Below, piece after piece: positions 1 through 64,000 of a stretch of 64,000 nt of DNA. The stretch is from Nymphaea colorata. Its lineage: Eukaryota > Streptophyta > Magnoliopsida > Nymphaeales > Nymphaeaceae. The stretch is taken from positions 33,639,706 to 33,703,705 of the forward strand of contig NC_045139.1 of the NCBI RefSeq assembly GCF_008831285.2, read 5' to 3'. The notes beneath the pieces are model-generated. The model did not search any database and was not told where the DNA came from. It saw only the letters and a list, made by a program, of their open reading frames with translations. Both the position numbers and the translations under genes were made by a program. The stretch's first letter is position 1, and every line of letters starts with the position of its first letter.

Positions 1-3000
1 AAATTAATGAGATGGAACAAAGAATGGAAGTAAAATTTCCTCTTGCAACAAGAATCATCTACCGATTTGTCAATGGCCAAGAAATCAAGGACTTCGATTT
101 TTTTGAAAATGAGCAATTGGCTTCCTTGGGCCTTATTGGTGGATACTCCTTCTATGATCATTCAGTGAATGTGCATCTGCTGCCTTTAAGTGAAATATTT
201 AGGAAAACTATGCAATTAGCTTTCTTGTTTCCTTCTAATAAGCAAAAATGTGTTGTTATGGCAGCTTCCTGTCACTTGAACAAGTTCTTTTTCCTGGATT
301 GTTCTAATAGTCAGTTGTATGTTGGTACTGGAAACCTTGCCAGTGGAGAAATGATGCCTTGTGTACCTAAGGAATTGGTTCAAGCAGTCCCTAATCAACA
401 AGATGCTTTGCTTCTGTGGCTAGAGGAATATGGTAGGCATTTGCACAAGGGGATGTATAGAGTACGCAAAGAGCAGAATATCAAAAGAATTAGCTTATAT
501 CCAGAAACTTCACCACTTTGTACAACTGCTATAACTAATGGCGTTCAGGTAAGCACAGTAACGCTGTCAATTTGCCTTTTTTTATTTATTTCATACAAAT
601 ATGGGTTCCGAAAATGACTAACTTTCACCATCTATGTCACATGGATGCTCCTGTTTGGGTGTTCTAGCTACTATGACACGTGTTTGTTTCTATTCATGAT
701 TGTATTTGATGAAATTTGTCCATGCCAAAATTTCTCTGGAAAATGATAACTAAAAATCCTCTAAGCCATTTTATATGCATTTAGACATGATGGTTAGCTT
801 AGTTGCGAAAAGTTTCGTCATATAGATGTATTTTGCTTCTGATTTTTTGTTGTTTCATTATTAATGTTCGTAGAAAGTTTTCTCTTATGAATAAATAAGT
901 TTCTCATTCCATCTAATGCACTGGTTTAGTTACTTTTGTTGTTCTGCTGAGGCCAAACTCGCAGTTGCTTTTGTTTATGAGGTTATTCTTTGATAGTTAT
1001 TTCTATATTCTTGCTATATGCATATTATATGGGTAATGAGTTCAATAACCCACTTTTGGACTGGTTTTCCACATTCCCCTTTTTCCTTTTGCTCTCTCTT
1101 GTAGCTTTTTTCCTCTCCCCCATCTTTTTCTTTTCTTTTCTTTCATTTCATTTCCACACATCTCCATCCCTAGGGTTGGTGGATCATTAGTGGGAGAGAA
1201 TATTTGAAAAACCAGTCACTAAGGGAACTAGTTTAATTCATTTCTCCTCTGTGTGTGTGTGCACACGTGTGAAGATAAAAATATAGAGTTTTCAGGATTG
1301 AGTTACGTATATATGTTCCCTGGACCCAAGTTTTCTAATGTCACTTTGGAGTTACATATGTAATGCAACATAAAAATCACAAGTTGAACTTTTTAATTAT
1401 TTAAAAATGGCAAAAAATTAAACAAGAAAGATAAGAAAGTATGGAAAATGCTCTTTATGAAATGCATGAATTGCATATCTTCGACAGGCATTTCTTCATT
1501 AGAAATAATTAAAATTTGGAATTGACCATTGCAATTGCTCTCAATAGTTAAATGGGTATCAGTAAGTTTTATTATGCACGACGTACTCCTGAGTGAAATA
1601 GTTTGATGGTCCGTAAGTTTTAATTAGTAATTTTTTTTTAGAGTATAAAACATGGGCTCTTATTCAAAGAACAATGTAGCCATAATTTTGCTGCATGAGA
1701 AGTCCTAAATTTTTTCTTTGTAAGGTATAAGAATGTCCTTTTATGCAATCTTAGTATGCAGCCTTAACAAAATTTTTAACTTTAAAATAAAGAAACAATA
1801 GTTTTTTGTCATCTCTCATTGGAAGTGCAACTTTCGGTACACTTTTACATGTCATGTTGTATGGTATGGGTGTATTTTGTAATTTATACTCGGCAAGGGT
1901 GTAATGTATTGGTTTTCTTAAAAATTACATTCATACGCTATGTTATGCACAACATTGGTTTTAAGACCTGAAAACTGGTGTTTTCAGCTGTAGTGATACA
2001 GGCTTGATGATGATTGATGTCCCTTGGGAGGTGCTTGATTCCTGGACTGTTGAACGAGAGAAGATGCTTTTCAAAATGTTCTGTTTCAGCCATCTGTGCA
2101 TGTGTACTGGTGCTCTCTTGTGAGATCTTTGATTTGGGTGGATAAGGTTGTTAAGAAATATGATTTCTTATTGTTGTTATCTCTTAATTAGGTATTATCT
2201 TAGTTAAGAGCTAGTTTAGGATTAGTTAGGAATTAGTTTAGGATTTAGTTTATTTCTTTCTTTTCTCTTTATTTTTTATTTTTTTATTATTTCTGCCAAA
2301 CTAGCCGTTGGCAGTTCCAACAGCTCTATCAAGAGCTGTTGGAACTAGCCCAACGGCTAGTTTAGCTCATCTCTTCTTATTCTCTCTTATAAATATCCTT
2401 GTAACAGTATTTGTAAAGTATAAGCTGTGTTTTACAGCCTTTATATTGTTTATTGAATGAGTATTACTCTTCTTCACTTGGCCTTAGTGCCTTTTTGGTA
2501 TTATATGTATTCTTTGTGACTGTTATAGTCACTTTTCACATGGTATCAGAGCCAGTGGGCTGATTCTCAAAGCTTGTTAAAGGCTGCTGCTGAGATTTTA
2601 TGTTGCTGGTTTGATTGAAGAGATTCTTTGCTGGAGGATATAATTTTTTGAAGGCCTTTTTGCTGCGGTTGCTCACCAACTGTTTGGTGAAATTTCTAGA
2701 AGAGTTTTTTCTTGACTTCCTTGGAGATTATTGTTTCAAGTATTGCTCTCATGGAAGACTCCAAAGTTTCAATTGAAGGAGGAAGCTATTATGCTCCATA
2801 CAAGCTTGACGGAACCAATTATACACTATGGGCAAAATGTTTGGAAATGCATATCAAAGGAAAATATTTATGGGGCTTCATAAGAGGTACGTCTATCCCT
2901 CCCACTCTCAAGTTGACCAAAATAGAAAATGGGATTGAAAAACAACTAGATGGAGTGGAAAGACAAAATGCTATGAATGAATATTACAAAAAATTAGACG

Positions 3001-6000
3001 ATTGGGAAGCTAAAAATTCTAGGATTAAAGAATGGATTTATGGAAGTATTGAACCTAGAATTGCCCAAAATCTTATGTATTATGAAAAGGCTAGTGAAGT
3101 TTGGGAATATCTTAAGGGAATATTCACCCAAAAAGATATGGCCCGAAAGTATCTTTTGATTCAAAAGGCCCAAAGTATCAAGCAAGGAGAGAAAAATGTT
3201 AGAGAATTTTTCATGGAAATCTCTAGTGTATGGAATGAGTTAGATCAACTAAGTCCCGAACTAGGGTTGGACTGCAAATGCCATGAGATTAGAAGAAATG
3301 AAATAGATGAATTTCGGTTTTTTCAATTCCTTCAAGGGCTACGGCCCGAATTTGAACAAATAAGGTCAGCCCTTCTTTCTTCATCCTCTCCTCCACTCAT
3401 TCATGAACTTCTTACAAAGCTAAGTGGAGAGGAAACTAGAATGAAACTATCCAAAGAAATGGATAAAGATAGTGTTCTTGTCTCAAAACAAGAAGAAGAA
3501 AGAGCCTTAGCCGCCTCTAGACCTAGAAACAACATCAAGTCTTTTAGACCTCCTCACTTTAAGAATCAAATTAGAGGAGAATATATAGTTATTTGCCACT
3601 TTTGTCATGAACCGGGTCACATAAGACCTAGTTGCCCAAAGTTGAACAACAATGAAGGACAATCGCGGAATCTTGGAGGAAATTTTCTCAAAGGAGGAAC
3701 TTCATATCCACAAGGAGGGCAACACAACCGGGGAATTTCATATCCTCAAGGTGGACATTACAACATTAGACAATTTGATCAAAGAAAGGCCGCAAATGTC
3801 ACAAATGAAGGATGTGATCTATCATCTATATCCACAACGTTGAATCAAATCATGACAGCCCTTCAACCCATGATCAAGGAGTCAAATTCCGGAGCACTAG
3901 CAACAACGGCATCCATCTCCAACACTCCTGGTATGTTTTCTTGGCTTTTAGATTCTGGTGCATCTTTTCATATGACACCAAATATATCATCTTTGACCAA
4001 ATTTGAAAGAACAAGAAAAGAATCAAATGTTGTTACCGCCGATGGAACTTCTTTAAGTGTTAAAGGGATTGAGAATTTTGAAAAAGAATTTGGAAAACAA
4101 AAATTTTTTGTTCCAAAAGTTAGTTATGTTCCTAAACTTAATCTTAACTTACTTTCTGTGTCACAAATCTCAGATCTTGGATTTGATGTTGTTTTCTCAT
4201 CAAATAAATGTTTGGTGCAGGATCACCAAACCGGGAGATTGATTGGGGAAGGTTTTAGAAAAGGGGACCTTTACTACATGGACAATTTATGCATCCCCAA
4301 AGAAAAGTTTTGTCACTATGTTGAAAATGTGGACATCAATGTTTGGCACCAAAGATTAAGTCATCCAAATGTTAGAAAATTGTCTATGATGAACCCTACC
4401 AATATTGAAAATTTTAAATGTAATGATTGTATACATGGAAAAATGAAATCTTTATCTTTTGGAGAAAGGAACTTCTTCTCTTCTTTGCCTTTTGAGCTTG
4501 TTCATTCCGATGTATGGGGACCCTCTTCTATCATGTCAAAAGGAGGGCTATCATATTATGTGATCTTTGTTGATGACTTCACTAGGTATTGTTGGATATA
4601 TTTCCTAAAATATAAATCCGAAGTTTTTGAGATATTCAAAAATTTTCACATGTTAGTACAAACACAATTCAATGCTAAATTAAAAATTTTAAGGACTGAT
4701 TCCAGAGGTGAATACATTTCAAATGAGTTCGAAAGATATTTGAAAAACTATGGGATAGTCCACCAAAAATCTTGTCCAAGAACACCTCAACAAAATGGAC
4801 TTTCAGAAAGAAAACATAGGCACATAATTGAAACAACAAGAACCCTTCTTATTTCCAAAAATGTGCCTAAAAACTTTTGGGCTGAAACCGCACTTGCCTC
4901 TGTTTATCTTATAAACAGAATGCCTTCAAAAGTTTTACATAATACCACTCCGTTTGAAAAATTATTCAAGTATGAACCCGATTTCAATAGACTTCGTATT
5001 TTTGGATGCAAATGTTTTGTTCTTAATGACAAGGCTGATAAGCTAAGTTCAAAAGTTATTGAATGTGCTTTTATTGGTTATTCTGAAACCCAAAAAGGCT
5101 ACAAATGTTATGACTCAATTAAAGACAAGATCATTGTCTCAAGGAATGTAAGGTTTTGTGAAGATGAAAGTGGTTTTAAAAATTGTGGGGAGTCACAACA
5201 CAATAATGATTATTCCTTTTTATTTAAGTTCCTTTCTCAATGTGATAATGAAATGCATGATGGTGATGATAGCAACACTGGTGGTAATGATAGTAGAATG
5301 GCCAAGGATATAATCACTTATCATAGAAGAAACCGGCAACAAGAAGTTGGTGAAGAAGAACATCATGAGACCATTGATCTCCAACCAACTCAAAGTGGAG
5401 AAAACCTTAGGAGATCCACTAGAAATGTAAGACAACCCAATAGGTTTGTGTCTTATGAAACTTTTACTCCATCTCATAGAGCTAGAATTAATGTCATTCA
5501 CTCTCACTTTGAACCTTCTACTTTTAATGAAGCATCCAAATATATTGAGTGGAAGAATGCCATGTTAGAAGAATTGGATGCCTTGAGAAAAGCCCAAACT
5601 TGGGAAATACAAGATTTACCTATAGGGAAAAAGACTATTGGATGCAAGTGGGTATGCAAGGTGAAAACTAAAAGTGATGGATCCCTAGAAAGGTATAAAG
5701 CAAGGCTTGTTGCCAAAGGTTACACTCAAGAATATGGTATTGACTATGAGGAAACATTTGCCCCTGTAGCTAGAATGACTACTGTTAGGACCCTTATTGC
5801 TTTAGCATCTGTTAAAAACTGGAATATCTATCAAATGGATGTTAAAAATGCCTTTTTAAATGGGGATCTTATGGAAGAGGTTTATATGGAAGTACCACCA
5901 GGGTTGTCTGTTCCTCAAAGGAAAGTTCTTAGACTTAAGAAGGCTCTTTATGGCCTCAAACAAGCTCCTAAAGCTTGGTTTGACCGTTTTAATTCTGTTA

Positions 6001-9000
6001 TTTTTTATTATGGGTTTCATTCTTGCTTAACTGACACTGCCTTGTTTGTTAAGTATACTACTGCAGGTATCATAATTCTTCTACTGTATGTTGATGATAT
6101 GATCATTACAGGTAGTGATAAGGAAGGTATTAGAGAATGTAAGAAATTACTACAAGAAACTTTTGAAATGAAAGATTTAGGTTTTCTAACGTACTTCTTG
6201 GGTATTGAGGTTGCATATTCTACTAGAGAATATTTTTTGTCATAAACTAAGTTTGCTGCAGAGATCATTGCTAAATCAGGCATAACAGATGATAAGGTCA
6301 CAGAAACTCCTGAAGCACTAGAAAGCAAGATGAAGATTGATGATGGAGTTCCACTTGCCAATCCCACTCCTTACCGACAACTTGTGGGATCCTTGATGTA
6401 CCTTAGCATCACTCGGCCTGACATTGCTCATGCAGTTCATACTGTGAGTCAATTTCAACATGCTCCATCAACCGTTCATATGGGAGCTGTTCTTCGTATC
6501 ATCAGATATATTAAGGGAACAATAAACAAGGGAGTATTTATGTCTTCCTCTTCCTCCTTGAACTTGATTGCTTATACTGATGCTGATTGGGGAGGAGATC
6601 CTAATGATAGACACTCAACTACTGGATTTTGTGTTTTTCTAGGAGAATCACTCATCTCATGGAAATGCAAAAAGCAACAGAAAGTCTCACTATCCTCTAC
6701 TGAAGCTGAATATCGAGCCATGGCTTCTACAACTATGGAAATTGTCTGGCTTCGCCAAATGCTCCTTGATATGGGAATAAAGATAGAAGAACCCACTGAT
6801 TTATGCTGCGACAACAAGAGTTCTATCTACATTGCCAAGAATCAAACATTCCATGAACGAACAAAGCATATAGAAATGGACTGTCACTATGTTCGTGAAG
6901 AATTTTTGAAGAAGACTATCAAACTTCCATATGTCTCCTCCGAGTTCCAGCTGGCTGATTTCTTCACAAAGCCTCTATGTTCTCCCAGATTCAACTTTCT
7001 TTTAGATAAACTTTCGGTGATAGCACCGTAAGTTTAAGGGGGGGTGTTAAGAAATATGATTTCTTATTGTTGTTATCTCTTAATTAGGTATTATCTTAGT
7101 TAAGAGCTAGTTTAGGATTAGTTAGGAATTAGTTTAGGATTTAGTTTATTTCTTTCTTTTCTCTTTATTTTTTATTTTTTATTTTTTTATTATTTCTGCC
7201 AAACTAGCCGTTGGCAATTCCAACAGCTCTATTAAGAGCTGTTGGAACTAGCCCAACGGCTAGTTTAGCTCATCTCTTCTTATTCTCTCTTATAAATATC
7301 CTTGTAACAGTCTTTGTAAAGTATAAGCTGTGTTTTACAGCCTTTATATTGTTTATTGAATGAGTATTACTCTTCTTCACTTGGCCTTAGTGCCTTTTTG
7401 GTATTATATGTATTCTTTGTGACTGTTATAGTCACTTTTCACAAAGGTTACCTAGTGAAAAGTGGATTTCCCAACAAAAGAAGAAAGAAAAAGTATGTTC
7501 TTTGTGTTATGCTATGTCACATGGGTGCGGGGTGCAGGTGCTAGATGCAGCAAGTCCCAAAAAAAATTGGGTGCGGGTGAGGATGCGGCAAGAGCATACA
7601 TATATATATATGTGTGTGTGTGTGTGTTATTTGTTTTATAAGTAATTTTATTTGTCTATATTTTAAAACCTTTTTTTTTCAAGGTTAGCTTAATCTAGAC
7701 TCATACAAATTCAAAGTTTTATTAAATAAAATAAGGAGGGAAAAAGATAAGAGGGAAAGAAGAAGAGGGAAAGATAAGAGAAAGAAAAAAAATTGAAAAA
7801 AACAAGAGAAAAGAAGAACATGTGCTGTAGCAGCACCCGATTTGGTTTGACCGAGTCGGGTGCCGTGTCGGGCTGCACCTGCATCGGTGCAGGTGCCCAC
7901 CATAGTTGGCGCACCCGTGTGAATTAGGTGTTATGCCATTCTGATGGAACACAAAAATAATCTCAAATGGAACGTAGGGGTGCCCTGTTCTGCATGTTCC
8001 AGTGTACCACTTGGATGTGCAATTGTGGGCCTATTCATTTGTCGAACGACACTGACTGTTCGCACAACAGTAGGCATCCTTTTAAGTTTCGACATGATGC
8101 TTAGAGTATGGCAATGGTACTCTATACAGTAACATTACTGATTATGCATTCCACCCTTGTGTTATCCAAGGTTAGCCATTAATTATTGGTGCTTCCTTTT
8201 CTCTCTTTGCTCTTTGTTGCTTTTGCTATGGTTTTATGTGTCAATTGCCTGGAGGTGACTTTGTAAGCGTTCTGCTAAGAGAGTACCAATCCCTTCAATT
8301 AGATTGTTTCTTATTTATGAAGGATGATTTGCCAGGTTACAATTTTCCAATTGCAGTTAATGAGCTAAGATTATTTTTCCTTTTCCTTCAAATTGAAGGT
8401 AGGTTTGCACCATTCTCAAACTTGTTTGTGATCTTAAAATGTGTCATGCAATTTGTCACTATAGGATGAAAATTGCTTAACCAGATAAAGTGTTGTGATT
8501 TTTTCATGAGATAAGGAATTTGAAATAATTACAGCATTATGGTAATATTTTTGTAGTTTTCTTAAGTTTTGGCATTTCCCAGCATAACTTTTTTCCTTTT
8601 TTCTGTATTTCCTTTTATTATAAAACTTCACATCCTATTACCACACTTCTATAAATGATAAAGAGTCAATGTTCCTTTTGTTGCAGCGGAGAAGAAGAGA
8701 GTGAGAGAGAGAAGCTGCCGTGAGATTGAACCTTGAGAACCCTCTATTACGATAACCCTCATCTCTCTTATAAAAGAGATTAGGCTAAAAAGGGATTTAC
8801 ACAATAACTCAATGGAAAATAAGGAAAATATTAAAGAGATCTTATAACTATTTAATATTACAAGGAACCTCCTAAAACATAACACTTTTCTTGTTCAACA
8901 CTCCCCCTCAAGCTGGAGCATACATATTAAACATGCTCAGCTTGTCACAACATCTAGAGAAATCACCAATAGGAAGAGCTTTGGTGAAGATATCTGCAGC

Positions 9001-12000
9001 TTGATCTTCTGAAGGAACATGAACAGTGGCAATGGTTCCTGGTTGAACGAGATCTCGAATGTAATGGCAATCCACCTCAATATGTTTAGTTCTTTCATGG
9101 AAAACTGGATTGTTTGCAATGTGTGTGGCTGCTTGATTGTCACAATACATCTTCATGGGAAATGTGATTGACACACTTAAGCTGGATAGCATGGATCTAG
9201 CCCACGTCATTTTTGCTGTTGTTTGAGCCATAGCTCTGCATTCGGATTCTGCACTAGATCTTGACACCACACCTTGTTTTTTGCTTCTCCACGATATGAG
9301 ATTGCCTCCCACAAATACACAAAATCCTGTGGTAGATTTTCTGTCCTCTACTGAGCCAGCATAATCAGCATCACTATAAGCTTCCACTTCCAGAGTCTTG
9401 CCTTTTGTGAACAAAAGGCCTTTGCCAGGAGAAGATTTCAGATATTTAACCACCATCAAAGCAGCATCCCAATGAACTTTCCTTGGTTTTTCCATAAATT
9501 GACTTAGTTTTCCCACTGCAAAACTAATGTCTGGTCTTGTCACGGTAACATATAGAAGTTTTCCAATAAGGGATCTGTAAGATCTAGAATCCACTAATTT
9601 TGTTTGGTCATCATGAAGATGTATACGTGGATTCATAGGTAAATTTGTCGGTTTAGCTCCTAGCATCCCTGTGTCCTGCAATAAATCAAGAACATATTTC
9701 CGTTGAGAGAGAACAACACCCTCCCCATTGCGAGCAACTTCTATTCCCAAGAAGTATCGTAGAGGACCCAGATCTTTCGTCACAAAGTGTTTTTGAAGAA
9801 ACAACTTTGCATCAGAAATTTCTTGATCAGAATCACCCGTCAGGATAATATCATCAACATAAACCACGAGAACAGTTATACCTCGGGAAGCCTTCTTGAT
9901 AAACAAGGAATGATCAAGAGGAGATCTCACAAAGCCACACTGTGAGACTACCTCGGAAAACTTGTGAAACCACGCACGAGGACTCTGTTTGAGTCCATAA
10001 ATAGCTTTCTTCAGCTTGCACACTTTTCCACACTCCCCCTGTCGTTCAAATCCCGGTGGTTGTTGCATATAGACAGTCTCATCAAGATCACCATACAAAA
10101 AGACATTTTTGACATCTAGTTGATACATGTGCCAGTCATGGTGGACAGTCACAGAAATAATAAGACGAATGGTTCCCAACCGAGCAACTGGAGAGAATGT
10201 CTCAAAGAAATCCACACCGTAGGTCTGCGTGTAGCCCTTAGCAACCAATCGAGCTTTGTATCGTTCCAAAGAACCATCAGAATTATACTTAACTGTGAAT
10301 ACTCACTTTGAGCCAACAATATCACATCGAGGAGGAGGATCAACAAGTTCCCAAGTGCCCCTCTGCACTAAGGCATCCATCTCATCTTGCATAGCCCGTC
10401 TCCATTGGGTGTCTAATAAGGCTTGCTGGTGACACGTAGGAATTGTATGAGCAGCCAAAGCATGAATGAATTGTTGCATATTTTTACTAACCCCATCAGT
10501 AGACACAAAATGAGATATAGGATGTAAAGTACATTGTCGTCTGCCTTTGCGAAGAGCAATAGGTAAGTCTTGACAAGGATCAGAATGAGTAGGGCTATGC
10601 GCTTCAGATGTACTTACCTCCTGAGAAACGGTTGGCAAAAGATTATGAGAAGGGTCATGTCGACGTGTGTAGACCAGCGGTGGATCACGAAACTTGGACA
10701 CAACAGACGAAGGAGATTCAACAAGGAACGACTCCAAAGGAATAGGAGGAATAGGTAGTGGGTCTGGAGACCGTGGCATCTCAGTAGACATAGGAGTGAG
10801 GCTATAATAAGGTTGAGACTCAAAGAATGTGACATCCGCACTGATATACTCTTTTTGAGTCAAGGGATCAAAGCATTTGTAGCCTTTATGGTTTCTGGAG
10901 TAGCCAATGAAAATGCATTTAATGGCTTGGGCTCCCAATTTGTCACGTGTGGGTCCAAGAATGTGAACAAAGCATGTGCAACCAAATACTTTGGGAGCCA
11001 CTGGAAACAAGGATCTTTGTGGGTGCACAAGTTTAATGGGGATCTGGTTATCAATGGAGGATGAGGGTAAACGATTGGTTAAGTAGCAAGCAGTAAGAAT
11101 AGCATCTCCCCAAAAATATGCAGGGAGATTAGTATGAAGCATAAGGGAACGAGCCACATTTAAAAGTTGACGATATTTTCGCTCAACTATTCCATTTTGC
11201 TGGGAAGTATGGGGACATGTAAACTGAGGAGAAATGTCATTATCTGAGTAAAACTTCATTAAGGTAGATGCCTTAAACTCAAGAGCATTATCAGTGCGAA
11301 TGTTTTTAACAAGAATACCAAACTGGGTCTTTATTTCAATAATAAGGTTTTTGAGAGTACATACGACTTCAGACCTTTCCTTCAAAAGAAAAACTCAGGT
11401 GACTCGAGAATAATCATCTACGATGACAAGAAAATAACGAAATCTTGACCTACTAGCAACTCTGCTAGGACCCCACACATCAACATGAAGAAGATCAAAT
11501 AGTCCACAAATGGACGTACTAAGACTCGATGAATAACTACTACGAGTGTGTTTGCCAAGTTGACAAGCTTCACACTGGAACGACTCTGGTAAGGAGAGAT
11601 GTGGAAGGAGATGACGGAGCTTGGAGACAGATGGATGACCAAGTCTGAGATGCCACTGGAACGAGGAGGACAACGATGTGATCGATGATGCTGCAATACC
11701 CACGGGATCCGACAGGAAGTAGATGCCCCCTTTCTCATAGCCTCCACCAATCGTCTTCCCAGTTGGCAAGTCCTGAAATGAACATAAACCAGAGTCAAAC
11801 GTAACACGACAATGTAAATCATTAACCAATTGTCCAACAGATAACAAATTTGTGGGAAACTTAGGAGCATATAACACATTGGGAATAGTCATAGATTGAG
11901 AGATCTTGATATCTCCATATCCCATAATGGGTGACAATCTACCATCTGCAAGTCTCACATGACGTATCTGAGGTAGTGAGTGTAGCACAGTAAACATAGA

Positions 12001-15000
12001 AGGCGTACTACAAAAGTGCCTCGATGCCCCTGAATCAATAATCCAAGTAGTACCTGTATCATGTGAGATAATGTCAACAGACATAGCGCTGTCAGTCATA
12101 ACTGTGGAGGCCGATGGCTGAGTCGATCTGTGTGCTAGAAAGTCCTCATACTCTGACATATTGATACTCACAGTCATTGTCTTAGGCTGAGAAGAAGATA
12201 AAGACCCATCTACTACTGATGACGCTGTTTGGGCCGCTCCAATAGAAGACTGTAAAGAGTTCTTCCCCAGCTTTGATGTAACATTTCTGCCTAAGGATGG
12301 CGCTGCAGTAGGACGACCATGTTTATCCCAACATCTGTCTTCCAAATGACCTATTTTCCCACAATAAGTGCACTGAAATCTCCCCCGACCTCCTCCTGAC
12401 CCACGGCCCATGCCTTTTCCCCTGAAGAAACCGCGTCCACGTCCTCCTGAAGCTGCTAAGGCAGAGGCATGGATATCACTGGCCGGTGAAGAGAGGGTCA
12501 CAGCAAGACGACTAAGCCTGTTGTAGGCTTCAGCTAGATCAGGGATTTCTGCTCCAGTCAGCATCTGAGCCTTTGCTACTGCATATTCAGAGGAGAGACC
12601 CTGTAGGAATTTCGCAACCATAGACTGTTCACCATGGGTCTTATAACATGTTGGACATGGAGGACGTAATGCTTTAAGTCGCTCAGAGATGGACTTAAGG
12701 GAAGCGAAGTACTGAGCAAGACTTTGGTCACCCTGTTGCAGATTAAGTAGTTCCTCCTCTACCTGCAATATTTTGCTAATATTCCTATCATTCGAGTAAG
12801 TCTGTTTCAAGAAATCCCACATTTGCTTAGCCGAGGTGTAGTGTGCAATAGTTGATGCAATTTGGGGTTGCACACTATTCATGATCCATGACATGACAAT
12901 ATTATTATCTCCCTTCCATGAACTATATTTTCCACTCTTTTCAACAGGTTCGTTTTCTTCTATAACATGCTCCTTTTGATGTCCAATCACAGACATCATA
13001 AACACACGAGACCAAATCTCATAGTTAGATCCATCTAACTTTACAGTAGAACCATACGAAAATGGATTTCCTCCACTTTTAACTTCATGAGAAAAATCAG
13101 ATTTATTACTTTCAGCCATCATAAATCTGTCCACAAGAGATCAACCACCAATAGCGAGAGAATATATATATATATTTCTATTGAAAAAGAAACTGATCAA
13201 CAAGAACAGACGTCCCACACGGCAACGTTAGATGCGCAGAAACAATCAACCTGCTGTCCAACTGTTGACAGCAATACCACAACAAAGAAGACTGCAATCT
13301 GAAGACAGAAAAACGCTGCTACCAGCAAGCCCACAACTGAAAACGAATCCCCACTGTTTGTATTGTTTGCGCTGACCAACGACTTATCTATTTATGCATC
13401 TAACGCTGCTATACCACAGTTTATCCTTCACAGATCATGAATAACGACAGCAAATAAAACCATCAACATAAACTTGCCATAGACGTCATAGATAGCAGTC
13501 CTCCACTTGGCTGCGTTGATCATATAACATATCAAATCATAGGCGATTAATCAGCGCAGACTCCCACACAGCTGCGATACTATATACACTTCTGAAAAAT
13601 CCACGGCTGGAGTCTATTCACGCATCTCTCCTAGCGTGAATAGACTCCTCCACACTGTTCCGTTGCTGGAAAACAACAACTAGAACAGGCGAGAGGTGAA
13701 GGAGAAAGAAAACGGAGGAAGTAGAAGAGAGCAAGCCTGAAAGGAGACGGAGGATCGCCGACGGTGTGCGTCACGTCCGCGCGCTGGCTGTGTGCTTCAA
13801 GTCTCCAGTAACGTCCGTAGCTCTGATACCATGTTGCAGCGGAGAAGAAGAGAGTGAGAGAGAGAAGCTGCCGTGAGATTGAACCTTGAGAACCCTCTAT
13901 TACGATAACCCTCATCTCTCTTATAAAAGAGATTAGGGTAAAAAGGGATTTACAAAATAACTCAATGGAAAATAAGGAAAATATTAAAGAGATCTTATAA
14001 CTCTTTAATATTACAAGGAACCTCCTAAAACATAAAACTTTTCTTGTTCAACACCTTTCATATTCTGTTATTATCCGTAGTTTAAGAAAATTCTGATCGG
14101 GAAGTTTCTCTTGATTTTTGTGAATGCCCGTAACATCCTGAGAGTTTGGTTGGCAAGTTGCCTCCAGGGCCAATTCATGCATATTTTAATAATTTGTGCC
14201 TGTTGATTAGTATGTTCTTATAGTTTCTTTGATAAAACCTAAAATTAATGTTGCCAATAGCATTTATTCATGTATGTGAAGTATGTTAGTAGATGTGCAC
14301 GGGTTTGAGTATGATAGGATATTTGTTTCAGGTGCGTGCATCTGCTGTTTTTGTTCCAGAAAATAGTGATCTTCAAAGTGAAGCGGACAAGTATTTTTTC
14401 TCTTATTCAATTCGCATGCGGCTTATTTCTCAAGGAAATATATTAGATGGCACGTGCTTGACTTCTTGTCAGCTTTATTCACGGCATTGGATCTTCCGGG
14501 CAAATGGCACTGTTGTGTCTGATATCAGTGATAAGGCTGTGATTGGAAAGGTGGAAAGTGCATCTTCTTTATCTGCTGTATCTTGATTAATATTCCATGC
14601 ACTAACATAACTATCACATGATTTTTCTTTTAGTAGTGGTACTCATGTTATTATTACAGTGAACATTGGTTTAGCAGTTCCTGAATGATCTGAATGCCAT
14701 GCTGTCCATGGAATTACTGCATGATTCGGTTGGATCAGTTACTGATGTTATTGTAAGTGTGACATGGTTTATTTAACAGATCTCTCAATGAAGACCATGA
14801 TGGCTACCAAAAGTTGGTTACTAGATACCCTTCTTAAGGTTCAGAGAACTGCATGTCATGTTGATCCTGAAGGTCCTTTAGTTAGATGAACACATGTTGG
14901 TTCATTCCATTTAGGGTACCTGAAAAACTTTTGTTTCTTCCCCAACTGATGAAGAGGTTCTTAGGTTTTTAGAAAAGAAAAAAAGGTAATCTTTAAATGC

Positions 15001-16455
15001 TTTCTAATTTTATCAGGTCATAGGCTGACAACTTATCAATATGGCTAATGGATAAACTTTAACAAATTATTTCTCTTCTATATTTTATGGTGTTCTCGTA
15101 GGGTGCATTTGTCATATGGATCATGAGTTTTTTATTTTTTTTTTCATGTGAGTGTTCAAGCATTTTTCTGTGAACATTATTTGCTGTTCTAGCTTCTCAA
15201 TAAGCTGATCTCATGTGACAATTTTCATAAGGAAAAGAAAGAAAAAATTGGAAAAGCTGATCTCAGTTCTTTATTCTTTGATGGTGCAGTATCCTCTACT
15301 ATATGTAGATGGTGAAGAATTTGTATATGAAAGCTGCACCAACCAACTATCATCTTCTGGTTCAGCTGAGGGTGCCTTCACATTTGTACCTGGCAGGTAT
15401 GTGGCATATACTAATAATGCCTCATAAATTCACATAGTCTATACTTGTGAATCCTGGCATTGGAGCTTGTCAACAAGTGCTCGGTGCCACAACTATAATA
15501 GGAGTAACACCTTTTCTGTGTTTCTTGGCCTTCTATGTTATCGCTATTTTTTATTCTTTTCAGGAGCACATCATGATTTAGCAAGAAGCTTCTTTTGCTG
15601 AAGAGCAAAATTTGCCTCCACTTGATTGGTCTTCAGTTTAGTTGACGGAAAACTTTTGTTTTTGTCTTCTGAATAGTCTTTTACGTCTTATGCAAATCTA
15701 GCTTTTATGTGCCGTTCAGGGCTGGAGTCCAATCCTGGAAATGTCATCCAGGTGATCAGTGCTTGGATTGCCATAACCTAATGTTTGACAGTTTTGCGAT
15801 GATCCAAAAACTAATGACGGAGATACACGTCAGCTAATATGTTTAATTGGTTCAGTTTATTTTTAACCTAAAACTTGAATTCTAGATCAGGTTTTCTGGA
15901 TTTCTAGATAAAATGGCTGAGGGTAACTTCACATTAGTCACTACAACATTGAAAAGCAAGATAGTTTCAGACCTCAAGATCACATTTGCAGTTAATCCGG
16001 GATAAAGGAAAAACCCTTGGAAATATGGTTGTGCAGCAGGGGTTTAAAATCCATGATCAGCTTTCTTCATTTTGTATATATGTTTTCTGTTCATGCAAAA
16101 CAAGGTTTCTCATATGGAATTGGATCACATGTAATGTTTTCCACATTTTCTCACACATGTGATGCATCTCTTTGTCTGTGAAAGAGTAGGTGGTTTTTAC
16201 TTTTTTTTACCATTCAGAGGTTCGGAATTGGTGGTCCACTCTTTAGGATCTCCATTATGGATCTCCTTAGTGTTCTCTCATAAGTTCACACCGACAGACA
16301 CACACACAAAGAATGCATGTGACTGAAGCAAAAGCAACTTTTGATACGAATTATTAACTGCATCAATTATTTGTAGTTTAAGAAGCCCCAAAGGTAGACC
16401 TTTTGATGCTGAAATCGCTCAGTTTCCGGTCAGCCTTCCAGAGTATATATTCTAA
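1..16455 (+). CDS. SKIP16: F-box protein SKIP16 (SUKH/Knr4-like plus ApaG domains), 3' part of gene
   Basis: The 5' end lies outside the window. Readable exons are 1-548 (donor gtaagc, phase 0), 14332-14550 (acceptor tttcag, phase 0), 15290-15396 (acceptor gtgcag, donor gtatgt, phase 2) and 16377-16455, ending in TAA. Together they read through in one frame to a C-terminus ending PEYIF, which I recognise from Arabidopsis SKIP16. The first exon carries the end of the Knr4/Smi1-like region; the other three form an ApaG domain. SKIP16 is known as an SCF ubiquitin-ligase adaptor that binds ASK/SKP1 proteins through an N-terminal F-box; that part is upstream and unseen. The odd feature is the 13.8-kb intron (549-14331), inflated by two Copia elements. 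The donor at 14551 (gtggaa) is weak but is the only position that keeps the domain in frame. Identity is well supported by family knowledge; exon borders are by eye. Confidence 0.85.
1031..1246. repeat. MITE-like dispersed repeat, copy A (SKIP16 intron 1)
   Basis: About 215 bp with imperfect terminal inverted repeats: the left end reads gggtaatgagttcaat and the right end, reverse-complemented, reads gagaaatgaattaaac, followed on both sides by a matching accagt/ggactgg segment. The interior is T/C-rich. A second copy lies at 16626-16832. No clear target duplication was identified, so the superfamily is open. Confidence 0.5.
2149..2540 (+). repeat. 5' LTR of Copia element 1, with promoter and hairpin
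   Basis: A 392-bp LTR starting tgttaagaaat and ending cttttcaca. A TATA box (tataaata) at 2389-2396 probably drives element transcription. A long near-perfect inverted repeat at 2298-2363 precedes the TATA box: two arms of about 30 bp around a 6-base loop. Confidence 0.93.
2389..2396 (+). promoter_or_regulatory. TATA box of Copia element 1 LTR promoter
   Basis: tataaata, followed by cettgtaac-like sequence with a C/T-rich lead-in. It lies about 150 bp before the LTR end, as expected for a U3 promoter. The 3' LTR has the same box at 7291-7298. Confidence 0.6.
2751..7031 (+). pseudogene. Copia gag-pol polyprotein, one in-frame stop
   Basis: The open frame extends upstream to 2712 only through a TTG codon; the first ATG is 2751, in a normal gag start context. 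Domains in order: gag (UBN2-like), CCHC zinc knuckle at about 3594-3636, aspartic protease with LLDSGAS near 3945-3965, gag-pre-integrase (WHQRLSHPN) near 4345, integrase DDE core about 4500-4815 (HSD, RTD, SERK), reverse transcriptase about 5600-6330 with YVDD near 6088, and RNase H about 6570-6950 (YTDADW, SSTEAEY). A TAA at 6243-6245 interrupts the RT/RNase H linker; reading resumes in the same frame to 7031. A single C-to-T change in a glutamine codon would explain it. Everything else looks intact, so the element is barely degenerate, though non-autonomous unless the stop is read through. Confidence 0.9.
7045..7443 (+). repeat. 3' LTR of Copia element 1
   Basis: A 399-bp copy of the 2149-2540 LTR, preceded by a G-rich purine tract at 7036-7044. 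It differs by a 7-bp T-rich insertion and three substitutions. Two of these (G to A, C to T) lie in the left arm and loop of the hairpin, which remains foldable at 7201-7266. Confidence 0.93.
7517..7930. repeat. GC-rich TIR element between the two Copia insertions
   Basis: The left end reads tcacatgggtgcg and the right end, reverse-complemented, reads tcacacgggtgcg; both are followed by GGTGCAGGTGC-type sequence. The flanks contain gttatgctat on the left and gttatgccat on the right, a possible 10-bp target duplication with one mismatch, offset by a few bases on the right. The interior has (TA)n(TG)n at 7599-7627 and a purine-rich stretch at 7732-7820. It could be a small Mutator-like MITE; the evidence is suggestive only. 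The rest of 7444-8678 holds nothing I can assign. Confidence 0.35.
8679..8900 (-). repeat. 3' LTR of Copia element 2
   Basis: 222 bp with TG/CA ends. It is immediately preceded (minus strand) by the purine tract agcttgagggggag. It matches 13832-14053 except at four positions. Confidence 0.93.
8908..13122 (-). pseudogene. Copia gag-pol polyprotein with two in-frame stops
   Basis: The open frame begins upstream at a GTG; the first ATGs are a tandem pair at 13122-13117. Domains in order on the minus strand: gag (UBN2-like), glycine/arginine-rich linker and CCHC knuckle near 12375-12331, protease with IIDSGAS near 12047-12027, gag-pre-integrase (WHLRLGHPS), integrase starting with HVDVWGPS near 11480, RT with YVDDII near 9850, RNase H with YSDADY near 9365, ending at 8908. 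TGA codons at 11395-11397 (integrase) and 10303-10305 (start of RT) each fall where the family has tryptophan. Reading continues in the same frame after each, so no indels are needed. Both are explained by a single G-to-A change. Confidence 0.9.
13832..14053 (-). repeat. 5' LTR of Copia element 2
   Basis: 222-bp LTR next to the tRNA primer site at 13820-13831. On the minus strand it includes a TTTTATAAGAGAG-like stretch that could serve as a TATA box. Confidence 0.92.
14332..16455 (+). CDS. SKIP16: SKIP16 exons encoding the ApaG domain
   Basis: Three exons (14332-14550, 15290-15396, 16377-16455) give about 134 residues of ApaG/DUF525 fold. Visible landmarks are VRASAVFVPE at the start, YFFSYSIRMRL, the QLYSRHWIFRANG strand, GKYPLLYVDGEEFVYES across the 14550/15290 junction, and FVPG before the last junction. 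ApaG domains are small immunoglobulin-like folds, found in bacterial ApaG and in F-box proteins such as FBXO3 and SKIP16, and are thought to mediate protein contacts. The introns are 739 bp and 980 bp. The exon block sits only about 280 bp downstream of the antisense Copia element. Confidence 0.85.
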
Positions 16456-16833
16456 TCAGGTGAGCACCTTTTTGCTGCTTAAAAGTTTAGTATATCCACT
16501 CCAGTGAGTTACTTCGTGACTATATATTTCAGTAAACTGAGCACCTTCTATGTTTATCATTCTTCATTGAATGTGCATTCAATGAGGTGAGAGACTGAAA
16601 CAAAATTTAGGTTGTAATTATATTTGGGGAATGAGTTCAACCAGTCCCATTTGGGACTGATTTTTCACCCACACCTTTTTGTCTCTCTCATCTAATTTAT
16701 CTCTTTCCCTTCTACTTTTTTCTCTTTTCATTTATTTACAACCATCCTCCCCACCCTAACCTTGTGGATCCCAGAAGAGAGAGTGCACCCGAAAAACCAG
16801 TCCCCTTTTGGAACTAGTTTAACTCGTTTCTCA

Positions 16834-16887
<54 letters not shown>

Positions 16888-17198
16888 GAGTGGTGACTCT
16901 AGTTTTTGAGTCACCCAACCAGGGCCGTCTGGTTCATCATGAAGGACAGTTAGGAAAAAATAAGGAGAAAAAGGTGATAGTCATTTTCGTCATTTAGTAA
17001 TAGTTCACACTTTTTTTTCTTTGTTTTCCTCTCAACCATCCATCTGCTTTAGACAACCTTAATTAGATGGCTGAGTGACTTTGAATAGTTAAAATCATCA
17101 TCTTTTTTTTCCTTGTTTTTCTCTCAATCATTTATCTGCATTAGATAAACAGTCTTAGTTCGATAAAATGAGTGATTCTGGATAGTTAGAATCATCAT

Positions 17199-17256
<58 letters not shown>

Positions 17257-18909
17257 AGATTGTGTTTATGTGTGTGTAGTTTTTCTAATTGGCTTAGGTG
17301 CTTTTGTTTCTTCTCCTATGGCAGGAACGCTTCACCTGAAGTCCGAAGACCATGAAGCACTCGTCTTTGACAAAGAAGGGGGCCAAGTATGCTATTTGAA
17401 TAATTTACTGTCATATATGATGTGACAAAATTATTGCGTGCCAGATTCGTGGCCTAGTTCCTGTTGCAAATGCTTCTGTACATAGGCATGAAAGTGCAGA
17501 GAAATTCAAGATGTTGTAACAAGGGATCTGCTTAAAACCATTCTGGATTTTATGATTTCAAGGTATTTATTGTGCCCTTTTCAGAATTTGAAATCCAGTT
17601 CACGAAATATTTTATTTTGGTTATGAGTGAATCACAGCTGCGAACTACTTTATCTTGTGATCGTCACGAGGTCATTACTGCGATTAAGAATCGCAGGTAT
17701 GACAGGTCTCGACTTTCAAAGATGGCTGTTTTGAGTCACTGGCTGCACCTTTGTTCATTCGTGTAGCCTGTTATTTTTACTTCCAACCAAAATACAACCA
17801 TCAGTAAGGGGTGGCGAGTGATTTTGACCTCCTCTTGGTCCATTACATAGGTCTCTTTCTTTCCCTGTGTTCATAAGCACGAGCAGAAATCATTGGAAAG
17901 GCAGCTTATCTTTCTGAACTTCAGCAGCTAATCTTATAAACATAGCTACGAGTTGTGAACCTTATTTGTCAATTGAGCGGAAGCTGCCCGAAGAAGGACT
18001 GAAGTTCTTCCTCTTTCCCGTGACTTCAGGGTCTAAGACTACTTTGAGACCTGAGTGGGTAACGGTATGCTTGTCAACTAGAGTGTTGCAGTCTAAGAAA
18101 GCAGTACTCGTGGCACTAACAACGTGCCTGCTACACAGCTGCCCACCAAACCAGCTATGTTCTGCCCATTTAACCAACCATTACTATTTGCCAATCCTGA
18201 AAATTTGTTTCTTTTGTGTGAAAACTGGAGAAGCTATCCACGATTTTTTCATAAGAATGTTTAATTGATCCTTGTAGAATTCAGACTTCTTGTCCTCGAG
18301 GACAAGTTATCAAGCAATCAGTGATCTTCGAGCTGAAGAAGGTTAAGAATTCAATGCCCGGGTTTGCCCCTTGGCATAAACTAGTAAGGTTCTTCCCAAC
18401 TGAGGTTGCAAACTGGTCATATTCGGTGCCTGTGGCGTTTGATGAATCAAACAAAATATGACGCATAGTTATAAATATAGTTTGTGGGTTTTAAACGACG
18501 AGGTCTTATGCGGGTATAAAAGGATAAAGTTGTTTTTGATGGGGAAAGAAAAAAAAAAGAAAAAAGAAAAAATTTCGGCAGATCTTAAACAATGAATCTC
18601 TTGACAAGAAAAATAAAGGTGGACAAAATGTTAAAAATAAAATACAAAATGTGCAAATAAAAATCCAGTAACCAAGGTCCAAAACCTTCCAAAAACATGA
18701 AAAAAAAGATTGTGAACAAACATGAAAAAAGGAAAAAAAGGAAAAAACACAAATAAAACACCTTTCTAGGGTTTTTAACTTTTTTATAAAAAAAAGGAAT
18801 CCTTTTTATTTGGCTGATCAGTTTTTAACGTTTTAAACATGGACAAACATCCAGCAGGATCTTCTCAGTGTCCTGCTTTGCCAAGGCGATTCACCCGTTT
18901 TGCTTTGTC
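16456..18909. other. 3' flank of SKIP16, repeats, no gene seen
   Basis: This holds a second copy of the 215-bp MITE-like repeat (16626-16832), a (TCTA)n(TA)n tract at 16835-16884 and a (CT)n(TA)n(CA)n tract at about 17199-17256. A stretch after a good acceptor (atggcag, about 17326) could be a 3'-UTR exon, but nothing proves it. The ORFs at 17572-18268 are short and have no recognisable domain. Confidence 0.4.
16626..16832. repeat. MITE-like dispersed repeat, copy B (3' of SKIP16)
   Basis: Same family and orientation as 1031-1246: the left end is ggggaatgagttcaacc and the right end, reverse-complemented, is gagaaacgagttaaac. Both ends continue into CAGTCCC and GGGACTG stretches, so the terminal inverted repeats are about 30 bp and imperfect. 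The interior is again C/T-rich. Confidence 0.5.
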
Positions 18910-19341
18910 TAGGGTTGTCAACGGATCAGATTTAGATCGGATATATCCTTAATCATATCATATCTGCTTTTTCAGATATTCACCGAGTCGAATTCGAATA
19001 AAGAGAAGTCATCAGAATTCGAAATCTGATTTTACAATCCAAATTTGATTTTCATAAGTATATCCGAATCCGAATTTTGAACCGGATTTTGCCAATTTTC
19101 AAAATTTAATAGCATTACATACATGATATTTGTCTAAAAATGAATCTGATTCGAATTGATATCAGAATACGATTGGATATTTATGTATATTCGAATCCAA
19201 ATCCAAATCCAATCGAATGTCATTTATTAAATCCAAATCTGACCTGGTTTCTTAATCGGATATTAATTTTTTTTCCACATCCGATTTTTCGGATCGGATC
19301 GGTTGGATATCCTATTCAAATCGGATATATTGACATCCCTA
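18910..19341. mobile_element. hAT-type MITE rich in ATCCGAAT motifs
   Basis: 432 bp with ends TAGGGTTGTCAA and, reverse-complemented on the right, TAGGGATGTCAA. The interior repeats short ggatat and cgaatcc motifs in both orientations. The flanking 8-mers gctttgtc and gcattttc match at six of eight positions, as expected for an aged hAT target duplication. Confidence 0.5.
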
Positions 19342-19446
19342 GCATTTTCTCCCTGAAGAATGCATAATGTGGTTGCAGAAAAAATTTAAAAAAAAAAAAA
19401 TTGTGTGATTGCATTGTGCAGTAGACATCTAAATTTAAGAATGGTT

Positions 19447-19600
19447 TCATAGTTCTTACGGTGCCACATTCAAGCGGTTTAGTGTAGCTGGCACGATCAG
19501 TGCTGGTTGGAGATTAGTGTTTGGTTCGATTCCCATGGGTATTGATACATAGGCCGAAGCAGCCCTAGATCCTAAATGCAGGAGAAAGGAGCTCAGATCT
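19447..19600 (+). repeat. tRNA-derived SINE-like unit 1
   Basis: An A-box-like tagctggcacgatc and a B-box-like ggttcgattcc lie about 45 bp apart, the spacing of a tRNA-type Pol III promoter. They are followed by gggtattgatac and ccctagatcctaa, which resemble the unit at 19740-19915. It does not fold into a standard tRNA by eye. Confidence 0.35.
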
Positions 19601-19739
19601 GCACGCTTGTGATCTTCATAGTATTTAATCCTAGAAATCGTCTCATGAACAGATCTATATATCTCCATGAAATTTCACAAGTTATAGCCTCATATGCATG
19701 TCCAAATAATCTAAGTTAAGTGCGACTTTGACATCTTTG

Positions 19740-19915
19740 ATGGGCATGGAGTAGCTGATCGAGCTGGCAAGCTAGTGATAGTCCAGTCGCGAGTTCGATT
19801 CCTGTGGGTACTGCACCTCTAAACTGCAAACGGTGATAATGTGGCACTCTAATCAACAGGTGCTTCATGAGTCTACCCACATCCCAAAACAGCCTTGGAC
19901 CCTAAGAAGGAAGAC
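19740..19915 (+). repeat. tRNA-derived SINE-like unit 2
   Basis: The A-box-like gtagctgatcgagctgg is followed about 40 bp later by the B-box-like gagttcgattcc, then gggtactg and a body ending near ttggaccctaagaagg. A short related piece (gtggtgttctaatcaa) occurs near 53140. Probably a degenerate SINE family. Confidence 0.35.
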
Positions 19916-21397
19916 AAGTAAGAAGGGCTTCGGCCCAAAGTGTGGCTTTGGCATAAGATTTTTACTTTTTTATCGCATCAGATGCGATTTGGAACACTTC
20001 CTGCGAATTCAATAAACAAATTATTATTGCATTAAGTTGCAGGTTAATGGTCAGGTCTAGATCTAAATTTGGATCCAACACTAGTTTTTCATATTTGGAT
20101 TCTGAACAACAACTACTTCCAAGTTCAGTCCTGTCAGATTTGCAACGAGTGGGCGCATAATGAGACACTGTCATTTTTCAGGCTGCCCATGTTTGGACTC
20201 GGCCTCTAATATATCTTGCTGTCTTGGATCCGACCCGAATGCATTCCAGGATTGCACAATCCATTACAAGTCTAGACGATCCTCTTATTGCAATTTCCAA
20301 ATAGTATGGGTAGCAAGATGAAAATTTCCAAAAATTAGCAGTGAAGATAACGGCCACGTTTCTGCTTATGCTGGCTGAGTTGGAGAAGAAACAACAAACA
20401 AACAGATGACGCTAAATTTGATCCACGCAGCTTGGACTGGTAGTTGGGTAAGACCACAATCTGTTCAAACCTCAGTCAGTGACAGAGCAAGAAATTTTTG
20501 TGACGACATAAATAGGTAAATTTTTTATTGAAAATATGTAAATATTTGTATTAATATATAGTTTAAGAAAAGTTAAGAGAGCAGATGTCCCTTTCCCTTA
20601 TATGTGGCTCCATCGCTGAGCCCAGCTTCTAGGGTCTGCCGGCCGCATTGACCGTATTGTCGTCTTCTACTTTAGGGGCTGGGACCGTTCACCTAGATGG
20701 GCACGGCATGAAATCAGTCTAGGTGTCCAGGGATGGGATCTAAGAATCTTTATCAGCTTTGTATCTAACTTGTTTTCTGTCAGTGAAAGAAGAGAGTTGA
20801 ATTGCTGAAAAAGAACTTCAATTTGATCATTTCAAAATGAGTGTCCCACTCATTCATGGTTGACTTTTATTGTCAATTAACTTCTTTTAATCGATGTGCA
20901 AGCGGAAGTGGGCATAAGCCCTGAGAATGGGGTACCACCCTCAAGGATTTGTATGGCCAAAGCAGGCATAGGCAGGAGCGGGGCCTGCAAGGGCATCTCA
21001 AAAATAAAAAATTAAAAAATTTACTTTAAATTTGAAAAAATTCCATTTGTCTTATATAAAAAATTTGAAAAATTATATTACGACCCATATCAAAATTTAG
21101 AAACTTTAATTCGGCTCCCCTTATGAAAAATTTCTGGTTCCGCTCTAAGCATAGGCCTCAGAGTTTTATAGGATGAATGAGCAATAAAGCCTCTTACCTT
21201 GCAGTTTCCTTGTGGAAAGAATGGGAAAGAAAAGCTGTTGTAGTGTTGATTTTACTGAAAGTATGTTTGACACGGCGATGACACATCTGAGGTATCCTCC
21301 CTGTGCAGGTATGTGCTGTAGTGCATTTCTTGATTTTCAGTCTAAGGCTTGACCTCACCCTGGTTGGTTTGTGAAGGTATCAATAGTCAAACACGTC

Positions 21398-21500
21398 CAT
21401 GGTGCCAGCGTTTGGAACATGTCCATGGTGCCAGCGTTTGGAACACGTTCATGGTAACAACGTTTGAACATGTCCATGGTGCCAGCGTTTGGAACACGTT
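21398..21500. repeat. Short tandem repeat, about 27-bp unit, four imperfect copies
   Basis: The unit contains catggtgccagcgtttgg followed by aacatgtc or aacacgtt. The third copy is degenerate (catggtaacaacgtttg). Confidence 0.7.
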
Positions 21501-21539
21501 CCACGACGCATGAAACAGAACGTTTGAGTGCATTACCGA

Positions 21540-21753
21540 CAGGGCGTCCCACCAACGGCTATTTTTTGGGCTTCAAGGAATAGTTTTTGGTGTTCTCCCG
21601 TGGCTCCACTCAAGTTAATTGGAAAAAAAATTACATTAAGAAAATTAAAAAATTTTAGTGTATTTTTTAGATGCGGCTTTAGTTCAGTCGTATCCGGATA
21701 AATTCGTTGGACCGTTTGACATGCCCCTAAAAAAAATCTTCGCTCCGCCTCTG
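21540..21753. repeat. Degenerate relative of the 58356-58550 hAT MITE
   Basis: It shares with 58356-58550 the interior tcaagttaattggaaaa, aattacat..aaaattaaaaa, tgcggctttagttc and gttggaccgttt, and an end reading cgctccgcctctg. The left end is poorly preserved and no target duplication is visible. Confidence 0.55.
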
Positions 21754-22184
21754 CTCTCAACGGATGCAAGCGATCTAAATTGCATAAAAATGAAGCCAAA
21801 GTTTTCATCCTTCTTTTATTGATTTTACAGTAAGATGCGATTTATATTGTGAATCGACTGTATGTTCATTGAAATTGCATGGTCATAGATTTTATCTATG
21901 CGTTAAAATGAACCAATGTAAAAGGGGATTTATAAGTTACGAATTATGAACAATCCATTTTCTACCATTGGAAATGTAGAGGGAGACCTAGGAATTTGAG
22001 CTCCAAAGTGTAATGGTAGAACTGATTCCGCTGGATCTGCTGAGGTTGGATGCAAGATCACTGTTCTTCACTTCGGCATTTTCTAATCAATGCTTGATCA
22101 ATCGCTTCATTCTGGACCTGGATTTAGACATTTCTTGTGATCCAAAGTCTTAAGGGATAAGGAATATTCTTAGCAGGTCCACCC

Positions 22185-22556
<372 letters not shown>

Positions 22557-22979
22557 CTTTCTTGTGGTCGGTCTTTCGACCGTTTTAACTTTTTCCAAAA
22601 CAAAAAATTTGGCTCCGCTCATATATATATATATATAATTCCTCTGCTGGCTGGTCGGTCCTATCTAGTTTTGACAAACGAATCTTATTATTGTGGTCAA
22701 TTACAGTAAATTATAAAAATAATCTATACCATTTTTTTATACATATTATTCTGGTCAAATTTCAGAAAATTATAAAGTTGACGTATAGATTTACTTTTAT
22801 GAAAGTACCGGAAACATTGTAAATCCGTAACTTAGGCTGGTCATGTTATAGAATCCAACCCACAAATCTCATGGTAATTTTTTAACGCCGGACAGTTACT
22901 GGACAGCTAAATTGATATGTATAGAAACGGAGAGAGAGAGAGAGAGGGTTGCCCACAGGAAAAGGGAAATCGCGGTACC

Positions 22980-24554
22980 CAATTTCACCGTGTCTTGGGA
23001 GGGAGTGCTTGCCATGTGAAGCCCATTAGTGTTGCCTCTTTTAAAAGCGCACCACTCGGCCATCGAGGATTCTTCTTCTTCTTACTTGCCCGCTTGTCTC
23101 CCTGTTAATTTTGATTTCTGTTGGGCGACAAGAGCTAGGGAATACCTCACAAACGCAGAGACAGGAGAGGTATGCATTTTATGCCTGAATATTCATTAAT
23201 CGCTCCTTTGTTTCATTTTGGTAGCTGTATTCCTGCTGGAACTGAAGTCACACGGATTTCTTGTTATGGTTAGAAACACAGGCTTTTCCATTTTGATGAG
23301 GAAATTTTTGTTGGTTGTTTTACTTATTGTTTTCCTCTTAGTCTTCTCCTTTTTTGAAGGGTCAGGAGACATTCTAAAAAGTTTTGTTCTGCTGGCTGAA
23401 TTTCGATTCTTGCGTGTTGTTTCGTTTTCTTATGGATGTTCTAAAATTAGTGCTTCTTTGGGTTACCTATGGGCTGTAGTGTGTTCTAATAGGTAAAGGC
23501 AGGCCTTTTACGTTTAGGCTGTGAGATTTTAGTGTTGATCATCATGAACTGCTGCTGCTACTAACCGGATCGTCGGATTTGCTTTTGTTTGGGTAGAATT
23601 CGGGGGTTACTCCTGAATTAATTGGATGAAGGTCTCTTTCTCTTTACTTTGTGGAAATGACATTCGTAAAAGATACGGCAAGTTGTAGGTTTCTGGTTTC
23701 CTGTTTTGATTAGCTGCTTAATTTGAAAATGGCTATTGTTGGGATCTGATATGACTTTTCGGTATATCTGCGATGCCCTCTACAATTTCAACTTACAAAC
23801 AGTCCTTGAATTCATATACAAAATGAATTGTCTATTCCCAATAACTTCTCTTGCATAATGAAATAGGCAGAGGCGGACAGTTTCCCTTTCTCCCCAATCT
23901 TGTACTAATTTTGAGTAAAGTAATATTGGTTTTCTTTCTCTTCCGTTTCCCAATTTCTGCACTGTTCAGCAAGAAATATTGGTCTATCTAGTTGTATAGG
24001 ACCAATGGAAGGCTGTTTGTACTGTTGAAATTAGCTGGTATAAATACATAATGTTGAATGGTTGTTGCAGAATGGTAAATTTCTACATTCTTAATAAACA
24101 TTTGCAGATATTCCGTGGAGCTCTGTGAGTTCCTTCATGATTAATCACCAGTTAGCGTGAATCTTGTTCATCTGTGTAATTATAATGTCTCCTTGCAAGT
24201 TATCTGCTCCTTTGCAAAATCTTTCACCATCCATAGCCAAGGAAGCAAATTTTCTGTTCTTGTAGTATTATTTTCCTTTGATATGACCATGTACCATGTC
24301 CAGGCATGTCCTTTGAGAGGATCATCATCAATTTACTAATGAATAGTTGCTAGGTTAGTGGCACTAAAGGGCTTAACTGTTTTTCAATCTTTCAATTCCT
24401 AACCATCTAAGCCATGATGTGCCATTCTAAAATCTTCTTGCACGAGACATGCATAAACAAATGAACTGATGCATTCATGCAGGTCCCAACTGCTCTGATG
24501 TGAGAAGAAAAGCTCACAGTTTCTTGATGCTAAAGTTAAAGGCATGGTGTTTTT

Positions 24555-24586
<32 letters not shown>

Positions 24587-24827
24587 AAAAGAAAAAGCAA
24601 GGAAAAAAGAATGAAAACTGCCTCATGCGTTAGGGTGTGTGTGAGAGAGAGACAGAGCATGTACGTTGCATTTGATTTGGTTTCACCATTTCTTATGATG
24701 TGCTGTAACTATTGCATTCTTGAGCATCAGATATGCTCGCATTCCTTTTGTGAATATCATGATTTTTCCTGGTATAAGTTTCTGCTGGGTAAGAGGATCA
24801 ATTTGGTGTTTTTTCCCTGTAGGTTGA
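22980..24827 (+). promoter_or_regulatory. 5' UTR and UTR intron of the EDR2_C gene
   Basis: A probable leader exon ends at a good donor near 23169-23170 (ggagag then gtatgc). The acceptor tttttccctgtag ends at 24822, five bases before the ATG. The implied UTR intron is about 1.65 kb and T-rich, with an A26 tract at about 24559-24584. Upstream of about 22980 the sequence is (GA)-rich (22928-22947). The transcription start cannot be placed from sequence alone. Confidence 0.5.
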
Positions 24828-25769
24828 ATGGAGGATTTTCAAGATGCGAATGAGCTTGACTGGATTGAAAGTGTGAAATCAGAGGGAGATGTTCCACTAC
24901 TTGAACCTGATTATTGCCCCAATGGTTGGGCCACTCCACCAGGAGATAAATTTATGGTCAGGGGACCTGAGTATTTCACTACAAAGGTTAAAATTCCGGC
25001 AGGGGATTACCTATTAAAACCATTGGGTTTTGATTGGATTAAGGGACACTCTAAGATTTGTGATGTTCTAAACAATCGAAATAGTCGTGTGGCAAAAGCA
25101 GTGGCTGATGCTGTTGCTGCTGGCGAAAATCCATTTGTTTGGGCATTCAATCTTCAGGTGCCCAGCAAAGAAAATTATAGTGCAATTGCATACTTTGTGA
25201 ATGTAGACCCTATTGAAGAAGGGTCTCTTATGGACCAATTTCTCAAGGGGGACGATGCATTTAGAAATGCTAGGCTTAAGTTGATAGCCAACATTGTTAA
25301 TGGGCCATGGCTAGTGAGAACTGCTGTTGGTGAGCAGGCCATATGCATACTGGGGCGAGCAGTTGCTTGCAAGTACTGTATTGGAGAAAATTTCATTGAA
25401 GTTGATGTTGATATTGGGGCATCAATGGTTGCAAATGCCATAGTTCATCTGGCTTTTGGTTATGTCACTAGCTTGACCGTTGATTTAGCATTTCTAATAG
25501 AGAGCCAGACCGAAACAGAGCTTCCTGAAAGGATCTTAGGAGCTGTTAGGTTCTCAGAACTGGACCCTGCTTCTGCAGGGATGTATGAACCACCATCAGA
25601 TGAAAGTGATGAGAACATGCAAGCATCTCTCGGCTCTAGATTATGGAAATCGATTGGGCAAGGCTTCTCTAATCTCCTGCATGCAGGTCCGCAGGATGGT
25701 GATGCTTTGGCAGAGGTGAATGCCAATGGCTGTGCCCAAGAAAATGGAAGTGAAGATATGCTTAAATAG
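24828..25769 (+). CDS. EDR2_C (DUF1336) domain protein, single coding exon
   Basis: A 313-residue protein with the Enhanced Disease Resistance 2 C-terminal domain over about residues 30-255. Landmarks: GWATPPGDKFMVRGPEY (33-49), LLKPLGFDW (62-70), FVWAFNLQVP (103-112), NGPWLVRTAVGEQAICILG (158-176), FIEVDVDIGAS (189-199). It lacks the PH and START domains of full EDR2, so it belongs to the short DUF1336 class of plants. The domain is associated with lipid/membrane-linked disease resistance in EDR2, but the role of the short members is not settled. The C-tail (256-313) is acidic and probably disordered. The ATG follows a splice acceptor by five bases, and the length fits the short class. Confidence 0.88.
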   Translation: MEDFQDANELDWIESVKSEGDVPLLEPDYCPNGWATPPGDKFMVRGPEYFTTKVKIPAGDYLLKPLGFDWIKGHSKICDVLNNRNSRVAKAVADAVAAGENPFVWAFNLQVPSKENYSAIAYFVNVDPIEEGSLMDQFLKGDDAFRNARLKLIANIVNGPWLVRTAVGEQAICILGRAVACKYCIGENFIEVDVDIGASMVANAIVHLAFGYVTSLTVDLAFLIESQTETELPERILGAVRFSELDPASAGMYEPPSDESDENMQASLGSRLWKSIGQGFSNLLHAGPQDGDALAEVNANGCAQENGSEDMLK

Positions 25770-27181
25770 TAAGTGTTGGGAATTGTCTTTTCCTGCATAA
25801 TTTGTTCTATAAAAGCTTTAACATAGTATTTGGCGTGCATACCTGTACTTAGGAGTATGGGTATCTTATATTGGAATGTGTATGTGTTACTAGATTTGCG
25901 TGATTGCATATGTAATGCATGCTTGCACTGCATGGATGCACGAGTATCTCAGCCAGTATTTTTCAAGATATGGTAAATGGTAGTTGCACTTTTCACCTTG
26001 AACTTTTAGTATCGTCCACTCCCTGTAAGAGGGTTATTTTTGTTTAAGGCAGCTTTACACTGGAAATAAGCCCTAGACTGTATTCTGAAGAGAGGATGGT
26101 TGTTCGTGGGAACTTTGGCATTTAGTATCTTGTTCCCTTCAAAATCCTGCCATGCTGCCTAAGATTACATCTTTGCTTCTGTTTCCTGGTTTCAATCTGA
26201 ATCTGGTAGTTGTTTAAATAGCATGCATACCGTGTTGCTTGATTGGGCTGATATCACTTGTTGACTTCCTGCAACTCATGCAGAAAAAACTCATTCCTTG
26301 CTGGCATGCTTTCTCCTGTCCCAATGTGGGAACTGAAGCTGCATATCCCTTGCTGAACATGGATTAAATCTAGTAAAGAAGGGAAGTTCGCAGTTGGACG
26401 CACCTCCCCATTACTTTGAAATTTGAATCCACATTGTTAGGTTACTCGTAGATTGTTGCTGCATTTTATTTGTTGAATTGATTAGACATGTAATATGCAA
26501 CCAAAGGCTTTCTTTTTGTAAGCTGCGGTGCAATTCGTAAATTACTGGCTGCTCTGCTGTATATGATGAATACAAGGTGAATTCTGAATATGTATCACTG
26601 TACCATAAATCTAGCTTGTTACGTTCCGAATAATAGGATTGTTTAGACACCATTTGTAGACAGATTAAGTGGAAAGATTGTATTGCGAGATTGGTGTTTC
26701 AGTCTGTATATATGCTGATTTCCTGGTATATCTTGTAAAGCTTTTCTATTTTGCCGCTTTCTTCTGCATGCAACTGATCGTGTTGCAACTGTAGTAAATG
26801 GTAAATAGCACGGTTTTACTGTGCGCACGATTCTCTCAAAATCTGTAGCATCTCGACTTTGGAAAAGTAGCGGAGATCAGGCGACTGACTGGCTAAAAAT
26901 GCCCATTGGTCACGGTCTGGATCCTACATGATTTTTCAACTCCTTTTTTCGAAAGAAAACTACTGGGTAGCTTAAATCAGGGAGCAGAGGAGAGAAAGGT
27001 TGGAGAGAGGAGAAAACACTACACGCAGAAGCAACTCGACGTTTGAGTGAGGGAGCAGAAAAAAAGGTGATGCGTGGAAGTAACGTGACGCACAGAGCGT
27101 GACGACGACCCTTCAATGGAAAATGAAGAAATGATGATAGCGGCAGCTGGCAATCCTCCATAGGAATAAGGGGAAGACACC
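25770..27181. other. 3' flank of the EDR2_C gene, no further gene seen
   Basis: The first several hundred bases probably hold the 3' UTR (AT-rich with many short T runs). Nothing else is recognisable. From about 26990 the base composition turns GA-rich ahead of the ORF at 27182. Confidence 0.4.
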
Positions 27182-27517
27182 ATGGCGACGGAAGCAGAGA
27201 AAGAGAGCGGTAAGGCGCCAATTAAGGAACAGGAGAGAAAGCTATTCATTGTTATGTTTAAAGAATTTCACCATCACGAAAAAAAATTACGATCGAGCAG
27301 CAACTTTGTTTTTGTTCTACCGGAAGAAATATTTAAAGATGTTAAAAAAAAAAAACAACCGCTGCCTATCGATTTAATTGAGTCATTAGTGGAACAGAAA
27401 AAAAAAGAGTTGCAATTCCAAACTTGGTTTTTACACTTGCAATATCTTCTGCATGTGCCCAAATCTCCAGGGGAAGAGAGAGAGAGAGAGAGAGAGAGAG
27501 GAGATTTGTGGTTTTAA
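27182..27517 (+). CDS. Hypothetical lysine-rich ORF (111 residues), uncertain
   Basis: The ATG lies in a favourable context (caccATGGCG) after a GA-rich, leader-like stretch. The product is charged and lysine-rich (residues 1-90), and the end is low-complexity because the frame runs into a (GA)n microsatellite at about 27475-27500. No family recognised. It could be the 5' remnant of a gene whose rest is lost, or chance; the loss of any plausible coding sequence after the microsatellite argues for a fragment. Confidence 0.25.
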   Translation: MATEAEKESGKAPIKEQERKLFIVMFKEFHHHEKKLRSSSNFVFVLPEEIFKDVKKKKQPLPIDLIESLVEQKKKELQFQTWFLHLQYLLHVPKSPGEERERERERGDLWF

Positions 27518-28594
27518 TCATAGTGAAAAATAGAAAAGTACATATATTGGAGCAAAATGAGTTTACTCCAATTTTAAAAGAAATTAACAAGGAAGTCAAA
27601 CAAATTATAAGGAAAACTCTAAGTTGACATCACAAATGTAGGCCCCTGTTCAAACCAGTCAATTTTCTCATGTCTTGAAGAAGTTTGGGCTGGTCACTTT
27701 GCCCCACCTCTCCCCTTCCTTTTCTGGTAATGGGGTAAACATTGTACTAGCTGACACTCATTGGGATTTGTAGATGCGGCACTACACTTGGACGCAAACG
27801 CAAAGAAAGAGGAGAGGAGGGTGGGGGCTTCAGCTCTCAATGAGGCGATGGGATATTCCTCCCGCTCACCGAAACTTTTTTTTTTTTAGTACATATTTTC
27901 ATGACAAATCCTCTTTACTAACTAACCATGATTTATGATTTTATTAGTAATGACAGCCTTTTTACTTCAAAGATGACATCTATTGTTCTCTTGAGTACAC
28001 TAGTGGCAGTGGGAGCAGATGTATGGTCTAGTTGTTGAGTAACCCAAGTCCCAAACAGATGGTGAATCTCAACTAGAGCTTACTCTTGGCTGCCTTATTG
28101 TCCCAATGTGCAGTCTAGGGCTTTTATCAGATCTAGTTTTTGATAGAAAGTTTCAGGATCATCAACCTCAACAACTATTTAATGAATATCTCTGCCTTAT
28201 CATGCAAGGGAGTTGGGCTTAAGATCTTCAAAATGAACCATGTTGGAGTTCATCACCTGGGTTGTGGGGTGTGTTTCTTGGATGAACTAGTAGAAATCTG
28301 TCCAAACACTGCCTTGCTTAAAGAAGGAAAAAATCAAATTACAACAACTATGGGAAAAGGCTAGTACCTCATGTGCAAGCCTACGCGAGTATAGGCCGCA
28401 GAGTAGGGATACTAGCCTCGGGGTTTTACACCATCAGAATAAGCGGCAAAGTTCCTTGACTCGGACACAATTTCTTCGGGACCGAAACCACAAACAAAAT
28501 GGTCAACTTGTGAAAAACATGGGATGGTTATTGGGCTTCAACTTGGGTTAGAAAAGTTGTATATATATATATATATTTCCGTAATGTTCACTAT

Positions 28595-28672
<78 letters not shown>

Positions 28673-31293
28673 AGACCCTTTAATGTTTTTTTGCTAAAAA
28701 AATTATTTTAAATAAAATATAAACATCCTAATATATTTATAAAAACTATTTTAATATAAAAAATGCTTTAAATCAAGTTGTTTTTGTGAAAATTGTTGAA
28801 TTTTCTATTATGAAAATGTTGATGCTATAAGAGCCAATCGTTTCGGTTTATTATAAAAACACTATTAAAACCCAAAAAATGATCAACTTAACCTATATTT
28901 TGCATCGACCTATCCTTAAGATCATATTGGTAAAGAGAGAGAGTGAAAGTATTTTCCTAGAAGGGAAGAAGATGCTTTCATTTTACTTGGCTCTCTTGAG
29001 TAGAATAAAAAAATGAATGAACTTCTTTCAAGAAAAAGAAAAGGACACATAAGCGTAATGCAATCCATAGAATTGCTGACGCCTTTAAGAAACTACTTAC
29101 TTCGAAGGTGCAGAGGGCATGGTTGGGAGGTGCATGGTTGGACCCGTGAGGACTCTTTCCCTTGGACTTAGTTGATAAAAAAGAATTACTTAAGTTGAGG
29201 AAACAGGCATGAATCATGCGTCGTGATGGTGAGCACTAGTATAGGCAGGACTGCTATCTGCATAAGTGCGTAGGAAATGCTTTTGTTCCAACTGAAGAAA
29301 CTGAATTTCCTTTGTATCTAGAATCATGAGAATGTGAGATAAGTTGCATCCATGGAGATGAGTTGCAAACCATTGATGAAGGCGGTTCTATTCAGACTTG
29401 CCGGCTTGGGGATCAGTGCCTAATGAAATTGGAAGTCTTTCACACGCCTGGACGGCGTCAGGAAGCTTTGCAAGATGAGTCTCCAAAAGGATTCAGAATT
29501 TGATATCATTTTTGGATTGGTAAAAAAATTATTCTTATATTTGAAAATTTAAACTGACCAAAAAGGCAACAGAAGTCAGAAGCTAAAGAATTAAGAAAAA
29601 ACGGAACATGAAAAAAATAATAAGTCATGAGACTATAACACATTGCACACTTGTTTTGGGGAGGCGTATCAATTTGATGTTGCATTGATTCGATTCGAAT
29701 CAAGTCAACTCAGCCGATGACATATGAACTGGCACAGTAGGCCTTGGTTGTCATTTGTGGGCAACCATGGTTCGGATTTGGACCATATAGGTGGGTAACT
29801 CCTGCAAGCCGATGCTGTAGATGCACAATCCATACACTGAAGTGGTTCTACCAGTGCTCCAAAAGAGGGTCAAAACCAGGCTCAGTTTTTGGGTCCAATT
29901 TTCCTATCAAACACGTTGGGAAGAGAAAAAAAAGTTCAGTAATGCGCACATAAAGTTAAAGATTTACTCCTTTTTCTTGGCAACACATCAACGGGGAATA
30001 AGGATTGCAGCGTGGTCATTAGATTCTAACCTTTAATAATCCTGTGACCAGTGCCTTTTCTTTTGTGCCTTCTTATAGTGCGAAGCAAAAGTAGCAACAA
30101 GTTAGTTTTTGCATATTGGTGAACTTGTCACGGACACCTTGGCGTTCAAAGAAGACAACTCTGTTGACGCAAGAGAACTTGAAAATCCTCATTGTCCGCA
30201 GTTTCAGCTTTACATTGATGCACCACAAACTGTAACAGGTACGCAGTTGAGGCTGCTCATGGCATCATTGACATATCGATTTCAGCTTCCTTGAGGGACT
30301 GACTGGAAACTAGACGAAGCTCCATCAAGTAATCTTGCTTGAACTTCATAATCAGAAGTCCCATATTGCATAAAGCTGCTGCATCCTGAACTGAGTACTA
30401 CCTCTTCATTGCCAATGGTTGTAGCATAGCAAAAAGTACCGACAATACCCACTCCTTTAGTAAGCAAGAAATGTGTGGTCTGGATGGTGTTTCACCTTCA
30501 CGAAATCATTGGCCAGGTATAAATGCAACAAAGAGAAAGAGCCACTACAAGGGTTAAATAGAAAACAAAAATATATGTCTCCTCAAAATTTCCTTTGAGA
30601 ACGTTTCTGGTGTGATCAGATCACTTATATGGTTGACACTTGGCAACCCTGTCATCCTTATCGCTTCAACCACGTTCTCTTAAGAGATGGTCATCCCAAT
30701 TCAAGAAGCATATGGGTTCCCTTTTAATAAAGAGGCATCCTGAAATCCATTAATGTAGTCACTCTCACGTGCACAACACACACAATCATACATATACATA
30801 CCTGACTTAAAGAAGAGGGAGTAAAAACTTGACACCACCATGAACACACCTTGCCATACGTTTGCCAATTTACCAACAGCAGATTCAAGCTTTTGAACAA
30901 TTGCAGAGCATCTACATTTAAAATATGAACTGTATCTGCATGACATTTTCTTCTAAAGAGATGTACGTTTGGTGGTAAGCTTAGAGTGGTGCTAGAAACA
31001 AATAGGAATAATGAGGAAAAGAAGGTAGAATAAATAAAATGTGTTCTTTACAATATCAAGGAACATCGTGAAATTTTATTTAGTCATATGATCAAAGAAA
31101 CTGGTCATCAAACTGACTTTTCACTAGCTTTAAGAGTTGATGTACTACAATGTAACTCGAAAGCTGAAGCCATCTTTGTGACATTATGCGTTAAACAGGG
31201 CCGAGCACATATCTGGACGATTACCTTTTCTCACAGCAAATACTCCAGTTGAGCATTCTTTAACCAATCATTTATGCAATTTCAAGTTAAATG
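27518..31293. other. AT-rich spacer with microsatellites
   Basis: No supported gene. (TA)n tracts lie at 28558-28577 and 28600-28671. Short ORFs here have no domain content. The part just below 31294 should contain the 3' UTR of the rhomboid gene on the minus strand. Confidence 0.45.
28600..28671. repeat. (TA)n microsatellite
   Basis: About 36 uninterrupted TA units; a shorter tract lies at 28558-28577. Confidence 0.95.
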
Positions 31294-32109
31294 CTAGACA
31301 AGTTCAGAAGCTCCAAAAGGTAGTGCATTCATCTGCAATGTTCTGCCATTTCCTGCTGCAGGAAACCCAATGGTAGGCAACGTGGAGTCTGATACATGTT
31401 CTATCTCGATAAAGGAAATGTCGATGGTACCGGTCTGCTTCAAACTGAATACAAACACTAAGATAATCCACCCAAGTATGGAAACCGCCCAATAATTATT
31501 CATCCCATGTATTAGACCCCATGCAATTGAATAACCAACAATAATCCCAGACAAATGACCAATAAAACTCGCTTGCGGAACAATGATTGATGTGAAGATG
31601 AGAGATTCAAAAGGAGCAAAGCTGATCGGAAGAGAGAGGAATCCAAAAAGATTCAACTTCGAAGACGGCTGCTTCACTGCAAGTATAGTCATCCAACCGA
31701 AGACCACACATGAATACCCAACTGCAGTCACTCGCCTGAAATATTCAAGCTTGAACTTTTGAATCAGGACATGATATAACAACAGAACCAGCACCCCTGA
31801 CAACACAACCAAAACCAATGTGTACTGCAAGTAGAACTCCACCCCAAGGCCAATGTGACCCAATTTTTCAATCACTCCAAGGCTCCAAAGAGCGCTCATA
31901 TTAAACACCAAATGAATCACGCTAATATGGGAGAAGGCTGAAGTTATGAGCCTCCAGTGATGCCCATCAAGTGCTGCTTCATAGCTCAGACCAACATTAG
32001 AGTATCCAACATTCTTCTTCTGTATATAGAACCAAATTGCGCTGCATAGCCCTATAATGCAACTGGTTGCAGGCTTTTCCAATACCTCAAACACAAGAGG
32101 CCGCCCCAT
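31294..32109 (-). CDS. RBL13: Rhomboid-like intramembrane protease, RBL13 type
   Basis: A 271-residue polytopic membrane protein matching the plant RBL13 class in length and sequence. The H-x4-H-x3-N signature (H61, H66, N70) sits in the second helix. The catalytic serine is S133 in [10 protein letters not shown], and the partner histidine is H185 in [13 protein letters not shown]. About six transmembrane helices are visible: about 12-30, 58-80, 93-115, 126-146, 165-198 and 206-223. The serine motif is GYSC where active rhomboids usually have GxSG; as I recall it, the RBL13 family shares this, so it is not a local mutation, but it leaves proteolytic activity in doubt. The start ATG at 32109 gives the expected N-terminus (MGRPL). 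The C-tail from about 230 is soluble. Confidence 0.88.
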
Positions 32110-32115
32110 TACAAC

Positions 32116-33000
32116 TTAGAAGATGTCAATACCGAATGATATAATTCAGATTAAAAGAATCGCAAACATCTGAACACCTTTGTGAGATCTCTTAACTGGC
32201 ACGAATAAAGACTACAACCCACATATCTGATCAACCATCGACTCTTGTAGATATCAAAACCTGTCTGGTAACAGAATCAGCAGCACTAAAGACTCATCTG
32301 GTCAACTCGACCAATCTTGCTACCAAATTCAAGATGAATAAACCCAAAATAGAAGACGTAACAAGTTGGGCATAAAATTGCTCCTTTCAGGAAACTAATT
32401 TCCCCCCATCCAACTCTCGTACAACAAAACGATCTCAAAGAAGCCAACTCAGAACGGGAAAATCAGAGCTTCCAAATGACAACTATGTCTCTACAATCGC
32501 TATAGAGGCGCGTGATCGACAACCATACAGGCACGAAGAACCAAAACGCTGATCGCCTCTTCAATCGATCACGAACCTCTGCATCGTTCACTTGTCACCA
32601 ACTGACCCACTCAAAACTGAAGGATTCCTATCCGAAAAAACATCCACGTCATAAATCACCGGCTCCTCGGAATGGCAGGATACCTAAAGAGCAAACTACC
32701 AATCTTGAGCAAAAAGATCAATCAATTATAGCAGAAAATAAGAGAATAATACTAAAAGGACGCCACTGCCTGGGCTGACTGCATGCGGGGCAGCAGAAAA
32801 TTGGAAAGAAACCATTGCATTGAAAATAAAAATTTAGGGTTCAAGACAGTCATCTGTCTTCTGGGTAACAGAAAATTAGGGCTTTTAGGGATCGGAAAGG
32901 AACAACTGAGTGGGTTTAGTGAATTTATACCTGAAAGGGATTCAATTCTTCGGAGTGAGACGGCCTGAATTCAAAAACACTCAGAGGTTTGCCCTAGATT
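32116..33000 (-). promoter_or_regulatory. Probable 5' UTR and UTR intron of RBL13
   Basis: On the minus strand a strong donor (ccctttcag then gtataaat) lies with its GT at 32930-32929, and an acceptor-like cttctaag lies just upstream of the ATG. This suggests a leader exon from about 33000 to 32931 and a UTR intron of about 0.8 kb. The placement is by splice-signal reading only. Confidence 0.4.
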
Positions 33001-34099
33001 TCTGGGTGCCCAACACTCCCAAGCTTTGTATTTTCTCGATTTCTAGACTGCCGTAATGTGGATCTGGATCTACCACCTTCCAGTTCCAACTAGTTGAGAA
33101 CGGGTGCGACTGTGAACCGCAATTGTAATACATTGAAACTCAAGGTCAGAAATCCGATCTCTACAGAATCAAATGATAAGATCCAAATATCGGATGTGGC
33201 CCGCCGGCAGTCTGGCACCCACATCCCATGTGGGCGGGTAGATATGCTTGATTATGGATCCAGATCTAGTCCCAAATTATGCGGGCGTGGCAAATAAATT
33301 AGGATCTGATTACTAATCGAATGTTAATGTGCATATTTGAATCCAAATGGGGACAAGGATCCGACCAATTTACATGTAAATGTTGGATTTTTAAGCTTAC
33401 AAGGAACTAAGATATGATCAGCCTCGAATATCAGATCCGAAGTAAACAGTTGCCCCATTGGAGTTGTGTTTGATAGCCTCCAATCCGAGGTTGATCTGAA
33501 ATCCCCACAAATCACTTTTTATGTAAATATCAAATCAATCATCCTAGTTGTCCTTACGTGACTGTTCGCAATAGTCATAGCATGTTATCATTCAATATAT
33601 TTGCCTTACATTACATCATTAACATAGTCAAATTTTTTTTTTCGATGGGGGCACTCATTCAATTTAATTTGTTTGGGGTACTTATAAATATATCAAAATA
33701 TTGACATATATATATTAAACTAATTTTGTAAAGATGTTGTGGGCAACTGCCCACACCAGTTGTGGCTCCACAAATGCCTGACATTTGGAATAGATACATG
33801 AAATAGTAACATATTATTACTATTGCGAAACCATGCCCTACGATATATATAACTCATGTTTGTTACCATATGTCTTAAGTTTATGGTCGTTGAGTAAGCA
33901 CATTCCTAGCCTATATCACCCAATACTCAACTAGAATACGAGTTGGTTGGTGTTCCTTTTGACATGTCCCCAAAGTAAATTCTTTCTATCCTCAATAAGG
34001 ATTGCTTGCAGTTAATGATGTGAACAAATCCAATATAACCAATTACTGATTTTGAAATTATTTAGTTAGATAGATTTGGTAAAAGAGTCTAGGTCCCAT
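33001..34099. other. Spacer between RBL13 and the decayed Copia
   Basis: No gene is seen. It contains a scrap with ggatccgacc and gaatccaaat motifs similar to the 18910-19341 MITE (about 33160-33500), and a piece with GTGGGCAACTGCCCACACC (about 33746-33764) that recurs near 55265. Confidence 0.4.
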
Positions 34100-34660
34100 T
34101 GTTGGAGCAATAATGGTCACAGCGTAAGATGCAAGCCGTCGCCTGCACAGTAAGTTCACCAGCGGCTCTTATGTTCAAGTGAAGAAGCAACAAGAGTTCC
34201 TTGTGGAAAACAGCATAGCAAGAGGAAGAGAAAGAAGAACAAGTCAGATTTAGGGGTTTCCTTCTAAGGGTCTCCTCTTAATCCTCTACTAGAGATGAAC
34301 CAAACATTAAGTATTGCCAAGTATAAATAGTCAGCCCCTTAGGTTTTCCCTAAATCCGAACAACGGTTAGCATGAGAGATTTTTTTAGGAGAAGGTTGAG
34401 ATGAAGATGAACTTATCTTGTGAGAAGTTTTTGAGTTAATCTCGTAACTGCAAGGCAGTTACAAGACATCCAGATAGAGCTCAATGGCCACTATCCAACA
34501 TCTCCCAATTGACCATGAGACCGTCGATTTGCTTCCACTATATGTGGGTTTTCTTCATTTAACTAGTTACATGGTTTTCCATAATTGGTTTATCCATCGT
34601 AACTTAAACTTTATCCAAGGTTTATAGCAAGGTTTTTCATTCAATGGTTTTTCTTTCACA
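34100..34660 (-). repeat. Candidate 3' LTR of the decayed Copia
   Basis: Starts tgttggagc and ends tttcaca on the plus strand. It abuts the polyprotein end with a short purine run (gaaagg) between. There is no second copy to confirm the borders. Confidence 0.4.
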
Positions 34661-34665
34661 ACCTT

Positions 34666-37600
34666 TCAAATATACCTTAGCCCCATATGGGCTACATGTT
34701 TTGAAAACAAGTCTTCAGATATTCCCTTAGTTAAGGGATCAACTACCATATCATTGGTAGACCAATAATCAATCGAGATTTCATTTTTCTCGATCATTTC
34801 ATGAACATAATGGTATTTCATCATTATATGTTTACTCTTTGAGCTAACAGTTCCATTCTTCATAAGAGATATCGTTGTCTGATTATCACAGCACAGTTGA
34901 ACCGGTTCATGAGCAAGATCTAATTTCAAGTCTTTCAAAAAGTGATTTATCCAGACAGCAAAAGTAGTTGCAACATTACATGCTACATACTCTGCTTCCT
35001 GAGTGTGCTGAGCAATACATCCCTGTTTCTTACAGGACCAGGCTATCGCTCCATCTCCAAAGAGGAAAACATACCTCAAAGTAGATTTACTGTCATCTTT
35101 GCAACATGCAAAATCTGCATTGGAATAGCCAACTAAAGTTAGTTCATCTACTTGACAGGACAATTTCAGTCCTTTCGTTCTTTTAATGTACCGAAAAATC
35201 CTTTTGACTGCTTGCTAGTGGGGCCAACCAGGATTACTTTGATAAGGACTCACCAGACCGATAGGAAAGCTTATGTCTGATCTGGTACAAAGTATTAAAT
35301 ACATCAGACTGCCAACAACTTGTGCATATGGAACATTTAATTTTTGTTGTCATTCACTAGGACAATCACTTCTGCTCAAATTTGCTCCTTTAGCTATAAG
35401 AGTCTCAATTGTTTTGCAGTCTAACATACGAAATTTCTTTAAGATATAATCAATATATCATTCTTGGCTTAACCTTAGGATTCTTGAGTTTCTATCTCGC
35501 GTAATTTTTATTCCTAATATATATGATGTTTCACCTAAGCCCTTCATTTTGAAGTTCTAGTTCAACGAAGTCTTCGTTTTGAATATCATGTCGATATCAT
35601 TTCCTGTTAGTAATATGTCATCAACATATAATCATATGATACAGAAATGACTCTCACTTTTTCAAACATATGCACAGTGGTCTAGTTTGTTTGCAACGAA
35701 CCCAAGTTTTGTAATTGCTTTGTGAAAAGTAAAATACCACTGTTTAGGTGACTGCTTCAATCCGTACAACGATTTATTCAGCTTGTACACTTTGTCTTCT
35801 TTTTCCTTGATGACATAATCATATGGTTGAGTCATATATATAGTTTTCTTCAACTCACCATTCATGAAAGCATTCTTCACATCTATCTAACAAATATTCA
35901 AGTCATGTTGCGATAGCCAAAATTATTCTAATTAATGCAAACTTTACAATCGACGAATAGGTTTCTGAGTAGTCAATTCTTTCTTTTTCGAAAAAACCTT
36001 TCACCACCAGTCTGACTTTGAATTTTTCCACGGATCTATCAACTTTATATTTCTTCCTTATCACTCATTTGCATCCAATGAGTTGTCTATCATTAGGAAG
36101 ATCTACTAATTCTAGACTTTATTCTTTTCTATGGATTCAATTTCTTGTCAGACATTTCGTCAATATCTGCTGAATAACATAGTTCCTATACCAGATATTA
36201 CATAATAATCATTCAAATATGGAGGAGGAGCTTTTGTTATTTTATGACCTAATAACGTCTGAGATGATGAGGTACTCAGATTAGTTGGTTTATTACCTAA
36301 TTGATCTTCAATCGATTGATTACCAGACTGTTCCTCAAATGATTCCTGCTCAGTTGGTTCATTGTCAAACTGATCTCCAGTCGGTTCCTTACCAGATTGT
36401 TCTTCTGAATAAATTAGATCATCCAGCGTATCATTTTGATATTCAACTAGATCAAAATCTTTATTATTGAGTCCTTCTATAAACTCTACATCTTTGCTTT
36501 GTATAAGTTCCATAGTTGAATGATATAATCTATAGCCATTTGATCCTTTTCGATATCCAATTATATACACATTTTACTAACTTGTTATCTAGTTTATCCA
36601 TTTTTAGATCTAGAATTTTCACGTGTGCTACAGATCTCTTCATATGCTTCAGATTTGGTTTTATATCAGGCCATCTCTCATAAGGAGTGGTTGGAACTGC
36701 TTTGCAAGACACTCGATTTATTGTATACATAGTTATTAACACAGCTTCACCTCAAAAAACTTTTGGTAATTGTGCATCTGTCAACATGGATCTCACCATG
36801 TTCAAGAGGGTTCTGTTACACCTCTCAGCCACACCATTCTGTTGTAGTGTTCTAGACACAGTCTTTTGCCTATTAATACCGAAGTCTTTACAATGTTCGA
36901 ATAATTCATTAGAAGTGTATTCTCCTCATCGATCAGACTTTACAACTTTAATATACCTCCCAAGTTGTCTCTCGACTTCAGATTTGTATTCCTTAAATTT
37001 TTTAAGTGCTTCAGACTTGTGTCTAATCAAGTATATATAACCAAATCTTGAGAAATTGTCAATAAATGTTATGCTGTATAATTTGCCACTATGAGTTTGA
37101 ACTCTGAAAGGTCCACATGTATCCGTATAGATTATCTTCAATAGTTCAGTGGTTTAAATTACTTCAGACGAAAATGATTTCATTGTCATCTTTTTATATA
37201 CAGACGACTCGCATTTCGTGAAATCATTTATATTTATGTCAGGTATTAAACCTTAGTGTGCTAGAGTCTTCATCTTTTTTTATGATTATATGGCTTAGTC
37301 TTTCAAGCCATAAGTTTATATTCACACTCATTGCACACTCGAGAAAATTAGAACATAAAACTTTATTCATATCATTAAGCTTGAACATACCATATACTAT
37401 GTTATTTTACAAATTTTTCATCAAACATAGTCCTTCCATGCTTTCCCACTGTTACCTTTCCTGAAAGAAAACAAACTTTAAAACCTTTCTCAGTCAGTGC
37501 GGGAACAGATAGTAGATTCCTCCTCATGGAAGGGACATACAAAACCTCGTTGAGTACGACACTAGTACCCCCAACATTTAGTCGATATATTCCTATTCCC

Positions 37601-38010
37601 ATGACATCACAATATGAGTTGTTTTTCATGTAGACCTTGTTTGTTCTTGAACTCAATTCTTTCATGCGAATCACACATTCCTTTGTCTTTGCAATGTGAC
37701 GAGTAGCTCATGAATCAACCTACCAACCAGTCAAATCTCCATCTGCAAACAAACATTATGACACGACACAGATGATTTCTTTGTCGGAGTCCCCTTGTGG
37801 CTTCCTCTTATCGCTGTTATCTTGACCATTATTATATTTCTTATTCGGGATTTTTGTCTTGTAGTTCTTCATGATATGTTCAAGCTTTTCGCATTTGTAG
37901 AATTTCACTACAGTTCTTTGAGATTTCTTAGTGCCTACAAAATTGCCCTTAACCTTGCCATTGTTTCGATTTTTAAATTGTTTGGGTCTTAGAGACACAT
38001 GATGCTCCAC
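34666..38010 (-). pseudogene. Degenerate Copia gag-pol
   Basis: Fragments of zinc knuckle, integrase, RT and RNase H in correct order but in shifting frames. The RNase H part (35163-34666) is the longest open piece, with YSNADFACCKDDSKST and EAEYVA motifs. The RT catalytic region, read in pieces, is interrupted by several stops. Not functional. Confidence 0.8.
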
Positions 38011-38186
38011 ATCAGTATTTGATGAAGGAGGAGTTTGCTATTACAATGGCTTGCTTCATCACTGACCATATCTACATATGGTAGCCATCAAAATGAATAA
38101 TTAAGTCTTTGTTCTAATGAAAAATGAGTCATTATTCAACGTTTGGAAACTGTAATGGTTGATGTTTTTGTAGGTTTAGACCCCAC

Positions 38187-39265
38187 TGGTGCTAGGCATC
38201 GGGCCAGCCCGACCCCATAGAAATGTCCATTTTTTAGCCCGTTAAAGCCATTGGGCTGGTCCGTGACCCTACCCATTTTTAACAAGGCCAGGTGAGGCTT
38301 TTGTATTATCGAGCCTTGGGCCTTAGCGCACACTAAGGCCCAAGGCCCGATCCGGCCCGATTATTGCCGGATCAGGCCGGTCTTTCACGGGCCGACACCG
38401 GTCTTCTTGGCCCGGGCTTTTTTGACCGGCTGGCTGAACTAAACATGGGCAACGAGAAGTTGATCAGGCGGCTGCTCACTGGCGGTCGGAGCGGATCCTC
38501 CGACATCCACCGATCGGTCATCATGTCCTTGGACTGTACAAAGAGCACAATTCTTAGTGTCTATGTGTTGATCTTCGACACAGTTCTCTGGAATCCTGAA
38601 CACCAAGCAAAAAAATCAAGAAAAGACAAGTCAACAAAAAAAGGAAAATTCCAAAAAAGCGAAGAAAAAACAAAGAGGAGAAATAGAATTAAGAACTCAC
38701 CGTCGAAGAGAAGGTGAAGAAATCGACCTCAACTATCTAGGTCATCATCTTTGCAGCAGAGTCCAAAAAAGAGAATCCATGGTAGAGGAAGGAAAGGAGG
38801 AAGTAAGATTGGAGAGGAAGGGAATGAAGAGAACCACCTTCTGCCTAACCTTTTGTACAACAAGCAAAGCGAACGAAGAAGGGGAGGCGACAAGGCAACA
38901 GAGGGTCGCGCGACAAGGAGGACCAGAGGCCAAACCAGAAGAGACTGAATGATGGCCCATGGGCGTTGTCGCGACAAGGATGACCGGAGGACAGGAGGAC
39001 TGATGAGAGGTAAGACTCAGAGAGGAGGCCGATTAAATGAAACCAAGGTTTCACCCTAAAGTTAATTTTTTTTTGAAAAAAAAAGTAAAATTTTCTGTCA
39101 AGCTTCTCGAGCCGTCGACTAGCATAGTATCAAGCCTGAGCCCAACCTGTTAAGTACCGGGCCAGGCCAGGCCCGATAACATGAGCCCGTTAAGCATAGG
39201 GCCTGGGCCCGAGTCGGGCCAGTACTAGGTACCCGGCGGCGGTCTTGGCCCAATGCCCAAGCTGA
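38187..39265. mobile_element. GGCCCG-rich element with hAT-like imperfect TIRs
   Basis: The left end (tggtgctaggcatcgggcc) and the reverse-complemented right end (tcagcttgggcattgggcc) are alike, and both resemble the ends of the 56225-56471 MITE. Subterminal 150-250 bp on both sides are dense in GGCCCG and GGGCC motifs. The interior (38600-39000) is purine-rich and has overlapping but unrecognisable ORFs. No target duplication was found, so the borders are approximate. Confidence 0.4.
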
Positions 39266-40554
39266 CTGCTGACATGATCACAAAGGAAAATGAAACGCCT
39301 ACTGTGATCCAACAGCAAGACTGCACAAAGCGCAATCAAAGGGATCCTTCCTCTGCTGTTACCTAAAGGTCTTCGATTTACAGTTTTTATTATATAGCAA
39401 GTGTATCTTCACTGCCATAACGCTTCTATATACAACTATAAACTATAACACATAGTCACACAAGTCAATATAAATAGATACTTACCCCACATGCTAAGGG
39501 TGTGAAGTGAGATTTTTCCTCCATTCTGGTATAATCATAATAAAAACTACTCGACCCTAACCCTATTAAGTATTTATGGCAGTAGCGGAGCTATATGTGT
39601 GGGCTGGCCAGCCCAATAAAGCTCCATGCGAAAAGGAGCTTGACATGAGGAGCTTCAAGGCATGTTTTGGCAGTTGCCCATGCCAGGATTGGGTCGCGCC
39701 CCACCGTTTTCCTCTGCCTCCAGCCCGCTTTCTGTTATGCTCCAGCCTCCAAGCGAGGTTATTCCAAGCATCTCGTTCAGGGATTTACGAGAATTCTAAG
39801 CCAACACCGAAATCACTGGCGGCAGGCTGCGGGGTAAATGTATGAGAGTCTGGCATTTAATCGCTTCCATCTCCTCCACCTCTGCTGCTCCTGACTCTTG
39901 CTTTTTTGTTTCTTTTCTTAACTATTAGTGGAAAATTAAGAAGAAGCGGTGAATCAGATAGCAGTAGCACTTAATGTATAGGATTTTCTTGTAATGAATT
40001 TCAGTTTTCAAATTTGTCTAATTTATGAAGGATTTTTGTTTGGCGATCTAATCACACTTGAGAAGTGAGGAGATCAAAGCTTCGCCAAACATCCCTCGTT
40101 TGTTTATTTTTACATTAATATCTTTAAATATTTGGTTTGTTGTATACGTGAGTGCCCCTTAGGAATACTTGTCAGGCTCCGCGGATTTATGGTCAGATTT
40201 TGCTGAGCAGAACTAAGATCCGATCCGCATGGGGGAATGAAGAAAGCGTGCAGGGGGTTGAGATTTTTCTACTCATTGTCTGTTGCCTGGAGAGCTTTCT
40301 TCTCTTTCCTGGCCTGAATGCTTCTTCACAACTGCTAGTTTCCTCGTTGCCTGGGTCGCCTGCTGCCCAGACTCCATTCTCTGACGAGGTTCTCTCTCAC
40401 TCTCTCTCTCCTCCTATGGTTTGGTTGGATAAAGGAGCTGCGTTAGCCTACTCTCTTTCTCTATGTTTTGGCCAGATACAAGGGCTGAAATGCATGCCCT
40501 AATCTCTCTCTCTCGTTCTCACTGTTTCAGCTAGAAAAGAGGCCTCCCTGTGTT
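39266..40554. other. Spacer before the minisatellite
   Basis: No gene supported. A scrap at about 39580-39620 (gtagcggagctatatgtg) resembles the ends of GGCGGAGC-type MITEs. From about 40380 C/T-rich sequence leads into the 57-bp repeats. Confidence 0.4.
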
Positions 40555-41035
40555 TCGGCAGGAGAAGAGAGGCTAAAATGCTGCCCTAATCTCTCCATTT
40601 ATCTCTATGTTTCGATTGGAGAAGAGAGGCTGAAATGCTGCCCTAATCTCTCCATTTATCTCTATGTTTCGATTGGAGAAGAGAGGCTGAAATGCTGCCC
40701 TAATCTCTCCATTTATCTATATGTTTCGATTGGAGAAGAGAGGCTGAAATGCTGCCCTAATCTCTCCATTTATCTCTATGTTTCGATTGGAGAAGAGAGG
40801 CTGAAATGCTGCCCTAATCTCTCCATTTATCTCTGTGTTTCGATTGGAGAAGAGAGGCTGAAATGCCGCCCTAATCTCTCCATTTATCTCTATGTTTCGA
40901 TTGGACAAGAGAGGCTGAAATGCTGCCCTAATCTCTCCATTTATCTCTATGTTTCGATTGGAGAAGAGAGGCTGAAATGCTGCCCTAATCTCTCCATTTA
41001 TCTCTATGTTTCGATTGGAGAAGAGAGGCTTTCTC
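40555..41035. repeat. 57-bp minisatellite, about eight near-identical copies
   Basis: Copies of ctctccattt recur at 40591, 40648, 40705, 40762, 40819, 40876, 40933 and 40990, giving an exact 57-bp period. Copies differ by single bases only. Because 57 is divisible by three, the minus strand reads as a 19-residue peptide repeat (NRNIEINGEIRAAFQPLF type). Degenerate older copies precede it from about 40490. Confidence 0.95.
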
Positions 41036-41451
41036 TCACTTTCGCTCTAACCAAGTCGCTCTAACCAAGTAGGTATATCAGGAAAGAATTAAATATATGT
41101 TCTTTGACATGGAAAGAGTCGGCCTACGGACTGCTACACTGTGCACATGGATCTAAGATTCTCATGTGCAAATCCTTTGGGCACCAAGGAATCTCAAATC
41201 CTCCATATTTGAAAAACCTTGGATTTTGAATACGAGGATCTCAACTGTTTAGATCAGTTGGGGAGCACTAGAAAATTGCACACTGCAGCCAACTCATCAC
41301 CATCGCTTCTATTCACACGATCTCCTTAAAAAAAATGGTAAATAGGAATGAAAACTTGAACATGAGTGCCTCCTGTGTTACTTTTTCTCACCATCGTTCG
41401 CAGTTTACAATGACGGTGTGATGGCATGCAACTCTGCATCATCGACATTTT

Positions 41452-41556
41452 CCATATATAAAACAAATGCATAGTGACCATAGGTACCATATATATAAAA
41501 CAAATGCATAGTGACCATAGGTACCATATATAAAACAAATGCATAGTGACCATAGG
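41452..41556. repeat. Three-copy tandem repeat next to the hAT left end
   Basis: The unit contains aaaacaaatgcatagtgacc followed by ataggtaccat, three times, with variable TA runs. The last copy runs straight into the hAT terminus at 41557. Confidence 0.85.
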
Positions 41557-42530
41557 TAGGGTGAACAACTGAGTCGACCAGCTCGTGCTTGACTTAGTCG
41601 ACTTGTAAGTGAGTTTGAGCTGCATTGAAGGAGTCGAGCTCGAGTTCACTTGTAAGCGAGTTTGAGCTGCATTGAACGAGTCAAGCTCGAGTTCACGAGT
41701 TACTCGAGCTTGAGATTACGAATCGACTCGTTCAACTAATAGAGTTTACTCAACTGACTTGTAAGCGAGTTTGAGATGCATTGAACGAGTCAAGCTCGAG
41801 TTCACTTGTAAGCGAGTTTGAGCTGCATTGAACGAGTCAAGCTCGAGTTCATGAGTTACTCGAGCTTGAGATTAGGAATCGACTCGTTCAACTAATAGAG
41901 TTTACTCAACTGAAATCCAAATCTTTAAAATTTGATTAGACACAAATGTGATTAAAATATTAATTTTGAAAAACCGGTTGAGATGAAACTTTTTTTCAAT
42001 TTAACTTTTAAGTTTGGGGTCTCTCCGACTGTCCGTCTCTCGAAACTTTTCCTTCTCGTCTCCGTCTGAAACTTGTTCCTCCATTGCAACCCTAACATTT
42101 ACTCGTCCGCAGGCGGGCTGCCACCTCAGTCTTCAGCCTTCAACGTCAGCCGGCATCTCCGCTTCAGCCGTCTCCCTTCATCTTTCAGCCCATGGTTCCT
42201 GCCTGTGCTCTCCGCTTCAGCCTTCTCCCTTCAGCTTTCAGCCCAAGTTTCTGCCTGTGCCTGCAACAAAGAGGGCAAGATTATGAAGTTCTCTCTCTCT
42301 CTCGCTTTCTTTCTGCATTCTCTCTCTGGCTTTCTTTCTGCATTCTCTCTCTTGTTTTCATCGCGATTCCTGTTTTCGGTTCCTCCTGCAGACGCCTCTC
42401 CCTCTCCGTCTCCTCGGACACATCCGATCAAATTGGAACGCCTCTCCGTCGTTCGCATGAAGAACCAGACACGCTTGTTGCGCTCTGCTCATCTCTTTTG
42501 CAGTGTGCGTGAGGTGAGGTCTTCCTGTGC

Positions 42531-42917
42531 GTGGGGAGAGAAAACGACTGCTGCTCATTCAGTCCTTTGAGGTAGGCAACAGATTCCATTTCTTGATTTT
42601 CTTTCTCCTACGGTTTTACCCGAAGCAGCGTTCGATTCTTTTCCCCATCTCTCAGTTTCTGCTACGATGATGTGCTCTTGTTAATTGTTATTTATTCCAA
42701 ATGTTGGTCATGTTGTGAAATATGGTTCATTTTTGTTGTTTGATGCTTGTATTAAACAGGAAACAGGAGCAGACATAGTTCTGCCGTGGGAGAGAAAACG
42801 ACTGCTGCTTATTCAGTCCATTGAGGTAGGCATCAGATTCCATTTCTTGATTTTATTTCTCCTACGGATTTACCCAAAGCAGCGTTCGATTCTTTTCCCC
42901 ATCTCTCAGTTTCTGCT
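42531..42917. repeat. Direct repeat of about 130 bp in the hAT leader
   Basis: Copy 1 is 42531-42663 and copy 2 is 42785-42917. Both contain gagagaaaacgactgctgct, gattccatttcttgatttt, and agcagcgttcgattctt. They are separated by about 120 bp and differ at a few positions. Confidence 0.85.
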
Positions 42918-44228
42918 GTTGCTCTGCTGGGTTTGCAGTTTCCACAAAAGCAGCGTTCTCTCAGTCTCTCTCGCTCCTTGTTCTGTATATTGCTCTTTCT
43001 GGTTTTTAGTTTGTCACGTTCTCATGCCGATGGGTTACATGTTCGTGCGGATCTGGACTGTGCACATTGTGTTGACATCTCTTAGAAGTACCTAGAGATG
43101 AGCCTGAATAAGTAGATAGCTTGAGAATTTTTTTGGCAGGGACTTCCTTAGTCCTTGACACTTTGGTTCTCTCATTGGCTAGCCATTCTACACTTACCTT
43201 GCCAACCTACATTTGACAATTAAGGTCTTTGAATCAGCAGATGGGAAATCAGTTGCTCAATTTAGAGCATATAACACCTCTGAGGAAGTGGATAAGCACC
43301 ATCAGTACGGGACTTGAGAATATGAAAAATTAGTATTCAGTATCCAGTAAGCTATTGTAATTACTAAATAGGAGAATAGATTTACAGAGTAACACCAGTT
43401 TCTCTTCCATTTTAGAGTTTTCTTCATTTTTAGAGAACTCAGAAAATGTCTGCTAGAAATTGAAAAACAAAGACAACCAAAAGTCCCTCTCACTGGCTTC
43501 ATAACGAAAGGTTGGTCTCATTGGTGTCTTAAGGCTTTATTGAGAGCCCTTAATTGGAGGCCGACAGTGAATTTCCAAAACCATATTCTGCTTGGCAGTG
43601 GACATTTCAGTTGCCCCAACATTCTGTTGTTTGTAAACAGTATTGGTTTAAGACTGTTGGGGATGGTTGGAGACGGGTTTGACAGCCCCAACACCACACT
43701 TCCACACTTTAACAATGTCTTTTCTGTTTCATACTCAACAACATATTTTGGCATACCATACTTTCACAATGTCGAGAACAATGTTCACATCAAAATGAAC
43801 CATCCGAAACAGACTAAGACATGAAGAGTTTTTTTTTTCCATCCCTTATTCTGCTTCTAACCATGCTTTTCCCTCCTACATTTGTTAGACATAAAATCTA
43901 TAAATATTGAGGCACAACTTACTGTATTGACAGGAATAGATGGGACTGGTTAGAATTCATGACTTGATTTGCACGAACGTTTTCTCTTTCTTCTTCATTT
44001 ATTCTGCTTCCAACCCCTTCTTCAGACCCCCATGAATTCATGAATTCACTTCAAAATATTGTATATTTTTGCCTTTTTTCCAGTTGGGATTAGTGTTTTT
44101 TTTATATTTAATAATGAGAATCAGTGTTTTTTATTTCATATTCTCTTATATTGTAATATGTTTCTGTCAAATATCATGTTCAAATAGGAGAATAGCTTGA
44201 GCAGAAGGAAAAATTACTAGTTTGAAGA

Positions 44229-45640
44229 ATGACAAATTTAGAAAGAAATATCATTGATAAGGGCAAGCAAGTATGTTGTGATTCAAGACAAAGCTCAGAT
44301 GATGTCCCGATCAGAGTACATTCCTCTAATGAAACTCCTATGGATTTGCAAGACATCGAAAATGAAGAAGTTTCAATAGATGCTCATGAAGCACGTGTAA
44401 GTGGTGCAAAAGATCAAGAGCAAAGATTTCTATAATATGGAATGATTTTGCCGATGTTATTATAAATTGTATCAAAAAAGGAAAATGTAAGTATTGCAGT
44501 ACACTTTTTATGATAAGTACAGGAGGATCTACATCATCAATGAGAAGGCACAAACGTTTGACACGTTTTGCTTACAAAAAACAAGTTAATTTAAATTTTA
44601 AATCTGGAAATATTTTAGATGTCACGAAGAAGCTTATGGAAATGGGTTCCAACATCGATGCTCAATCAATAAGAGAGATAATTGCAAAACTAGTGGCAAC
44701 CGGAGAGCATGCTTTTTGTATAGTGGATGATTGTTGGTTTAGGTTTCTTATTAGGCTTGGTTTTTTTAATTGGGTGTAAGTTTCAAGAATGACAGTTAGG
44801 AGAGATGTCATTAAATTATATGAAGATGAAAAGAAGAAATTGAAAGAAGTCTTGAATGGTGTGATAAGGTTGCTTTGACTACAAATATGTGGACATCAAA
44901 CCAACAATTTGGATATGTGACATTAACAACACATTTCATTGATAAAGAGTGAAATATGCAACAACATATCATCAATTTTACCGAAGTTGAGCCACCTCAA
45001 TCTGGGTTAGTTTTAGCAAGTGTAATTGCTAAGCATCTTGCAGATTGGGAGATCAAAAAGAAAATAATGTCTATTACAATTGACAATGCTTCATCAAATG
45101 ATGTTCTTGACAAAAAATTAAAAGAGAACATGGAGAAAGCGACATTAAATTGTATCATGGAGGTAAATTTTTTCATGTGCGATGTTGTGCACATATTTTG
45201 AATCTGATGGTACAAGATGAGTTGAGTGCCATTAAAGATGAAATCATTAACATTAGAGATGTAGTAAAGTATATCAAAGTTTCACCTTCAAGACTCCATG
45301 GTTTTGCAACTGCAGCTAGAGAATTGGAAATTTCAACGACAAAGAAGTTAGTGTTAGATGTACCAACTCGATGAAATTCAACATATTTTGTGTTGGAAAC
45401 AACTCTTGCATATAAAGATGCTTTTGCAAGATATAGCATGGAAGACCCAGGCTTGGTATGGTTGCTTGGACCTGAAGATTGGGAAAAAATAGCAATGATA
45501 TGTGTTTTTATAAAAGTTGATACTCACCATTTAACAATTTTCTCCAATGTCATTTATTTTGGTAGCTCCTTTATTGCATCTTTTGTCTTCCGGATGAAAA
45601 AGAGATATATAAAACTTTATTCATTCCTACACATTAACAA
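44229..45640 (+). pseudogene. hAT transposase (RICESLEEPER type), frameshifted and truncated
   Basis: A BED zinc-finger region is readable at about 44410-44560 (IWNDF, CKYC, GGSTSSMRRHK), then QSIREIIAKLVATGEHAF (about 44670) and a block at about 45150-45520 with FHVRCCAHILNLMVQD, a DVPTR-stop-NSTYF junction and EDWEKIAMICVF. These are the conserved blocks of plant RICESLEEPER-like hAT transposases. Breaks include a frame change near 44430, stops at 44777-44779 and about 44877, a stop at 45372-45374 in place of a conserved tryptophan, and loss of the C-terminal dimerisation domain. Non-functional. Confidence 0.8.
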
Positions 45641-46820
45641 ACAAATGAGCAAAATCCATAAAAGATCAGATATAGGAACATGAACTCAAATGCACTGTCA
45701 TAAATTCATCCCAAAGGCCACGAGAAAGGTAAGTAGACGAGATGTAACGACAATGTTATTTGCACCATTGCTTTACCAAGTCACCTACAATTAAGAATGG
45801 AACACTATAAAGAAGAATAACTAAGAATGCAACAATATAAAGAAGAAAAACCAATAATTGATCATATAGTAGCTATTTCATTATTTCAACTTCTAACAAC
45901 GAAGACGACAAAAAAAAAGACCCTAACAACACACATCCAATCATATCTACACATAATATAGATAGAAAGGAGATTTTCATGAGATGTTTTACAAGATTCT
46001 CAATAATAAACAAAGCCTGTGAAGACTTCTGCATTATCCCCACTTCATAGTGAATGTATTTAAATATTATGTCAACGTACAAATTTATAAAAAAAATATT
46101 AGAAACAGAAATATATCTAACTAAGGAAAATTAATTTCTTTCCTGCATACATATACATGGTATTGATTGAACCAATCGGTTCAACCCGCAAGTCTCCTAC
46201 CAATATCCCTTATTAAAGTAACCTTATTTTAATTAAACGATAAAAAGATTAAGATGGTGAAAATTTGCTCTATACTAAATTACTTTCATTTTAACTTCAA
46301 GCACAAGTTACGAAACAATTGCACAAAGTAAATGCAATTTCAAAAAGTAACAAGATAAAATAGATAAAGACGAGAAATCTAAATCAAACCCAATTTAGAA
46401 TGTAAAATTATGATTCTGCTTGTACTTCAAATAAAGACCGATTTCAAACTCTACAAATCCAAGTCAGTAAGAAACACAAACTAAAGGACCCAAGAGCAAA
46501 GCTTAGCAGACACAAAAATTCATTTGAGAGACCCAATCATAGGCAAACAAGACGTAACACAGAAAAAAGAAGCATAATTCCAAATGTGGGGACTCTCCCC
46601 GGGCAAGTGACTCACAACGGTATAACCCTCCTTGCCTACCACCCAGAGAGAGGAAGAGACCCCTCAGTTACCGAAAATCGGTGAGGTCTTCAATTTTCAG
46701 CATAGTCCAGCACCGGTGGGCAAGACCTCTCCTTCCCGCAGTTGAGGGAGCAAAACAGCATTAAGCGAGAGAGAGAGAGAGGGAGAATGAGATCTCGACT
46801 TCTTCTTGTATAAAACACCC

Positions 46821-47706
46821 TAGGGGTGAACAACAAGTCAAGCTACTCGAGCTCAACTTGAAAGCTAGTTCAAGTTGTATCATGTGTTGAACGAGTCGAG
46901 CTCGGGTTCAACTAATCGAGTCGAGTTCGAGTTCACTCAACTGGAACCGTTAAAGCTCAACTCGGCTCGAATGTGATTAAAATACCGGTTCAAAAGCGTC
47001 TTAGGCGAAAGCAATGAGCAGAGCGCAACAAGCGTATCTGGTTCTTCGTGCGAACGATGGAGAGGCGTTCCAATTTGATCGGATGTGTCCGAGGAGACGG
47101 AGAGGAAGAGGCGTTTGCAAGAGGAACCGAAAACAGGAATCCCAATAAAAACGAGAGAGAGAGAGAGAGAGAGAACTTCATAAACTTGCCCTCTTTGCTG
47201 CAAGCATAGGCAGAAACTTGGGCTGAAAGCTGAAGGGAGAAGGTTGAAGCGGAGAGCAAAGGCAAGAACCTTGTGCTGAAAGATGAAGGGAGAAGGCTGA
47301 AGCGGAGCTGCCGGCTGACCTTGAAGGCTGAAGGCTAAAGTGGCCCGCCGCCGCAGACGAGTAAAGGTTAGGGTTGCAATGGAGGAACAAGTTTCAGACG
47401 GAGAAGAGAAGGAGAAGTTTCGAGAGACAGAGGGAGGGAGAACAAAAAGGAAACCTAAAACTTGAAAGTCAAATATGAAAAAGAGTTTTTCGCTTTAGAC
47501 GCTTTTGAACCGATTTTTGAAAACCAGGATTTTAATCACATTCGAGCCGACTCGAGCTTTAACGGTTCCAGTTGAATGAACTCGAACTCGACTCGATTAG
47601 TTGAACGAGTCGACTCGTGAACTCGAGCTCGACTCGTTCAAAACATGATGCAGTTGGAACTCACTTACGAGTCAAGCTCAAGTAGCTCGACTCGTTGTTC
47701 ACCCCT
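46821..47706. mobile_element. Foldback hAT derivative with two copies of the same end
   Basis: Ends TAGGGGTGAACAAC on both sides. The terminal inverted repeats run about 190 bp, to about 47013 on the left and from about 47487 on the right. The 470-bp core, read on the minus strand, is the leader of the 41557 element (compare 42030-42490), cut off at ctctgctcat and joined directly to the second end. There is no transposase. The immediate flanks (ataaaacaccc and gggtattttat) are inverted copies of each other and not a direct 8-bp duplication. Confidence 0.75.
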
Positions 47707-47862
47707 AGGGTATTTTATACAGGAAAAAGTCGAGATCTTGTTCTCCCTCTTTCTCTCTCACCCAATGTTGTTCTGCTCCCTTAACTGCGGGAAGAAGAGG
47801 TCTTGCCCGCTGACACTGGACTACGCTGAAAGTTGAAGACCTCATCGATTTTCGGTAGCTGA

Positions 47863-48105
47863 GATGTCTTTTCCTCTCTCTGGGCAATAGTCTGGGGGGG
47901 TTATACCGTTGTGAGTCACTTGCTTAGGGAGAGTTCCCATATTTGGAATTATGTCTCTTTTTTTTCTACGTTATGTCTTGTTTGATGTCTTTTCCTCTCT
48001 CTGGGCGATAGGCAAGGGGGGTTATACCGTTGTGAGTCACTTGCTCAGGGAGAGTTCCCATATTTGGAATTATGTCTCTCTTTTTTTCTACGTTACGTCT
48101 TGTTT
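47863..48105. repeat. 121-bp tandem duplication in the right arm
   Basis: Copies 47863-47983 and 47984-48105 share gatgtcttttcctctctctg at the start, the ttataccgttgtgagtcact block, and cttgttt at the end. The left arm has only one copy, so this arose (or was lost there) after the inverted duplication. Confidence 0.85.
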
Positions 48106-48974
48106 GCCTATGATTGGGTTTGTTAGATGAATTTTTGTGTCTGCTAAGCTTTCTTTTGGGTCCTTTAGTTCGTGTTTCTTGTTGACTTGGATTTGTAGAG
48201 TTTAAAATCGGTTTTTGTTTGACGTACGAACGGAATCATAATTTTACATTTTAAATTGTGTTTGATTTAGATTTCCTGTCTATCTATTTTATCTTGTTAC
48301 TTTCTGAAACTGCATCTACTTTGTGCAATTGTTTCGTAACTTCTGATTGAAGTTAAAATGCAAGTAATTTAGTATAAAGCAAACTTTCACTATCTTGATC
48401 TTTTTATCGTTTACTTAAAATAAGGTTACTTTAATAAGGATACTGGTATGAGACTTGCGGGCTGAACCAGTTGGTTCAAACTTCAATCAATACTATGTAT
48501 ATTTATGCAGGAAAGAAATTGATTTTCCTTGGTTAGATATATTTCTGTTTCTAATATTTTTTTTATAAATTTAAACGTTGACACAATATTTTAGATACAT
48601 TCACTATGAAGTGGGGATAATACTTGAGTCTTCACAGGCTTTGTGTTTATTATTGCGATATTGTAAAACATCTCATGGAAATCTCCTTTCTATCTATATT
48701 ATGTGTGGATATGATTGGATGTGTGTTGTTACGGTCTTTTTTTTTGTTGCCTTCGTTGTTAGGGGTATCATACATGAAAATGTCCTAGATAATACAACTT
48801 TATGTCCAGTTGCAAATTGCGATGTTTAATTGGTGATGCCCATGCTAGTTTAATCTCCTGATGCGACGTTACAACTTTGAAACTTATAATGTTACAACTT
48901 TATAAACAGACACCATCTGAAATTAATCAGATACGGACATTACAACTTTTAGTTTTTCATTTGCTTGCTTGCAG

Positions 48975-50126
48975 ATGTCTAATAATGTGGGCAGCTCTAA
49001 GGAGGAGACATCCAGAAGTACTGATGTAACGTCTTTGGCTAAAGATGCTGAAGATAGTCGGTATGCTATTTTTAAGAAGTTACTGGAGCAGGCATCCATC
49101 TATGGAATAGCTGCCGGATACTGTCTTTCTGCCTCACTTTTATCAATAATCAACAAATGGGCCGTAATGAAATTTCCATATCCTGGAGCTTTGACTGCCT
49201 TGCAATACTTCACAAGTGCACTTGGTGTCTTGGTGTGCGGATGGTTAAAAGTGATTGAGCATGACCCACTGAACCTATACACCATGTGGAAGTTCTTACC
49301 TGCTGCCATGATATTCTATGCATCCCTTTTCACAAACAGTGAGCTTCTGCTACATGCCAATGTTGATACATTTATAGTTTTCCGTTCAGCTGTCCCCATA
49401 TTTGTGGCCATTGGAGAAGCTGTCTATTTGAAGCAGCCATGGCCTTCGCTGAAAACCTGGTTGTCTCTTGCTACTATTTTTGGTGGAAGTGTGATCTATG
49501 TTCTTACAGATTACCAATTTACGGTGACTGCTTATACATGGGCATTGGCCTATCTTGTGAGCATGACGATAGATTTCGTTTACATAAAGCATGTAGTTAT
49601 GACAATCGGACTGAACATATGGGGTTTGGTTCTGTACAACAACCTGGAAGCGTTGCTTCTATTCCCTTTTGAATTTCTTATTATGGGGGAGTTGAAGAAG
49701 ATAAAGCATGACGTTGCAGATGAATCAAGTTGGCATTCCTTCAGTGTGATTTTACCAGTGGGTTTGTCCTGTCTATTTGGGCTTTCCATCTCCTTTTTTG
49801 GGTTCTCATGTCGGAGGACCATCTCAGCTACCGGGTTTACTGTTCTTGGTATTGTGAACAAGCTTCTCACAGTGGTAATAAATTTAGTTGTTTGGGATAA
49901 GCATTCAACGTTGATTGGGACAATTGGCCTTTTGATATGCATGTTGGGTGGAATTTTGTACCAGCAATCAACTACAAAGCCTGCTCCTCCGAAAGTGCAA
50001 GTTGAAGTTGATGATGAAGAAGCAAAGCTGCTCCTGGAAATGCCAAACCAAGAAACTAGTGCTCCTGCAAAACCAATGAATGAGCAGGAAAGTGCTGCTA
50101 CAGAAAAGTCTGGGAGGACCTCATGA
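48975..50126 (+). CDS. GONST3: Golgi nucleotide-sugar transporter, GONST3 type
   Basis: A 383-residue member of the NST/TPT drug/metabolite transporter superfamily, closely matching Arabidopsis GONST3 (YGIAAGYCLSASLLSIINKW, residues 43-62; FPYPGALTALQYFTSA; LLHANVDTFIVFRSAVPIFV). About ten transmembrane helices span residues 40-332. GIVNK (292-296) lies where the GDP-sugar-binding motif of GONST1 (GALNK) sits; GONST proteins import GDP-sugars into the Golgi lumen, but I cannot prove the substrate. The tail (333-383) is hydrophilic. The open frame extends six bases upstream to a TTG, but the real start is the ATG at 48975, which begins exactly at a splice acceptor (gcttgcag), so the gene has a 5'-UTR intron. 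All coding sequence is in one exon. Confidence 0.9.
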   Translation: MSNNVGSSKEETSRSTDVTSLAKDAEDSRYAIFKKLLEQASIYGIAAGYCLSASLLSIINKWAVMKFPYPGALTALQYFTSALGVLVCGWLKVIEHDPLNLYTMWKFLPAAMIFYASLFTNSELLLHANVDTFIVFRSAVPIFVAIGEAVYLKQPWPSLKTWLSLATIFGGSVIYVLTDYQFTVTAYTWALAYLVSMTIDFVYIKHVVMTIGLNIWGLVLYNNLEALLLFPFEFLIMGELKKIKHDVADESSWHSFSVILPVGLSCLFGLSISFFGFSCRRTISATGFTVLGIVNKLLTVVINLVVWDKHSTLIGTIGLLICMLGGILYQQSTTKPAPPKVQVEVDDEEAKLLLEMPNQETSAPAKPMNEQESAATEKSGRTS

Positions 50127-51776
50127 TTTTGTAATTTGCCTTTTTGGAGCTAATGCCAAACTCGAGATATCATTTCATTCTTAATTGTAATTCTTACATA
50201 TTAAGGAGAACACTTGCTCTTGAAATGGTCTGTATTTCCTTCGCTTTTAGTCACTACAGTTCGTCCTCCCTGCGAGATGGCTTCACTTCCCATTTTTCTT
50301 TTGGTATACAAGTACTTGCTACCATTTTCCGACCAAATACTAAAATGGAAAGAAAAAAATTCTAAAAAAACCTAGTGATGTTATTTTCTCCTGATGAATT
50401 GCAGATGAAGATGAAAAATTGCTACATATAACTTCATGGCTAGGTTGAGAAACTGATTCTCAAATACCGAGAAGCATCAGAGTTATTTAAGATGGGTTTC
50501 CATTTCCATCAACAAGTCAGTTATTTAAGATGGCCTTACCTGAATTCCAACCGGTAATCTAGTCCAGTTTTTCTCTTGGATGTCTAGAATCAGAGGAACG
50601 GGACAAAGTGGAAGTAAGCATTGATATCTTAGTGAGTGGGAGACAAATTGTGGAAAAGGGGGAAGTGGGACACAACTACGGGATTGAACCAAGTAGCATT
50701 CTTTCAATATAAATATATATATATTGCCTTCTGTACAAATTTTCAGTGAATAATTAGTTCGTATGTTAGTTGATAACCAACATAAAATAAGGGCATATAT
50801 AAATTACACTATTAATGAAATACGGCATGGGTAATAATAGACATATTAGAATTATGCCAAATTTAACTTCGAAAGATTAATTGCTCATGTTTATTATATA
50901 CTCTCTTCACTGTATTGTAACTTAATATGAATTTTAATAAAATAAACTACATTTGAAATGTCACCTCAATCCCAACATGTCATTTTTTTTTGTTCTTAAC
51001 TTAAGATAAATATTTATCTGCAGTGATTTTATTGAGAATTTTATGTATCAGAAATTTAACAGGGCTCAATAAAAATGCTATGTATCAAGTTGGTTCAAGC
51101 TAAATATCATGACATGATGCAAAACGTACAAGTATTGAAAGTTTTTCATTTATAGTCTTAGTTTTTTTATGTATATATAATTTTAAAAGATTACTTATCG
51201 ACATTTTTCCAAAGTTTATCTTTGTTGTAAAATCATGTGACGTACTTCCGTCAAGTTTTTCTTAAAATAAGATCGTTCGAGAACAACTTATAACGTTACG
51301 AATAAAAAGTTAGTAACATTTTCATTTTGGTAACAACAAATGCAACTTTTCTTTTTGTCCAAACTTTTAAAGACGAACTTATTTTGTAGAGATTATATAC
51401 ACTTCATTTAAAATTTCACATTCAAAACTTATTCTATGCCAAAGGTAAAATAATAATTATGCAATAGTTATAGAATACTTTAAAGTTTTTACTTACGCAT
51501 TATTAACATTATATTTATAGAAGAATGTTTCAAAAAAATTGAACTTAAGTTTGTCCAAACTTTAAAAGACGAACTTATTTTCGTAGAGATCAAATATACT
51601 TTACTTAAAAGTTAACATTCAAAATTTATTCTATGCCAGAGGTAAAATAATAATTATGTAATAGTTATAGAATACTTTTAAGTTTTACTTACGCATTATT
51701 AACAACATTAAAAAATTGATCTTATGTTAATTAGATTTCTTTTCTGAAAAAGCGTCTCATAATTTAGTCTATAACA
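50127..51776. other. 3' flank of GONST3 and AT-rich spacer
   Basis: The first 250 bp probably contain the 3' UTR. An internal direct duplication lies at 51358-51712. No other gene is seen. Confidence 0.45.
51358..51712. repeat. Direct duplication, about 155-bp units
   Basis: Units about 51358-51510 and 51553-51712 share aaagacgaacttatttt, aggtaaaataataattatg and ttacttacgcattattaac, with several differences. A 40-bp unrelated stretch lies between them. Confidence 0.8.
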
Positions 51777-52800
51777 TTGTCATGCAACAGCCAACAGGCA
51801 CCGTATATTTCATGTCGAAAGGATCGAATAATTTGGAGGCCGTTCATCGAGTGTCACAAAAAGGTGCTTTTGAAGAGAAAACTTATGACCACGGAGCACA
51901 ACGTGGCTCCGCCACTAAACTGTTTGCCACGATCACTCTGTCCCAAGTTCGAAGCCTACACGTTCCACAAGAAGGAAGCAGCAGGTCGGTTCTTCTTTCT
52001 CATTTCCTTTTTGTTACTTGGTTTCCTTGGAAGAACAGCGATGCTTTTCGATTGGTTCAGTTGCCGCACGAAATCGTGATCAAGATTTGTGAGACTTGGG
52101 TTAGGATTGTGCTGGAATACTCGGATTTGTTTTTCTCCTTGGGAATTTGATTGTTCTTGCTGGTAGAACTACCGAAATAACTTTGGGAATGACCTAAATG
52201 TGCTAGGATTCTTCGGGGTTATTGGCGTGATTCTTTCGTAGTCATGCAACGGGTTGTTGCTTGGTTCCGCTTTGACGAGACTGAACGAGCGTTTTATTGG
52301 AGAAATCGAGAGTTGAACTGAAAAAGTTCCACTACATACGCTGCCGGCGAGATAATCTTTTCCATGGAGTTGTCCTGTAAGATCTTAATCTCCCTTCGAT
52401 GGGAAAGGTTCATGGACACCGGAGCTTTGTCGTGAGAGTTTGTGCCGAGGGGATCGTATTAGGTATTGGACTAGTTATCTATAAAATCAGTTTCGTGATT
52501 TTTTGGGTTGAATAGTCGACTTTTGGCCTTGTCCCATGCACAAGACATGTAAGCAGTGGCATGGGAAATCCTTGACCCCTTCGTCCATCCTTTTTCATGA
52601 AAACCAGCATTGGAGGTTTGTTATTTCATCATTACCGTTTCTAAACCCAATATCTGTCGTCATAATAATCATGGCTCTTGGCATTTTTTTGTCCCACTTT
52701 TCTCATTTCCTTTTTCTTACTGCATTGTCATCGTTAATTATCTCGTGCATTGTATTCATCACGGTATAATTATGTTCAGGTCATGGAATTGAGGAGAGGT
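51777..52800 (+). other. Possible transcribed leader region, unassigned
   Basis: Higher GC than its surroundings, with overlapping ORFs at 51777-52150 and splice-like signals: a donor after gaagcagcag near 51985, an acceptor (atgttcag) near 52780 and a donor (gagag, gtgagt) about 20 bases later. No protein domain is recognisable. It could be the 5' end of a non-coding or short-peptide gene. Confidence 0.2.
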
Positions 52801-53343
52801 GAGTCCTATTTCTGGCAGCTCCATGTTCCCTAGTTGTTATTAGTCATGTTCATCAACAAAAGCCTGTGGTCATAATCAAACTTTTCCCTTATGTGACAAT
52901 TCATCTTTTTCCTGCTTTCCTGCCACCTCCTGCCTGTAGGTTGTATGGTCCAATTACTGGACTTGTTGAATGGCATCATATCTACCTGTTAGTCTGAAGA
53001 GGAAGTGCATCTCTCTTGATTTATAATTGAAGAGTTCTGTTTCCTTCCAATTTTTGGCATAGCTGGAAAAACAGCTTCATCAGCTCAGGCACATAAATGG
53101 GATTGATCAAGTTGACCGCTTAACTGTGGGTGCCACCAAGTAGCAACGTGGTGTTCTAATCAAATACTCACAGGGGCAGTTGAAACCTTAAGAACATAAA
53201 TAAACTACTTGTGCGTGTCAATGTGTGGAAGGTCTGGCACTTCAATGTGCAAGTGCTGTGCTAAACGTGTCATGGATATGAATTTGTTTATGTCCTTGCA
53301 GGAGAGGTCCCTGATTTTCACACGTACTGTTATCAGCGATTCA

Positions 53344-53414
<71 letters not shown>

Positions 53415-56224
53415 TGCCAAGAGGATGTTTTGTTACAAGAAAGAAACACCATATTCATAGGGCACTGTATTCTACAGTTCTATTCCACCAAATATACTTT
53501 TGGTGGCACTAAGGAGTTGTTTGGCTAATGGAATGGTAACATACCATTTCATGAACCTGTTCCATAAACCTGCCCAAGAACTGAGCCAAGTTTTATGCTA
53601 CTATATCATTAACCAAACAACCTCTAAGGAGTAGTAACACTCAGTGTCCAATAAAATGGGGCAAATTCATAGGACACCTTACAAGCATTTCATAAATCTT
53701 TTCTATTTTATGGATCAGATTCAAGAGACAGTAACAATGTCTTATTATTGGAACACTCTATGAATTCATAAATCCACCCCAAAGATTAGAGCATCCTATG
53801 GGACATTATAACTAAGTGTTTTATAAATCTGCTCAATTTTTTGGGACAGAATTTTGCAACACTCACAATATTATAGCTACCGAAAGGCCCCTTAGGGGCA
53901 GTTTAGGAATTATTGTTCCATGCATATGCTTCAAACTAGGGCAGATTCATGAAACACTTTTCGTGGTATTCAATGAATCTTACCAATTTTTGAGTTAGAT
54001 GCATACGACAATAACATAATGTTACTATTCCCAAACAGCCCCTAAGAATCTAAGAGGCCATACGATATATTTGTTCTCATACATTTAGTGGTGGATTCAC
54101 TATCTCACGTTTGTAATGGACTTAACTACAAAATGAACATGGGCATTCATTCTACTCACATTATACCAAGTTTCAAACACCCTAGAAGGGAAATCTTGTC
54201 CAAACATTTAGATCCAAGATCCCGTTGGGTATCACATCCAAGCCCCTCACTTCTAAATTATGGTCTTCATCCGGCAACTATATGTGTACATAAAATGTTT
54301 TAGTATGTTACATGGTATTAATAGTAGATCCCACAATAAAGTATCATTCTTTTATGTTTCTTGGTTTTGGAGAGAGATTCTTGTACATCAAGGCTAATGA
54401 TCACTTTCTAGTCCAAAATGAATCAAACACATACTTTATTATTTAGTATACGAAAATAAACATGGTAGTTCCCATTCCACAATAAAGTAAGTTATTTATG
54501 TATCATAATTTATTAAGTTCATACTTCACGAATTCTTAAGAGAGAATGAAACAGACACTTGACCATACAAATGGGAGATGCTGCCTTCAACTGTGGATCT
54601 CAAAGTGTTATCTTAATGTGACAATTTGGTCAATAGAGATCTCATAAATCAAACCAACCAATGCTTCCAACAAGAGCATAGCCACTTAACGCAAAAATCT
54701 GATTCCCCTCCATCAAACTTACGACTTAAGGTTAGATGTCCTTTGGCTATCTAATTCCAAATGGTCTCAAACCAATTATTCCAATTCGTCTTATTGAAAA
54801 AGTATTAGAAAATAATTTGAAGTTTGAGAACCTTTTTTATCCATTATACAATTCGGGTGTATATATCCAAATCTAAAATTCAATAAGGATTTGACTTGAT
54901 TATATGTTTGCGAAAGTGGGGTCTTATCCCTATTGGATCTGTATTCAATTTCATAAAGAAAAAAGGAAATCAAAGTCTGAAGCTAGATTCCAGTTCAGAT
55001 CAAATTGTACCAACTACGGTAAAAGGTAGATCTGACCCGAGCCCGAACCATTTACAGCCGTGGATGGCAGGGCGATGGACCTTAGTGGTGGAGCCTGAAA
55101 GTTTTAACTGAAAGGCACTGATCAATCTTATTGTTGTAATTGATTGAGTGCGTGTAAAGCTATATGGCATTGGCCTGGGTCTGGTGTGGGCACCACATGT
55201 GTCTAGGCCATGAGTCCAATACATAATAAATAAAAATTTTACAAAGGTTTACAGAAGCTGAGGTGGGCAGTTGCCCACACCAGCCCCCATGGTAGCTCCG
55301 CTATTGGCAACGGTCCTGACAAAAGTGGGCATCCAGGGCAGGCTCTTCAGACGCTACCAAGACTATTTTGTCCTAAGAAAATTGTGCCCAATCTAAAACA
55401 TAATTAAAGGCAAATTTTAGAATTTTAACCATCTTGCAACAAATAGCATCTAGCAAGATTGAATTCTTATCTATATAAGACCTACAGCACATGGCTCTGT
55501 GTTTCTGTGTTAATATAGAATGATAGATTGGTACAATTATATCCAGTGTTACTGAATTGGCTGGTTCTAATCAAATTGGTGGCAAATTTTTTTTATTCAA
55601 TGGCCGATTCAAAAGTGCCAATATTTAAATTTAATATTTTTTTTATGTTTTTCATACTTATTTTTATATTTTATGAAAAAAAAAACCTATTCAGAACTGA
55701 TTGAGCTGAGTGATGAATCAGCAGAGCTTCCCGATTCGATGTTCAATAAACGATTTTTAAAGCACTGTGTATATCCTTTCCATTAAGCAACGATTTCCCT
55801 TCTCTCTCAAAATAGTCCTTACTTGATAAAGATATCCAAAAATACTCCTTCTTTTTGTTGTCTTTCAAATCCATGCTCCTTTTTTTTTTCTTTTACCGTA
55901 GCAGTCAATCCACCTTAAAACAGCAGAAAAAAGTTTGTCAAGTTTGTCTGAAAAGGTTTTTTATCTTTTCAAAGGATGGGTCCGAATAAAACACAATGGA
56001 CAATTATGAAGATTTCCAAAAATTAATGAACTTTCAGATTTGGGTAATGTTTCATTTTGAGGCATGGAAGAGAGAAAAGGAATGGTGTTTGGTTAAGGCA
56101 TGAGAAAGTATTGTTATATCTTGTAATAGTAACTCAAAGCAAGAGGTTGTTTGTAAAAGTGGCCCAGAGGTTCTCCTCTCATTCCTTGGGATCCTGGACT
56201 AGGTCCCCATGGAGTAGTATGGCA
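52801..56224. other. AT-rich spacer
   Basis: Contains a (TA)n microsatellite at 53346-53411 and a SINE-related scrap near 53110-53200. No gene supported. Confidence 0.45.
53346..53411. repeat. (TA)n microsatellite
   Basis: About 33 uninterrupted TA units. ORFs across it on both strands are poly(Ile-Tyr) artefacts. Confidence 0.95.
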
Positions 56225-56471
56225 TAAGGCTGGGCACCGGGCCGAGCCGTTGGAGGGTATTCGGTACCCAGTTCGACTCGAGCAAAAAAAAGGGCATCGG
56301 GCCAGCCCTATATTTTTTCAATATTTATTTTATTAATTTTTATACATAAATATAATAGTTTATTATGATTAATTATATTTATATATTATTTGTTTATTAA
56401 AAATGTATTTTTTATTAATTGGGTCATACTCAAAGTTTTGGGGTGTCAGTCCGACCCGATGCCCAGGCTTA
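56225..56471. mobile_element. hAT MITE, 247 bp, GGGCC ends
   Basis: The left end taaggctgggcaccgggcc and the reverse-complemented right end taagcctgggcatcgggtc form a clear inverted repeat. The flanking 8-mers gtatggca and atatgaca match at six of eight positions, differing only by transitions. The interior is AT-rich (56310-56410). The ends resemble those of 38187-39265. Confidence 0.7.
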
Positions 56472-57012
56472 ATATGACATACTTGACAACCAAAGTGATC
56501 CCACCAATTACATCCCATAAAAGTATCACCCATAGGAATCAATGTCATATGTCTTTTATGTTAGTATGCCTTAATCTGATATGTCTTTTATGTTAGTATG
56601 CCTTAAGCAGGAAAAGAAAATGTTGATGAACTCTCAAAAGGAAAAAATGGTGAGACTGACTTCGGAAATATGCCCAACAAAAGGGACCACTACGGAAGAT
56701 CGTTTTCTTGAATAAATACGTCATGTTGGTTACAACAAAGCATACCGGCCATTTGGTGTCACTCTATTCCAGCTTGTTCACCAACCAAGGCGTTGCATTA
56801 CTTATCTTCATTATGCAACACGAAACTCTTGTACACCTCTCACTCAAGAACAGAAAGAGTCAAGAAGGTTGGTAGATTCAACCTCATACAAGCTGAGATC
56901 CCAAGGTCCTGATAGAGTTTATGATTCAAAGTTTCATATAAAAGCCTGATTCAGATCTTATTTCTCCTGAGACTTCAACATTTCTTATGTGTATTAGTTT
57001 GAGTCACCTGAC

Positions 57013-57459
57013 ATGCAGGATGCAGTGTGGGTTCAGCCCATGGTTCATGGTTCCGACACCGGGTGCGAGCCTACCAAGGAAGAACCCAGCCCTCTGGTTG
57101 CGAATTGGTCCGAGTCCAAAGACCAAGAACAGGTGAGGCTTCTCATGGACGAAACGGAGGAGGCGAGGCCGGAGATCCTGAGATGCAATTTCCGGCAAAG
57201 GCAGTCCCGGCGCGGCGCATTCCTCTACAGCTACCAGTTCACTTCGAGGCCGGAAAGTTGCAAGGAGAGGCTGCTGAGGTCACTTGAGGGGCTTCGAGGG
57301 TCCATGAAGGCGCTGCTGGTTGAGTTTCAGAGGGAAGTGTCTGTGAGAAGGCTCAGGGTTAGGTTTCTTCATCTCAAGCTCATGGCTTCCTCACTGGTTC
57401 AAGCTCAGTGTTGCTTTGCAGCTAAGGTTGGGCAGAAGCACCTCAAGACTGTGACTTGA
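57013..57459 (+). CDS. Unrecognised 148-residue protein
   Basis: An open frame clearly richer in G/C at third positions than the surrounding DNA, which suggests a real gene or exon. The product has an acidic N-terminal third, a Cys/Arg-rich middle (CNFRQRQSRRGAFLYSYQF, about residues 68-86) and an amphipathic, arginine-rich helical segment (about 95-128), with no signal peptide or membrane helix. The ATG at 57013 may be an internal Met of a longer spliced gene, since a possible acceptor (acatgcag) ends just after it at 57018. I do not recognise a family. Confidence 0.5.
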   Translation: MQDAVWVQPMVHGSDTGCEPTKEEPSPLVANWSESKDQEQVRLLMDETEEARPEILRCNFRQRQSRRGAFLYSYQFTSRPESCKERLLRSLEGLRGSMKALLVEFQREVSVRRLRVRFLHLKLMASSLVQAQCCFAAKVGQKHLKTVT

Positions 57460-58147
57460 TATTGGTTGTTATGGTGAAGAATGAGATATGATTCAGAGAT
57501 TGGCAGTTTTATGATCTTGGTTTTTCCAGTTTTTTTCACAAGGTTTCGCTGCTCGGGTCGAGTACGTGCTCGGGTACTTTTTCTCTTCTTATAGAAATAG
57601 AACAGGATCATGTGTTTCAAAGGATTCCACTACTTGCTTGGAACTCCCCTCGTTTAATTTTTTGCCTGTTGAAATTCTTAATTTGTTCAGTTGCTGAAGA
57701 GATCTTCCAATTCTACAGCTTGCACCCAAATATTGCATGTTTTTTCTTCAATCGAGTAGGCATAGTTAATGAAGGAAGAGATTAGAAGCATTGCAATTGC
57801 AAAAAAGAAAAAATAAAAATTTGTGTAGTTAAACCTCAATAAATAAGTTTTTGATTTTTTCAAAAATTTAACACCCATTTTACTTGTAAATCTAACAAAT
57901 CCAAGCTGGTCTGTTATAAGCAGAATTAGGTATGTTCTCCGAATCAAAGTTATCTTTTGTTGTATTCTTATAAAATGTTATATATATATATAGTTTGTGT
58001 GGTTCAGATGTTGCCAGATAATTAAAAATTCAAAATTTTTTAAAAAATGATACAATCATTAACAAAGTTGGCTACAATTTATAGTAGTTTTTAGGATAAT
58101 TTTTTTTTATTTTAGTCATCTCACAACATTGACACATGGCAGTGTCA

Positions 58148-58184
<37 letters not shown>

Positions 58185-58355
58185 ATATTCATTCCAATGT
58201 GACACTTGCAATAGACTCCCTACACTTTTATTAGAAAAATAATAACGAATAGTCTCACCTATTTATCTAAGAACAAAAAACAATAGAGTACAACAGGGAG
58301 CCCCAGATCTAGAAACCTTCTTATATCTTGTGAAAATAACGCCATTCTCTACAAG

Positions 58356-58550
58356 CAGGGGCGGAGGGAGGGGGGGCTTGCCTAGACTGTGGCCCCGTCC
58401 AAGTTAATTGAAAAAAAAATTACATCAAAAAAATTAAAAAAATTTAATTGCATAGTATATTTTTTGGATTCGGCTTTAGTTCGGATTTATTCGGATAAGT
58501 TTGTTGGACCGTTTGGTCTGCTCGTGAAAAAAATCCTCGCTCCACCCCTG
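58356..58550. mobile_element. hAT MITE, 195 bp, CAGGGG ends
   Basis: The left end caggggcggagggagg and the reverse-complemented right end caggggtggagcgagg are near-perfect inverted repeats. Flanking 8-mers tctacaag (58348-58355) and tctacaaa (58551-58558) match at seven of eight, the hallmark 8-bp hAT duplication. A degenerate relative is at 21540-21753. Confidence 0.8.
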
Positions 58551-61125
58551 TCTACAAAAGTTAAGTGGAATATATATCTACTCAAGGCTCTCAACGTGTT
58601 ACATATTATAGTTCAACACAGTGTAGAATATCTCCAAAGCCATTACCCATACTGTCTCTTATAACTCTTCTCTTCTCAGCCAACTTTTCCGTTGTTTGAA
58701 TAAAATGGAACCATACCTTGGAACAATTATCGCAGCAATCTTTTGTATAAAATCAAATGTCTAAATCATAATTTTTCGTCGAAAATTTGTGGTATTGAAA
58801 AGTTATACCCGTTCATGACAAATTTTTTAGGTCTTGTATGAAAATGTTTTCACATTTTGATTTCCTTCCCTTATCCATCAAACTAAGAAATAACTTTTCA
58901 ATAAACATTTTTCAACCCCATCAAACACACAACAAAATTGGACTAGGCACCAACTTTCCCATTCAATTTGTCATGGAAAGATATTTCTAAAAATTTCCTT
59001 CCATTCTCACCTTTCCAAACCATCAAACGTGACCTAAGGAAATCCATCTGCATTCTTCGATTTTATCGAATCAATCCACATATTTGCAAACATTTTCTGT
59101 TAATTTCCCTTCAAATAAAATGAAACTTGTACCTAAGAAAGGGATTAGAGAAAATGATCAGGATAATTATCAAACGCAAGTATCTCAACCAAAACATGGT
59201 GTGGATGAATAGGCAACTACCTACAAGGATGAACTTTGAAATATCATTAATACCGATAAGAAGATGTTTAAGTTTATGAGTATACATGTTGAGGTCCAAT
59301 TAGCATCCTAGATCCATTGATCTTATGCAACATGACTTCTTGACGTGATAAACAACCTATATCAAAATCCAATGAATATTGGATCAGATCTAAGATCCAT
59401 AACTTACTATTTTACATCTGGGTGTACATTAAAGACCTACTACTCAACTGAAGACCGAAGCCCCCACCCAATCCGTCGCTTCTTAGGGTATAGGGTTTGC
59501 TTCTGGTGCCCCAGGTATGACCCCCGACGCAGTTCATGTTGCACATCAGTGACCCTTTTTTGTAGCAAAAGGAATTGACACTGGGCATTCAGAACAGAGA
59601 TTGCTATTAACCCCTGCCTCATCTGTTGTGCGACCCCCTCGGAAGCCAGTTTACTATTTTGCATCACTGAACGTCATTATCTAAAATCAAATAACAAATT
59701 GGGGTCTGATTTTCTACCCATTGGTTTCAATATCTAAGGATCTTGGGATCATGTGATATTAGATCTCTAAAGTAGACATTAAATAATACATCAACAAATG
59801 GGTTTTCCTTGAGGAAATTATTATTCTTCTTTTTTTTTTTTTTTACAAAAGACCAAACTGCTCGCTCCATTGTTCTCAATTAGATGGCAGAGTATGCAAT
59901 TGGATGGGCATAAGAAATGTTGTATTAATAAATAGATTTACCTAATTTCAAAGTTAAAATAGTAATCAGGTTGCAAAAGCAAGCAACAATATATTCGTGG
60001 ATTTATTATCTCTGTGAAAATTTAGATCAGAGATCTAATTGTCACAATGAAATGTTGTAATTTTTTGTGCTTCCTCTTTGTCTAACACCAAATGGATTTT
60101 AAAATAAAACATTCAAAGCAGATATTAGGTTGTTTAAGAACTCAGTAAGGTAAAACAAATTAAATTGTAAATAAAATAAAGTGTGTTTAGTGAATAATAA
60201 ATAAATTCCAAGACATCCTCGATTTCCGCATATAAAAGTCATTTGTTATTCAATGATGATGGCTACATTGAATCATACATGATATTGAAATAAATTTTAC
60301 TATGTCCTAAAACTGACGAGAATATCATCTTACGAGCCAAAGCTCCCCTTCCTTTCTTTTTCTCATGCTTACAGGGTCCAAAGCTGCGTTACTGCCTCAG
60401 AGAGCATTGATACGTCACCTATTTGCAGCACACAAGGCGGAACCTTGGCTCAAACCAGCAATTGATCATCTACGGGGCCCCTGATCCAATGCACCAACGG
60501 TCCTCAAAGCAGTGTATTATTACAATAGCTTTTTATGTTTGAGAAAATTTCTCCATTCCTAAATTCCAGAAAATGTATTATTTCATAAGCCCACTCTTTG
60601 TGTCTCCCTCTTTCATTATTTAACTGCCAAGGGTCGAATTATAGTTTCAAAATTTTAACAAGAATCAAAACGTAATTTTTCAAAACTTTTATATATGATA
60701 AATGATAAGTTGCTATAATAAAACAGGAAATGAGAAAAGCCACACACACGTGTAAATATATAGAGGAAGGTTCAAATAAGTTGTACATGTCAAAGCTTTC
60801 ACCATAACTATGATATCTAAATAAATATGCACCACTTGTAGCACATTTTTAATATAAACCTTCATCAAAGCAAACTATAACAATTTTACAAGAAGATTTT
60901 TACTTAGAAGCAGAGGAGAAAACAAGAATACGATTGTGTGTGTGTCTCTTGCTCTCTTTCTCGCTCACACATCTATTACGAAAGTTTTATTGAAATGCAT
61001 GTCTATGAGGCCTTACATTGTATCCTTAAAAATTGTTTAACTGATTCGGCTGCATCGATGTCTGGTGTGGGCTTCCCATACTAGCTAAGATTAGTATACT
61101 ACCCATTGGCACGACTGGATTGACA

Positions 61126-61252
61126 TCAGGGCGAAGCTAAGTTTTTTTATATAATTTCCAAAGTTTTCATCGTAGCTGAATGAAAATTTATAATTTATTT
61201 TAAAATTGAAGGGAATCTTGGCCCATGTCGGCCCCTCCTTGGCTCCGCCCTT
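61126..61252. repeat. Small TIR element with GGCGGAGC-type ends
   Basis: The left end cagggcgaagctaag pairs with the reverse-complemented right end caagggcggagccaagg. About 127 bp long; no target duplication was resolved. Confidence 0.4.
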
Positions 61253-61890
61253 GTTGGCGTTCATGCTCTCGAACCAATGCGGCTTGCTCATATAGTTAAA
61301 ATGCAATCTTAACAAAGCGTTCTTCATACTCAACTGAGTATATAATCGAACGGTTTGAATATATCCAATGGATTGATCAATTTAAAGACGACATTTTCTC
61401 AAGGGAAAATAAATCATGAAGACCAATAACTTGAACATAATGAAAAATTTGATCTGAATCTAAGTTGAAGCTTCTAGATTATTATTTCAAAAGTTAGGTA
61501 TGATATTTGCTACATATAATCCAAATAAGATTCCATGATATCCTTATCCTAAACTTTATAAGAGCCCAATGAAACGCTTGAGAAAAATAAAACATAAAGA
61601 AACCACTTGCTATCCAATTTAGCATTTTCGTAAAGTTTCGCACTACCAATTCGATGCTGATTTTCTTTGTCAAGTTATCTTACAATGACGTTTATACGAT
61701 AAGATTTGAACAGAAAAAGAAAATTAAAATATTGAGATTGTAGAGGTACTTACGCGTAAATATGCGAACATGACCGAGTGAACGTCGATTTTTACTTTTT
61801 CCCGATTCGTTGGAGCTGAAGTGGACGTAAAATTGATTAAAGGTAGGGACGAAAAGGACTTTTCGGGTTGGACACAACCGGGCCCTCAGG

Positions 61891-62091
61891 AAAAACCAAA
61901 ACCCTACTCGGCCCTCCGGGCTCGGTCTCGATATTTTTGTTCGTCCGATGTCTCCTAGTCCCGAAACGTAACCCTAGGGCGACGAGGGGAGGTGAATCAG
62001 AGGCGGAGGAAGAAGACGACGACGGGTAAGGACCGAATCATCGGAGAAGAAGGAGGGAGAAGAAGGAGGAGGAGGGGGGAGGAAGGTAGCC
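61891..62091 (+). promoter_or_regulatory. Promoter and 5' UTR of the LUC7 gene
   Basis: A compact GC-rich stretch after several kb of AT-rich DNA. A telo-box-like aaaccctac lies near 61899 and a second aaccctag near 61971; such boxes are common upstream of plant translation and RNA-processing genes. The GA-rich run at 62040-62085 is the likely leader. Confidence 0.5.
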
Positions 62092-62238
62092 ATGGAGGCG
62101 CTGCGGAAGCAATTGGACGTGCTGATGGGGGCCAATAGAAATGGTGATGTTAGGGAGGTGAATCGCAAGTATTATGACCGAGACGTTTGCCGCCTCTTCC
62201 TCGTCGGCCTCTGCCCTCACGAGCTTTTCCAATTGACT
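62092..62238 (+). CDS. LUC7-like U1 snRNP splicing factor, first coding exon
   Basis: 49 codons from ATG to a donor (gtacgc) at 62239, phase 0. The sequence MEALRKQLDVLMGANRNGD, then YYDRDVCRLFLVGLCPHELFQLT, is the highly conserved LUC7 N-terminus, including the first Cys and His of its CCCH-type zinc finger. LUC7 proteins are U1 snRNP-associated factors that help choose 5' splice sites. The next conserved exon (normally starting near KMDMGPC) is not found before 64000, so intron 1 exceeds 1.76 kb and the rest of the gene lies to the right. Confidence 0.88.
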
Positions 62239-64000
62239 GTACGCGCAACACCCTTCATGTCTCTTTTGTTCGGTTCAAAAGTTATACCGTTTTTTTGTTT
62301 ATTTTCAATTTGAGGCGTTCCATCGGATGTGATGGGATTTTGTTAGGCTTTTTAGATTGATCTGGCTTATACTAGAACATAGTGGAAGCCTTGGTATATC
62401 AAATCCAGTGTGGCCCTAGAAAGGATGAAATTTGGTTTGCGTTACTTGCGTCTTGCGGTCGTACTTGTAGATTGCATGTTTTTTTATTTCACGAGAATAT
62501 GAAGCCCTGGGTAGGATAAAGGAAAATGTAATTGGAACGGTTGTATTAATCTGGAGGTCGACAAAAACTATGGGGTTAGTGGAGTTTGCGAATAAATTCT
62601 GGGGCTTACCGATCAGACCTGGCTTGGTTATCAACGGTAGATATTGTTTCCAAGGAAGGTAATTTGTGGAGTGTTTCTTAGAAAGTGGTCCATCTTCTCG
62701 GTGGTTTCGTCCCTCTTTTGTGCATGTACTGGCAAATCGAATGCTTTGGTTGCACGACCGACGTACTAGGTATGTGGAAATGGCAACAAGCTGCACGAAA
62801 TCCAAAGAAAAATTAGCAAACATTATATTGAGTATATAGGATATTGAACCGTGTTGGTGGGATCTAATGTAAAAGAAGTGACCGGTTATCACTGTCACCG
62901 AAAGATTGTGTCATGCCTTTTGGATGATCTTAGTCATTGTAAATATCGATGGCTGATGGAGAAGAATTGAGAATTCGGGAAATTTATGTGACATGTTCTG
63001 AATTTTTTGTGATCATACTCCGTGAATTGGTTCCTGCTGTACAAGAAAGTAATTTGTTTTTAGGTGGATTGCTGAAGCAACGTTGTTATCATGCGAAAGA
63101 AGATTTTTTTTTTCTCTTTTTTCTGTTGGTCCAGACAATGAAATAAACACGGGAAAGGGTGGCTGATTTTATTCTGTCATTATTTGGTGGTGCTTAACTC
63201 TTGTTCCTATTTTCTATTACCTCCACATTGGTAGGTTGTGAAACTCCCCAGAGGGAAACTTAGTTGGTTTCCCGCTCCATGAGACAGATTGGACCATGGC
63301 CTAGATATGCAGAGACTGCTTTCCGTTTCATACTCTTTGATAACAAGATCTAATTTCTTTTCTAGAGTTGAAAGAACATGGCAGCATAAGTTATTGCTGA
63401 ACATGTTATATAAAAATTGAAAATTTTGCTGTAGCTTTAATATATACCTAAAATGTTAGTAAACTTAATGTTGCATCAGTTTGTTCCTATTTTTTATTAC
63501 CATCTCGGCATCTCCACATTGGTAGGTTGTGAAACTTCACAGAGGGAAACTTAGTTCCTTTCTTGCTCCATGAGACAGATTGGACCATGGTCTAGATATT
63601 CAGAGGCCGCATTCCATTTCATGCTCTTTGATAACAAGATCTAATTTCTTTTCTAGAGTTGAAAGGACATAGCAGCATAAGATATTGCCGCACTTGTTAT
63701 AAAAATTGAAACTCTTGCTGTAGCTTTAATATATACCTAAAATGTTAGTAAACTTAGTGTTGCATCAGTTGCTTTGCATACACGGAATTGGGCGGTATTT
63801 GCTCGATGAACTAAGTGGGTAGATTGGTCTATTCTTATCTTTTAATTAAATGAACAAACACTAATGTTGGAGATTCATATTGGTCAGGCTCTTTGCAATG
63901 ATAAGCTGAAACATATGTATCCACCAGTACAATTTGATACCCTATTTTATATGTGCTGATCTTACCATCCAAGATTTGAGGTCCTATTTGTCTCATATAA
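62239..64000 (+). other. Intron 1 of the LUC7 gene (partial)
   Basis: No coding exon is recognised. It contains a two-copy tandem duplication at about 63201-63771. The ORF at 62949-63146 has no domain and ends in a T-rich frame. Confidence 0.5.
63201..63771. repeat. Two-copy tandem duplication of about 285 bp
   Basis: Copy 1 is about 63201-63480 and copy 2 about 63481-63771. Both hold ttgttcctatttt, cacattggtaggttgtgaa, gagacagattggaccatgg, and taaaatgttagtaaactta, with scattered substitutions and one 12-bp insertion in copy 2. Confidence 0.9.

Follow-up and report, generated by a model that had tools for sequence, protein, structure and literature searches.

Inverted duplications at hAT elements have been reported as products of sister-chromatid transposition in the Ac/Ds system of maize, for which the account of Zhang et al. 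(2013; PMC3744419) describes breaks at the element termini and 8-bp target duplications left behind. Human fold-back junctions, as presented by Hermetz et al. (2014; PMC3907307), enclose spacers of 766 to 70,466 bp and show 2 to 8 bp of inverted microhomology in 13 of 21 cases. At double-strand breaks in yeast, short templated inverted fold-back insertions, mostly of 5 to 34 bp, have been described (PMC11724301), and in animals the account of Pack-TIRs given by Tan et al. (2021; PMC8277862) has breaks inside DNA transposons being filled from nearby sequence. Here, we analyzed an inverted duplication that surrounds a hAT-derived piece upstream of a GONST3-like gene, and for which fold-back repair begun within a hAT element is probably the origin. 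The locus lies in the window, i.e., the whole stretch of 64,000 nucleotides under analysis (contig C2, positions 33639706 to 33703705), and all genome searches covered the 407.8-Mb assembly of 783 contigs to which it belongs. No report on this locus was among the papers listed by a literature search, which is weak evidence of absence.

Self-alignment of the window returned two inverted arms, at 45893-47010 and 47488-48762, flanking a 477-bp spacer, with an ungapped identity of 90.3% (1,003 matches, 108 mismatches, and 171 gap columns). The local score of this inverted repeat was 1509, compared to a maximum of 34 in 20 shuffles, and the inverted duplication is confirmed as real and far above chance, in agreement with the original prediction that the two arms are inverted copies of each other. 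Outside the hAT sequence, the right arm (47708-48762, forward strand) is the original sequence upstream of the GONST3-like gene, including a putative promoter and leader with a 5′ intron. The left arm (45893-46820, reverse strand) aligns with it as a detached, reversed copy, again as anticipated. The spacer (47011-47487, forward strand), which would form the loop of a fold-back, is hAT interior present once between the arms. The majority of the gap columns are due to a tandem duplication of about 121 bp (47863-48106, forward strand) found in the right arm only and absent from both the left arm and the paralogous locus described below. Assembly hairpin artefacts are expected to have near-identical arms; because these arms differ at about 10% of the compared sites, an assembly hairpin is an unlikely source of the inverted repeat. 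Mismatches were as frequent in the hAT part (21/190) as outside it (87/921), with no difference by Fisher's test (P = 0.50), and this similar overall divergence fits a single event. Along the arms, divergence is uneven: the Kimura two-parameter (K2P) distance is 0.152 where the arm lies beside the hAT, against 0.063 for the inner hAT part and 0.077 at the outer end. CpG decay between the arms gave no clear one-sided bias, the C or G at CpG transitions lying in the left arm at 6 sites and in the right arm at 11.

A genome search for the arm sequence gave three copies (3 of 3 candidates scored), two in the window and one at C2:30744415-30745720. This third copy sits in a reverse-oriented duplicate locus, C2:30740213-30747609, about 3 Mb away on the same contig, which matches the window blockwise from 40185 to 53412 (K2P of 0.05 to 0.13 among blocks), with an extra short match at 38001-38140. 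The duplicate, a paralogous and not an orthologous locus, provides a single-arm reference: it has no hAT, and its match stops at window position 46820, the base preceding the hAT. Read in the direction of the gene, its order is the arm, a segment that we call F (window 45892 to 45508), a segment X, and the GONST3-like gene, with the arm and F contiguous. Segment X measures 582 bp in the paralogue and had one occurrence in the genome search, and F and X together span 967 bp there. The GONST3-like gene of the paralogue is broken, with 80% identity over residues 1 to 262 and five stops. For the paralogue sequence upstream of the arm, no counterpart was found in the window. The distance between the left and right arms (K2P, 0.113) is slightly smaller than those separating the paralogue from the left arm (0.133) and the right arm (0.134), and over 914 compared columns, 41 sites are unique to the left arm, 42 to the right arm, and 61 to the paralogue, while 8 differ in all three. 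Under a clock, it is weakly supported that the inversion postdates the segmental duplication (P = 0.027), a pattern that a faster-evolving pseudogene locus would mimic.

Several other repeats were recorded in the window. A tandem array whose period is about 57 bp occupies 40545-41030, and all of its units align to a single short segment of the paralogue. Long perfect AT dinucleotide repeats are found at 22190-22281, 28600-28670, and 53346-53411, the last of which is where the segmental duplication match ends. Two LTR-retrotransposon-like units with opposite coding directions, putatively of the Copia type as judged by eye from their open frames, lie at 2146-7443 and 8679-14054; their direct terminal repeats are similar, at 97% and 98% identity. 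At 55084-55306 lies a short dispersed repeat, about 220 bp long, for which the genomic matches listed run into the tens.

The central piece had been taken for a hAT element with two genuine ends lying exactly where the arms begin. Termini of the hAT type are indeed present at 46821 and 47707, but the arms pass through both of them and run about 190 to 220 bp further inward, so that the inner border of the repeat (47010/47488) falls inside the element. To orient the central piece, we relied on its relatives, which are numerous in the genome and for which a genome search scored 40 of 935 candidates. Fifteen hAT loci were fetched (L012 to L026), 14 of which were oriented by their right ends and tested, along with a second hAT copy in the window (copy 2), for a left end marked by a target duplication. 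Exact 8-bp target duplications were found in 3 of these 15 sequences (L021, L022, and L023), which also carry the short terminal inverted repeats typical of the hAT family; in all three, the left end (TAGGGCTGAACACGAGCC..) differs from the right end (..CGACTCGTTGTGCACCCCTA). No target duplication was found in the 12 other sequences, in four of which (L013, L018, L019, and copy 2) the right end was inexactly placed. Left ends were found in 0 of 10 long members, where they may fall outside the fetched stretches, and the family left end is known from the three short members. When compared with 13 family right ends, the left “terminus” of the window (46821) scored 146 to 202, versus 71 with the rearranged end of copy 2 and 24 to 27 with the three family left ends. 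Because family right ends score high and left ends low, the terminus at 46821 is a copied hAT right end and not a left end. The segment 46821-47010 (reverse strand) is then an inverted copy of the right end whose original lies at 47488-47707 (forward strand) and terminates in ..GTTCACCCCTA, both termini representing the same right end. In a tree of hAT right ends, the two window ends were nearest each other (path, 0.14), with weak support.

Family membership was also examined at the protein level. Among relatives whose open frames are longer, the hAT transposase domains PF14372 and PF05699 are present in genomic copy L037, and PF14372 in L033; the other L037 frame matched no Pfam family. Two short broken transposase pieces of the window likewise returned nothing from Pfam, and a PDB search with one such piece gave weak matches to designed proteins only.

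At the inner junction, J1 (47005-47010), the window reads GCGAAA where native relatives read GCAAAA, and GCGAAA also occurs on the opposite strand of the right arm, at 47488-47493, placed as a fold-back with a 477-nt loop requires. Two separately located points coincide here, the inner end of the repeat (47010) and the departure from copy 2 and L012 (47005): the alignment of the central element with copy 2 starts at 47005, and so does its match to L012. To the left of J1, copy 2, L012, and L024 share native sequence (..AAGACCTCACCTCACGC..CTGCAAAAGAGATGAGC..), and at GCGAAA the central piece gives way to the inverted arm. Copy 2 served as the probe for this native sequence and was matched by 2 of 21 other family sequences, several of the others possibly not reaching the region. 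Since the alignments to copy 2 and L012 begin at J1 while relatives continue natively, the repeat border and the loss of native hAT sequence appear to be one point. The annealing match there would be inexact, with inverted microhomology at the spacer border in 5 of 6 bases (GCGAAA versus native GCAAAA, the native state being deduced from relatives). An inverted match of at least 5 of 6 at the same distance occurred in 131 of 20,000 random pairs, and in 125 of 20,000 in a run at distance 477; the position of the J1 match was chosen post hoc, and the resulting 0.7% understates chance and is a guide only.

On the left side, the rearranged block ends against copy 2 (41557-45507, reverse strand), which comprises a right end near 41557 and interior sequence, with a degenerate transposase readable on the forward strand from about 44300, and is truncated at 45507, where inverted GONST3-side sequence begins. 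That sequence is segment F (45508-45892, reverse strand), which is inverted here, lies between the arm and the GONST3-like gene in the paralogue, and is absent from the right copy. The left duplicated block is consequently the longer one, F belonging to it even though the right copy is without F. At the junction J2 (45500-45513), hAT transposase is joined to F with a short in-register similarity, AAGTT, which is present in register in 6 of the 12 hAT copies compared. All 12 of these loci run past the J2 point with mutually shared sequence, from which the window departs at ..GTGTTTTTATAAAAGTT. The central hAT is most like a reversed copy 2, its best genomic match among the 40 of 935 candidates scored. 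Positions 47011-47487 differ from 42495-42020 of copy 2 by a K2P of 0.102, about equal to the divergence between the arms. Tandem repeats lie at or next to the right end of copy 2 (41440-41560 and 41600-41913), including a 158-bp duplication with 96% identity.

On the right side, the arm meets the GONST3-side intron directly at junction J3 (48759-48762), with a CTAA overlap and with F and X missing. Given the order of arm, F, X, and gene in the paralogue, the most parsimonious interpretation is a loss of F and X from the right copy. A motif, TAGGGGTA, that resembles a hAT end in 7 of 8 bases is located in the intron of the gene at 48760-48767 and exactly adjoins J3. Sites within one mismatch of the hAT-end motif number 27 in the window versus 27.6 expected, and the intron motif occurs in the paralogue too. 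Moreover, the sequence at 48763-49754 matched the paralogue alone among the 40 of 357 candidates scored and, at that sensitivity, does not belong to this hAT family. We take the motif beside J3 as chance, yet its closeness to the junction counts in favor of transposase involvement at this site, and our confidence in the fold-back model is slightly lowered because of it.

The explanation that we favor, and hold to be probable, is a fold-back (template-switch) inverted duplication begun within a hAT element. The starting state would have comprised, in this order, an upstream sequence (U), the reversed hAT copy 2, a second hAT whose right end adjoined the leader, the leader arm, F, X, and the GONST3-like gene. 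A break or a stalled fork in the second hAT would have left a 3′ end at about 47005, which may have turned back on its own strand and paired over six bases (GCRAAA) at 47488, so that 477 nt remained as a loop. DNA synthesis would then have produced a reversed copy of the hAT right end, the arm, and F, and the end so formed would have been joined to copy 2 at 45507, with loss of the hAT left parts. The deletion of F and X from the right copy, with its CTAA overlap, could have occurred then or later. No related species or allele shows a pre-event intermediate with one arm and the hAT. As the original prediction stated, the flanks of the hAT termini are inverted copies and not direct 8-bp repeats, as seen in the alignment, and a normal hAT insertion cannot give this structure. 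A template switch or fold-back, one of the options that it named, can give it. Because the arms continue through both termini, the left of which is a copied right end, the inverted flanks would need no special transposition: a single block, made of the hAT right end and its flank, would have been copied in reverse.

The other option named beforehand was alternative transposition of the hAT (sister-chromatid or reversed-ends), as in maize Ac/Ds. There are hAT ends inside the rearranged segment, two related hATs stand 5 kb apart, and TAGGGGTA adjoins J3, all of which would suit such an event. However, J1 lies in the hAT interior (47005-47010), J2 in the transposase (45507), and J3 in the intron of the gene (48759), which places none of the three junctions at an end of either hAT, and no 8-bp duplication was found around the unit. 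Against a role for the motif stand its presence in the paralogue and the match of the stretch from 48763 to 49754 to the paralogue alone among the 40 of 357 candidates scored. Nor would transposition be expected to leave two copies of one end that each adjoin the same flank in inverted orientation, and we find this origin improbable. The long terminal inverted repeats around a loop also resemble a foldback element, and the 2.9-kb unit could be imagined as one large foldback transposon, a reading that the original prediction tied to many genomic copies of the whole unit. Such copies were sought genome-wide and not found. The arm was found in three copies only, two of them here, no target duplication was found around 45893-48762, and the duplicated block reaches 45508 on one side only; copy number and the missing target duplication led us to reject this reading, which is hardly credible.

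Some hAT-derived elements have long inverted ends. The central piece, taken alone, looks like such an element, and the outer inverted duplication could then have been a later, separate event. The low divergence of the inner hAT part and the higher divergence of the adjoining arm would agree with this order, but overall divergence is alike in and outside the element, and native sequence is lost just where the repeat has its border. In the three members with exact target duplications, left and right ends are unlike each other, and on account of these family ends we judge a natural element of this kind unlikely. A further possible source of the left arm and F is the paralogue, at about C2:30.74 Mb, through ectopic insertion or conversion, given that both are found there in the same orientation as in the left copy. 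However, the joint to the hAT right end falls on the same base in the left and right arms, and the paralogue is without a hAT at that place; in addition, the two arms are slightly closer to each other than either is to the paralogue. The shared hAT joint was the ground for setting this origin aside as very unlikely.

The coding sequence downstream of the fold-back duplication (48975-50126, forward strand) is intact and encodes a TPT family transporter as one open frame, open across 383 residues, downstream of an apparent splice acceptor that immediately precedes the start codon (TTGCTTGCAG followed by ATG). A TPT family domain was identified in the protein (PF03151; E value, 1.3e-16); the domain evidence reaches the level of the TPT family, and the name GONST3 stems from the original reading of the sequence. 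As the right arm precedes the apparent splice acceptor, it plausibly holds the putative promoter and leader with a 5′ intron. A crude scan of this arm for 5′ splice sites, with approximate weights, gave several similar-scoring candidates and placed no leader exon. Through the rearrangement, the intact duplicate may have acquired, on its upstream side, a reversed copy of the promoter and about 0.9 kb of sequence able to form a hairpin, and since the aligned arms share 82 perfect 21-mers, hairpin siRNAs from them are possible. Any effect of the fold-back event on the gene would be incidental. It is conceivable, but doubtful, that the inverted pair is a regulatory hairpin, in which transcription of the left arm and hAT spacer would give double-stranded RNA and siRNAs that silence or tune the GONST3-like promoter. 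If this were true, a repair accident would have become a heritable switch for the sole intact member of the duplicate pair.

We regard the locus as a well-preserved example of a known repair accident and not as new transposon activity. It offers a natural plant case in which three junctions, the ends of short family members, and a single-arm reference let fold-back repair be told from transposase action, and it cautions that a “transposon” can come to have matching flanks on its two sides when one end is copied with its flank. Like the Ac/Ds products described by Zhang et al. (PMC3744419), it has hAT elements at a duplication of flanking DNA; unlike them, it shows no junction at the ends of these hATs, and 8-bp target duplications were not found. 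With Pack-TIRs, as portrayed by Tan et al. (PMC8277862), the locus shares the proposed break in a DNA transposon and template switch at microhomology to nearby sequence, as well as a single-copy product. Here, by contrast, the sequence filled in is the end of the element itself and the adjoining flank, inverted in order; portions of two different hAT copies, with two right ends, delimit the product. The yeast insertions reported in PMC11724301 resemble it in the proposed fold-back at inverted microhomology, the synthesis, and the capture of the other end by end joining, although those are mostly 5 to 34 bp long and the stretch copied here is about 1.5 kb. As in the human fold-back duplications of Hermetz et al. 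(PMC3907307), an inverted copy, an unduplicated spacer, and a short inverted microhomology at the spacer border are all present. In contrast to the human cases, the duplication is kilobase-scale and interstitial, is fixed in a plant assembly, and is closed on a nearby locus rather than by a telomere or translocation, and its spacer of 477 bp is below the range reported there.
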